Shown here: positions 1 through 64,000 of the stretch, piece after piece | Position numbering within the stretch: the first letter of the stretch is position 1 | How the letters are laid out: every line of letters starts with the position of its first letter | Assembly: GCA_963971425.1 (NCBI GenBank) | Contig: OZ020517.1 | Coordinates: 23,508,462-23,572,461 of the forward strand | Source of the DNA: Bryoerythrophyllum caledonicum | Taxonomy: Eukaryota; Streptophyta; Bryopsida; Pottiales; Pottiaceae | Length of the DNA stretch: 64,000 bases | Direction: 5' to 3' | Program-made: the position numbers and the translations under genes | The notes under the pieces: generated by a model | What the model saw: only the letters and a program-made list of their open reading frames with translations | The model's database searches: none | What the model was told of the DNA's origin: nothing

Positions 1-34
1 ATCAATAGGTGGATTTGGAAGATGATTATCATGC

Positions 35-850
35 TTAACCCCTAAAGGACCAAGGCAATTTTTCCTCAAAAACACTCCAAAACTGCCATTTTCAGCGCAT
101 TCAACACAAAATGATACCAAAACATTTTTTTGAAAATTAAACCGTAGGATCTTGTACTAGATTTGTATGAGAGTGTGTGGTGAAATTCTTGGTAAGTTTG
201 ACCGCACGGATTGAAAGATATTAGCCTTTGAAGTGCGACACAATCTCTTTTTCAGGTTATACTATACACCTTCAACAAACTTCGACCACCTTCTATGATA
301 ACTTTTTGCACTACGGGCCGTGATTTTATTGTCTTAACTTGAAAAGGATCATGTTAGGCACATGTGCACCAAATTTTAGAAGTAGAAGAGATGTAGATGA
401 TGTCCTAAAAAATCCTGCAATGCACCTATGTGCCGAGAATCAACAATACACTTTATATTTTGCATATATCATATCCTTCTCAAATATTTGAAATTCACAA
501 ATCCGTACGGTAGATGCAAAGATCTCAATTTCCTTTCCAAGAGGACATTTTCAATCTTTTAAATGGACAAAAACTCGAATTTCTATTGAATTTAGAAGTT
601 ATTAAAGTTTGGTGACTATATTTGTGATATGTCACACTAAACTGCTGCACTATTTGTATATGTAAGTGAAAATAAATTGTAACTTTTGAACCGTAAGTTG
701 GAATTCTACGAAATTTGTGTCTACGCAAAGCTAATCAAAAGTTGGTCATTCAATAAAAAATCTCAGAAAATAATGCCTAGAATTGAGAACGTGGTACCTT
801 ACCCAAACTCAAAACGTCCCCCAAGGGGACATCGGTCCATTAGGGGTTAA
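35..850. mobile_element. piggyBac-like MITE with TTAA ends
   Basis: The element is bounded by TTAA at 35-38 and 847-850. Just inside are inverted ends CCCCTAAAGGACC on the left and the complement of GGTCCATTAGGGG on the right. TTAA target duplication followed by CCC-starting ends is the hallmark of the piggyBac superfamily. No transposase reading frame is present, so it is non-autonomous. Parts of its interior recur, inverted, at 35150-35760 and, in the same orientation for the end region, near 34855-35016, so this is a dispersed family. Superfamily assignment rests on ends only. Confidence 0.6.
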
Positions 851-1344
851 ACCTCACGACGTGCTATTGTTTGAGACAATAGTTGTCAAGTCTCTGATAT
901 ACCGTTGGCATCTAATGTGGTAAACGGTGTAGCTGACAACATTTGACATGTACTTCAACAAATGAACATCCATTGTGGTGCTTGTCACACGTTGCAACAG
1001 CTGGAAGAGTGCATAACCGAAAAAGGTTCAATATTAGTCGATCCACTTTTTTACTATATGTTATGATCAAAGAAATGTTCAGCTTCCATGACTCACGACA
1101 CCTACATAGTTGTTGCAACACTTGCTGTAAGGAGACACACAAGAAGCAAAGAGCTTCCAAGAATCCATCCGAGTGTACAACAACGCAATGGCATTCACAT
1201 TTCTAAGAGGAAATATGGATCAACGTTTTGCCCAAGGCGGAAACTAAACCTTTCAACTTCAAGGCACGTTGTATCATAGAAGGAGCTACCTTTTGCGAGT
1301 AGAAGAAAAGAATTAGAAGTTTACGCAATATATAAGTACTTATA
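851..1344. other. unannotated spacer
   Basis: No gene or element edge recognised. Short frames on both strands overlap one another and show no family resemblance or codon constraint that can be seen by eye. Confidence 0.4.
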
Positions 1345-2870
1345 AGTTTTTGTTTATGTAGATGAATGTGTATTGTGTATTGGATGACAATAGTATTGAT
1401 ATTGTTGAATGTTTTCCTGATTGGGTCAATAGGGATGTGAATGTCTCTTCTAGACCTTTCATTGATGGAATAAAGGTGGTAGCTCTAGCTCAAGCCACGA
1501 TGACAATTAAGGGGTCAACTTTCTAGGCAAGAGTTGCAATGTCATTAATAAGTGGTTGGTATTTATTTATTTTGTTTTCGATTGCTTCTCGTGAAAACCT
1601 ATCATTGTAGTATTTGAATTTGATAAATTGGATCGTGAGATTGGGGTTTACGTGGTATGGTGGGGGGTTATCATGTGGGAGTCCTCTAAGACATAGTATG
1701 TATGGTTTAAGTTTGGCAATGCAATGGCATCTTTGGATTCACATGTGTATGGGAGTAGCTATGAAGAAGCCATATTTCCTTGTGGGTTGTTATTGAAGGT
1801 CCTAGTGTTCATAAGTAAAAAGTAGCGGGATTTGTTCAAGGATACAATTAACTTTTGTATTTTCCATACCACTTTTTTGTGCCTTGTGATGATCAACAAA
1901 TGTATGTGGTGGTTTTGGCATTTAAAAAATATGTGTAGTCATGTGTCTGGGTCCATGGTAATGCATATTGTGCATGTTATGAATGGAAATTGTTAAATTC
2001 CAAGGAAGAGTTGTTTGCAGGCATTCATCAGAATTGTCCAACACGGAATTTGATGAGACAAGTTTTTTGTGAATCTGGGATTATGGGATTTTTACAAAAG
2101 TTTGTAGAGAGTTTGTTTTCAATCTTATTGTTGTTTGTCTATTTGCTTATCTTAAGGGGATTTTATGAGATTAAAACAAAATTATTGGTTAGATCTTTTT
2201 TTGGAGATATTCATCCAAAATCTAATGGTGCCTTTGTCCGAGGTGTCTACCATAGAAGACCAATATTCTCTTTGGAAGTAGTATGGGTAGCATGAGCAAA
2301 TTCATATGGGGATATGACCTTTCTATGGGATTTTCCTCTTTGTTCTTTTGCTAATTTGTTCGTTTGTTCATTTCCTTCTATAATACAGTGAGCTGTAAGT
2401 TTATGAAGGGTTGTAATTTGTGTGCAGCTTTGCAACATTTGAACCATAGATGTTAATATGGCTTGGTTGGAATGGCTTTATGGAGGGTAGGATGTGTTAT
2501 TTGTGTGTTTAATAAATACAAGACACGTATACAATCTGTGAATATATGTGCTGGTTTGTTGGTGTGTTGTGTGGTAATAATTTGTAGGGTTTTATGGAAG
2601 GCCATCATTTGTGCTTTAAGGATATTTTGAATTCCATGTAGTCTTTTTGCTATTTTTATTTCCTTAGTGCACTTGTACATACCATATCCAACTTTTTCTT
2701 TATATGAATGACCCGGGCTAATTTCCGTTGGTTCTTTGAAGGATCCATCTATGTAGTAGCTATATGCAAGGCCAAATTTTAAAGGGATGTAGTCTTGATA
2801 TTTGGAAAGGGGGGTGGTGTGACAAAGTGGTTTTGTAGTATGTTGACATAGTTGAGTTGCTCTGATACCA
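1345..2870 (-). pseudogene. LINE E: decayed ORF2 3' fragment (RNase H to C-terminal nuclease-like domain)
   Basis: Read on the minus strand this matches the 3' third of LINE B ORF2. From high to low coordinate it gives an RNase H start (SYYIDGSF near 2740-2760), RNase H core peptides such as HIFTDC and LYLLNTQITHPTLHK (2453-2680), the GNEQ segment (2247-2447), then the region for the C-terminal PD-(D/E)XK-like domain down to about 1345. Several frameshifts and stops break it. It is truncated at both ends and lacks the family 3' hairpin tail. It is an old, non-functional copy; edges are approximate. Confidence 0.75.
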
Positions 2871-3427
2871 CTAATTCCTAGAGGATCATTTGTCCCTTGG
2901 AGGAATTTGACATCATATTAGGTTTCTCTATATAGTAAAGAATACCAACACAAGTTTGCACTTCCTAGGCAGATACAAAAATCATGATTCTTATCTATAG
3001 ACTACATAATACTTAAAGATTTTGTGTTCTCAGGAAATTATCCTTCCTAAGTCAAGATGTAGTATAGTTCCTTGCATTCCTTGTGTGAGTTTTTGTTCTA
3101 TAAAAAAAATGTAATTATGAATATGAAAGTGTGAAATGAAACCTTCTACACCTCTATTCCTTGCACAACTTTTTTGGAGATATTACATCCATCTGCTACC
3201 CCCAAACCTGGTGTACAAACCTGGTGTACACCTATGTGTACTTTAGTGGTAGTAATTCAATTTTTTTTTGTAGAACAAATATTTGAATGCCCTCAAAGTA
3301 CTAGAATGGGTAGTACTGAAGTGTTTTCAATGAACCTTATTAGGGGTTAACTTAACCTCTGATTCAAGAAGTTCTAAGCGTGATTAGGTGGTATTCTCCT
3401 CAAAGTGTCAACTACTAAACCTGTGTA
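2871..3427. other. unannotated spacer
   Basis: AT-rich sequence with no gene seen. A TTAGGGGTTAA string at 3340-3350 resembles an end of the TTAA MITE family, but no partner end was found nearby. Confidence 0.35.
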
Positions 3428-3530
3428 AGTTCCATATTACTTAACCTATGTAGGTCGGGCATTGCTTTAGTGGTGGAACGTACAGACATTCTATTCATGC
3501 TACCCTCCTTTGGAGGCCAAAGTTTTTCTT
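3428..3530 (+). repeat. Solo LINE 3' tail module (diverged)
   Basis: This copy reads GTTCCATATTACTTAACC, a short loop, then CTTTAGTGGTGGAAC, followed by ACAGACATTCTATTCATG and a second hairpin made of CCTCCTTTGGAGG, ending in a TTTTTCTT run. It is the same double-hairpin module that forms the 3' end of LINEs A, B, C and D. No LINE coding sequence is attached. It is either an extremely 5'-truncated LINE insertion or a small non-autonomous relative. Target duplication not identified. Confidence 0.6.
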
Positions 3531-5430
3531 AATCTTCTTTAATCACTCTCCCAGCACTGATTCTAGAATGTCATAGAATTGACATGAAGAGAACTGCCAA
3601 ATATAATTTTAATGTATGCAACCTTCTAAGCTCAGTGAATCTAGAAGTGGCATCTCATTGAATCAGTCACCACTTTGTTGAGGCGATTTCTTGTGGCAAA
3701 GCTACAAAGCAAGGACTGGACTTGTTCACATCTAATAACTAGCCAAGATATTGGATCGTACATGTATCTGATTCTATGTTTGTGGGAGGATAGCTTCCAC
3801 AACTCACAAAATGTGTCCAGGAGATTATTAGTCATACCTCACATCTGCACAACAGTCTTACATACTATCCATGTAGCTTTTTCAGAGCACGATAGTCATG
3901 AATGTTGTTTCATTCAGTAGTCGAGGACTTGATGTGGACTTCAGAGATGGTCATGAATGTGAACAAGTGTTTTGTTTAAAACAAAGGGTCTGGAATATTA
4001 GCTTACAAAGCTTCCAGCAATAGCTAGTAAGTCCTCTAGTAAGGAACAACTAAGTCTGATGTTACATCGCCACAATGGACGGACTTTTCCATGTAGAAGA
4101 TCGACCTAGAACGCTATGTGAGTTAAACCTAGTAATATGTCTAGCTACACAAGATAATATCCATATATGCAATAACTTGCCGCTCACTGTAGCTAGCGAA
4201 AACCTTTCCGATCAAACACTGGACTCACAGCTTAATGGAGAACAACAACCGAGAGAACCCCGAAAAGCAATCTTAACACATGCTCTACAGATATTCGTTA
4301 GCACATATACACGAAATGTCCACTATCCGATCATCTACCACATGCGAGAAGGTGAAACTTTTCTTGCACGAAAGCTTGAGCCACCTCAAAATCACATCGG
4401 GTAAGCGCATATCCAGCTTGTGCCGAAGTAGCAAACCAGAAAGATAAGCGACATGCAAGTGTAAGTGAGATCACCAAGTCCATGAGTGCATGAGGGTTAA
4501 ATATCATACGACAAAGTACAAAAACCAGGCTCGTCACGTCAACGGTGAACGGACAGACACGTTACCAGCACCCAACTTCGAAGTAGTGCCACCGAAGTAC
4601 ACTTGTTGAGGTGTTGCTCGGTCGTTGAGGTCTTCGAAGTGTGCACCCTAGTAGCTGTCTGCAATATGTAGCCTGTAGAAACACCTCAAGCGCTTGCTGA
4701 GTATCAGTGAAGTGCTTCAAGTGTTTCTACAGTCCAGATATGATGACAACAATGACGGCGCCTCTCGCTCCAAGAGACGACCCTAACGGAGCAAGATGCT
4801 CGGACCGGCCCCAGCAACGACGACTAAGCACACAGACAGATCTACTGTGGTGTTAAAAACGCAAGAGAATGGAGAAGGAGGTCGTCTTCCACCTCTATTT
4901 AGCCTGTGAGCTCGACTCAAGCGTCTCCTCACTAAACCTACGCCCCTCTAGGTTAGTGGTACCACCTCTAGCAGGGCTTCACATGTTCCAGGCTTGCTCT
5001 GACAGGGCTGCCCACGAATAGACTCTAGAGTAGTGCAGTCAACCCACGCCACTGTTGACGAAGCTGAATTATCACCGGGCAGTACTTGCATATTGGTTAT
5101 TAATCGCCTGCAGCCACTGTTGGCAAGTACGGAAGCAGGGGCTCTTATTGGCCGGAGCCTCTGAAAATGTGTGCATATTCTTGAGCTGTGTGTCCAACCA
5201 TGCACAAAGTTCTCCTTTTACAGTGGACGAGGTTCACCGAGGGCCATCGTTGAGGTTTCGGAGAGTGTACACTCTCATGTGTCCAGGTAAAATGCGAGGT
5301 GAGTAAGTATTTGAGCCTTGAAGTGGTACTGAAGTTATGTGTTGACGTCCGTATATAGTTGTACTCTGTACTACACGCGACTGTATACATGGGTTAAAAA
5401 GACAGAAGTTGGTTGTACTGCGATAGCCTT
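3531..5430. other. unannotated region
   Basis: About 1.9 kb without a recognisable gene or complete element. Several frames of 60-110 codons occur on both strands, for example at 4075-4404, but none resembles a known family and they overlap in conflicting frames. Confidence 0.35.
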
Positions 5431-5554
5431 CACTCTCCATCTACAGACACATGTGTGCGGATGTACGACACCCAACGATTGGTGGTGGGACCCCTTTTAA
5501 AATTTGGATTGGATAAAATATTTATAGTGTAAATTGGTTCCGAGTGTAAACGTA

Positions 5555-5645
5555 TTGGGAACTCTTTGGGAACATGGGGAACGACTTGGGAACGGAGGGG
5601 AACGTTTGGGAACACGGTGGGAAACCTCTAGGGAACTTGTCGGGT
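5555..5645 (+). repeat. GGGAAC-rich degenerate repeat
   Basis: GGGAAC recurs about seven times at irregular 10-15 base intervals (for instance GGGAACTCTTTGGGAAC and GGGAACGGAGGGGAACG). It looks like a small degenerate minisatellite. No function assigned. Confidence 0.5.
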
Positions 5646-5872
5646 ATTCGATGGGAGCGTTGTGGTAATAATATGGTTAGAAAGGTAAATGAGAAGAGGG
5701 TAACCAACTGGTTTGGTTAGGAACCACATCGGATTTTAGCGTGAAATTGGTGTGGGCGTGAGGAGCCCAACCTGGACGTTTAGGGACTGTATCTGGGAGA
5801 TGAAGCCCCATACGGTCGTCGTGTGCATCTGCTTACAGCCGGGAACCGTACATGCATAATAAAATGTGTGTA

Positions 5873-6449
5873 CAGTGGGGTACCAATCAAAATGTTGTTT
5901 TTGAATTCGCATTGAGAAAAATTTCAGTACTGCCAACTTTGAAAGCTTCCTGAGAGCTCAAAAATTGGTTTTTTGCCACGAAATTTTAACCAAAGAATTA
6001 TCTTTAAGTTAATTACATGTGTGCCAAATTTCGAGGCCAAAAGATTCACCCAAAAAAAGTTATTCAAAATCTACCAACATTGGTAGCTGTGGAAATTTTT
6101 TCACTGCTGCCAACTTTGACAGCCTCCCAAAGATTGAATCTTTTTTTTTTGCCATGAAATTCTTGGAACAGAAACCTCTTTATGTTAATAACATATGATA
6201 AAAATTTCAAGGCCAAAAGATTAATACAAAAAAAGAAATCCACAATCTACCAACATGTGTAGTTGTGGGAAACAATGGGGAAAACCATTTCATTGCTACC
6301 AACTTTGACACCCTCCCAACGGTTGAGAAATTGTCTATTTACCATGAAATTTTTGGCACAACATGCTCTTTATGATAACAACATTCATGCCAAATGTCAA
6401 GGTCAAAAAATTTCTACAAAAAAAAACATTTACAATCTACCAACGTGTA
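5873..6449 (+). repeat. Left terminal inverted repeat of the Tc1-type element
   Basis: It pairs with 8101-8677 over its whole length with only scattered differences. The two inner ends even carry the same reading frame in opposite directions. Similarity stops abruptly next to the transposase stop codon. Confidence 0.9.
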
Positions 6450-7446
6450 TGTCCTCCATTTGCCTCAATCACTGCTTGTAACCTAGAGGGCATAGAATGA
6501 CATAGTTGAAGGAGCTTAGTACCATTGATTAACCTCCACTCTCTTTCAATAACTACCTTCAAGTCATCTAAATTTTTTGGACATATTGGGCCATGTTGCA
6601 CAGCATCTTTCAAAATCTTCCAAAGGTTCTCAATTGGATTGAGATCGGGAGAATTTGCAGGCCAATCGAGCTTCTCCAAAAGGTGTGTTTGTCTCCTTTC
6701 TTCACATACTTTGCTACAATGGACAGGTGCGCCATCTTCCATGAGCAATCTTTGTGTCACTCTACTCATAAAATGAAGCAACTCGACATTGTAGACCTCT
6801 TCAACAAAATCCTTAGCAGAACGTCTATCTTTGGGCATAAAAACAAGTTGTGATTTTTGCCCTCCAGCAAATGCACCCCCAATCATCAAAGAAGTTCTCC
6901 CACTCTTAAAAGTTGGAACTATACAACTTGATGAATAGCGCTCAGATGCATTTCTCCAAACATGAACTTGTTTAGAATTTTTTCCAACTTCAAAGGTAGA
7001 CTCATCTGTCCAAACAACTCTCTTCCATTCTTTTACAGTCCACCCACAATACTTTTGAGCAAATGCCAATCGTTTAGACATGTGACGATGTGTCAAAAAA
7101 GGTTTTTTAACAACAATTCGACTGAAAATGCCACTCTCTTGTAAGGCCCTTCGAATAGTCGATCTAGACACTTGAGTAGAACATATACTAGTGATCTCAG
7201 AGAGTGTCGAGCGACAATGAGTTTTTGAGACATGTATAATAGCACGGACATCTCTATCACTAAGCTTTTTAGCATGAATTCCACCACAAGGTTTGCACTT
7301 ATAGGTTCCATCTTCTCGAAATTCTTCACTACCCTCTGAACTGTTCTAACATGGATTCTAACAATAGCTGCAATGTCAACTCTTGTCTTCCCTGCCTCAC
7401 TCAAACCTACTATGCAAGCACGAGTTTCATCTGAAATAGCCATCAC
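6437..7446 (-). pseudogene. Tc1-type DD34E transposase, one frameshift
   Basis: This is the cut-and-paste transposase of the surrounding element, read from 7446 down to 6437. The N-terminal part (from MMAISDETRACIVG) is a helix-turn-helix region typical of Tc1 DNA binding (AIVRIHVRTVQRVV). The catalytic part shows VVWTDESTF (first Asp), LMEDGAPVHCS (second Asp) and SPDLNPIENLW (Glu). Exactly 34 residues separate the second Asp from the Glu, hence DD34E. A one-base frame change near 7310-7316, after the residues KNFEK, separates the two halves. Beyond it the other frame runs through without a stop and joins the catalytic part. The total of about 335 residues fits the family. Land-plant mariner elements are usually DD39D, so a DD34E copy is uncommon. 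Confidence 0.9.
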
Positions 7447-8100
7447 TCAGTGACCATGATCTAGCCTTCACTTAATCCCTATGATCCAGCCTCACTCACT
7501 GAGCACATATATAACCTCACTCAGTCATTCGAAAAAAAATCTCACATACCCTCAATCACTCACCATCATCCTCCCTCACAACCTTCACTCATTCACCAGA
7601 CCTCACCATTCACCACATGTAAGTTATAACCTCACTCACTCTTAAAAGAAAATCTCACATACCTCCATATATCCTCAGACACTCATCCCATGCCTCATCC
7701 ACTCAGTTATCACATAGCCTAGACTTACTCAATTAACTCATCTTTCATGCACTCAATCACTCATGTTCACAAAGTTTCAATTATGTGTTTAGAAAATAAT
7801 CACCCATCACTTGCTTCTCTCATCATCCCACATCCCACCTCCTATAATGCTCTATTGTAAATGCAAGCATTCTTATTGAGAGGAAAAAGCTTCTTCATGC
7901 ATGTATGGTCTCCAATGTTTAAACAAGTGCAGTCTTTGAGATGTGACAAGTGCACACAACTAAATTTGGCTATCCTTGATTTTTTTGAGAAGCATTTATG
8001 ATTAGAGATTGCATCGTTTGGAGAATTTCAATCTAGAAGCATGATTGTCTGACATACTTCAACAATTTCAATGTCTTTAATAAAAGGTATCTTACAACTA
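7447..8100. other. Transposon 5' region with CTCACTCA-rich sequence
   Basis: This lies between the transposase start and the right inverted repeat. It has many repeats of CTCACTCA / CACTCATC type (7480-7760) and no reading frame of interest. It may hold the transposase promoter, but no clear TATA box position can be fixed. Confidence 0.5.
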
Positions 8101-8677
8101 CACACATTGGTAGATTGTAAATGTTTTTTTTTGTAGAAATTTTTTGACCTTGACATTTGGCATGAATGTTGTTATCATAAAGAGCATGTTGTGCCAAAAA
8201 TTTCATGGTAAATAGACAATTTCTCAACCGTTGGGAGGGTGTCAAAGTTGGTAGCAATGAAATGGTTTTCCCCATTGTTTCCCACAACTACACATGTTGG
8301 TAGATTGTGGATTTCTTTTTTTGTATTAATCTTTTGGCCTTGAAATTTTTATCATATGTTATTAACATAAAGAGGTTTCTGTTCCAAGAATTTCATGGCA
8401 AAAAAAAAAGATTCAATCTTTGGGAGGCTGTCAAAGTTGGCAGCAGTGAAAAAATTTCCACAGCTACCAATGTTGGTAGATTTTGAATAACTTTTTTTGG
8501 GTGAATCTTTTGGCCTCGAAATTTGGCACACATGTAATTAACTTAAAGATAATTCTTTGGTAAAAATTTCGTGGTAAAATACCAATTTTTGAGCTCTCAG
8601 GAGGCTTTCAAAGTTGGTAGTACTGAAATTTTTCTCATTGCGAATTCAAAAACGACATTTTGATTGGTACCCCACTG
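8101..8677 (-). repeat. Right terminal inverted repeat of the Tc1-type element
   Basis: Inverted partner of 5873-6449, ending in CCCCACTG before the TA duplication at 8678-8679. Confidence 0.9.
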
Positions 8678-8679
8678 TA

Positions 8680-8959
8680 CAACTTTTATTATGGTCGATA
8701 ACTTGGTGAAATTTGCGGTGAATTTCGCTGTCCACTCACTCGTCGTGCCAGTTGCACAGTACAGACAGAATATGGTATTTTATGAATTATACTTGGAAGC
8801 GCGTACAATACATACGTCGACGGCAAGCAATCGGTACAGATACGGGTGTACTCTTGGTTCCTGTTTCCTTATCAGTCATCCTGGCGCTCACTCTGATCTT
8901 ATCCATTCAATTCAGACCCCAAGGACCCAGGCATTCTAGAGGAATCTGTACTTTATTGA
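8680..8959. other. unannotated spacer
   Basis: Nothing recognised between the Tc1-type element and the TTAA element that begins the large nest. Confidence 0.4.
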
Positions 8960-9307
8960 TTAACCCTTAAACGTCATTTGGAACCGTATATATATAGGCG
9001 CGTATTTTACTCTGTAGAGTACAAAGAATGTACAGTCTAACCTTGATAATATCACACCCTCCATTTCACCCAAAAATGTGATATTATCAAGGTGTGACAA
9101 TTTTGATAATATCACATTTGGCAATTTTAGGCAAATGTGATATTATAAAAAAAGGAGGCAAAAAAAAAATCTATTTTTTTATAAAAAAATATCAGAAAAT
9201 TAAATTAATTTACAAATTGTCATACACTTGATTTTCCAACTTGAATCAATCACCATCAGATGTTATGAATCACAAAAATCAAATAAATGAATTAGTGAAA
9301 TCTCATA

Positions 9308-9322
9308 TTGAGACTTAACAAA
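9308..9322 (+). repeat. LINE A target-site duplication, 5' copy
   Basis: TTGAGACTTAACAAA, 15 bases, repeated exactly at 34105-34119 immediately after the LINE A 3' tail. Confidence 0.92.
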
Positions 9323-11670
9323 AATGGAGAACTAAGTGAGCTCCGTGTTTTCTGGTGAGGGGTGCTCTTGGAAGTTAGTCGCAGATTGTGAGTAGAGGGC
9401 AACAAGAGGTGTTGGGCTTGTTGACGACCCCACCTTTACTCCAGATCTAGACGTGTATGAGCTTGGGGAGAGACGTGAAGTGTTGGATTGGGGCTGGGCT
9501 AGTCAGATCTACTTGTGCAAAACCTTTTGGAAGTGAGAGTGTGCCTAGAGGCAAGACCGAGTCGTAAGTCATCTGTGAGAGCTGGAACTTTGAGTGTTGG
9601 GTGATTAGGTTAGAACCTCACTCCAGATCGTATGAACAAGTTGCAGATCTGCTAGATCATGTGAGTACACGTACATAGCTCATACATAAACTTCCAAGAC
9701 TACCCGGATCTAGAAAATCAACATCACAACGCTGGAGCAAGGAGATCAACACACGCTACCACCAACGCCCAAGACGCCCATCGTTGAGCTACGCACTTTC
9801 CTCAACCCTCTCTATCCTTTTTGCATAGTCTTGCTTTCTCTTCTTATTATTTTTATTAACTTTCCAATAGACACCCCACGATATGCACACAGCTCCACTT
9901 GGGAGGCACAACTAGATTAGCACCACATAACACTCACAAATCTCATAGATCTAATAGCACACAACTAATCAACATCACCAAAAAATTAGATCCTAAAACA
10001 CGTTAGAGAGACAACACCAGCACTATCACATTCTTAGACACCATATTAGTAAAGTCAGATCCACAAAAACCACGCGGAAGCGCTGCCAAAAATTACACAA
10101 ACATAACACTCACCACACTTTTTCTCTCACCATCATATGCAATAGTTGTGTGTTAGAAACAGTTAGTAAACATCCAAACAGGGAGCAACAACGAACATAC
10201 AGGAGGAGACCGAGACCAGAAGACAAACACTTTAACAACAGAAAGCCTGCACACAGCCAAGAGCATGCAAGAAAAGAAGATCAGCACGACGACCTAACAA
10301 GTAGAGGAGTATCGTTAGAAACGAAGAACAACATCAAAGGAACTTCCACGACCAGCAGCAGAAACAAAACCAAGAACGACATCAACTCATACAGGCTCGG
10401 CACACAGGCCAGCAGATCACCAAACACAGTACACAGGTTATGTTCCTCCAACCTTGTTTCCGAGTTTCCTTAGTACTCTCCTTGCTTCTTTCTCAGGTAC
10501 ACGCAGTACTCAAGCAAACTAAATCGAAAATATAACCTTGAACTAGAACACAGAGATCTTAAAAAACATAAGAAAAGTAGATACATACAAACTAACGGTA
10601 CTAATAGACAACATTGCACTAGAACTAGAGTTGCATGTGCCCTGCGAAAGTACCGTCCACCTCTTCACAGATCTGAAGAAACCGATTCGAGGCCTATACC
10701 TAGACTACCATCCTGCAGACCAACACAACCGCACCGTCAACATGCAACATCCACATTAACTGGAGGATACTGGCCTAAAGCAAAGTATTCACCTGCGACC
10801 ATCATCAGGTACGGCACTAGAACTATTATCCATACAGGTCAGGTAGGAGAAGATCAGCACCTGTGCACAGGTCCTCTCAACACCACAACACCAGCGAAAC
10901 GAACTTCAACAACAGTTGAAGCCCTATCATACAACATATCACGAGTTAGCCAAAATAGAAGACGTGGTGCTACAACAAATCGGGAGGTCCCGACGAGAGA
11001 GAGATCAAGAGTCAACCTGTCTGCAACATACGATCACAAACATGTAGGCCCGAAATCAAACACCCTGATTCTGCAGAACCTGCAAGCCCGAACTCAAGAG
11101 ACAACACGAGCCTGCAAGTCCGAACCGAAGCGCCAAGACACGAAAGAGCACCCGAAGAAAGATCCACCGAACACAGAAGACCTGGCCACAACAAATCACA
11201 CCACAAGAACGTCGAGACTCCAGAGCCCAGGCACCTTGGCACTGCAGCAACAGGTGGAAGAACACAAGTTACCAAGAGACGCAAAGTCCGCAATACCAAG
11301 AGACGGAGAGTCCAGCTATACCCGCGAAGACTCTAGCTCAGCGGCACAAGGACGACTGGAATTGGAGATCCAAACGACCTTCCTTAACGGACACTCCCCC
11401 TGCCCCCAACGACCTATCACTTTACACCAACGACCTGTCTTTCATCGCCAGCGACCTACCTCTCTCTACCAGCGACCTGCTACTCCTCTCCAACAACCTC
11501 TAAAACCTCCCCAGCGACCTTCCACCTTCCCTACACTACCAACCTATCTCAGCCATCAACCCTGCAAGCCCCAACAAGCCTCCAACGACATACTCAAGGT
11601 AAGTTACTACACCTCTCCTCTTCCTAACCCTTGCACATTAGTAGTGGTATTAGAGTGGGGTGGGGCAGGT
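9323..11670 (+). other. LINE A 5' leader
   Basis: About 2.35 kb before the first good ORF1 start. Only the first few dozen bases show an easily seen match to the LINE B leader. It presumably carries the internal promoter. Frames running into ORF1 from 11236 encode Pro/Gln/Arg-rich sequence with repeated QRP peptides (11400-11520), probably not essential coding. A good splice-donor-like GGTAAGT lies at 11599. Confidence 0.6.
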
Positions 11671-13187
11671 ATGGACACACGCAGTGCGAAGAAAGCTCTC
11701 AATTATGTAGACCACATGGAGATCGAGTCCTCAAGTGAAAGTCTCAAGCGGCTTCAAGGGAAACTAGTGGGGAAGCAACAGCATGAAGAAACATATGCCA
11801 ACAAGAAACAAAAGCCCATTTGTGAAGGAAACAAAGGGCAAGAAGGTATGACTCTAATCACCATCCCTAACATTAGTTGCTTCAAGTTTTGGCTAGATTT
11901 TCAAGTAATGGAGGACCTAGCGGTGGAGGAGGGATTGGACGAACTCTTCAACGAAGAAACAATTGAGGATATGATGACAAGAGGACTCAAAGAAAGTGAA
12001 GCCCGTGAAGTCAAACAAACAATGATAGCCTTCCCACACATCCCTCAAATCCACTATCCACAATCAAGAGGAGCTGGAGGACTAGGAGGACAACACTACA
12101 ACCTCACGCAAGCGCCCACCAACATTCCCGTCGACGAAGGTACGGGTTTCGCTCTAGATTTTCAAGTGGCTATCCATTTTGAACCACCCCCTAACCCCAT
12201 TTTTCATGATGAAGTCATGAAGATGGTTACTAACCGCCTCAAAGCCATGGACATCCTCCTCGGTAAGAAACTCATCAAACCAATCTCCATTCATTGTTTA
12301 AGTGTCAAAAATGGAGGGGGGAAAAAGGGTGTATGGTCCGGACTCATTAAATTGCATCTTGCTAACCGGGCAATTGATGGCCTACTCCTCCTCAAGGGGA
12401 TTAGACCCTTCATTCTCAAAATCGATTAGATAGACGTGGTGGGAAAGGTATGTAAAACCTATCATAGCATTGCACACCACTCTAGTCTTTCAATTAAGAT
12501 ACAAAGCCCATCTTTGCAAAACATGGATGCTAACCACCTCTTTAAAGAGGTCCTTGAAACTAGCTTTAAACGTGGGCATGACTTTGAAGTAACTAACGTG
12601 CAAAAGGCTAAAGGTGATGGATTTGCCTTCATCATGACCACCACCCCGCAACAAGCCAAGAAAATTCAAGAGCTACAAGTAACCGCAAGACAAGAAGTCT
12701 TTCAAACAAAGAAGCCCCTTGGAAGAACTCACATCACCAAGGAAATGAAGGCCAAGAAAGACGCCCTCACTCTAACACTCTCCCACCTTCCTATACTAAT
12801 GAGTGTTATTGAGACCACTAGGGCTATCTACATGATCATAGGAGATACTAACATTGGCTCTATTTGGTTTCACAAGGATAATGGAGTTTGCCACAACGGT
12901 AGTGCAAATGTGGTATGCACTAACCCAATTGTGTATAGGGCATTTGTGGGGAAAACCATTCCCATAGGAGGCCACTTCGTGGAGTTCGCTCCTCATTGAA
13001 GAAGCATTGATGGAATCGAGGCCCCCACCCAAGCTCAACTCATAGAGTTTGGATTTGGAGACATCAACAAAGCCATCATCAACACGGTGGAGACCTTCAA
13101 ACTCAACACCCCGTCACAAGCTATCACCAAGAAGGACCTAGTGGAAGCGTTTGAAGCAAACAACAAAATCTTGCGACAAGAAGTCAA
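11671..13187 (+). pseudogene. LINE A ORF1, 5' part (two nonsense codons), cut by LINE B
   Basis: It aligns throughout with LINE B ORF1: conserved peptides include FKFWLDFQ, GIRPFILKID, VVGKVCKTYH, VWFHK-like IWFHKDNG, and NPIVYRAFVGK. The start chosen is the ATG at 11671, equivalent to the start used for LINE B ORF1. Two stops break it: TAG at 12427-12429, where LINE B has an Asn-Glu codon pair, and TGA at 12997-12999, where LINE B has Arg. The frame runs into the LINE B insertion at 13187 and resumes at 25723. The product would be the nucleic-acid-binding ORF1 protein of the element, but no named domain such as RRM or CCHC can be seen. Confidence 0.85.
13177..13187 (+). repeat. LINE B target-site duplication, left copy
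   Basis: CAAGAAGTCAA, repeated exactly at 25712-25722. Removing LINE B and one copy restores the LINE A ORF1 reading frame across the joint. Confidence 0.93.
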
Positions 13188-13330
13188 GAAGAAGAAGAAC
13201 GCCGGTCTCCAAAGGAGCCGGCGTGAATAAAGTGTCTGTTCATTCCACTACTAAGACCATGCCCACCGGACAAGGAATTAGTAAACTGGAACTACTTCCC
13301 CCTCTCGAGGGTAGACACTATGTAACAGGT
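13188..13330 (-). repeat. LINE B 3' end: double-hairpin module and (TTC)n tail
   Basis: On the minus strand it reads from GTTACATAGTGTCTACCC through AAGTAGTTCCAG, a first hairpin (GTTCCAG with CTTAGTAGTGGAATG arms), the linker ACAGACACTTTATTCACG, and a second near-perfect hairpin (GCCGGCTCC / GGAGACCGGC), ending in TTCTTCTTCTTC. The same order occurs at the 3' ends of LINEs A, C and D. It is likely the RNA structure recognised by the element's reverse transcriptase at the start of target-primed reverse transcription, as known for other LINEs with conserved 3' stems. Confidence 0.85.
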
Positions 13331-13594
13331 GACCGAATACAAACCAAACTCACAAACAATCAACGTTACAACTAACTAAGCAAGTCGCCAAAACCACACA
13401 ACCAACAAGTCAGGATAAGTCCGGGCGGAGAAGCAATTAAGGGGGGGTCTTGTATATCGGCGAGGGCTTGGTTGTTTTCAATTTTACGTTTATGTAGCAA
13501 AATGGACATGGCATATTGAATAGCGATGGTGTTAATGTTTTTAAAGGTGTTTTTGGTTGTTTCAATGGGTATTTTGAAGGTATCTTCAAGCGTT

Positions 13595-13860
13595 CTCATA
13601 GATGGGATAAAGGTAGTGGCACGAGCGCCGGATGTGATAACAATAAGGGGGTCCACCTTCCATCCAATGGTAATGATGTCGTCAATGAGGGGTTGATATT
13701 TGTTAATTTTGTTTTGGATTGTTTCCGGGGAAAATCTATCATTGCAATATGTGAATTCAATGAATTGAATGGTGTAATTTAGGTTAATGTGGTCGGGTGG
13801 CGGGTCATTGTATGGTAAACCTTTAACACAAAGGATGTCCGGTTTGAGCCTAGCATTGCA
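13595..13860 (-). other. Candidate PD-(D/E)XK (restriction-like) endonuclease domain in ORF2 C-terminus
   Basis: The pattern is KPDILCVKG, about 20 residues, YTIQFIEFTYCNDRF, about 8 residues, KINKYQPLIDDI, GWKVDPLIVITSGA. A PD motif, a strand with an acidic residue (FIEF), and a following Lys in a helix (K..KYQPL) are what restriction-like endonuclease domains of R2-type LINEs and related retroelement proteins show. The same pattern is kept in LINE A and, with His for Pro in the PD and Gly for Glu, in the decayed LINE C. Family assignment is inferred by eye. Confidence 0.5.
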
Positions 13861-15999
13861 ATGACATCTTTGGGTCCCACATGAGCATGGGAGTAGCCAA
13901 GAGGGGACCGTATTTTCTTGTGGGTTGTTATTAAAAGTGCCGGCGTTCATTAGTATAAAACATCTCGCTTTATTGTAGGAGGTGATTAGTTTTCGGACTT
14001 CCCATACCGCTTTATTATGCCTTTTAATAATTAGAGAGTGTATGTGGTGGTTTTGGCATTTGAGTAGAACATGTAGCCATGTGTCGGGGTCTATTGAGGG
14101 GCATATGGGGCATGTTATGGATGGGAATCTTTCTATTCCAAAGAAGAGTTGTTTGCGAGCGTTTCCCATATACTGACCAGTACGGAATTTGATGAGGCAT
14201 GTTATTTGTGAGTCTGAGATGATGGGATTTTTCCAAAAGTTTGTAGAGAGTTCCTTGTCTATGTCATTATTGTTAGTCCATTTTTCTATATTAGGAATAT
14301 TTTCTGAGATTGTGTCAAGGTTGTTGTAGAGGTCTTGTTTTTTGAGATATTTACCCAAGAATCTAATTGGGCCTTTGTCGGGGGTATCTTCTTTGGAAGG
14401 CCAATCTTCTTTTTGAAAGTAGTATGGGGTGGCATGGGCGTGTTCGTGTGGGTCTTTGGCATTTTTGTGTGTTTTTTCTCGGCCTTCTTTTGCAAGTTTG
14501 TCTGCTTGTTCGTTGCCATCAATGTTGGCATGGGCTCTCACTTTGTGAAGGGTTGTAATTTGTGTACGGTTTTGTAACATTTGGACCATTGATGTTAATA
14601 TGTTTTGGTCGGGGTGACTATTGTGAAGGGTAGGATGTGTTATTTGAGTATTTAGTAGGTAAAGTGCATTTATACAATCAGTGAATATATGTGCGGGTTC
14701 GTTGTTGTATTTTGTTGTGATGATTTGTAGTGTTTTGTGAATGGCCATAAGTTCTGCTCTGAGGATATTTTGTAGTCCATGGAGTCTTTTGGCTAGTTTA
14801 ATTTCTTTGGTAGAATTATATATGCCATAGCCAGCTTTTTCTCTGCGCCAAGAGCCCGGGCTAATTTGTTCTGGTGGTTTAAAAGAGCCGTCGGTGTAAT
14901 AACTGTGTGCGGGGTTAAATTTTGGTGTGGTATGAGTTGGGTAGTCTGGGAGAGGGGGAGGTGTAATGGAGTAGTTTAATGTGTTGTTGATATAGTTTAA
15001 TTTTGACCAGTTTTTATTTTTGTTTACGGGGGTTTGTAAGGGTGTTGGTTGGGCCGGTTTTGTGTATGGTCGTTGTATGTCTAGATTGTCTGTTATGGAG
15101 GTAAGTTCCGCAAGTTGTTCTAGGGAGCCAAGGGTTTGATTTTGATGATGGACGCATAGTATTTGTAATGTAGATGGCTCAGTTCGGGGTTTTTTAAGCT
15201 CGGGTGGAATATTAGGTTCTACGTATGGTATTGTGTCTGCTTCGAATACTGCAATGATGTGGGAGTCTGGGAATGGGTTTGAATGTTGGTTGTTGTTTTG
15301 GTACCAATTGTTGTTCGGTGTGACGATGATTGTTTTTGTGTTATTTGGATCGTGTTTGGCAGCGAGTCTAGCCCAATGTATGGCTTGTTCCATGTCTTTC
15401 TCGTTGTGGGGGTGAGCTATGCCATTTCCGATCCATTTGTGTTCAAAGGCCTTGCCTAGGGATCCAAATATTTTGTCTCTTTCGTACGGTGAGTAGAATT
15501 TATTTAGTTTGGTAGGGCATGTGATCGGGGAGGAAAAGTATGAGTGCTCGATGTTAAAGGATGAGATTAGTGAGTCTAAAATGGGGTTGGGTATTGTATA
15601 TTGTGCATTTTTGAGGGGGTCAGTTTTTGGTATTTGGTATTTATATCTTTGATATAGCCATATTAGTTCGGTTTCAAAGGGTTGGGTTGTTGGTTCGATG
15701 TTTGTAGGAGTTTGTAATTTTGTATTATATTGATTCCATAGCCATTGGAGTCGGGTAACAGGAATGGTGTGTAAATGTCGGCCGTTATCTTCGAATAGAT
15801 GTGCTTGATTGTTATCTATTTGAATTGTATTTGAAGATGTAAGGATGTCGTTTTCGGGGTTACATTCTATTGTGTAGATGTTTAAGAGTGGGATAATTAT
15901 GGGTGGTGATATAGATCTTGTGTCTGAAAGTTGTTCTTGTGGGTGGTGGGCAAGGATGATATCAGAGTATATTTTCTTTTGGATTTCTTGGTAGTATTG

Positions 16000-16165
16000 T
16001 ATTAATTTTTCGGTGTTATGTGTGGAGGTATTAGTGTCGTGTCGTGGAAAAAGGTCTCTTTGGGGGAGCCATTTATTGTATGTATTATCATTGTATTGCC
16101 ATTGGCATAAATATTTTGTGTAGGTAGTTTGTATGTTATTTGTGTCTGTGTGTTGGATGTGTTTA
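16000..16165 (-). other. Chromodomain-like segment in ORF2
   Basis: TKYLCQWQYNDNTYNKWLP, then QRDLFP and after about 12 residues LIQYYQEIQKK. This fits the chromodomain scheme: a YLxxW strand, a YxxW motif, an acidic DL and a C-terminal LIxxY helix. LINE A (31090-31260) and LINE C (39820-40010) retain it in part. Chromodomains are usual in chromoviral integrases and unusual in LINE ORF2 proteins. The call rests on pattern alone. Confidence 0.5.
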
Positions 16166-19100
16166 TGGCGTATGATGTTATTAATGGGATATGTGGTAGG
16201 GTTTTTGGGGATGTATGTAGGGGGACGGGGATGGTATGTATGTGGTGGATTAGGGGGATTGATTGGCGTGGGGATATTTCTTGGGATGGTGTTATTGTTG
16301 ATGGTGATGAATGGATCTTTAAGTATATGAGAGTATGGGTGTATGTCGCAATAAGTATGACATGTGGTGGGGCATGTTGGGTGGCAAAATAGTTGTTTAG
16401 CAATATTTAGTGCACTTTTTATTAGTTTGGATGGGGTGAAGTGGTAGGTTTTGAAATCCTCATTGTTCATGATGTGTGTGCCGTTAGGTAAAGTAATTTG
16501 GTTTAGTTCAAAAATATTTTTTGAGAGGAGTTTTTGCAGAAGTTTTTGGGAGAGTTGGGCATTGAGTGTGTTATGATTTAGTGTTTCTTGGCGCCATAGT
16601 ATTTCTAGTGTTGTAGGATTAATGAGGAAGTTTGGGAGTGTACTTTTGAGGTGGGCTTTCGCTATATGTTTTAATAAGAAGAATGTTCGTGTTATTGGTG
16701 ATCTTATGCAGTCACTTTTTTTAATTCTGGGTATGTTTTCGGCGCCACCATATTGGGCAAGGACATAGTTAGTTAATCCATTATATATTTTCCCAAGTCT
16801 TCCTTTATCGTTTAAAGCATTTTGCAGTTGTTCACCTATGCATCGGAGGTATGCGTTTTTGAGGGAGAAAGCTTCTAGTCCAAATAGGTTATGTGGTAGT
16901 TGGGTTATTGCGTTTGACATACATTTTGGTAATCCACATATGGTTTTTTGTATGGCTATTATTTTTTTATCAAGTTTTTTGATAGCTGGCATAGAGTATG
17001 GTACTCCGTAGAAACTGTATGCCACACCTGGACGTAATACGGTATCAATCATTTTTATTTTTTGTTTCATGGTGGCCGGGCATGTTGTTAGTTCATTACA
17101 TTGTTTTATGAGTTTCGTCATTGTGGCGTGGATTTGGATTTTCCATTTTAGTGATGGAACAAGGTTTGTACCTAAGTATTTGTATGGTTCATTTTGGTGT
17201 AATATGGGGATCGGTTGATTGCGGTAATTGATATTAGAAGCTTGCATTAGGGCTTTAAAAGTGGTAGGGTTTAATTTGGATTTGTTTGGGCATCCCGTAG
17301 CGGCACATTTTGGGACACCTACGTCCATTCCGGTCCATTTGCAATATCTATGGATTTTGTTAAGTTGTATTTGGATAGATTTAATTTTGTTAGTTATGAC
17401 GGCAAGATCATCTGCGTATGCGGCAGAGTTTATGGTGGTTTTTGATGTACCAAAGGTGTATCCGTTGTTACCCCGTTCTAGCCATCTAAGTAGAGGTTCT
17501 AAAAATATAATGAATAGGTATGGGCTAAGGGTATCTCCTTGTATTGTTCCTCGTTGAATGGGAATAGATTTTGTCTTTCCAAAGTGTTCACCAATATAGT
17601 GGGTAGACGATTGAGAGTAAATATTTCCAACTAGTGTGGTTGCGTCTTTTGGGTACCCAAGGTCGTTCATTATTGCTAATAGTCGAGCGTGATCTATAGA
17701 GCCGAAGGCATTTTTGAAGTCAATATATAGAATATATATGTCTTGATTTGTGAATCTTGCGTCTTCTAATGCGGCTATTATGGTTTGTATTTGTCTAGAG
17801 GTGCTTCTTTCTGCTCTAAATCCTTCTTGACTGTCATGTAGAATTTTGAATTTTTCCCCGTATGAGGATAGTATAGAGGTAAGTGTACTAGTGAAGAGTT
17901 TATATATTGTGTTAGCTAATGCGATTGGTCTATGATTTGGTAGAATTGATGGGTCTCCTTTTTTGTATAGTAGAATTGTTACACTTGTTTTCCATGAAGA
18001 TGGTATTTGTTTTTGTTTATAACATTGGTAGAAAAAGAGGAATAGTAGTCTATGGAATTTTGGGGGCATATTTTTTAGAATTGAGTTCGGTATACGGTCA
18101 GGGCCTGGAGCTTTATTGGTGCCTAGGTTACGAAGACATGTGTCGTATGTGGCTCTGTTGAAGTATGTATGTAGTGGGGTTTCTGGTTAGCCCCTTGTGT
18201 CTAGGGTAAATCCATCTAGGTCGTGCCATGGATATTGGCGTACTGCACATGTACATTTGGTTAAATGATGTGGTTGGTAGTGGCATGTTGGTACTGTGGG
18301 TCTATTATTTTTTGTTTGTTGAGTGAATATTTCATTGGCAATGTCTTCTGGGCTAGTTAAGATGTTATTATGTTGGTTTGTGATACAATCTAGCGGTGGA
18401 GATTCAAGATTTTTAAACACTCTTCTGTTTATTTTTTTAGGACTAGTTTCATACAGTTGTCTGTATTTTGAGATGGCTTTTTTGATGTTGTCTTTGGCAT
18501 ATTTTGTGGTAATTTTTCGAGCTTGAATGTTGGCATTCTTTGCGATTAGCGCTATGTTTTTTATCCATGAATCATGAGGTAGATCCGGGAGAGGTGGGGC
18601 AGGAATTTGGTCGTTTTGTAAGTTTAGCAGTTCATTACATATGGGGTGGTTGCGCCATTGAGGGTTATTTCTAACTATTCTAATAGTTTTCCGGATTACA
18701 TGGTATGTAGTTATGTGTTGTTTCTATGTTTTAGAAAGTTTTCTGGGAAGATATCCGCCTTGTTGAGATGTTCGGTTTGTCATTTGAGGTATAGGTTGGG
18801 CTTTACAAGTTTGTTCAAGCGTATCAGAGATTTTATTAATAAGTATGTCTAGGGTGTGGCATGTGTCTTGCCATTGTATTTGTGTTAGGTGGTTATTATT
18901 TTCGAGGGTGTTTATGAGGGAGTCAATTTGTATGGAGTTTCCTTCAAAGAGTTGGGTATTGAATTTTTCTAAATTCTCTTTTGGGATGGGGTTGAGTATA
19001 CGTATGGTGTCATTATTTGTGATTATGGGGGTGCGACTGATTAGTATGTTATTTGGAATGTGTAGTTGTATGGGCAAGTGGTCTGAGTTGAGAATGACGT

Positions 19101-20460
19101 CCTTGTTTGTTGTAGAGGTATATTGTGCATTATTGTTTGTATTTATGTAGAAGCCGTCTATTAGGCTCCAGTCACCATAGTTATAACCACCTTGTCTAGA
19201 GTATTGTGTGTCAGTTTTTATGTAAGTGAAGTTTAAGTTTTCTGTGAATTGCCGCCATTGGTAATTAGCAGTTTGAGGGGGGGTGATATGGTTTCCATTT
19301 TGTCGACCAATTAGTGCTATGTCTCTATTAAAGTCTCCGCATAACAAGTAAGTGTGGTTAGGGTTATTGTTAATTTGAGATGTGATAGTGTTTTGTATGT
19401 CGATGATGAATCTAGTATCTTCAGGGTGCGATGGCATATACATGTGGAGGATTAACCATGATTGTAGTGGCTGATTAGTGATTCTAATTATTTGGAGGTA
19501 TGGGGATATGTGCATTGGGGTAGAGATTTTTTGGATGTTGCCTGGGAAGGCATGTTTTTTGTGTATTAATGTGAGTAGTCCACCTCGGCTTGGTGTGTAT
19601 GGTCTTCGTTGTTGGATGCATCTGGTTAATGCATGTGTGTTGTTGAAAATAAGTTTGTAGTCTTGAAACATGTTTTGTATATATTTTGTAGATTTTGTGG
19701 CAGATAGTTTTGTTTCTTGAATGGCTATAAAGGCTGGTGGTGTATTTGTGTGTGTAATCAAGGTTTGCAAGCTAGGGAGGGCGGTGTTTAATGATGCGGC
19801 GTTCCATGTAATTATGTTCGTGTTTTCATTGTATGAATTAGTATTTTGGTTTTGTGGAGGGAGGTGAAGGGATAGAGGTGGTGGATGGATATATTCTGGT
19901 ATGGGGTCAAAACACTTTAGCGATGCGTGAATTAGATTATTAGGGAGGTATGGGAATTTTTGTTGTGTTGTAGTGTATGAGGGAGGGGTGGTTTGTTTAT
20001 GTAAAAAGTCATACAATTCTTTGTGTATTGAGTTTCCGTGTTTTAAGATACTTTGGTTTTCTTCAAGGAATTTTGTATAGGGGTGTGGGGTATGGATGTG
20101 TCTTTCGGGTGGGTTTTGTAAGTTTGATAGGGTTTGTAGGAGTGTATTGGTCCACGATGTTATAGTCGGGTTTTGTGGATTTAGAAGGCGATTGCATTCG
20201 TCTATGTTTGGATGGATAGTAATTACCAGGACGTATAAGATAAATGGTGGTGGGTGTATATTTTGTTGTTGTATGTATTGGGCAATGTTTGTGTGTGTGG
20301 TGTTGTGCGTTAGGTGTAGTGTGTGTGTGGTTTTTAATAGGGGTGCAAACGTTTGGGCGATGTGCCTATATTCTGGTTGTAGTTTGATAGTATTTGGTAT
20401 AAAGTATAGTTTGGCGTTTTTCTTATGTGGTGTAGGGTGTCTTTTTAGTATATTAGGCAT

Positions 20461-20484
20461 GGGTCCTGGGTTGGTTTCTATGTC
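20461..20484 (-). other. 2A-type ribosome-skipping motif, DIETNPGP
   Basis: Preceded by LLLTLGG and followed by MPNILKR. It matches D-(V/I)-E-x-N-P-G-P exactly. In known 2A sequences the ribosome fails to form the last Gly-Pro bond, separating the upstream from the downstream product. Here it would free a 331-residue leader from the enzymatic part of ORF2. LINE A keeps the identical motif at 26758-26781. Confidence 0.8.
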
Positions 20485-20749
20485 ACCACCTAGGGTTAGT
20501 AGTAGTTTATAGTGTTTTGATTTTGTGTTATTTTTTAGGATACTTATTTTTTGTGTGTATTTTAGTGGTAAATCCTGGTATTGTGTGGTTCCATTTACCT
20601 TTTCGTATTTGTTTTGATTTCCTCCTAGGGGTGTTTTATAGTAGTGTGGGTTATTGATGTGGTTTTTGGGAGGGTTGTGTAGTTTGGTGGATATATTTGT
20701 TTTTGGTTTCATCCATTGAGGGTCTATTGGTTTGTATTTCTTTTGGTTT

Positions 20750-21255
20750 TTTTCCGTATACGTGCTTATGTGTGTATTTTTGTGTATGTGTTTTTGTGTG
20801 TATGTGTTTAGTTGTTTTATTTTATTTGTGTGTGTACATATATGTGTGTATATTCTTATAGCATTGTGTTTTCTTGTGGTTATGTAGGTTTTACTATATG
20901 TGTTTATGCGTGTGTTTGTGTGTGTTTTTGTGTTTATGTATGGTTTTTTGTATGGGTATGTGTATGTATTTTGGTTTATGTAAGGGATTTTGTTTGTGTG
21001 TGAGTTTGTGTTTATGTATGTGTTTGTGTGTTTGTTTGTGTGTGTGTTTGTGTATTTGTTTGTGTGTGTGTTTGTGTGTTTGTTTGTGTATGTTTTTGTG
21101 TGTTTATTTTTGTATTTGTTTGTGTGTTTGTGTATGTATGTTTTTATGTATTTTTTTGTTTTGGTATTTGTATGTGTTTTTGTTTTTGTATGTAGTTTCC
21201 ATGTGGGGGTTTGGGTACTATCTTTGTATCTAGTATTGTCTTGCGTATAGTTTGA
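20750..21255 (-). repeat. Low-complexity (ACACAAAC)-type tract inside ORF2 leader
   Basis: On the plus strand this is a long run of TGTGTTTGTGTG variants. On the coding strand it encodes repeated THTNK / TNTHTNKY peptides. It remains in frame with ORF2 despite its repetitive nature. LINE A has a comparable A/C-rich tract at 26160-26640. Plus-strand frames here (Cys/Val/Phe-rich) are shadows. Confidence 0.85.
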
Positions 21256-21452
21256 GGTATAAGTTTTGTATTTTGTTTTGTATTGAGTATAAAGTTGAAT
21301 ACATTTTTTGTACCTCGTCCGTATATACGTATGTTCTATCATGTATTTGTGTATTTGTACTCTACTATATGTGGTATTGTCTATGCTAAACCGTATAGTA
21401 GATGTATAATATACTATAGAGTAGATGAAAGTAATTGTGTGGTCATGGAGCT

Positions 21453-23084
21453 TCACATGTTTGACGGGTCTTCTTCAAGTGACAAGTTCTTCTTACCCGT
21501 GATGGCAGCCATACTCTTGAGTACCCCAAACAAAGCATCTTGGAGGTTTTCCATTTCTCCCTTGAGCTCCTTGTGCATTTTGTCGGTGTATTCGCGGTTC
21601 TCCTTCCTAATCTTCTTGTTGTTGTCCTCCAAGAGTTCCACCATGTCTTTTTTGGTGAGGGTTTCGTTCTTCTCTTGCATCTTGAAGGTTGATATTGTAT
21701 TCACTATTGCGGTGTTGATGTCTTCAAACCCAAAGTTCTTAACTTGCTCCTCGGTAGGACGGTGAGTGCCTTCTAAGCTTCTTCGATGTGGCGCAAAGTC
21801 CACATAGTTGCCCTTCATCACAAATGTCTTGTGTACAAAAGTCCTATACACAATAGGATTAGCACATAAAACGTTGGCATTGCCATTGTGAGAGTTTCCA
21901 TCTTCTTTATGGAACCAAACATTTCTCACATTGACTCCACCCATAATTCTATAAATCTCATGAGTGGTATGCATGACATCAAGATGGATGGGAAGAGGAG
22001 AAAGGGTTAAGGTTAGGGCTTCTTTCTTTTCCTTGGACTCCCCCGATCCGTTGGGTCCCTTGTTGTCAAATGTTTGTCTTGCTTGTAGCACCTCCCCTCC
22101 CACGGTGATGTTGTGTGCAAGCATCTTCTTGGTTTGGAGAGGCGTTGTGGCAATGATGAATGCATGTGCATCCCCATAGCCCTTTTGCACACCGGAGACC
22201 TCAAATTCTTGTCCACGGTGAAAACTACTCTCAAGGACTTCCTTGAAGAGAGCTTGGGCTGAGAAATCCGTCAAGTGTTCACTTTTGACCTTCACGGAGA
22301 GGTTAGTATTCTTTGCAATCCCTAAATAAGACTTGCACACTTTCCCAACAACAAGCTCATTGTCAATGTCAAGTATAAATGGTCTAATTCCTTTAAGGAG
22401 CATTAGGCCATCACATTCGGGTTTCAATAGGTGAAGCTTAATGTTACCCGTCCATACCCCTTTCATTCCACCTTTCTTAATACTTAAGCATTGAATTGTA
22501 AGTGGATCCACTATTTTATCCCCAAGTGCAATGTCCATCTTTTTGAGTCTAGCAAGAACCATCTTTTTGACATCATCATGCATGAGAGGGGTTTTAGGGA
22601 GCTCAAAGTAAATGGCAACATGGTAGGTGAGAGACAAACCGGAGTTTTCGTTGGTTTTGATGTCAAAGGGAATTTGAGTTATGTTGAAGTGTTGTCCCAC
22701 AACTCCCATTCTAGACATAGGATAAAGGATTTGTGGGATTCTAGGGAAGGCAAGTCTTGCATTACATACCTCTTCCGCTTCTTCCTTCCTCATGCCTCTA
22801 GTCATCATGTCCATCACTGTTTCGCCGCTGTAGAGCTCCTCAATCCCTTCCTCCACCGTCAAGGCCTCCATGGCCTGAAAACCCATCCAAAACTTAAACT
22901 TGCTAAGTTCTGATGTTTGAATTGACTTACCTTTCTCCGTGGAAGATGCTTTGGTTTTTTTGTTGGAGCTTGTTATTTCTCCGCCTCTCCTAGTAGTCTT
23001 TGAGCTTTGGGCTTTGAGTAGGCTCTTCTCTGGAGAATCCACCTCCATGTCGAGGCCCACTTGTCGCTTGTTGTTATCAGCCAT
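21453..23084 (-). CDS. LINE B ORF1 protein, 543 residues, intact
   Basis: The chosen start is the ATG at 23084 (MADNNKRQVGLDMEVD). The frame is open further up to a GTG at 23807, but that part holds 34-residue tandem repeats and is probably leader. The central region, from SKFKFWMGFQAMEALT to NPIVYRTFVHKTF, aligns with LINE A ORF1 without gaps of note. The C-terminal 80 residues are Lys/Glu-rich and likely coiled-coil (MVELLEDNNKKIRKEN), which would allow oligomerisation. The frame ends SNM-stop in ATGTGA, overlapping the ORF2 GTG. ORF1 proteins bind element RNA. No RRM, CCHC or esterase motif is visible, so the fold is unknown. Confidence 0.88.
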   Translation of the reverse strand: MADNNKRQVGLDMEVDSPEKSLLKAQSSKTTRRGGEITSSNKKTKASSTEKGKSIQTSELSKFKFWMGFQAMEALTVEEGIEELYSGETVMDMMTRGMRKEEAEEVCNARLAFPRIPQILYPMSRMGVVGQHFNITQIPFDIKTNENSGLSLTYHVAIYFELPKTPLMHDDVKKMVLARLKKMDIALGDKIVDPLTIQCLSIKKGGMKGVWTGNIKLHLLKPECDGLMLLKGIRPFILDIDNELVVGKVCKSYLGIAKNTNLSVKVKSEHLTDFSAQALFKEVLESSFHRGQEFEVSGVQKGYGDAHAFIIATTPLQTKKMLAHNITVGGEVLQARQTFDNKGPNGSGESKEKKEALTLTLSPLPIHLDVMHTTHEIYRIMGGVNVRNVWFHKEDGNSHNGNANVLCANPIVYRTFVHKTFVMKGNYVDFAPHRRSLEGTHRPTEEQVKNFGFEDINTAIVNTISTFKMQEKNETLTKKDMVELLEDNNKKIRKENREYTDKMHKELKGEMENLQDALFGVLKSMAAITGKKNLSLEEDPSNM

Positions 23085-25711
23085 AAGGGTGAGTAATCTC
23101 CAATGTAGCCTTGTGAGATACTGTGTATTGCCTGGATACTTGTAGTGGAACCAGCTCAGCAGTAATTGAGTTAAAGAAGTAGCTTGTATGTGGCCTGAGA
23201 TGAATGAGTAAGGAATTGATAAACAAAAGGTTAGGGTACTTACCTGGCTCTCTGGAGGGGGGGAGGTTACTACGTGGGGGAGGCAGGTCGTTGGCGCTTG
23301 AAGAAGGTCGCAGGGCCAACTCTCCGGTTGCTCGTCCGCCGGTCGTTGCAGTTTCAGGGGGGTCACAGACCTTTGAGGGTTTGGGGAGGAGTCGTGGGCT
23401 GTTGAGGTAACTAGAGGTTTCGGGGGGCCTGTGTGAGTCCTTCTGCTCCTTGTGTTCGCTCTGTCGGGTATCTTACGCGCTGCGTTGAGTCGCTCGTGTT
23501 CTTGAGGAGACCTGTGGCCTTCGTGTGTTGCGTTGTGAGTCTTTCTGCTTCTCGTGTTTGCTCTGTCGAATTTCTTGTGCGTTGCGTTGAATCGCGCGCA
23601 CACTTGAGGAGACCTGTTGCCCTTGTGTGCTGCGTTGTGGGTCCTTCTGCTTCTCGTGTTCGCTTTGTCGAGTTTCTTGCGCGATGCGTTGAATCGCGCA
23701 TGCACTTGAGGAGACCTGTTACCCTCGTGTGCTGCGTTGTGAGCCCTGCTGCTTCTCGTGTTCGCTCTGTCGGGTATCCTACACGCTGTGTTGAGTCGTT
23801 CGTGCACTTGCGGAGACCTGTTGTCCTTGTGTTCTGCGTTGGGGCGTCGCTTGTGTTCTTCGTTGAGACTCTTGTGTTCGGGAGGGGACCTTCTCCTCCG
23901 CTTGTGTACTCCGTTGGACCACTTGTGTACTGTGTCAAGTATCCGCGCCTTGCAAGGTTTGGAGCTTCCTGAAAGTCCTAGGTTGCTGATGTTTATGAGG
24001 TTCGGGTTGGGAGTCTAGGTTTTGCTGTTTTCTAGTGCGGGTAGTGGGGATCTGTCTGTGATGCCTGGGGAGTCGGGTGTGGACAGGGAGGGGGGGAGAG
24101 TAGAATTCCGAAGGGGAGGGAGAATCAGTTTGGATGGGGGGTGTTTCTAGACCTGGGCTTTGTGAGGGTGACTGCGGAGAGATTTTTGTGAGTGTGTGTC
24201 TACGAGGGGGTTTTAGTAGGGAGATCCGGGGGATGCTGATGAGGGAAAGGCCTCTAGTGCTCTGCGGGGGTTGCGAGGACGGTCTGTGGGGAGTTTCTCC
24301 TGTGGTGATCGGGTGGGTGGTTTGTGTGTGAGCAGGGAGGGGGGAAGAGTAGGATTCCGAGGGGAGGGGGGAGGCAGTTTGGAGGGGGGGTGATTCTAGA
24401 CCTAGATTTTGTGGAAGTGACCGTGAAGGGGGGTTTTTGGTTGTGTGTCTACGATGGAGTTCGAGAGGGGAGATCCGGGGGTTTCTGATGTGTGGTGGGA
24501 AGGGGTTTTTTGTAGGTGCTTGCGGAGAGGCCCTGGGGGGAAGCACTACAGCGGAGCTCTTGGTGCACTGCGGAGACTGCGAGGCCGCATAAAGGGGAGG
24601 TTTGACAGGTGTGCCGGGCAGTCTAAGGGTCCAGGTACTTTCGTGATTTTTTCCTCTCTCCTGTCTGTCTACGGTGGCTGCAGGTGCTGTTGAGAAATGG
24701 TTTAGGGTTTTTGAGGTATGTTGTTTGACTGCGGGTGCTGGGAGGGGGTTTTCGAGGGGCGAGAGGGGAGTGAGAGAGAAGAGGGGAGAAGGGGGGGGGA
24801 AAGTTGGTTGATAGAGGGAGAAGGATCCTGATGTATGGATGAAGGTATTGGTGTTGTATCTAAGTGTCTGGGGCGTGATGTGGAGTGGTGGGAAGGCTTG
24901 GGGTTGTAAGGTAGGGATACTCTGTTTGATGCAATAACAAAAAAATGGAGAAGTAGTGGGGGTAGTTAGAAGACGTACCTGGGTCCGTTGGATCTGAATG
25001 TTGTGTTTGTGTGCACAGGTCCGGTGCCGTGTGGGGGGTGTTCTCCGACGTTGTGGAAGGTGTTGCTGCTACACGCGATGTGCTCCTCGGAACTTTTGGA
25101 GATGCTGTTGCGCTGCCTTTTGTGGGGACGATTCTACAGCTGATGTGTCTGAAACACTTAACAAAGCACACTGATATATGTATGTGACTGCATATTGTGT
25201 TAACAAAAGTAAATAAAGACAACAAATATTTGCAAGCGTAGAGGGGACGAGGGGTAGCCTGTGATGATGAGTTGGGGCTGCGTTGCAGCACTTGGTGATG
25301 ACTTTGCTCAATCTTGAAGGTTGAGATCCTGGATTGGGGAGGGGAGACTTGGTGGTGAGGATTCCAGATCTGATCTCGGTGCTCCAGATTTGGGATGGGT
25401 TATTGTCTGCGTGTACTAAGTGATTGCAGATCTGGTCCAACACTAAGTTCCCTAGCTTCAGAGCATACTCACACAGATCTGCACCAGCTTAGAGCATCTA
25501 CAAACTTCCCTCCTCAGATCTGGTGTTGAGCCTTCCAACACTACTAACATCTCAAATCTCACCAAACTACCACGGATTTGCATACTACGAGGGCTCTCAA
25601 CAAGGCCAGCCAACTCCTATTGCACGTAGTTTGCAGCTCACAGGTTAAGTCCCCCACCTCCCCTCACCAGAAAAAACGGAGCTCACGCACTCATTCTCAA
25701 AAGTTCTTTGT
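23085..25711 (-). other. LINE B 5' leader with presumed internal promoter
   Basis: About 2.6 kb. It begins, reading inward from 25711, with ACAAAGAACTTTTGAG and soon GTGAGCTCCG, shared with LINE A. It includes G-rich/C-rich tracts (24040-24600, 24730-24800) and the 102-bp tandem repeats. Several in-frame peptides are Pro/Ser/Thr-rich with no recognisable domain. No TATA box position is claimed. Confidence 0.6.
23432..23840 (-). repeat. Four tandem 102-bp repeats upstream of ORF1
   Basis: Start points at about 23435, 23537, 23639 and 23741 are spaced 102 bases. Each unit carries CTTCTGCTTCTCGTG and TTGAGGAGACCTGT (plus strand). The unit is a multiple of three, so it encodes 34-residue repeats (ANTRSRRTHNAAHKGNRSPQ) in the ORF1 frame. 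Two other frames are also open through it, so coding use is uncertain. Confidence 0.85.
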
Positions 25712-25722
25712 CAAGAAGTCAA
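25712..25722 (+). repeat. LINE B target-site duplication, right copy
   Basis: CAAGAAGTCAA, matching 13177-13187. Confidence 0.93.
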
Positions 25723-25876
25723 AGAACAAGCGGATGCAAAAGCCAAGGAACTCCAAGAAATCAAAGACCAAATGTTGAAGATCCAAGAATGTGTTGGTAC
25801 CACCTTTGCAATGTTGCAAAATATCATGGGGTCCAAACCACATACCTCGATTGAAGGGGACTCGTCAAAAATGTGA
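25723..25876 (+). pseudogene. LINE A ORF1, 3' part
   Basis: It continues the frame broken at 13187. The joint reads EV-K-EQADAKAKELQEIKD and the combined frame is exactly 557 codons including the stop. It ends SSKM-stop, the stop lying in ATGTGA at 25871-25876, as in LINE B (SNM-stop). The content is a short heptad-like Gln/Lys/Glu stretch followed by FAMLQNIMG, equivalent to the coiled-coil tail of LINE B ORF1. Confidence 0.9.
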
Positions 25877-28800
25877 AGAACAACAACCTCAAGGCCATTA
25901 ATTCTACACCCCACCCGTATTGTTTAAAATACGACCATAGTAAAATACACCTAGTCAAAACCATAGCAATACTAACTAACAAATACTTATACTATACAAT
26001 ACTATTAATCTTACACAAAATACTACTAGTATTTTGTAGTATTTACATAGTATTATCCACCATACGTATAGCTATGCACAAAATAGAATACATGGTAGAA
26101 TACATGTTAGTATACATAGAGATGTATTTCACAGTGTATAAAAAAAATAAAAAATAGACTACATACGCTATACCCATATTGTACTGGAACAAAAAATAAA
26201 TACAAATACTATACCAAAAAATATGTATATAACACAAATACAAATACATATACATATACACATACTATACTGGACAAGAATAATGACCTTTATATAAATA
26301 CAAACACAAATACAAACACCAGTATAAATATTGAAATACATACTAATACAAACACCAAAACATACAATGGTATAAATCCCAAAACATATAATAACGCCAC
26401 ATATAAAAAGGACATAAACACCACCTTAAAAACCGACACAAACCATCATACACATATTCTAAAAATAAAAACCACATATACACATGGGCAAAAACAACCA
26501 AGATAAAATACAACAAAACATACATACATCTACACAACACAAAAACAAAAACAACCACGAAGAAAAACACAAGGACACAAAATAAGAAAAAAAGTAAAAC
26601 AACCACATCTACCATAAAAATAAATAAACCCACAACTCACACACAAAATACAAACATCCACCTACCCCCAAACCAACAAGACACTAATAACACAACAAAA
26701 CCTTTAAAATACGACACTAAACATAAATACCACAAACTCCTAATACTTCTAGGAGGAGACATAGAAACAAACCCCGGACCCATGCCAAATATACTAAAAA
26801 GACACCCTACACACACTAAACATAAATGCCAAAATATACTTCATACCTAATACCATAAAACTCCAACGAGAATATGAACACATTGCAAAATCCTTCGCAC
26901 CTTTTCTAAAAAACACACATACACTACACCACATACACAACACTTCCCACCCAAACATTGCACACCACATACAACAAAAAAATACGCAGCCACCACCTCA
27001 CATCCTATATGCACTAATAATCACTACTCATCCAAACATAGATGAATGTAACCATCTTCTAAATCCACAAAATCTGAACACTATTACATGGACCAATACA
27101 CTTCTACAAACTTTACTAAACTTACAAAACCCACTAGAACGACATATTTACATTCCACACCCTTCTACTAAATTCTTGGCAGATAACCAAAATATTATAA
27201 ACCATGAGAACTCAATACATAGTAGACTATACGACTTTTTACATAGTCAAGACATACCACCCTCAAATGATACAATAAAATTAGAATTCCCTTACCTCCC
27301 TAACAACCTCATAAATGAATCACTAAAATGTCTAGACCCTATACCAGAGTACACCCACCCACCCCCACCTCCTCCCTACATCCCTCCTCTATATCAACAC
27401 ATTAGTTCAAACCAAGAAAATGCATACATAATCACATGGAATGCCTCCTCATTAAACATTGCCCTTCCTAGCTTACAAAATTTAATCACAAACACAGACA
27501 CACCACCGGCCCTCATAGTCATACAAGAAACGAAACTAACCGCCACTAAATCTACAAAATATATTTCAAAACTATAAACTCATTTTTAACAACACACATG
27601 CACTTACAAGATGCATACAACAAAGGAGACCATACACACCGGGGCGAGGTGGCCTCCTTACATTAATACACAAAAAATATACATTCCCAGGCAACATTAA
27701 CAAAATCCCTCCCCCAATGCACATATCACCATACATACAAATAATTAAAATCACTAATCACCCACTACAACCTTGGTTAATCTTTCACATATATATGCCA
27801 TCCCATCCCGAAGATACTAGATTTCTTTTAGATATACAAAACACTATTACATCCCAAATTAATAATAATCCCAATCATACATACCTATTATGTGGAGACT
27901 TCAACAGAGACATAGTGCTAATTGGCCGCCAAAATGGAAACTGTCATACTCCCCCTCAAAACATTGACTACCAATGGCGTCACTTCACAGAAAACTTAAA
28001 CTTCACTTACATCAATACTGATTCACAATTCTCTAAACAAGGTGGCTATAATTATAGTGATTGGAGTCTAATTGATGGATTCCATATAAATACAAACAAC
28101 AATACACAATACACCTCCACAACCAACAAAGACATTATTCTCAACTCGGACCACTCACCCGTACAATTGCACATCCCAAATAACACACTAATTAGTAGAA
28201 CTCCTATAATCCTAAACAAAGACACTATACGCATACTCAACTCCATTCAAAAAACCAACATAGAAAAATTCAACACAAAATTCTTCGAAGAAAACTCTGT
28301 ACAAATAGACTCCCTCATAAACACTCTCGAAAATAATAATCAATTAACACAAGCACAATGGAAAGAAGCATGCCACACCCTAGACAAACTCATCAATAAA
28401 ATCTCTGATACACTAGAACAAACTTGTAGAGCACACCCAATACCTCAAATGACAATCAGAACTTCTCAACAAGGCGGATACCTACCCCGCAAACTTTCTA
28501 AAACTTGGAAACAACACTTAACCACATACCATACCATACGCAAAACCATCAGAATTGCAAAAAACAACCCTCTATGGCATAACCACCCCATATACAATGA
28601 ACTACTAACTCTACAACACATCCAAATCCCTACCCCACCGCCTCCGGACCTTCCCCATGATACGTGGATAAAAGATATAGCACTAATCACAAAAAATGCC
28701 AACATCCAAGCCCGGAAAATAATCACAAAATACGCTAAAGAAAACATTAAAAAAGCCATCTCAAAGTATAGACAATTATATGAAATCAGCCCAAAAAAAA

Positions 28801-31800
28801 TTAACAAAAAAGTCTTTAAAACCTTGAATCCCCGCCAATGGATTGTATCACAGATCAATATAATAATATTCTAACTAGCCCCAAAGACATTGCGAATGAA
28901 ATATTCAACCAACAAACAAAAACCAATAGACCAACAGTACCAACATGCAATTACCAACCACAACATACAATAGAATGTACATGTGCAGTACGCCAATACC
29001 CATGGCATGACCTGGACGGATATACCCTTGACAAACGGGGCGAACCAGAAATTCCAATACATAAATACCTCAACAGAGCCACATACGACACATGCTTTCA
29101 AAACCTTGGTAACAATAAAGCCCCAGGCCCAGACCGCATACCAAAATCAATACTCAAAAACATGCCTCCAAGATTTCATAAACTATTATACCTATTCTTC
29201 TCTCACTGCTATAAACAAAAACAAATACCAAACTCATGGAAATCAAGTACAACAATTTTACTATACAAAAAATGCGACCCATCCATGCTACCCAATCATA
29301 GGCCAATTGCACTAGCTAACACAATATATAAACTTTTTACCAGCACACTCACCCACATACTATCCTCATACGGCGAAAAATTCAAAATCCTACATGATAG
29401 TCAAGAAGGATTTAGAGCGGAGAGAAGTACCGCAAGACAAATACAAACTATAATAGCCGCACAAGAAGACGCAAAATTTACTAACCAAGATATATACATA
29501 CTATATGTGGACTTCAAAAAAGCCTTTGGCTCAATCGACCATGCCAGACTTCTAGCAATAATGACGGACCTTGGCTACCCAAAAGAGGCAACTACACTTG
29601 TTGGAAACATCTATTCTCAATCATCTACTTGTTATACCGGTGAACACTTTGGGAAAACAAAACCTATACCCATCAAAAGAGGAACTATACAAGGGACACC
29701 CTCAGCCCATATCTATTCATTATATTTTTAGAACCACTACTTAGATGACTAGAAAGAGGCAATAACGGATATACTTTCGGCACATCACAAGTCACAATAA
29801 ACTCCGCCGCATGCGCAGATGACCTAGCCACCATAACTAACAAAATCAAATCAATCCAAATACAACTCAATAAAATTGATAGATATTGTAAGTGGGCTAG
29901 CATGGATGTGGGAGTCCCAAAATGTGCTGCTACCGGATGCCCAAACAAATCCAAATTAAACCCTACCACTTTCAAAGCCCTAATGCAAACCTCTAACATC
30001 AACTACCGCAACCAATCAATCCCTATACTACACCAAAACGAACCATACATATACCTAGGTACAAATCTGGTTCCTTCACTAAAATGGAAAATCCAAATTC
30101 ACACTACAACCACAAAGCTCATCAAACAATGCAAAGAACTAACAACATGTCCGGCCACCATGAAACAAAAAATAAAAATGGTTGATACCGTACTACGCCC
30201 AGGTGTGGCATACAGTTTTTATGGTGTACCATACTCTATGCCAGCCATCAAAAAACTTGATCAAAAAATAATTGCCATACAAAAAACCATATGTGGATTA
30301 CCAAAATGTATGTCAAACGCAATAACACAACTCCTACATAACCTATTTGGACTTGCAGCTTTTTCCCTTAAAAACGCATATCTCCGATGTATAGGTGAAC
30401 AACTATAGAATGCCTTAAACGATAAAGGTAGACTTGGAAAAATTTATAATGGATTAACTCATTACATCCTTGCCCAATATGGTGGCGCTGAAAACATACC
30501 CAGAATTTAAAGAATCGACTGTATAAGATCACCAATAACACGAACATTCTTCTTATTAAAACATATAGCTAAAGCCCACCTTAAAAGCATACTCACAAAC
30601 TTCCTCATTAACCCTACAACATTTGAAACACTATGGCGGCAAGAAACACCAAACCACAACACACTCAATGCCCAACTCTCCCAAAAGCTTCTACAAAAAC
30701 TCCTCTCAAAAAATATTCTTGAACTAACCCAAATTACCCTACCTAACGGCACACACATCATGAACCATGAAGAGTTCAAAATCTACCACTTCACCCCAAC
30801 CAAACTATTAAAAAGAGTGCCCTAAATGTTGCTAAACAACTATTTTGCCACCCAACATGCCCCACCACATGTCATACTTCTTGTAACGTACACCCATACT
30901 CGCATATACTTAAGGATTCATTCATCACCCTCAACAATAGCATCATCCCAAGAAATATTCTCACACCAATCAACCCCCCAACCTCCCACATACATACCAT
31001 CCCTGCCCCCCAACATACATCCCCAAAAACCCTACCACATACCCCATTAATAGCATCATATGCCATAAACATATCCAACACATAGACACAAATAACATAC
31101 AAAACACATACACAAAATATTTATGCCAATGGCAATACAATGATAACACATACAATAAATGGCTCCCCCAAAGAGACCTATTTCCAAGACACGACACCAA
31201 TACCTCTACACATAACACCGAAAAACTAAAACAATACTACCAAAAAACCCAAAACAAAACATACTCAGATATCATCCAAACCCACCACCCACAAGAACAA
31301 CTTTCAGACTCAAGATCTGTAACACCACCTATAATTATCCCACTCTTAAACATCTACAGAACACAATGCAACCCCGAAAAAGATATCCTTACATCCTCAA
31401 ACGCAATTCTAATAGATAACAATCAAGCACATCTATATGAAGAAAATGGCCGACACCTATACACCATCCCCATTACTCGACTCCAATGCTTATGGAATCA
31501 ATACAATACAAAATTAAAAACCCCCACAAACATCGAACCAACGACCCAATCCTTTGAAACAGAACTAATCTGGTTATACCAAAGGTATAAATACCGAATA
31601 CCAAAAACTGACCCCCTAAAAAATGCACAATACACAATACCCACTTCCATTTTAGACTCACTAATCTCATCCTTTAACATTGAACAATCATACTTTTCTT
31701 CCCCGGTCACATGTTCTACCAAACTAAAAAAATTCTACTCACCTTATGAAAGAGACAAAATATTTGGATCCCTAGGAAAGGCCTTTGATTATAAATGGAT

Positions 31801-33819
31801 CGGCAATGGTATAGCTCACCCCCACAACGAGAAAGATATGGAACAAGCAATACATTGGGCTCGACTTGCAGCCAAACAGGATCCAAATAACACAAAAACA
31901 ATCATCATCATCAAACCGAACAACAACCCACACTTAAACCCATTTCCAGATTCCCATATCATTACATTATTTGAAGCAGATACAATACCATACGAAGAAC
32001 CTACTATTCCACCCGAGCTAAAAAAACCCCGAATCGAGCCATCTTCACTACAAATACTATGCGTCCGTCATCAAAAACAACCCTTGGTTCCCTCGAACAA
32101 ATTGCGGAACTCACCTCCATAACAGACAATCTAGACATAGAGCGACCGTACACAAAACTGGCCCAACCAACACCCACACAAACCCCTGTTAACAAAAATA
32201 AAAATTGGTCAAAACTAAACTATGTCAACAATACAATAAACTACTCCGTCACACCTCTCCCTCTTCCAGACTACCCAACTCACACCACACAAAAATTTAA
32301 CTCCGCACACAGCTATTACACAGATGGCTCCTTTAAACCACCCGAACAAATTAGCTCGGGCTCCTGGCGCAGAGAAAAAGTTGGCTATGGCATATATAAT
32401 TCTATCAAAGAAATCAAACTAGCCAAAAGACTCCATGGACTACAAAATATCCTCAGAGCAGAACTCATGGCCATCCACAAAACACTACAAATCATCACAA
32501 CAGAATACAACAATGAACCCGCATATATATTCACCGATTGTATAAATGCACTTTACCTACTAAACACTCAAATAACACACCCTACCCTTCATAATAGCCA
32601 CCCTGATCAAATCATATTAACATCAATGATCCAAATGTTACGAAACCATACACAAATCACAACCCTCCATAAAGTGAGAGCCCATGCCAACATTGATGGC
32701 AACGAACAAGCAGACAAATTAGCAAAAGAAGGCCGAGAAAAAACACACAAAAATGCCAAAGACCCACACGAGCATGCCCATGCTACCCCATACTACCCCA
32801 TACTACTTTCAAAAATAAGAATGGCCTTCCAAAGAAGATACCCCTGATAAAGGCCCAATTGGATTTTTGGGCAAATATCTCAAAAAACAAGACCTCTACA
32901 ACAACCTTGATACAATCTCAGAAAATATCCCTAACATAGAAAAATGGACTAACAATAACGACATAACATAGAAAAATGGACTAACAATAACGACATAGAT
33001 AATGAACTCTCTACAAACTTTTGGAAAAACCCCAACATCTCATACTCGCAAATCACATGCCTCATCAAATTCCATATTGGGCAGTATATGGGAAATGCTC
33101 GCAAACAACTCTTCTTTGGAATAGAAAGATTTCCATCCATAACATGCCCCATATGCCCCTCAACAGACCCCGACACATGGCTACATGTTCTACTCAAATG
33201 CCAAAACCACCACATACACTCCCTAATTGTTAAAAGACATAACAAAGCGGTATGGGAAATCCGAAAACTAATCACCTCCTACAATAAATCGAGATGTTTT
33301 ATACTAGTGAACGCCGGCACTTTTAATAACAATCCACAAGAAAATACGGTCCCCCCGTGGCTGCTCCCATGCTCATGTACGATCCAAAGATGTCATTGCA
33401 AAGCTAGGCTCAAACCGGACATCCTTTGTGTCAAAGGTTTACCATACAATGACCCACCATCCGATAACGTCAACCAAGACTACACCATCCAATTCATTGA
33501 ATTCACATATTGCAACGATAGATTTTCCCCGGAAACAATCCAAAACAAAATTGACAAATACCAACCCCTTATTGACAACATCATCGCCCTCGGATGGAAT
33601 GTCGACCCCCTTATGGTAATCACATCCGGCGCTCGGGCCACCACCTTTATCCCATCTATGAAAACTCTAGAAGACACCTTCAAGATACCCATTGAAACAA
33701 TTAAAACATCCTTTAAAAACATTAACACCATAGCTATCCAACATGCCATGTCCATTCTTCTACATAAACGCAAAATCGAAAACAACCAAGCCCTCCCAGA
33801 CACACAGGACCCCCCCTAA
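25873..33819 (+). pseudogene. LINE A ORF2, frameshifted polyprotein
   Basis: It starts with GTG overlapping the ORF1 stop. Domains in order: low-complexity leader; 2A motif GDIETNPGP at 26755-26781; APE endonuclease (27400-28200: ITWNASSLN, LLCGDFNRDI, LNSDHSPVQLHI); reverse transcriptase (28850-30400: NNKAPGPDRIP, LYVDFKKAFGSIDHARL, and CADD at the catalytic site near 29815, Tyr to Cys); the chromodomain-like remnant; the unknown block (31730-32000); RNase H (32310-32760: YYTDGSF, YIFTDC, GNEQADKLAKEG); Cys/His cluster near 33140; and the C-terminal KPDILCVKG domain (33410-33660). Multiple frameshifts make it inactive. A 31-32 base tandem duplication interrupts it at 32935-33000. Confidence 0.9.
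26758..26781 (+). other. 2A-type motif in LINE A ORF2, DIETNPGP
   Basis: Same eight residues as LINE B, preceded by LLILLGG and followed by MPNILKR. It is in the frame of the GTG at 25873. Confidence 0.8.
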
Positions 33820-34104
33820 ATTCTCCCCCCGCCTTGATTTTCATGACTAGTTGGTTTTAAGGTTTTTGACTACTTGCCTGGTTTGTGGTTAGTTCATTGG
33901 CTAGTCGCTTGGTTTGTGATTCGTTGGTTGGATGGTTGACTTGTGGTTCTTTGGTTTCTTGTTACATAGTGTCTACCCTTGAGAGAAGGAAGTAGTTCCA
34001 GCTCACTAATTCCTTGTCCTGTGGGCATGGTCTTAGTAGTGGAACAAACAGACACTTTATTCACGCCGGCCTCCTTCGGAGACCGGCATTCTTCTTCTTC
34101 TTCT
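33820..34104 (+). repeat. LINE A 3' untranslated region with double-hairpin module
   Basis: After the ORF2 stop it carries GTTACATAGTGTCTACCC at 33961, then the two hairpins (AAGTAGTTCCAG... CTTAGTAGTGGAAC and GCCGGCCTCC... GGAGACCGGC), and TTCTTCTTCTTCTT directly abutting the 15-bp duplication. Same layout as LINE B. Confidence 0.88.
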
Positions 34105-34119
34105 TTGAGACTTAACAAA
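34105..34119 (+). repeat. LINE A target-site duplication, 3' copy
   Basis: TTGAGACTTAACAAA, matching 9308-9322. Confidence 0.92.
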
Positions 34120-34537
34120 CTAGTAAATCCATTGAAACCTAACATATGATTTATCTCACCTCATGTCGAATGGTCATTGAGAAATAACACGTGACAAGGT
34201 GTAACTGGTTCACATTACACATATAGTATCATCAATTAATCGCCATTCTAGCAATGAACTTACACCCCAGCGACTTGTACTATACTAAATTTGTAAAGAA
34301 ACCAAGTGCAAGCAAATCCTTGTCCTCTCCCGAGTCTCAACGCTTTTGGAGCTCAAAACCCTCGCTCTTCCTAGAACCCTCGTCTTCACCAAAATCTATG
34401 ATTTGCGCACATTTTTCATTCAAGAATCACCCCCAATCGTAGATACCGTAAAACATTCCGATGAGATATGCCATCATCCACACTTATTCATCCATCCATT
34501 TTTTATATTGTCGCACTTACACTTCAGGTTTTGAAAA

Positions 34538-34605
34538 AAAAATGTGATATTATCAAGGGTGATAGTGATATTATCAAGGGTGATAGTGATATTAACAAGG
34601 TAGTT
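34538..34605 (+). repeat. Tandem ~21-bp repeats in pogo-like element right arm
   Basis: GTGATATTATCAAGGGTGATA is repeated with small changes about three times. The core also forms the terminal repeat of the element. Subterminal repeats of this sort are often transposase binding sites. Confidence 0.7.
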
Positions 34606-34854
34606 TTACACTAAAAAAAATTGTTTCAAGGTTTTGGGTGACAATATCAAGGTATTATATTAACAAGTGTGATATTATCAAGGTTAGAGTGTATCATGTT
34701 CAGCAAGATTTACGCCTCTGGATTGAAGGATCTTCAACTAACATCTTTCATTTGGAGGTTATTTCAATCTCTCAACCTTATCATATTCAAATACGACATC
34801 ATACATACATAATATTATGGCCACCAGTGGCACCTTTTGACTTTTAAGGGTTAA

Positions 34855-35016
34855 ACACGACCATTGTGAATATTTTGAGAATGTAATCGTAGGATCTTCT
34901 TCTAAATGTGTATGAGGTGATGTGGTAAAACATTTGTGAATTTTGGTTGTACGGATTGAAAGATGATTGTAGTCAAAGTGGTCCCCCAACTAGACACTTG
35001 GTCCTTTAGGAGTTAA
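34855..35016. repeat. Fragment of TTAA MITE family
   Basis: It shares GTAGGATCTT, TGTATGAG and ACGGATTGAAAGAT with 150-215 and ends GGTCCTTTAGGAGTTAA, like the ends of the 35-850 element. A partner end was not fixed. Confidence 0.5.
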
Positions 35017-35149
35017 TGTGTTTTTGGTGATGAACACTCTATCCTCATGGAAACTAAGGGGTTCTCTTATTGATGTTATAATGTCAAATTAATTTGTTTC
35101 ACTTTATTCATTAATATTGTAGATCAATGGTAGGAATTTGAAGGCTTCA

Positions 35150-35764
35150 CCCAACTGCAAACCCCTGGAGGACAATTGTCCCCTCAAGGGACAAATTAAG
35201 TTTCAATTGAGCTCTTCAAATTCAAATTTTTTGAGATTTTTTGAGATTTTTTATTGAATGGGCATTGTTTTGATAGCACTATGATTGAAATATCTAAAGT
35301 TACAAACAATTTTCGGTGACATGCAACAAGATTTTCAGCAAAATTTGGTGACATATGGCCAATAGTGTAGCAAAAATTTTATTAGCTCTAAATTTAGTCG
35401 AATTAGAGTTTAAGCCTTTTATTTTTAATGATTCCTCTTGGAAAGGGAATGAAAATCTTTGCATCTACCATATGGATTTTTGAGCTTTAAAAATATGAGA
35501 AGGATATGTTATATGCAAAACTTGTTAGTGTATTGTTAGTTCTCAGCACGCAGTTGCATTGAAAAAAAATTATGGACATTGTCTACTCATCGTCTACTTT
35601 TAAAAGTTGGTGCTCGTTTGCCTAACATGATCCTTAAATGCTAAAATAAAAATTAGACAATCATGAATCTACATGAAATTCTTACATGTAGTAAAGATGT
35701 TTTATAAATTGAAAACATTTTGCAATGGAAAAAGGTCTAAAACCAATATATGTATGTTCTTTAT
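35150..35764 (-). repeat. Second inverted copy of the 35-850 MITE family, truncated by LINE D
   Basis: Read inverted it matches the interior of 35-850: GCATCTACC, GAGAAGGATATG, TGCAAAAC, GTTCTCAGCAC and GCCTAACATGATCCTT all have counterparts between about 300 and 560. The match fades where LINE D begins. Confidence 0.6.
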
Positions 35765-35808
35765 TCAAAAAAATTAATTAATACCAAATACTTATTAATG
35801 ACATTGCA
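35765..35808 (+). pseudogene. LINE D, first fragment (ORF2 C-terminal domain)
   Basis: In frame it gives KIN-stop-YQILINDIA, matching KINKYQPLIDDI of the C-terminal domain. It continues at 42750 with ALGWKVDPLIVITS. LINE C interrupts the two with a 10-bp duplication TGACATTGCA (35799-35808 and 42740-42749). Confidence 0.8.
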
Positions 35809-38800
35809 CCACAAAACCCAGGGCCTATGCCAAATGTGCTACGCAATCACCCTTCAATATACAAAAATAGAGAACAAATGTACTTTATTCTAAATACTAT
35901 CAAATTTCAATTGGAATACCAACATCTTGCAAAAATATACGCACCTCTTGTAAAAAACTCTCACACATTTATAATGAATACGACAACACATATCCACATT
36001 TATACCATTACATCCAAAATACAACACTTTCCCCCAACACACATAATATATGCCATTATAGTAACAATTAGCCCGTCCTTAAAATCATGCAATCACATAA
36101 TATCTTCAAACACCCAACAAGACTCAGACACCATCTAGACAACTAACTTACTACACACACTCGCAGCTCTAGAGAACCCCCCAGAGCAACACATTGCTAC
36201 CAAGCATAAATATACCCAATTTCAGAAAAAATCACCAAAACTTAATAAACCCACCAGACCTAATTTACGACAATCTATACGACAATATACACAAACACAA
36301 CACAGAAGTAAGCCCCCACACACTAAAAAATGAATTCTCCTTCCTCTCTCATGAATTGATCAATGAATCACAGAGATGCCTCAAACCCATCCACGATTAT
36401 ACTCATCCACCGGTCGACAATCATACTCCTCCAACACCACAACCCCCAACAAATTACCAACACAAAACAATTTTCATTACCTAGAACGCAGCATCTCTAA
36501 ACAACACACTTCCTAGCATCCAAAATCTGACTACAAAACTTCAAACTACTCCAACATTCATCTTCATACAGGAAACCAAAATAACAACCACAAAATCAAC
36601 AAAATACATTGAAAAACTATTTCCCGACTATAAGTTAATATTCAACAATACTCAAAGACTCACCAGATGTGTGCAACAAAGAAGACCCTCTTCACATGCA
36701 AGAGGTGGACTACTAACACTCATCAACAAAACATATGTTTTTCCTGGAAATATAATTAAAATCCCCACCCCCGCCAGCATATCACCTTACCTACAAATTA
36801 TAAAAATCACAAACAATCCACTTCAACCATGGCTACTCACACATCTCTACATGCCTTCACATCCGGATGACATTGGGCTTGTAAATGAAATACAAACAAA
36901 CATCACAAATCAAATTCAAAACCATCAAAACCACACCCATATTTTAACTGGTGATTTCAATTGAGATATTGTCCTCATTGGTCGTACAAATGGGAACCAA
37001 ACCACACCCCCTAGGACATAGACTTTGAATGGAAAACATACACGGACACTCTACAATTGTCATACATTCATACTAACACTAATTTCTCGAGACAAGGTGG
37101 AAACAACTATACTGAGACAAGCTTAATAGATGGATTTTATCTAAACACCCAAAACCACAACAATATTCTTGCACAACAAATACAGATAACATCTTAAATT
37201 TTGATCACTACCGACTCCAATTACACATCCCAAACAATGCACTAATCAGTAGAAACCCGCATTCAACAAACAACAACAACATTAGAATCTTAAATCCTAT
37301 CCCACCAAACAACATGGGAAAATTCCATAGTGCCTACTTTGGCGCAACCATAATATACTCCATAGCTTGCAAACATACAGACATACAAACATACCACAAC
37401 CACCACCAGCAGACAACCTGGTAGAAACATGGATTGCAGAAATAACACTACTAGCAACGCAAGCCAACAAACAGGTCCGTTAAATTACAACTAAATACAA
37501 CAAAGATTGTATTAAAACGGCTATATCCAAATATAGACAATTACATGACAAAAGCCCTAAAAAGATAAATAAAAAGATCTTCAAAGATAACACAACACAT
37601 GCACTTGACTACATTATAGACCACCAGGGCAACATCCTCACAAATCCAGAAGAAATTGCTAATGAAATGTACATACAAGAATCGCAAATAAACAAACCAA
37701 CAACACCTCCATGCCACCACCAAAGCACATACCATGACACATGTGTATGCAACATTAGAAAATACCCTTGGAATGAAGTAGACGGATTTACCTTAGAAAA
37801 AAGAGGCGAACCGGATACCCCTACACATACATACTTTAATAAAGGAACATTTGATATGTGTCTTAAAAAACTAAGTAAAAACAAAGCCCCTAGACCGGAC
37901 CGCATTCCAAATTTAACACTAAAAAATATGCCCGAAAAATTTCATAAACTACTATATCTTTTCTTCAAACACTGCTACAAACAAAAACAAATTCCCAAAC
38001 TGTGGAAAACTAGCCTAACTATACTACTTTATAAAAAAGGGAACCCCTGTATACTAACTAACCATCGGCCCATTTCCGTAGCAAACACTATTTACAAGTT
38101 ATACACGAGTACACTAACATCAATTTTGTCCACGTATGGAGAAATACACAGCATATTACATGACAATCTAGAAGGATTTAGAGCCGAACGCAATATTGCT
38201 CGACATATACAAACAATAATAGCTGCTCTTGAAGACGCTAAATTCACCAACCAAGACATATATATTCTATATATATATATTCAAAAATGCATTTGGATCT
38301 ATAGACCATGCAAGACTACTCAATTTATGACTGACCTAGGATACCCAAGAGACGCAATCACACTTGTTGAAAATATCTACTCACAATCCACAACCTCATT
38401 CATTGGGGAACATTTCAGGAAAACCCACCCAATACCTATACAAAGAGGCACAATTCAAGGCGACACCCTAAGTCCATATTTTTAAAATAATATTCCTAGA
38501 ACCCCTATTGAGATGGCTACAACGCGGAAACTATGGATACACATTAAACACATAAAAAATCACTATCAATTCTGCTGCATACGCCAATGACCTAGGAGCA
38601 ATATCCAATAAACCCAAAATCCTTACAAATTCAAGTAAACAAAATTGACAGATACTGTAAATGGACTGGAATGGACGCCCCAATAAATCAGTATTAAACC
38701 CCACAACCTTTAAAGCACAAATGCAGGCCATAAATATTAACTACAGAAATCAAGCTATTATAGTATTGCATCAAAAAGAAGCATATGTGTACTTAGGGGC

Positions 38801-41800
38801 CAAATGGTACCTTCATTAAAATGGAAGACTCAAACACATGTTACCACCACAAAACTCAACAAACAATGTCTAGCATTGACAAACTGCCTAGCCACTATGA
38901 AACAAAAATTTAACATGATTGACACTGTTATTAGACCCGGGATATCATATAGTTTCTATATTGTACCATACTCAATGCCAACAATAAAAAAGTTAGACAA
39001 AAAAATTATAGCAATACAAAAAACAATATGTGGTCTTCCAAAATGCACATCAAACATAATAACACAACTTCCACATGCTCAATTTGGTCTAAAAACATTT
39101 TCACTAGAAAATGACTATATAAAATGTCTTGGAGAACAACTTTAAAACGCTCTAAATGACAAAGGTAGATTGGGAAAATTATTTAAGGGATTACTACACT
39201 TCATATAAGCCAAATATGGGGGAGCAGAACTGATACCCACAATAAAAAAAACCCAGACTGCTACAGATCCCCCATTACTTGTACACTATTCTTACTCAAA
39301 ACTGAAGGAAACGCACACCTTAAAAGCACAATAAATAGTTTTCTTAAGACACTAGGACCTTTGGAATGTGTATGGCGTACAGAAACCTCGTCACTCCCAC
39401 ACTTGTTGGAACATACATCCATGAAACTACTACAAAAATTATTCATAGCAAATATCACAGCACTCAGCCAAATCACCCTACCAAATGGCACACAACTAAT
39501 GAATGAAGATGATTTCCGATTATACCATGCTAAACCCACTAAACTAATAAAAAGTGCACTAAACCTAGCAGAACAACTCTTTTGTCTTCCGAAATGCCTA
39601 ACACATGCCCTAATAACTGTAACACACATGCAAACCCACGCACACTTAAAGAAGAATATATTTGCCTAGACTACAACATCACCCCTAATATTCCCATTCT
39701 ACCTATCCACCCACCAAAACCACCACAACCACGTCACCTCATACCACCCCCACATATTCTCAAAAACCCCGCAACATATCCGTTACAACACATAATTGGG
39801 GTCAAACGCCGTACATACTATGACACTAATAATGTTAAAGTAAAGGGCACGTCATTCCATTGCCAATGGAAAAGCCATGGAAATACATACAATATATGAC
39901 AAACACAACGGGACCTATTCCCATGGCATGATCCAAATACCACAATTCACCAAATAGCATGCCTCAAGCAATACTACCAAACTCAAACTAACAAATTCTA
40001 CCAAAAAATCATACAAGCACACCAGCCTCAAGACCAATGTATAGACACACGGTTAATCACACCCCCTGTGCAAATCCCACTAGCACATATCTTTATCACA
40101 GAATGTAATCCACAAAAAGACATTAACTCACAAAAACATACCATTCAAATCCAACATAATGAAGCACACATCTATAAGAATAACGGAAAATACCTAATAA
40201 CCATCCCTACATATAGTCTAGAATGGCTTTGGAACCAATACCAACTAGCACTAAACACCCCACATAAACTAGAACCAAAGATCCAACCATTTGAAACTGA
40301 TATTGTCTAGCTATACCAAAGATACAGATACAAAATTCCTAAAACTGACCCCCTTAAAAGAACACACTACACTATATCAACAGAAGTACTAGACTTCCTT
40401 ACAACATGTAATATCCAAAAATCATACTTTCATCCCCAGTCACATGCTCTACAAAGATAACAAAAAATTTCTCACCATTCTCTAGAGACCAAGTCTTTGG
40501 TTCATTTGGTAAAGCATTTGATTACAATTGGGACGGCATTGGTTACGCACACCCACACAATAAAGAAGATGCCGAAAAAACATTACATTGGGCCAGACTC
40601 GCAGCTAAAAATAATCCAAGAAATATAACGTATCTTGTATTGCCAGATGAAGACTGGTACCAAAATCCTACTCATAAAGGCCCATATTCAAATTCCCACA
40701 TCATATGTCTATTCCGAGAAAATACCATAGCTTATTTTGAACCAACCATACCAGAAGAACTAAGCAAAAAACCCCGTACAGAAAAACCACCTTACAAATA
40801 ATATGTGTGCACCAACAAAACAGCACAATTGACACTCAAAGAAATATAGAACATCTAAAAGCACTAACCATCACCCTCAACATAGAACAAATTTATGCCA
40901 TATTAACTCCACCAACATCCACATCCAACATGGTTTACCGCAACAAACAATGGTTCAATGCCAAATATATAAACCCATATCAAACACCTATCAATACCCC
41001 AACACCACTCCCACACTATAACACAAATCTATCCCTTAAATTTAATCCAGAATATAGCTATTACACAAACGGATCATATAAAGAACCAAAAGAAGTAAGC
41101 CTGGGACATTGGCATAGTGAAAAAGCCGGCTTTGGCATATATAATGCACCAAAAGACATTAAAATAGCCAAACGACTACATGGTCTACAAAACATCATCA
41201 GAGCCGAAATGATGGCTGTCCATAAAACACTACGAATCCTAAATGCTTAATACCCAAATGAGCCCACATACATATTCACAGACTGCATCAATGTATTATA
41301 CCTCTTAAACACACAAATCCAACACCCTACTATGCACAACGGCCACCCTGATAAAACTATCTTAGCATCAATGGTGCAAATGCTACAAGCACGAACCCAA
41401 CCCATATCATTACACAAAGTAAGAGCTCATGTGAACTTTGATGGCAATAAATAAGCAGACGAACTAGCAAAAATTGGTAGAGACAAAAAACATAGGAAAG
41501 CTAGAGAACCATTTGAACATGCCCACCCTACACCATACTATTATCAAAGAAATGAATGGCCGCCTATGGAAGACAACCCAAACAAAGGCTCCATCAGATT
41601 CCTACCCAAATACCTTAAAAGATATGACTTAGACAACAACTTAACAAAACTAGCCAGAAACTTTCCAAATATAGAAAATGGACAGGAAAAAGTAACATTG
41701 ACAAAGAACTCTCCAATGGATTTTGGACAAATCCTCTTATTACAGATACACAGAAAACATGTATTATAAAATTTAGAACAGGTCAATATATGGGAAATGC

Positions 41801-42517
41801 ACGTAAACAACTATTCTTTGGTCGAGAAAGATTCCCCTCCATTACATCCCCATCTGTAACTCCACTGAACCAGACACATGGCTCCATGTATCACTCAAAT
41901 TTCAACAACCACACATTCACGCACTGATTATCAAAAGACATGACAAAGCAATATGTAAAATCAGAAAACTGCTCATATCCTCTAGTAAATCAAGATGCCT
42001 CATCTATATGAACGCATGAACCTTTCACAACAACCCTTTGGAAAACACGGCCCCACATTGGTTACTACCATGTACATGCAACACTCAAAGATGTCACTGC
42101 AATGCTAGATTCAAACATGATTTATTATGCATCTGCGGTGTGCCACACAACCACCCTCTTCCAATAATCCTAGACCCAACCATTACTATACAATTCATAG
42201 GATTCACATATTGCAATGACCGGTTCTCTCCAGAAACAATATCACACAAGATAAACAAATACCAACTTGTCTTAGATGAAATTAGCTCAATAGGTTGGAA
42301 AGTAGACCCGCTAATTGTAATCACGGCTCGAGCTAGAGCCACCACGCATATTCCCTCCATGAAATCATTGGAATCTACATTTAAGATCTCTATGATCTCC
42401 ATTAAAAATACCTTCAAAAACTTTAACACCATTGCTATCCAACATGCTTTGTCCATCCTACTCCACAAACGCAGACTAGAAAATAACCAACCCATTTCCA
42501 ACCCACATACCTCTTGA
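35809..42517 (+). pseudogene. LINE C ORF2, heavily frameshifted
   Basis: Recognisable parts: NPGPMPNVL; endonuclease remnants (36490-37250: IQETKITT, HILTGDFN, SLIDGF); reverse transcriptase (37650-39150: NKAPRPDRIP, NHRPISVANTIYKLY, EGFRAERN, QRGTIQGDTLSPYF, with YAND in place of YADD); chromodomain-like remnant (39820-40010); unknown block (40480-40760); RNase H (41050-41530: YYTNGSYKEPK, with Asn for the first Asp); and the C-terminal domain (42090-42500: IQFIGFTYCNDRFSPE, GWKVDPLIVIT). Many stops and frameshifts. Substitutions at several catalytic positions agree with long decay. Confidence 0.88.
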
Positions 42518-42597
42518 AACTAATCAATCTTACCACTCTTGCTTTCCAAAATTGTCGATATTCTCCGTTTCGTGGTATGTTATGTTTTACTGTAGTG

Positions 42598-42739
42598 TGT
42601 AGATTCAAAAGGGGGAAGTAGTTCCATTTTGCTAATCCTTTGTCCAGTGGGCATCGTTTTATTAAGTGGAACGGACAGACACTCTAGTATTCATGCTGGA
42701 CTCCTCTGGAGACCGGTGTTTTTTTTCTTTTTCTTCTTT
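42598..42739 (+). repeat. LINE C 3' double-hairpin module and pyrimidine tail
   Basis: It reads AAGTAGTTCCATTTTGCTAA, TATTAAGTGGAACGGACAGA, CACTCTAGTATTCATG, then a hairpin with GGACTCCTCTGGAGACC and the tail. The tail abuts the duplication TGACATTGCA. Confidence 0.8.
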
Positions 42740-42749
42740 TGACATTGCA

Positions 42750-43183
42750 GCTCTTGGATGGAAAGTTGACCCCCTTATTGTCATCACTTCCAAAGCTAGG
42801 GCTTCTACCTTTATCCCCTCTATGAAAAGTCTTGAAAAAATATTAAATATCTCCATTGATCCAATTAAAAAGACAATGATTCACAAAAATTAACACCATT
42901 GCTATGTCATGCTATGTCATGCTATGTCATGCTATGTCATGATTCACAAAAATTAACACCATTGCTATGCGATGTCCATACTCCTACACAAACAAAAAAA
43001 TGAAAATAATCAACCTCTCCCAGAGATAAATGATACTCCTTAAAACCTCTCAAAATCACACATTTAACTTTAAATATCATCTCTTCAAATTGAACCCTAT
43101 GGCTTTAATTGGTTCCTGGTCCTTGGTTATTGATTACTGGTACTGGCTACTGGTTACATAGTATCTATCTTTAAGAGGGGGGA
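42750..43183 (+). pseudogene. LINE D, second fragment (ORF2 end and 3' UTR)
   Basis: It begins ALGWKVDPLIVITSKARAST, the continuation of the C-terminal ORF2 domain, then decays through a tandem-repeat expansion. It reaches the 3' UTR string GGTTACATAGTATCTATC at 43152 and stops at GAGGGGGGA, where the LTR-type element interrupts it. The rest of its tail is at 50534-50640. Confidence 0.8.
42899..42942 (+). repeat. Short tandem repeat GCTATGTCAT x4
   Basis: Four perfect 10-bp units followed by repetition of the flanking GATTCACAAAAATTAACACC. The expansion lies within the decayed ORF2 of LINE D, where the neighbouring sequence matches NTIAI. Confidence 0.9.
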
Positions 43184-44471
43184 TGTCGGAACCTACTTTT
43201 CACCTTGGTAGCTATTTGAATTAGTTGGAGTGTTAGGAAGATGTAGTTTTGGTAGTTTGAGTAGTTAGTCTTTGCATATATTTAGTTTGTATTAAAAGTA
43301 TCGTAGTGCCCAGACAACCAAAATCTTAAACGATAAAAGTGTTAAGGAGGGAATCCGGATATGAGGCACCGGAACTAGATTCAAGGGGTATATCCAGAAC
43401 CAGAAGAGGATAATGATCACCGGTGACGATGAATAGTGAGCCAGGGAAGTATGCTCCAGACCCCTTTCCAGCTCGTGCTTGTGTCGTTTGGCAATTTTGG
43501 AAAGTAAAGGTTAGTAGCGAAAGATGTAAGTGGTTAGAATCCACAAGAAAGGTTGCGATCGTGTGCGGATAGGGTTACGGATTCGGAACTGGAATCTAAA
43601 CCGGAACCGGAAACCAGAAACCGGATGCGGAAACAGGAAGTCGGAACCGGCTCCGTGATTTGTGGATCTGATCCGTGATTTCCGGATCTGGTCGGGTTAT
43701 CGTTTGGAGGTCGGCTGGCAGGCTATCAGGGCCTATTTTGGCGTTTAGGTGGCCGTTTGAGGTTTCAAGGGGCACGATTGACTTCGTGGGCCATTCCAAT
43801 TTTTAGGATCCTATTGTGTGTTGGTATTTAGTGGGTGGTTGCAAAGCCATTAACGTCTTTAGTCTTCCAATGGTTTTAGACCCGGGATTCTTGGGTTTGG
43901 TGTATAGGTCGGAAGCCTTGCATGGCCACCGCTGCAACTCGAATCCAGTTCCCGTTATCTTAGTGTTAGGAAGAGGGTTTGCAAGCACCGAACTACGGGG
44001 CACCGTTCCCTAAGGTTGCATGAGATGCGCTGTCCATATTTAATGTTAAGTTTGTGTCCTTAATCTTGACACTTTTCTATCTCTTTTTGTGTGAGCTCCA
44101 AAGTGGTCTTTGTCACGGACGTACCCCATTCCGAATGGTTGTGTAACCTTCGTGAAGCCTGGATTGTGGTGGAAAGGAAGAGGTGAGAGATCCGGGTTTC
44201 TCTGGGATTCCACAAGAGGGTTAGAAACCGTAACTGGTCATAACCGGATCGAGATTCTCTAGGATTCCCGTCGTTGTAGTGAGCGAAGGATCGGAATACC
44301 TCTTACGTGACCGGCTATCCGGTAGCATCCCTGTAGTTGTGAGGAAGTAGACACCACCCTGGTGCGTGTGTTTGTCATGTGTAGAGGATGTCAGGAATGA
44401 TAGTGGAGTCTTTCGCCACTCTAATCTACAAGGGGTCCAAACACGCAATTAAGCAATTATGCACTTGGCCA

Positions 44472-47400
44472 TTTAAAAGTGCACTTGGGTACAACAGCGG
44501 CCATTGCGAACAAAAGTAGCAAAATTGCAACAAAAAAAAATCAAAGGAAAAAAAATTGAGCTTCTGCAACAATATTATCTACAATCATGGTTGTTAATAT
44601 TGGAAGCGATTTTTTGGCATTTTCAACTAGTTTTTGGTGGCCCCTCGTTAATACTAGATAAATGTGTATTTAATATAGTTTCACAATATTTCAAAGATAA
44701 ATTTAAAGGATTGTAGTATACAAACAGGCGTAATCACAAAAAAACATACATTATGAAAGGGTTGGCAGTTGATTAAAAGTTATTCTATGTAGTACATAAT
44801 GCATACAATGGTGGAAACTAAATATAGATGCTTCTACAATTGGACTTAGCACCAATAGTAAAAACACCTTCAGTCTATAGGATTAATGACATAATGTCTT
44901 ACATCACCCTTAGAATATACTATTCTTATACATACACTATATAGCAATTAACATACACAACTAGTATACTCTCATAAAGGCACACTATCTACTCCATAGA
45001 ATTTAGGGCTGCTTGCAAACGGTCGTCATCGATAGCTTCTGTTTGCATTGCAATATATTGTAGTATGTGAGCCTTTGCCGATTGAAGAATGCGAATCCTG
45101 CTTCCAACCTGCACTCCAAATGGTCAATAAGAAGGTTTACACCACATATTGTTGTGGAAAAAAATAAAAAGTGAAAAATGAAAAGATATCTAGGTTTTAT
45201 TTGGAAAACAAGAAGTTTTTTTAGTACCTTGCCCAACAATGAGTGACAATGTGTGAAAATGTTTGACTTAGGTTGATATGTTATTTATTACTAAAGACAA
45301 GAACTTATTTTGACAACATCAAGGAATATAATATTACTTGCGAGTACTGAAAATCTCACATTCAACAGAGTGTTCTAGCAAAACTTTTTGGACGTGCCCG
45401 ACTTGCCCGCTCTCCCCATTTGAAATTCAAAACCCTAATTTTTTTTTATTAAATGTCCAATTTAGGTCAAAATTGTTTTCCCACAAAAGTCTTGGTAATG
45501 CCTTTCTATAGTAAAATTTTCAAAGAGGAATGTTAGAAATTGACACCATAGGAACTTGACCGAACTTTCAAGAAGCCCATTTTTGTCACTTGATCCTTTA
45601 GGGGTTAAATATGCTACACCTCTTTTGCATCCCTAAACATTGGTATAAAATAGAACTAATATCATTTCTGACATGATGATAATGAATCTACATCATGTCT
45701 GATGCAATCTTTTGAATCTAAGTGAACCGAAACAAAGAGAATCCACTGAACCTAGGGAAGAAAATGAACCATGTTGTCTTCTTGCTATTACTGACACCAT
45801 TGGATCTTGTTACAATCGCTAATAAAAAAAAAGGTTTGTACCTCCACATAAAGGTTATTCTACAAACAACATAGTACAAAAGATCAATCAACAATCAATC
45901 TTAAACTTGTATAAAAATAAATGTTTACCTCAAAATACGTTACAGGTGTTAGTGGTACACGCACTGGTGCTTGATGGCGTTCAACATTAAATCACCATTT
46001 CGTCGTTGTTGATCATGTTTTCCAACCCTTCCCACTTTACCTGCAACACATGCATAAAATTTATATGGTAAACTATGTGATAAAAACTCCTAAGTATCTT
46101 CATATTACATATAGCTCAAAATATTAATATAATATGTAAAAAGTTTAAACATAAGGAGAAACAAAGCAAAATGTCAAAAGTTCTCATTTATGTCAAAAAG
46201 TCTTATTTTTCCTTTATGGGTATGGAAAATCTTAATGGCAATAGAGAGTAATAGCAAAAGTTGTAAGTTCCAATATTAGGTATGAACTAACTTTCAAACC
46301 ATCAACCCAAATACAATAATTTAAATACCTCCAAAAAGTTGTTATGAAGGACATTTTCATATTAAAATTTCAATGAACGTAAGTATCCTCAAGGAACAAA
46401 CCCCTAAATTTCCAAGCCTTTTTCCATCAAGAAACACCCCAAAACTACCACAACTAAAAAGTGGCAAAGCATCTAATTTTGACATCTAATTGAAAATAAA
46501 TGAAAAATTACCAATTCACGTTTTACCATTTTTTTAACACAAATATGGAATACTTTGATAATTCAAACGGTTGATACTAAGGTTTTCACCACATATTGTA
46601 GTAAAAAAAAATAATAGCAAAGACTTTGAAGATCTCTAGTTTTTATGTAGAAAACAAGTTTTTTTCCCCCTTCCTCAAAATGTCTAAAAATGTTCGACTT
46701 GGGTTAAAATGTACTTTTTACATTAAACAAATTTTTTTTGGTAAGAAAAAAGACGGTAATATTTATATGTATTAAAGTGGATTGTTTGACCATAAAATAA
46801 TATTCTTTATATGTATAATAGTAGAGTGTTTGACCACAAGGTAATATTCTTAAAAGAAGGTAATATTTGGTATATGTATAAAAGTAGAGTAGTTAACCAC
46901 AAAGTTTAGAAATCCATATAAGGCAGCCATTTCATAATAGTGAGTCTCTTTTTTACGATCATCCAAAGGTGAGCTCCACATATCATGTTTTCAGATGTTT
47001 TTAGATGGTCAAGATTTCTACTCATCCTATCATGTTGTTCACTGGTTTTTATGTGATTGCAGGTTCAAAGCAGAAAGTAGCACGTCCTTTCTAAACTACT
47101 CAGGCGCACAACCATTCTAAACTACATATATTTTAATTTTGTTTGCGTTTTATCCTGTGAACTTCAGTTTAGGGTTTAAGGTTGGGTCATTACTTAATTG
47201 AAAAACATGAGACACTACATCTGAGAACCCTAATTATCTAAACCTTTGTCGGCAATCTGGAAACCCTAATTTTTGGAACCCTAATTTCGGCGGCGCCGCC
47301 ATTTTCATGGCTGGACTTCTCACCTCAGGGGGTGCGTACACGGGGGTGTCATTAGCTTTCGACTAGTGTGTCTTAGGTTTTCACCTAGGGTGTCTTAGGG

Positions 47401-47900
47401 TTTCTCCTAGGGTATTTTAGGGTTTTATCTAAAGAACAAGGTGCGAGTGTACAACCTGTGAGTGAGTGAGTGAGTAACGCTCCAAGCCGCGAGAACAACC
47501 TGCAAGTAGATGAGTGAACAACGTGCAAAAAACCTACAAGCTACATCACCAACTTGCAAGCAACATCACCAACTTGCAAACATCCTAACTAATCTACTGG
47601 TCCTCTCTCCTCACTTCACCCTCATCTCTCTCTTTTTCTCTCCTCCATGTGATGTGCATGTCGAAGTTAGTAGTATGGAAGCAGCTAGGGTCAGATTGGC
47701 GTAGTGGAATTCGGAGCGGCGTTGGTAGTGTAGGCGGGCTAGGGTTCGGCGTCGGCAATATTGAGCGGGCTCAACTCTCTTAAGGCCCGTGCGTACGCAT
47801 AAGGCTCTTAATCGTGCCGTTGCTCTTGGTTGATATCCCTTCCAGAGTTCGTTGATACCCATTATTTAGTCATATATCCGGTCATACCCTGATCCAGTCG
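44472..47900. other. Non-coding interior of the TIR element, with dispersed repeats
   Basis: AT-rich. 45110-45600 and 46540-46720 resemble each other in direct orientation, and both match 59820-60125 in inverted orientation (shared GTGTGAAAATGTTTGAC, GGTTTACACCACATA and similar strings). TTTAGGGGTTAA at 45597-45608 and CCCCTAAATTTCCAAG at 46406 resemble TTAA MITE ends. AACCCTAA-type motifs cluster at 47225-47430. No confident gene. Confidence 0.5.
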
Positions 47901-48589
47901 TATACCCGGTCAAACCTTGTATCGCTATAAGGAGAAGAAAAAAAAAAAAAAAAAGTTTTTTTTCCATAGATTTGGACGAAACTGAAATGCCTATAAGTAA
48001 TTTTCAACAATTCAAAACAACTTGAATTTTTTCCCCTTGTAGATTGAATCTCGAGGTATCATCCCCATTTTTTTCGGATTTTTTAAATTTTTTCTCTTTT
48101 TTCTAAAAATCCTCAAAGGTCGCTGAAATCACCATAGTGAAGATTTGCAGAATTTCTTCCGATTTCGTAGATTCTAGCTCCAGCTCTAAATCTGAATTTG
48201 AGTCATTAACATGATATTTTGTGATTTTGAGTTCAAATAATGAAATGAAGTTTATGAAGCCTACTTTCCATTCCAATTTGAAAATATGAAAAATTTGAAT
48301 AAAATTCAAAAAAACTTGTAAAAAATTTGTAAAAAAACCCGGGCATATTTTTGTGGTTTATTTGCTGAAATTTGCCAAGTCTGTAATTCTTTAATTACAT
48401 ATTAATTTCAGATTTAGAGCGGAAGCCACTTCTTGGCATTTCATCCGCATTTTTTCATCCAATGTTTTTCATCCCTTTATTGGCATTTCATTCGTTTATT
48501 TTTTGCCTCTTCATCCACTATATTTCTGCCTCCTCATCCATTGCTTTTACGCATTTCATCCATTGTGATTTTCACGCGTTAAAAGATTT

Positions 48590-49577
48590 ATGAGTGCTCA
48601 TACCATGTATGAGGCATTACGGCGGACGGAGCTAGAGTGTGCAAGTCTACCAGCGGATCCACAGGAGACCGAGCCCATTTATCGCGGGTTAGCAAGGCCG
48701 ACACAGTTGGATTGGCGGCCGCCCACTCAACTGCCACCATCCCATGTTCGTGCACCAACAAGTGGTCGTCCATCTAAGCGGCCACGACGTGAAGAGGGCA
48801 ACATAGCTCCAGATTCTGATGGACGGCCATCGCGTGGCCGTTCGAAGACATCGCGTGGCCGCTCAGAGACATCGCGTGGCCGCTCATAGACATCGCGTGG
48901 CCGCTCAGAGACATCGCGTGGCTGCTCAGAGACATCGCGTGGCCACTCAGAGACATCGCGTGGCAGGGCCTCGACATTGCGTGGCAGGGCATCGACGTCC
49001 CGGGGCAGGACATCGCCATCGCGTGGTAGGGGACGTGAATCGATAGTTGGACAAGCCGCATGTGGGAGTTTGTGTACATGAGAGACCTGTTGGAATGGGG
49101 GATGATACCAGGGTACTGGATGTTCCTTCAGAGGCACCAACAGATGGGATGAACATATCCATTTCTCAGCTGTCAGAATCAGAGCAATGTACGACCGATT
49201 CTCTCATGTTTTTTTCAGAGTTGAGTAGGGGTGGACAGTCTTCGGGGCCTGCTCCATTAGAGCTTGGATCTGCAACACATGGGAGCGCTGAAGGTATTGG
49301 AGGTGGCACTGGACCAATATTGCCATCTGTTTCAAGACAGAGCGAACCGGAAGATGTTGCTGAATTTCGGGAGACCTTCACTGCACCGATGACATTTACG
49401 AATGGCTTCTATTATGATGCAGATGGCGTAAGGCACACGCGGCACGACGACCCTGGCAGCTACAGATATGTACAGTCTACATCAGTCAGTCTTCGAGATA
49501 GTCCAATGCAAGAAGAGGAGTTGGCTGAAATGGTAAATATTGCCATGGAACACGCTACGGGATTAATATCGCTATAG
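48590..49577 (+). pseudogene. Unrecognised protein with SETSRGR repeats, nonsense codon and frame change
   Basis: From the ATG at 48590 the frame gives MSAHTMYEALRRTELECASL, a Pro-rich segment with RPSKRPRREE (possible nuclear localisation signal), then repeats of SRGRSET. A TAG at 48887-48889 replaces a Glu codon of the repeat. A second frame, open from 49047, gives MDKPHVGVCV through an acidic Ser/Gly-rich region to EELAEMVNIAMEH and stops at 49577. The two could be one gene with a frameshift or two exons of a longer gene. No family was recognised. It sits inside the TIR element and may be its cargo or the end of its transposase-associated gene. Confidence 0.4.
48838..49030 (+). repeat. Tandem 21-bp repeat encoding SETSRGR
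   Basis: ACATCGCGTGGCCGCTCAGAG is repeated about eight times with increasing drift (GGCAGGGCATCGAC in later units). The seven-codon unit keeps one frame. Minus-strand frames with HAMSLSG repeats are shadows of it. Confidence 0.88.
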
Positions 49578-50136
49578 GATGATGAAGACTCTGAGGTCAT
49601 ACTGTAGCTAAGCATACATGATGTTTAGGTGACTAGTACAGTGTGATTGGTATATTTGCTTTAGAGACGGTTTGTTTGATTGTAGTATATGATCTTTGTA
49701 GTATTCAATAGTTATATCATGTATGGTTTTATATATATGAAAAATATAGAGTTCTAAACCTCACACTTCATCATTGTATTGCGTGCTTTATCATTACATC
49801 TCCTACAAATTGTATTTGTAGCACGACACTAAAATTTATTTAAATTCATATAAAATTTATTTCATGCAACAAATTGTATATGAATAGTTTCTTGTAAGTA
49901 CATGGTCAATGTAATATTGTCAATGGAATAAAAAAGAAATACCGTAATCATATATTATGCATAATCTTACCGAAATGGTGAAAATGATTTACTTATGTAC
50001 ACATTGAGAAACCAATATTCAATGAAATTGTCACAAAAATATAGCAAAGAAAAAATAGGGATTGTCGGATTTTTTTTCCTTTCAAAAGACATTTCCGCGC
50101 AAAATCTTGTTGTTATTGAGCGCCAATTAGCGCACT
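49578..50136. other. Right arm of TIR element, no gene seen
   Basis: AT-rich sequence after the stop at 49577. AATAAA-like strings near 49925 could serve polyadenylation. Nothing else recognised. Confidence 0.4.
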
Positions 50137-50533
50137 TGGCCAAGTGCATAATTGCTTAATTGCGTGTTGAGGAGAGTTTTGCACACCGTCCCTCTCCAAA
50201 CAGGACGTGTCCTCCGATAGCTAATGTCATGAGGAAAAACTAGAGCTCATTACTGGTGTGTGTGGTTTGATATTCCCGGATCCGGATTCATAACCAAAAA
50301 CGGAAAAGTAAGGAAAGGCAATCCGGATAACCGGAAAGGTGAAGTAACCGGATTAAGCCTGATTGAATAAGAAGAATAAGAGAAAGTTAAGGAAGGAGTC
50401 ATAACCGGATTGTCCTAACCTAGCTAGCTTCACTTGAATCCTTGGAATGATACACGAGTCACCACTTGGGGTGTTTTGGTCACTTAAAACATTGAAGGGG
50501 ATGCACTTGCAACAACCGTGTTCCGACAGGGGA

Positions 50534-50640
50534 GTAGTTCCATACTACTAAACCTATGTCTGGTAGACATTAATTTAGTGGTGGAACAAACAGACACTTT
50601 ATTCACTCCTGCCTCTTCGGGGACCGGAGTTTTTTTTTCC
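50534..50640 (+). repeat. LINE D 3' double-hairpin module
   Basis: GTAGTTCCATACTACTAAAC, loop, ATTTAGTGGTGGAAC, then ACAGACACTTTATTCACTCC, second hairpin CTCCTGCCTCTTCGGGGACC, and a poly-T tail. It is the 3' end of LINE D, displaced by the LTR-type element. Confidence 0.85.
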
Positions 50641-51139
50641 CATATCTAATTTTTTTTACAAAGTCTTAATTCAAATGCTAGGCATAACAAAAATAATAAA
50701 AAATATAACCAAAAAAGAGTAAAAACCCCACACTTTTGTTCTATGAATATGGATTCTCTTAAACATTGCTTAATAGGGTGGAATTTTTGTTCATTAGTAA
50801 GGTTTTTCTTTTGAAAATCTCAAAAAGGTATGATATTACTTACAATGTACCATGTAGTATTAGAGTTATAGCAATTCAAAAACCTATCATACTTTTATGA
50901 TGAGTTTCAAAGTGCCAAAAAAAATCAAATTGAAAACACTAATCTAAAAGTACATATTTTTAATTTCAAATGTTTGACACATAAAAATATATATATAATC
51001 ATTTTTACTTAAGAGGTTAAGAAATTGTGGATATTATTTAATTGACACTACATTTATCAATACATCAACATCCTTGTAAAACTTCCTTAGCAAAGTATTA
51101 TGACTAAGACCCTTTATTTGTTGTATCTATTTGATATGA
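50641..51139. other. AT-rich spacer
   Basis: No gene or element recognised. Confidence 0.4.
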
Positions 51140-51247
51140 TATTGTAAAGAACATAAAACTCAAGGAGCTGTTGAAAGAAAAAGAGGAGAACATATAAGCA
51201 AGAAGAAGAAGAGACCTTGTCTTGCATCTAGAGACCCATTTAACCAT

Positions 51248-51740
51248 TTGCTAGCGCAGTACAAAATGGATGCATGGGCGTGTGTTGAACCTAGCTACTT
51301 GAAGTTTTCCATGGATAATCAAGGGACTTGCGATGCAAACTTTATTGGAATGGTAGATGCCTTGAATGCTGGCGACAATGATTCGGCACAAATTGGCTAC
51401 ATACTCATTATGCCCTCATCTTTTTTGAGAGGTATGCGTGAAATCAATGTATGCTATCGCGCCGTCGTGGCCATTGTGAGCATGTTTGGACACCTAGACC
51501 TTTTTGTGACGTTTGTGTGTAACTTGAAATGGCATGAAATCACAATAGAACTAAAATCCTCGCAAACAACTCAAGGCGGACCAAATTTGATTGCATGTAT
51601 TTTCAATATATAATTCCAAGAGCTCATGGTAGATTTCAAGGACCGCAAAGTATTTGACAAGGTGATGGGATACACTTGGGTTATTAATTTTCAGAAGAGG
51701 GGGCTACCGCACACGCACATCCTATTGATTTGTGATTAAA
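51248..51740 (+). pseudogene. Helitron Rep-domain remnant (HUH motif retained)
   Basis: The frame gives AWACVEPSYLKF, NDSAQIGYILIMPSSFLRG, then FGHLDLFVTFVCNLKWHEIT, all matching the Helitron helicase-like N-terminal / Rep region. A stop at 51611-51613 interrupts it. The same frame continues FQELMVDF and INFQKRGLPHTHILLICD. PHTHIL carries the His-x-His metal-binding pair (51710-51718) of HUH endonucleases, which nick and join DNA in rolling-circle transposition. A Cys-rich block (CINNGKCIKRYLCGF) follows at 51842-51910. Confidence 0.85.
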
Positions 51741-52116
51741 AAGTCAAAATTGAGGACTACACACGAGATTAACTCAACGGTGACTGCAAACTTCAAAATC
51801 TAGTCAGTTTCCCCGATACGTACAAGGCAGTCAAAAGCTCCTTGGTGCATAAGCGCCCTTGCATAAACAATGGTAAATGTATCAAGCGATACCTTTGCGG
51901 CTTTGCTGATGAAACATGCGCAAATAAAATTGACTATTCATATATAAGAGGTGAGATAATAAATGCTTCTTTTGTTGACATAAATGACATCAAGTTGACA
52001 ACCGTTGGATTGAATCACACAATTTATATTTAGTGTCAAAGTACAATGCACATATTTATATTGAGGAAAGTTTTTTGTACTGCCCTTCCATTGTTGTTTG
52101 AAAGTCAACTTAATAA

Positions 52117-52259
52117 TTCATTGATTCATGTTTAAAATCCAATGTTATAATGATTTAGTACTAAATCCATGTTTGATGGACATTAATATAGTGGTGGAAC
52201 GAACAGACACTTTATTCAATCCAACCTTTTGGTGTTGGCAGGAGTTTTTCTTCATTGAT
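52117..52259 (+). repeat. Solo LINE 3' tail with 9-bp duplication (diverged)
   Basis: TTCATTGAT occurs at 52117-52125 and 52251-52259. Between them is a 125-bp copy of the LINE 3' module (TAGTACTAAATCCATG, GGACATTAATATAGTGGTGG, ACAGACACTTTATTCAATCC) with a TTTTTC tail. It is an independent retroposition of the tail alone. Confidence 0.75.
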
Positions 52260-52448
52260 CATTTTTGCTTACAGTTTTGTTTGTTAATCACCACTATGAA
52301 TTATATTTTTAAATACATATACAAAGGTCACACTTGCACAATTGTGCTCCTAGAAAACAACGACAAGATTAAACAATACATCAATGCTCGCTATATCTTT
52401 GTGTTTTAAACAACCTGGAAGCTATTTGAGTTTTCAATGCACAAATGA

Positions 52449-52583
52449 TCTTCAACAATTAGGGGGGAGTAGTTCCATACTACTAAACCTATGTCTAGTG
52501 GACATGGATTTAGTGGTGGAACAAACAAATACTTTATTCACTCCGGCCTACCTCAAGGACTGGAGTTCTTCTTCTTCAACAAT
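52449..52583 (+). repeat. Solo LINE 3' tail with 11-bp duplication
   Basis: TCTTCAACAAT occurs at 52449-52459 and 52573-52583. The 113-bp insert is the double-hairpin module: GTTCCATACTACTAAACC with GGATTTAGTGGTGGAAC, then CTCCGGCC with GGACTGGAG, and a TTCTTC tail. No LINE coding sequence. The hairpin arms are nearly perfect. Confidence 0.85.
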
Positions 52584-52599
52584 CTAGCGTTTACAAGTT

Positions 52600-52914
52600 C
52601 ATCTACCAAATCAACAACGTTTGACATTTAATGCAAATGGAGATCTAGCGGACATTCTTCACACATATCAAACAAGGAACACAACTTTGACGGAATGATT
52701 TGAGGCAAATCGAACAATTCCGCATGCTAAGAAAATGTCGTACGTGAAATTCCCTTCCGCTTCACATGGCAACCGCAAAAAAAATGGATGATCCAGAAAA
52801 AGGAATTTGTAATAAGGTGTATCTACTTTGTCACTCCATCAATGGGCTAGAGATACCCTCTCCGGACACTTTTGACAATGGTGGAAGACGCAACATCTTT
52901 TCTGGATCTGAGTA
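52600..52914 (+). pseudogene. Helitron middle-region remnant
   Basis: Broken frames give VKFPSASHGNRKK, VYLLCHSINGLEIPSPDTF and FDNGGRRNIFSGSEY, resembling the segment between the Rep and helicase domains of plant Helitron proteins. It is interrupted by the pogo-like MITE and resumes at 53685. Confidence 0.65.
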
Positions 52915-53682
52915 CAGTGGGCTCTCTTTATAAAAACATCTGACACAACAACAAATTCATTATAACAGGTGATGTGGGCCCAGAACATTTAGTTGCTCTC
53001 TACAACAGCCATTTGCTATTACAGCAACTTCCATCAAACCAAATTGTCACCCCACATAACATCCATTCAATCTAAGGCATGTCAGAATTGGTCATTATCA
53101 AGGAATAGTCCCCATTGGTAAAATAAATTTGTTATTGTGGATTTCCATGAGAGTTAATTAATTTGTAAGTCAGAACCGTCATACTAAGGCATCAATCAGC
53201 TCACCTACTCACATGTTCAATAAATCAACCACAGTGCATGCATTGCACCATACTTCACCATGCTCACTACCAGGATATAAGATTAGTTTTTGAAGCACAC
53301 TACACACCATTGCACCAATACACACTTGAAGTCGCACCACACTTACAATACAAAAAGTTGCCATCAGTGATGAAGTTTAGTTATATGCCATTCACTGTTG
53401 AGGTTACATGCCCATCAACTGCCTTGATGTGCACTAATTGCTTGCACTAAATGCTCATCTTTTTTTAATTCTGCATGTGTCTAACCAACCCCTTGACTGG
53501 TGTGCGTCATACAAAGATTACTTGTACCATCATCCTTTGATGCCATACTTTGATAGAATCATTCATTCAACAATACCATTTAACAACCTTCCCCACCCTT
53601 CCCATTACAACATCCATTCAATATTACAGCCTCTATATATAATAGGTAGAACCAAGAGGGCTGTTATAAAGGGAGCTAACTG
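52915..53682. mobile_element. pogo-like MITE in the Helitron remnant, TA duplication
   Basis: The left end CAGTGGGCTCTCTTTATAA and the right end (inverted CAGTTAGCTCCCTTTATAA) match at 17 of 19 positions. TA flanks both (52913-52914 and 53683-53684). Either side, the Helitron reading is continuous (FSGSEY to TFEGIVFDTF). 768 bp with no transposase. Confidence 0.8.
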
Positions 53683-53684
53683 TA

Positions 53685-55045
53685 CTTTTGAAGGCATTGT
53701 CTTTGACACTTTTTAGGCTGCATGCGTTGCGTGTGGGCTTTACAGTAACGATGAAGAGTAGGAGCACTATCTTCACAATGCTACGGTGATGCAATCTTGT
53801 GCTTACTTCTATTTGCTTTTGGAATCATTTTGAAGCATAGACTGCTGTAGATCCATGACAACTATGGAAGAGGTTTTGTGAAAGTTCATCAGACGACTGT
53901 GGACCTTGGTTTCAGTAGGATACAATAGAACAACCATTAAAAAAACAAATTTATAATCTTGCAATCAACAAGATTGTTGAATTGCTTGCAACATCTGAGA
54001 AGTCGCTAGACAATTTTAATTTGCCACAACTAAATTTCCATGGAGAAATTGCATGCAAATGGACTTATTTTAGAGCAACTCAACAACAATGCGGCACAAT
54101 TGAAGGAATAGTTTCAACGACAACTTGAAAATTTGAATAACGAGCAACAGACCATTATCAAAACAATCATAGGATCTAGCATGCTTGACATCACCAACAA
54201 AATCTATTTTGTTAATGGACCATGAGATATAGGGAAGACATTCTTGAGAACTTCGTAATGAAGTCCCGTGTATGCACAAAAATTAGATTGCGTTGGATGT
54301 TGCTTCGTCACGAATTGTTACGTTATTGCTACACAAAGAGAAACGGCTCATGTAAGGTTTAAAATTTCCATTAAGTTAGATCCCACTTCTCTGTGCAACA
54401 TTACCGGACAATGTGACTTGGTAGAAATTATATGGCTTATAAAATTTATTTTGTGGAAGGAGGCACCTATGATCAACAAACTTTTTTTTGAAACTCTCAA
54501 CCGTGCGCTTTGTGACATTACCGGGCATGAAGTGCCCTATGGAGGAATCACTTTCATGACGTGCAACAATTCTAGACATGTCCTACCTATTGTTTAGAAG
54601 GGCTTAAGGCCAAATATTGTCACAACATCAATCAAAGAGTCATATTATTGAGGCCACATTGAAGTGTGCGCCTTACGTCAAAATATGCCTGCTACTGCAA
54701 CCTCTACGACGCTTGTTGACTTGGAGAATTAAATGTTTGCAAATTGCTTTTGGCGTGTAGAGAAGGCAAGCTAGAAATTGTTTCAAAAGGTTAGGTCCGT
54801 TGTCAATCCAATATCTTATTGCCTAAACAGATCATGAGAGGCATGATCGATGCGATATACAAAGAAATTGCGACTAGCAACAACAAAATGGACTTTTACA
54901 ACAATCGGGCTATTCTTGCAGCACACAACAATGACGTTGCACGAATCAACGCTATTGTGCTTGACAAGGTGCTTGGAGCAAGTCAAGTCTTCCTCAGTCC
55001 TAACAATGAATATGTTACAAGGAAAAATGCTTTCCGAAATTGACA
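53685..55045 (+). pseudogene. Helitron PIF1-type helicase remnant
   Basis: TFEGIVFDTF and ACGLYSNDEEYLHNATVMQS begin the conserved pre-helicase segment. LNNEQQTIIKTIIGSSM and IYFVNGP-stop-DIGKTF at about 54130-54240 are a broken Walker A motif. ETAHVRFKISIKLDPTSLCN and ILWKEAPM (Walker B with Lys for Asp) follow at 54340-54470, then ETLNRALCDITGHEVPYGG and the RHVLPIV segment. NNRAILAAHNNDVARINAIV at about 54890 is helicase domain 2. Several stops and frameshifts show it is not functional. Helitron helicase would unwind the strand during rolling-circle transposition. Confidence 0.85.
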
Positions 55046-55355
55046 TTTACTTGCATAGACATTCGACGTACATTATATTTTTCAGTGCTTTTTTAACGAG
55101 TATCACATGAAGATGACAAAATAATGCACAATGTTGTTAATGACAAGGCGCTTGAGAGTTAAATACAATCTCATTCACCAAGAACTCTCAAATTTTTTGA
55201 CAAGTTTTCCGTCACCAAAGAATCACGAATGCCCTTCTCTTGTTGGGGACGATAGAAAAGAATGTAAAACTCGAAGAGCCATCTAATGAAAAAGAGGAGA
55301 ACATGTTATAAACAACAAAAAGAAGAGACCTTAAACTCTTGCATCTGCAGACCCA

Positions 55356-55879
55356 CGTGGCACATCCCGGTGGCACAGAAGCCACGCTGGCAGTCCACGT
55401 GGGCGAACGCTTGAGGCCGACGCACACTCGCAGGTCATAAGCACAAGTCGGCCAACAATCATCATCACACGATTGCCCACAATTCAGCTCAAGTCAAGTT
55501 CCCGGAACTCGCATCTAACTCAATTCAATTCACGCGCTATCAGAACGCCTTCCAACCGACTCTCTTGAGGCAGCTTTAGTTTATAGCTGATACCCAGGCG
55601 ATATTCGGGTGTTACTCACCTGATACCATCACGATACTCGTGTGATACATAGGCGGGTACATAAAAAATTAATGGAGAAAATTTGGTTTTGTATGGTTTT
55701 AGGAGAAACATTGTGTCGCCACATGTATCGTCTCCAAAAATATTTGTGTCGCCTCTCGGGTTAACCCTAAAACCGTAAGAAAGCCCTGCCTCGGACCATC
55801 TGCTTGAGTTCAAGTTTCATGCATCGGAGGTGCAGCGGAGGGAATTGACGGATTCAGCATCGCCGGTGGGTTAGGGACG
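55356..55879 (+). promoter_or_regulatory. Upstream region and 5' UTR of VPS2
   Basis: Roughly 500 bp between the Helitron remnant and the VPS2 start. AACCCTAAAACCG at 55763, a telobox-like string common in promoters and leaders of constitutively expressed plant genes, lies about 115 bp before the ATG. No TATA box was fixed. Confidence 0.4.
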
Positions 55880-57235
55880 ATGAGTTTCAATTTGTTCGGG
55901 AAGCGGAAGACTCCCGCAGGTATGAGTTCTGGGGTTTGGGGACCTGTTTTGGTGGTGAAACCCTAATTCGGGAGTTTTTGAGGTTTTTTTGCGATTTGGC
56001 AGAGCTCCTGCGGGAGAATAAGCGTGCGCTCGACAAGTCGATTCGCGAGATAGAGCGGGAGCGACAGAATTTGCAGAACCAGGAGAAGAAGCTGATCACG
56101 GAAATTAAAAAGACGGCCAAACAAGGCCAGATGGTGAGATTTCAATTCTCATAGCTCATCACCAGAGAGGCTAAAAATCTGCAATTCTGTTTATGAAAGT
56201 GGCTCCTGCAATAACATTTGCATGTATTAAGGGCTTTACATGTGTTAAGTATACTACATGTATTAACATTTGGACATCAGGGCGCAGTGAAAATGATGGC
56301 GAAGGATCTAATTCGGACCAGACATCAGATCACGAAGTTTTACGGGCTTAAATCTCAGCTGCAAGGCATCTCGCTGCGGATTCAGGTCGGTGATCATGTT
56401 GTATTGGGAAATTAGGGTTTCAGGTGTAAGAAGAATATGAGGTTATGTTTTCCGAGGGTTTGGGGTTTAACCTTATGCTCATGGTTGTACTCCTTCCATG
56501 AGACAGACGTTGAAGTCGACTCAGGCCATGGGAGAAGCGATGAAGGGCGTCACGAAGGCGATGGGGCAAATGAACAGGCAGCTCAATTTACCAGCCCTGC
56601 AGAAGATCATGCAAGAATTTGAGAAGCAAAACGAGAAAATGGAGATGACGACGGAGGTCATGGGTGATGCGATTGATGATGCTTTGGAGGGAGATGAAGA
56701 AGAGGAGGAGACGGATGAGCTTGTGAGCCAAGTGCTTGATGAGATTGGCGTTGATCTAGACTCTCAGGTAAAAACCTGTTTACAACCTTGGGTTTTGTGC
56801 AATGCTACTTTATCAATTATTTTCTTTGATTTTGAATAATTACAATCAGCTTCTCAATTAGTCTAATATCAGCTCAAAGGAAAGAAAGGTAGCTAATTTT
56901 CATGCAAACTCTTTCTTCACTCTCAAAGTCGGCTTTGACTTGGGTTTACAGACCACCAAGCTCTTCTATTGAGCTAATACCTATTCAGAGGGAGGAAAGA
57001 GTATTCAAAAGAGGGGGATTCCTACTGACTTTACAAATAACTCTATTGATTGTGCCTTTTTTATATTACTCACATTGTGTGGGCTTTTCAGATGATGAAT
57101 GCTCCAGCTCATGCCACAGCAGCTCCTGCTCAAGCGACGCCGTCGAAAGTTGCGCAGCCTCAGGGAGCAGCAGCGGATGACGGAGGAATCGACAGCGATC
57201 TGCAGGCTCGTCTTGACAATTTGCGCAAAATGTAG
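55880..57235 (+). CDS. VPS2: ESCRT-III subunit VPS2 (CHMP2A-like), five exons
   Basis: Exons at 55880-55919, 56003-56133, 56281-56385, 56507-56767 and 57092-57235 join to 226 residues. All four introns are GT-AG (83, 147, 121 and 324 bp). The protein opens MSFNLFGKRKTPAELLRENK and follows plant VPS2.1 through IREIERERQ, KKTAKQGQMGAVKMMAKDLI, QSTQ-type TLKSTQAMGEAMKGVTKAMG and the acidic GDEEEEETDELV. It ends in the MIM1 motif DSDLQARLDNLRKM, which binds the MIT domain of the VPS4 ATPase. VPS2 acts on endosomal membranes, capping ESCRT-III filaments in multivesicular-body sorting and membrane scission. The basic N-terminal helices bind membrane and filament partners; the acidic tail is autoinhibitory. 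The length matches the family (about 225). The Ala/Pro-rich stretch before MIM1 is the only variable part. It appears intact. Confidence 0.97.
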
Positions 57236-58284
57236 TTGGTCCAATCTACGCATTATTCTTCTCTTGAAAATAACGGTTTGTGAGATAGGTGACGACCCAT
57301 GTTGCAAGCAAAACACTTTTAGCGTTGTTAATATTGTTCACTGTATAATAGGGGCACTATTTTTGACTGGTGTCATTGCGTTGTTTGAGGAGGAGATTGA
57401 TTCTCCAAAAGAGATAAACGTATGTTTTGCACTCATTCATTACTTGGTAAGCGTTTCAAGTTACGTAACGTTTCAGTCAGAGGTTAAAGCTTCGAGCAGG
57501 TAACGTTGTTGTTGCCCCTACATCCGCTGTGCGTCACTAGGTCTCTTGATTCAGTTTTTTTAGTTCAGCACTTAGTTGGTTGCCTCTCACCCCTTATTCA
57601 GCTTCCTAAGTTTTTACCTTTTCTCAATCTGTCCTGAAGAAACTGCCTGAATTTTGACCACTGTTCTAGAAGAGGCTTCATAGAGAACTCTGCCGAAGGA
57701 GTCCTGGAGAAACGAACAAGATAGTGAGATGCGGTTGAACAATGACGTTACCAAGGTACGTACACAATCTCTTCACATCGAGTGCTAGGCTCTCTCTGAA
57801 GAATGCTTCACAACATCGGGTGTTAATTGCTAAATGAGCTAAAGTGTGTACATAGAGAAAGTAAGTTGTTTATAATTGTTTTTCAGCAAAAACGTCTGCG
57901 TTACTCCTTCACTTGTCCCCTTGCTCCCCGACATAGACAAATCATCTTTACACGTCACTTTGGTGGTTTGCCCAAGGAAATTATTGCTAATAAAGCATAA
58001 AGAGTCACCTACCGGTCAGTCTGACAATCAGTTTTTAATATCCATTGCAGAGTTGTGTGCATTCACTTGGTCAAAGCTTGGTCAGATGATAGGTGCAGGG
58101 AGTGGAGGACTTGTGCACCTACTCTGGTCGAGAACAGGGAGTTTTTTCGGGGAGAAGATAAATACGTTCATTCTTGGGAGTCACACCGTTTGCTCGTTCA
58201 CTCACTGATTGATCTTGGACGTTTTAAGGGCGCCAGGTTTGACAGGAGCCGGGAGCAAGACCATTCAACACACTTTGCATCTGA
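57236..58284. other. VPS2 downstream region
   Basis: Contains the presumed 3' UTR. No further gene recognised. Frames near 57876-58208 show no family resemblance. Confidence 0.4.
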
Positions 58285-58422
58285 GGGGCGGTTTACACTA
58301 CGGACCAAGAACTCGTCCCATGCACCTCTAAAATCTGTGATTGGCTCCATCAATTCGATTGGCCAATCATAGATTTTAGAGGTGCATGGGATGAGTTCTT
58401 GGTCTGTAGTGTAAACCGCCCC
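58285..58422. mobile_element. Snapback (fold-back) MITE, 138 bp
   Basis: GGGGCGGTTTACACTACGGA on the left pairs with the right half almost base for base, leaving a loop of about five bases (near 58351). The ends are GGGGCGG...CCGCCCC. The flanking CTGA and TAAG suggest at most a degenerate 3-bp duplication. The arms are about 93% complementary. PIF/Harbinger- or hAT-type origin is possible but not shown. Confidence 0.8.
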
Positions 58423-58547
58423 TAAGGTAACCCTGGTAACCAACCAAAACCCATAACCGACATATATAACTATAGAATTGGGATAAGGTAAGCCTCCCCA
58501 TAACCAACAAAAGCCCATAGCCAACGTCTATAAAATTGGCGTATATC

Positions 58548-59135
58548 CAACCCTCTTCCATCCCATTACCACCAACTAAGCTCCAAATGTAGGTTTGCTA
58601 TTAGTCAAGACCCTTACTTTTGGTCGTTGGTTATGGGGGGTACCTACTGTTGGCCACCCACTAAACATGGATGCACAATTTGAAAATTCATAACTATTTC
58701 AGTTTTCATCAAAAAAAAATGAAATCACTTGGGTTGGAATTGTAATTCTATTGGCTATCACTCAAAAATAATAGTATAATTATCGCCTCTCTCCATATAT
58801 GCACATTCCTTAACTTGTCGGTTTTAGGGAGGCTTATCTTATATCCTACCCACTTCCATCCCATACCACCCATTCAATTCCAAATAAATGTTTGCTATTG
58901 GTGAGGACCCCTTGAATTTCGTCGGTGCTTATGGGGGTACCTATTGGCAGCCATCGGATAAACACGACAACACACTTTGAAAATTCCTAACTAATTCATG
59001 TTTCATTAACAAATTATGAAATCGCTTGGGTTGAATTTGTGATTCTGTTGCTATCATCAAAAAATAAATGTACAACTCATTCCTCTCTCTATATGTGCAC
59101 ATTGTTTAACTTGTCGGTTGTCGGGGGTACCTTAT
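58548..59135 (+). repeat. Diverged tandem duplication, unit about 296 bp
   Basis: CTTCCATCCCAT at 58555 and 58851 begin two similar units. Both carry GGTACCTA, TTTGAAAATTC, AAATCRCTTGGGTTG, CCTCTCT and AACTTGTCGGTT in order. Spacing is about 296 bp. No coding content. Confidence 0.8.
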
Positions 59136-59636
59136 ATCAGAGCCTTCGGAGCTGGTGCACCATAGAAACTCATGCTCTTTAGGCCATATCAGAAAGGGAG
59201 GGATACAAGACGTGAGCTAAGGTAGAGGCACCCAATTTCGATCGGCCACCCAATTCAGATTAGTTGAGTATGCATGGAATGGTGCATGAAAATGGAAAAT
59301 GCATGACATGGTGCATGAAGCGACTTAAAACCAATACCTCAACATCTGAAAACTCCAGTCATTATCGGCATTGGGTCATGAAGTGTGCAATTTTGGGTTG
59401 CTCCACCTCAATTGAACTCTCATTAGTGGCCTTGCCTCAAAAGTTGAACAAGGTTGATTGGCATTGGATACCTCCATGAGTTGGTTATCCATTGCATGTC
59501 TTCTCTCATTTTACTTACTCTCATTTATTGGCATTGGGCAGAGGAGGGCACCAAATCTCACCTACTCTATAGTTTGATTATGGGCTCTGGTGGTTTTTGG
59601 GCTTCTAAATTCTATATCAACTGCAAATCTTTGAGA
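59136..59636. other. unannotated spacer
   Basis: No gene seen. Short plus-strand frames (59264-59479, 59454-59678) show no recognisable family. Confidence 0.35.
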
Positions 59637-60573
59637 TTAACCCCTAAATTTCCAAGAGTCCTCTCGGGGGGACTCTAGAAGGTTTGGGCATGTTCCTATG
59701 GTGTAATTTTCTAATAATTTTTTTTGATATATTTAATGTAGATGGAAATTACTAAAAGCTTTGTGTGAGTCCAATTTTTTCCTAAATCCGACATTTAATG
59801 AAAAAGTTATAGGGTTTTGAATTTCAAATGGGGAGAGCGGGCAGGTTGAGCAACTCCAAAAACTTTTGCTATGACACTATTGAATGTGAGATTTTTAGTA
59901 CTAGCTAATAATATGATTTCCTTTAATATTTCCAAAAAAATCTCTTGTCTCTAGTGAAAAAAACCATATAAATCAAAGTCAAACATTTTCACACATTGTT
60001 AGGCAAGGTACCAAAAAAACTTCTTCTTTTCCACAAAAAACTTCAAGATCATCATATTTTTTACTTTTTATTTTTCTGGCACCATTATGTGGTGTAAACC
60101 TTCTTGTTGACCATTTAGATTCTCATTCTAAAACATACTAAGTTCACAAAAAAAATAACGCAAATTGACAATTTTTGAACCTCCACTCCTTGCACAATTT
60201 TTTGAATATGCTACACCCTTTTTTTACGTCTTAAAATTGGAATACAAAGAACTTCTATCATGCTTAATATGATGGAAATGAATTTAGACCTTGTGTAGTG
60301 CAAAAATTTGACACCAAGTGAAGTCAAAGTCCGCTCATCCACGAAGCGCAGGGAAGAAAATGGACCCTTTTCTCCAGTTCAAACACTATAGTATTACAAT
60401 CCGTGCGGTCAAAGTTATGAATTTTTTTCGTAAGTTAATCAATAAGTCTCAATTGAGATCCTATGGTTAAACTAGAAGTAAAAGTTTTTGGTTTTCGTAC
60501 TTAATCATTGCACTAAAACAAGCAATTTTGAAGTGTTTTTGGTGTGAAACTGTCAAAGAAATTTAGGGGTTAA
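59637..60573. mobile_element. piggyBac-like MITE with TTAA ends, 0.94 kb
   Basis: TTAA at 59637-59640 and 60570-60573. The ends are CCCCTAAATTTC and its inverted copy GAAATTTAGGGG. It shares internal strings with 45110-45600 (inverted) and with the 35-850 element (CCGTGCGGTCAAA near 60395). No transposase. Confidence 0.65.
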
Positions 60574-61460
60574 ATTTGAAAAAGTATTTGTTGAGTTTCA
60601 TTCCTAACTCCGCATCTTTCTAGATAAATATTTTTGACATACAATGTCATTCGAGTCCCCAACTGGCTTAAGTGATCGGAATTGGGTGGCTCTACCTTAG
60701 CTGCTGCTCATGTGACCCACTTGGAAGGATATACTTGTGGGATTTGGAAGCGTAAACATAAAGGGCAGCCTCTCCTTCCAAGGAAACTGCACACTACATA
60801 GTGTTCAAAAGGACCCTATGGGAGTGATTATGGTAACCCGATAAAGCTGCACAACATGACAGCACTCAATCTGTAGATATCACATGAATTAGTGAAGATT
60901 CTGCCCTCTAACTAATCACTGAATTAGTGAAGATTTGCGGTCTCCCAAAAACCCGCCCGGAGTAGAGTAGGCGGTGCGGCAAGTGCCTTGTTCAAAAGCC
61001 ATCCTATGGCCATTGCAGTAGCCATGTCCCTAGTCATGTCCCCTGCAAGGTTTCCAAATCATCACTCACGAGGGTTCTGTTGAGGATTTTACATTTTGTA
61101 GCTGGAGAAACCTCCTCCATTCTCCATTCTTATGCTGGCATATCTTTGGTATAATTGAGTTGTCTATTTCCACCGAAAGTTGGAGAAGGGACAAAGTGAT
61201 TAAGTGAGGCACTATGCCTTTTATCTCTACCTTTGTGATCGATTTTCTGCTACAAGTCATCTTTGGTAGCTGAATTTGAGCACGAGGGAAACACAATGAG
61301 ATTAATTCAATGCAGTCGTGTTTGGTGGCGTACTCTTCTTACTTTCAGTATTCAACTTCTACTCTACCGCTACAGTTGAGCACAAGAAGGGAAAGGTGAA
61401 ACAAAACAAGAAGGAATACTCCAATATCCTCCGGAGATCTCTCGTCTTTCTTCTCCCTTT
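60574..61460. other. unannotated spacer
   Basis: No gene or element recognised. Confidence 0.35.
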
Positions 61461-62640
61461 CCTGGCATGCTCTCCCACTACTGCACTGTGGAACTAGGTA
61501 CAACCACTACTTACTGTGATGGCGGAGGACTCGATGCCATGCACTCCTCCTTTTTCTTCACAGCTTTTGTCTGTGGCAGGACAACGGTGGATCCAACGTC
61601 CACGCGCGTGGTCTGGCCTGGCAACGAGGTCACGTTCCTTTATGTTGATCCCCCGAACTCATCTTGTCTCCAAGTGATTCACGATGTGAAGGCAGCAGCT
61701 GCTCGGGGCCGGTGTCGAGCGTGGCGTCGGTGCTGGCGAGGTGCGCGCGCAGGGTGGCCGCAGCGACAGAATGAAGCAATGGGCCAAGCAGAAGCCTGTG
61801 GAGATCCACCCCGAGCCGCACCTCTTCTCGCACGAGTTTCTGGAGAGCAACACCGGTATGGATCCTGTTTGGTAGTACTCCACCTTCTAGAATTGACCAA
61901 TAGGTGTCATTATGTTTCCATTCTTTTGCAGACCAGTACTTGTAGAAGAAAACGGATGTTACATTTTCCAATACCATTTCGAGGTCAGAGTCGATCATGT
62001 TATGGAGTTGTCCCATTGTTGCGTAGAGATCTTTTCAAAGGTTAGGAGTTAGATGGTGAGAGTTTGGGTATGAGTTGCATGCGCGTTGGAAATTTTATTT
62101 TAAGGACCCGTCCAAATTACTGGACGTAGATGTAAACAAAGCCTTGAGTGTTGTGTAATCTTACCATATGGGAGCCAAGAAACACCATCGATGCCTATGG
62201 CTTAACTTCCAACTCATATATCTACTATGTTACGTGAGATTGAGATGTTACGTAAGGTGGCAGACTGGAGGAGAACTCATGTCATATATGATGGTTTTCA
62301 GGTGGCAGGTTTGGAACTGTGAACCACTTAGGTACCTCTACCTTACATCAGCTCTTGATATCATTTGGGTACATGTGCAGGTACATGTGCAGGTACATGT
62401 GCAGGCACAGCAGGAAGAAGGTGGGAAGACTTCGGCGTTCTTTGTGCCCTTCATCGGAGCGGGACCCATCTCTATGTGGAGTTGGAGAAGCTGGCTGCGA
62501 ACTGAAGAGGACATATCCAACATGTCAGCTCAGGTTTTGATGATCTCCCTGCAATGCACTCTCGACTGCTTCCGGCAGATAGAGTTTAAAAGAGGTTTGC
62601 AAAGAAGTAGAAACGAGCTGGAAGTAGTAGAAATCTAGTG
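61461..62640. other. Locally GC-rich region, possible exon remnants of an unidentified gene
   Basis: 61680-61850 is distinctly GC-rich compared with the surrounding DNA. A plus-strand frame gives MKQWAKQKPVEIHPEPHLFS and then LESNTG before a GTATGG donor-like site. At 62400-62560 another plus-strand frame gives HRSGTHLYVELEKLAAN followed by a stop and SSGFDDLPAMHSRLL. These look more gene-like than the long frames at 61467-62045 or 62168-62638, but no family could be named. It may be a decayed host gene or captured gene fragment. Confidence 0.3.
62374..62410 (+). repeat. Tandem GTACATGTGCAG x3
   Basis: Three near-perfect 12-bp units. Each holds the palindrome GTACATGT. Confidence 0.85.
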
Positions 62641-63249
62641 TCCCATTGACCTCCAGACAATGCTTCCAACTTCATGGAGTAGAGGTGGAGGAGTGTAGAA
62701 AGTGGAAAAACAGGAGCATGCAGGAAAATTAACTAGTTGTATACATGTGGTCTTGCCATTCAGTCGGTGTGTAACTTCATACTTTCATGTGAACCCGGAG
62801 CGTATATCCTATTTTGGATTTGACAATGTTCCAGAAGAGAATGAACGTCGCGATGCTTAATGATCACAAATCCTGATAGAGTACTGGAACATGATACGAC
62901 TTCCCAATCGTATAATCCTTTCCACCAACTCAGTCAATATTTCGGACAAAGTAACATCACACATGGTACACGAAGAAATCTTCAACACAAACCGACCATG
63001 ATCTCTTCTAATCTACATCTAAAGGTAGCTTGTAGCTAGTAGATGTGTCCTCAAACATTTGCAGTCCTAGTCTCAGGCTGCAGTTTGGCAATGTACAGCT
63101 CTGGAATCAAGACTCCCTCTATACAATGGAGTCAAAGGTGAGCTAGTGAATCCAGAGGAAGAAAAAAGGAACTATGGAACACGACTAATCTGCAAGCTGC
63201 ATGAGAAGGGGAACCATCTTCCAAGCTTGGGAAAAGTACATTAAATAGT
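62641..63249. other. Spacer holding the presumed annexin 3' UTR
   Basis: No other gene seen. The annexin transcript on the minus strand should end in this interval; a polyadenylation site was not fixed. Confidence 0.4.
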
Positions 63250-64000
63250 CTACATCTGAAAGGAGCCCTGGGTGCTTGACCTGGGACTGTAGTATGAGAC
63301 GGAGCCATTCTGGGAGCCGTTTTGGGAACCATTGGACGGTGGGCGCGCCGCAGAGCCATTGGAGGTCCTGGGACTGTAAAAGGACGCCGACGCGTTGGAA
63401 GCCCTGGGGCTGTTCAATCCAAGGTCCCCTGGTCCGACAAGGGTGAGAAGGAGGTACCGGTAGTTCCCAGACGTGTCATTCGCAATCGTCTCCTCCAGAG
63501 TTCTCTTGCTTTCATTCGTGAACTCCAGCTTCACGTATTGCATGTCTACCTCGGCTCGCGTTGTGATGGCCCGGATCAATGCGTCGTCGTCTGTTCCTGC
63601 TTCTCCTAGCGCCGCACATAATTCCTGAAAAACAAAAACAAAACACTCCATTAACCCATCTCTGCAAAAACTACGGAAAGAAAAATAAAATCACCTGAAG
63701 TATGCATACAATCAGCTCTCGATTGATCTACTCCGAGGAATGAAAGGCCGCTAATTCATGGTTGATCTCATGCAAACTAGTTCCTCACATTCACGACAGC
63801 TATAACTTCCTCAACTTGAACTTAGAAGCTCTTCTATTGAGCTGGTAACTATTTGGAGTGAGGGAATAGTAAGCTAAACCAAGAGGAGGTGATTTTACAA
63901 ATAACTGCTGTATTTCGAGATCCTGTTTGCTGAAATATTACCTCGGCATAGAATTTTGCAGGCTGACGGAAACACATCACTGTATACCGCAATGCTTGTT
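63250..64000 (-). CDS. Annexin, 3' end (partial; continues beyond the window)
   Basis: Two exons on the minus strand: 64000-63942 (incomplete at the window edge) and 63624-63250, with a 317-bp GT-AG intron. The first gives QALRYTVMCFRQPAKFYAE, the second continues ELCAALGEAGTDDDALIRAI. These form the last annexin repeat: LGEAGTDDDALIRAITTRAE then VDMQYVKLEF and SGNYRYLLLTLVG. The GxxGTD loop is of the type-2 calcium-binding kind. Annexins bind acidic phospholipids in a calcium-dependent way and act at membranes. Plant annexins normally end soon after the SGNYRDFLLSLLG motif. This one adds about 55 residues rich in Ser, Asn, Gly and Pro, with three copies of an (F/Y)YSPR-like or SPR(A/T)SN motif. 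The stop is TAG at 63250-63252. The start is outside the window. Confidence 0.93.

Follow-up and report, generated by a model that had tools for sequence, protein, structure and literature searches.

The window, a stretch of 64,000 nucleotides from the moss Bryoerythrophyllum caledonicum, holds a LINE-like element (copy A) together with parts of other copies of it (Table 1). The second reading frame of copy A, ORF2, runs through this region with very few interruptions. About 143 stops are expected over its span from base composition, and each of the five other frames contains 93-197. The original prediction of a single long frame with only two nonsense codons holds; it gave no strand, and the strand is minus. 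The GTG at 21456 reflects a tool convention and is not necessarily where translation begins, as the frame is already open from six codons farther upstream. The sequence motifs named in that prediction are all in place, namely GDFN (residue 707), SDHLP (791), YADD (1347), YLCQW (1782) and YTDGS (2187), and, toward the C-terminus, CPIC (2449), KPDIL (2538), IEFTY (2566) and KYQPL (2586). Pfam was run on the ORF2 pieces between the internal stops and identified RVT_1, RNase_H and PCIF1_WW (E 6e-11), as well as Exo_endo_phos and Chromo (E 0.17) below their own cut-offs. The earlier reading had missed four things: a PCIF1-like domain, a 2A motif, the further copies and the nested insertion.

Table 1. 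Features of the element and of its other copies in the window.
Feature	Position	Strand	Basis or remark
5' region of element	23085..25697	-	102-bp tandem repeat x4 at 23432-23841
ORF1 from MADNNK, 543 aa	21453..23084	-	ATGTGA end overlaps ORF2 frame
ORF2 frame	13372..21456	-	2,694 codons + terminal stop; two internal stops
2A (StopGo) motif HYKLLLTLGGDIETNPGP, Met333 directly after	20461..20514	-	sequence
APE-type endonuclease (residues 547-825)	18982..19818	-	Pfam Exo_endo_phos E 4.3e-4 (below cut-off); clade profile E 9e-64
Internal stop codon, residue 911	18724..18726	-	sequence
Internal stop codon, residue 1090	18187..18189	-	sequence
Reverse transcriptase (residues 970-1499, YADD 1347)	16960..18549	-	Pfam RVT_1 E 5.4e-29; bounds of family profile
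Chromodomain-like segment (residues 1742-1849)	15910..16233	-	Pfam Chromo, PDB profile matches
PCIF1-like domain (residues 1854-2115)	15112..15897	-	methyltransferase fold; HPHN where NPPF expected (degenerate catalytic motif)
RNase H (residues 2180-2328)	14473..14919	-	Pfam RNase_H E 1.3e-12; bounds of family profile
Cys/His zinc knuckle + restriction-like PD-(D/E)XK endonuclease, RLE (residues 2400-2661)	13474..14259	-	profile, predicted fold
3' UTR, terminal hairpin + (TTC)n tail	13188..13371	-	RNA fold; copies A, B, C aligned
Target-site duplication, 3'-end copy	13164..13187	+	within ORF1 of older copy
Target-site duplication, 5'-end copy	25698..25722	+	aligned to 13164..13187
Older copy (E/B), ORF1, interrupted by insertion	11395..13187	+	tblastn 46% over 606 columns; empty-site reading
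Older copy (E/B), remainder: ORF1 end, ORF2, 3' UTR	25723..34104	+	tblastn 69-84%, blastn 85-87%
Copy C, more diverged	35791..42740	+	tblastn 45-67%; 3' UTR aligned
Copy D, 3' fragment (RNase H to RLE)	1326..2862	-	tblastn 42-71%

Copy A is inserted into the older copy (E/B). The target-site duplication is imperfect, its two sides differing by two mismatches and by gaps at two places, and scores as good were obtained in 2 of 2000 random 40-mers from the window; when the empty site is rejoined in silico, ORF1 of the older copy reads in frame. The computed fold of the 3' UTR has an energy of -65.5 kcal/mol (z -4.1). Its alignment across copies A, B and C contains 44 consensus pairs, of which only one is changed on both sides. 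At all three 3' junctions that could be read in the window, the tail passes into T(2-4)GA. No Rfam match was found at gathering thresholds. Elsewhere the window contains pieces of annexin and Snf7 genes, a Tc1/mariner-like element and a Helitron-like piece.

All copies in the window are decayed. Copy A cannot make a whole protein because of its two internal stops. Among mapped codons, the stops number 9 in copy B, 14 in copy C and 9 in copy D, and the catalytic motifs of these copies are altered: CADD replaces YADD in copy B, copy C has FDHYR, YAND, KHDLL and IGFTY, and copy D has KPYIL and IKFKY. Because of these stops and catalytic changes, no working copy is seen in the window. The enzyme domains show purifying selection, with dN/dS of 0.10-0.21 between copies A and B (APE 0.12, RT 0.10, PCIF1-like 0.17, RNase H 0.13, zinc knuckle plus RLE 0.21, RLE core 0.20); the chromodomain-like segment gives 0.34. 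Values for the RLE from A-C and B-C, and for the APE from B-C, could not be computed because synonymous sites are saturated. Pattern searches of viral contigs (5 matches) and genome contigs (19 matches) yielded no confirmed related locus; the patterns were derived from one protein and reach close relatives only.

In order to place the element, we compared its reverse transcriptase with the best 120 of 193 related proteins (121 rows including the window). A quick tree was built from the 106 rows with matches of at least 380 residues; the clade holding the window comprises 75 of them (SH-aLRT 97), and the three dual-endonuclease proteins that lack a PCIF1-like region branch separately from the other duals. 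A second, unrooted tree used 60 of the 106 rows, hand-picked for spread, with three PDB stretches. Its label "dual_PCIF", assigned manually on the basis of the first tree, also covers truncated proteins in which no PCIF1-like region was seen (P0004, P0006, P0012, P0018, P0021, P0036, P0050, P0051 and P0069). The second tree contains a dual-endonuclease clade of 39 rows (support 99/89), 36 of them together with the window at 100/97, and the named rows of this clade are Haematococcus, Parachlorella and Pleodorina; the tree gives no resolved order of dual, RLE-only and APE-only groups. These sequence comparisons, in trees drawn without plant L1, RTE or the published Chlamydomonas Dualen, support the assignment of the RT to the dual-endonuclease elements of green algae. 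No plant name occurs among the 120 listed RT relatives, and no streptophyte among the named relatives in the matches listed for the RT and ORF1 sides. The RNase H, as in Dualen/RandI elements, is present. The original prediction of additional modules unusual for the family proved half right: the clade as a whole has RNase H and the zinc knuckle. The surprising module is the overlooked PCIF1-like domain, itself common in the clade.

Two endonucleases flank the RT. The match to the N-terminal APE is weak if ORF2 of the window is taken by itself: its sole PDB match is exonuclease III (E 0.015), and the strong clade profile was seeded from this same region. The same domain is above the Pfam cut-off in relatives P0069, P0021 and P0016, and together these matches identify an APE-type endonuclease N-terminal of the RT. 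Profile search and predicted fold both relate the C-terminal domain to the R2 RLE, and its PD, a second acid and the lysine helix are in register. The RLE alignment contains 18 of 20 listed segments from 58 matches; P0066 was left out for its long insertion and P0085 as a near copy. An APE sets the element apart from RLE-only R2/NeSL elements, and an RLE from APE-only L1/RTE elements. The original prediction of a dual-endonuclease LINE was staked on the fold of the C-terminus and on the RT phylogeny, and neither refutes it: the predicted fold is RLE-like, and the RT groups with green-algal duals.

Because copies are nested in the window, chimeric readings are possible, and RLE-only proteins also occur among the RT relatives. 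An RLE-only LINE of R2/NeSL type might adjoin an APE-type LINE, or an assembly error might have fused the two, in which case the endonucleases would come from separate proteins. This is highly improbable, since one frame covers both endonucleases, copies B and C share the same domain order, and in 19 of the 120 listed relatives a single protein matches APE, RT, RNase H and RLE alike. Plant L1 elements carry an APE. They have RNase H too, according to the available text of PMC4640811, and the element could in principle be an APE-only plant L1 whose C-terminus merely resembles an RLE; the predicted C-terminal fold and the RT tree contradict this reading and make it exceedingly improbable.

Between the RT and the RNase H lie two further domains. 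The original prediction of a chromodomain-like block is borne out with moderate strength by Pfam and PDB profiles, and the block is limited to close relatives and possibly P0008. On this segment alone, Pfam Chromo gives E 0.017; it matches four of six members, at best with E 0.0015, which is below the curated cut-off. In a PDB profile search (E up to 10), 17 of 18 matches are chromodomain proteins by name, the remaining one being uncharacterised; the best E is 4.9e-4, and four lie below 0.01. The named matches include CBX and Polycomb proteins, which we take to be chromodomain proteins. The predicted model shows a helix and three strands, with low confidence (pLDDT mostly 46-70), and with it Foldseek returned one chromodomain row at E 0.43. 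The chromodomain profile matches only four of the 120 listed relatives, all close, and with a crude motif, 5 of 45 slots, the window among them, show a chromo-like string. Some relatives have a PHD finger and not a chromodomain.

The PCIF1 fold of the second domain is indicated by Pfam, profile and predicted structure. The NPPF catalytic motif is absent from the window, and the window and close relatives have HPHN, HPNN or HPHS. Among 46 aligned members (window included, matches >200 residues, five being near-identical Haematococcus rows with NVPA), a relaxed [NDS]Px[FYW] motif occurs in eight and the strict [NDS]PP[FYW] in one; 38 lack even the relaxed form. The PCIF alignment holds 17 listed segments from 52 matches. 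An active adenosine methyltransferase acting on element RNA or DNA would be compatible with the retained methyltransferase fold, the FASPLN-type stretch kept in many relatives, the eight members with a relaxed motif and the purifying selection on the domain. It is nonetheless improbable given the degenerate motif in most members, and disruption of NPPF lowers PCIF1 activity (PMC6318281, in the portion available). In most members the domain has lost its catalytic motif; its most likely role is RNA binding, with the capped 5' end of the element itself as a possible target. No WW family was found in the pieces scanned among Pfam matches with E up to 1. We found no report of a PCIF1-like domain in a LINE in the open-licence literature searched, and an earlier mention is possible.

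Upstream of the APE, the 2A core DIETNPGP fits the consensus D(V/I)ExNPGP (given in the accessible part of PMC4981915). The motif is intact in copy B and reads DIAQNPGP in copy C; a full motif lies upstream of the APE in three relatives, two of them Haematococcus, and a fourth has Q for E. A chance match, with ORF2 beginning by re-initiation at the adjoining Met333, would agree with the Met directly after NPGP and with a linker ahead of the motif that by eye has no apparent conservation between copies A and B. It seems rather unlikely, as the complete motif recurs in copies A and B and in the three relatives, the fourth being one letter off. ORF1 has at least eight homologous proteins, 39-45% identical (only candidates sharing most words were scored). 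No recognised Pfam domain was found in it, with one match at E 0.21, and its profile matched only helical proteins in PDB, such as apolipoproteins (best E 0.097). The ORF1 profile had no match in the 121 RT-side proteins, including stretches upstream of their 2A motifs, so that a common ORF1-2A-ORF2 layout is not supported.

Taken as a whole, the locus is very probably a decayed Dualen/RandI-type LINE, that is, a non-LTR retrotransposon with ORF1, a giant ORF2 polyprotein (2A, APE, RT, chromodomain, PCIF1-like domain, RNase H, zinc knuckle and RLE, in this order) and a structured 3' UTR that ends in a (TTC)n tail. We infer that such an element would be copied by target-primed reverse transcription. 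The first strand would be nicked by one of the endonucleases, with the APE favored; the RT would begin on the element's own RNA, at its end with the hairpin and (TTC)n; RNase H would remove the template; and the RLE may cut the second strand or help to join it. The 2A motif would release the enzymes from whatever is translated upstream, the chromodomain (or the PHD finger in some relatives) may anchor the complex to histone marks, and the PCIF1-like domain may bind RNA. As a tentative scenario, the Dualen lineage might have captured PCIF1 early and turned it into a mostly dead RNA-binding module; by recognising the element's own capped 5' RNA end, or the Pol II machinery, it could couple first-strand completion to the second-strand cut by the RLE, while a swappable histone reader picks the landing site.

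Dual-endonuclease LINEs are a rare kind of mobile element, and this one bears on second-strand cutting by LINEs and on how they obtain full-length, capped templates. Two unrelated endonucleases jointly under selection, along with a PCIF1 relative and a histone reader, make a division of labour testable. The known range of PCIF1-like domains would come to include a clade of retrotransposons, and that of 2A usage would come to include LINEs with two endonucleases.

The founding Dualen paper (Kojima and Fujiwara 2005) is said to describe a polyprotein that combines APE, RLE, RT and RNase H, and that original description reportedly included a cysteine protease. The element shares the former arrangement. 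Pfam detected no cysteine protease in the ORF1 pieces, the ORF2 pieces or three 5'-region frames; Josephin occurs in four of the 120 listed relatives, all within the clade, and lies N-terminal of the APE in all three scanned. A further likeness is the microsatellite-like 3' repeat (PMC3747384, available part). The PCIF1-like domain, chromodomain and 2A motif are differences, none being found described for the group, and the literature matches listed do not mention Dualen/RandI in streptophytes (the family as cited in the available parts of PMC4640811 and PMC3636483). With PCIF1/CAPAM, the cap-specific m6Am methyltransferase, the element shares the methyltransferase core and helical part (~218 residues), but here no WW domain was found, NPPF is replaced and the domain is part of a LINE polyprotein. 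R2 is similar in its zinc knuckle, RLE fold and related RT, with a presumed target-primed mechanism; it differs in being 28S rDNA-specific, and the solved R2 chains matched have no PCIF1-like domain. To our knowledge, R2 has neither APE nor RNase H. Other 2A-bearing LINEs are reportedly the subject of Heras 2006 and Odon 2013. Such LINEs (L1Tc, sea urchin and others) likewise have D(V/I)ExNPGP in their proteins, but the accessible part of PMC4981915 describes them as APE-type, and we found no dual-endonuclease case in the literature. Chromoviruses, the chromodomain Ty3/Gypsy elements, also carry a chromodomain in a retroelement polyprotein (PMC5348765, in the part available); they are LTR elements, whereas here the chromodomain is found in a LINE, between the RT and the PCIF1-like domain.

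The near-open reading frame of the original prediction was borne out, on the minus strand: the ORF2 frame of element copy A holds two stops against about 143 expected from base composition, and the other five frames hold 93 to 197. We therefore conclude that ORF2 once coded for protein and acquired its two lesions later. In A the ORF1 and ORF2 frames overlap in the string ATGTGA, and an identical string closes ORF1 of the older copy, E/B. The motif landmarks named earlier were all found in place within the frame. Pfam searches, run on the pieces between internal stops, detected reverse transcriptase (RT; RVT_1, E 5e-29), RNase_H (E 1e-12) and PCIF1_WW, a domain of the cap methyltransferase PCIF1 (E 6e-11; bit score 42.6, curated cut-off 31.1), as well as Exo_endo_phos (E 4e-4) and Chromo (E 0.17), both under their cut-offs. 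The apurinic-type endonuclease (APE) is a weak match when the window is taken alone and scores 9e-64 against a clade profile, which was grown from this region over its relatives. Exonuclease III is the sole PDB match of the APE region (E 0.015), and in clade relatives APE scores over the Pfam cut-off.

Searched at the protein level, the RT part has 193 relatives, 120 of which are listed, and the C-terminal part has two. RT phylogeny, a check proposed with the original prediction, places the window inside a dual-endonuclease clade with elements of green algae. A careful tree (63 rows) unites 39 dual-endonuclease rows (APE plus a restriction-like endonuclease, RLE) in one clade (99/89), within which 36, the window among them, are grouped at 100/97; the sister of these 36 is a set of three rows with APE, RNase H and RLE matches and no detectable PCIF1-like region. 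Clade members that bear a name come from green algae (Haematococcus, Parachlorella and Pleodorina), and the majority are metagenomic. The three dual proteins without a detectable PCIF1-like region are P0090, P0093 and P0098, each with matches to APE, RT, RNase H and RLE; a quick tree of 106 rows does not join them to the clade of 75 rows that includes the window (SH-aLRT 97). In the 63-row tree, RLE-only rows (R2 and relatives) occupy one side of a branch (89/92), APE-only rows need two changes and human L1 is a very long branch. Since this tree does not resolve the order of the dual, RLE-only and APE-only groups, we make no claim of an intermediate position for the dual clade.

A Josephin-type cysteine protease was found in 4 of the 120 listed relatives, all within the 75-row clade, and lies N-terminal of APE in all three scanned; Pfam detected none in the window. 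The original Dualen description reportedly included a cysteine protease, which the Josephin domain of the relatives fits. As it carries both APE and RLE, the definition of Dualen/RandI given in PMC4640811 and PMC3636483, the element is provisionally filed in that group.

Selection was estimated between copies A and B (Nei-Gojobori with Jukes-Cantor). The dN/dS ratios are as follows: APE, 0.12; RT, 0.10; chromodomain, 0.34; PCIF1-like domain, 0.17; RNase H, 0.13; RLE region, 0.20-0.21. In these domains pS exceeds pN (z 2.7 to 14.5). It is also well over pN in comparisons with C and D, where some ratios are not computable due to saturated synonymous sites. By these values, the APE, the RLE and the PCIF1-like domain have been under selection together. 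Part of the divergence would be decay after insertion, and so constraint is, if anything, underestimated. Against present function, every copy in the window is now broken: all of them have stops, and in B, C and D catalytic residues are altered as well. Divergence between A and B is uneven across 13186-34104 (dS is near 0.7-0.8 for APE and RT and near 0.24-0.32 for RNase H and RLE), as if one copy were a recombinant or template-switch mosaic.

A chromatin reader is predicted between RT and the PCIF1-like domain. A chromodomain profile built from six segments (window, copy B, P0001, P0002, P0003 and P0008) gave 18 PDB matches at E <=10, of which 17 are chromodomain proteins by name and one is uncharacterised; the best E is 4.9e-4 and four are below 0.01. 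Pfam Chromo matched four of the six members, at best 0.0015, under cut-off. The chromodomain is restricted to close relatives and possibly P0008. In other relatives the same stretch is occupied by a PHD finger (5/21 by Pfam at E <=0.1; 14/45 by motif count, five of them Haematococcus near-copies), with the best match, over the Pfam cut-off, in P0027 (4.8e-6). The histone-reader slot seems exchangeable.

Residues 315-332 of the ORF2 frame read HYKLLLTLGGDIETNPGP, followed by Met333, in line with the 2A consensus D(V/I)ExNPGP as quoted in PMC4981915. The motif is intact in A and B and changed to DIAQNPGP in C. Among the 120 listed relatives, a full 2A lies upstream of APE in P0051 and P0082 (both Haematococcus) and in P0083, P0016 has Q for E and P0101 a weaker form; this share is a lower bound, many relatives being incomplete at the start. 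NPGP in P0040 looks like a chance match. P0101 is a distant relative of 2161 aa that combines 2A-like GIEPNPGP with a weak RLE match and a precomputed Exo_endo_phos_2 domain; it may represent another dual-endonuclease lineage. Ahead of 2A, a degenerate 12-bp repeat (TGTGTTTGTGTG; 20771-21198, residues ~87-229) encodes a Thr/Asn/Lys-rich linker; residues 333-546 (19819-20460), between 2A and APE, are conserved (dN/dS 0.16, A vs B).

Features of the window
Feature	Positions	Strand	Remarks
Copy A	13188-25697	minus	tblastn/blastn
ORF1 of A	ATG 23084 to stop 21453	minus	543 aa, directly upstream of ORF2 frame
ORF2 frame of A	13372-21456	minus	2,694 codons, two internal stops
Diverged flanking duplication of A	13164-13187 and 25698-25722		24-25 bp; two gapped places, two mismatches
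Copy E/B	11395-13187 and 25723-34104	plus	tblastn/blastn
Copy C	about 35791-42740	plus	tblastn/blastn
Copy D	1326-2862	minus	tblastn/blastn
Short additional fragment	42741-43040		tblastn/blastn
Tc1/mariner-like element	5855-8693		594-bp inverted repeats 98.3% identical, containing 190-bp tandem units
Tc1/mariner-like transposase frame	6437-7345		HTH_Tnp_Tc3_2 and DDE_3; between inverted repeats
21-bp tandem repeat CATCGCGTGGCCGCTCAGAGA	48828-49031		about 6 to 9 copies
Helitron-like N-terminal piece	51140-51613
Snf7 (ESCRT-III) piece	56471-56839
Annexin piece	63250-63690

The window holds at least four copies of the element. Copy A is inserted within ORF1 of E/B, since its flanks, once joined, read ORF1 in frame. 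Its ends are set by the flanking duplication, whose score was matched by 2 of 2000 random 40-mers, and its length is therefore about 12.5 kb, including a 5' region of 2.6 kb that holds a 102-bp repeat. The 184-nt 3' UTR folds far better than shuffled sequence (z -4.1), terminates in a hairpin and then (TTC)n, and has similar counterparts in B and C. Its pairs are mostly kept across A, B and C, and since only 1 of 44 shows a two-sided change, covariation lends the structure little support. At the readable 3' ends (13175-13200, 34090-34112 and 42725-42745) a (TTC)n-like tail is followed directly by TTGA in A, TTTGA in B and TTTTGA in C; as there are only these three junctions, they may hint at a target preference. 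Elsewhere, the Tc1/mariner-like element looks young, and the Helitron-like, Snf7 and annexin pieces are probably a Helitron and host genes.

Alongside the parts, kinship, constraint and insertion of the element, which were established by computation, a mode of transposition can be proposed. Target-primed reverse transcription would start at the structured (TTC)n end, with APE making the first nick and RLE cutting the second strand; the reader domain may tether the machinery to chromatin, 2A could free the enzymes and the PCIF1-like domain might bind RNA or cap. As far as we searched, no published report describes a PCIF1-like module, an exchangeable histone-reader slot or a 2A motif in dual-endonuclease LINEs. 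The dual endonuclease itself is of an already known kind, and the (TTC)n tail of A differs from the (ATT)n or (CTATTT)n tails of green-algal RandI elements in the table of PMC3747384.
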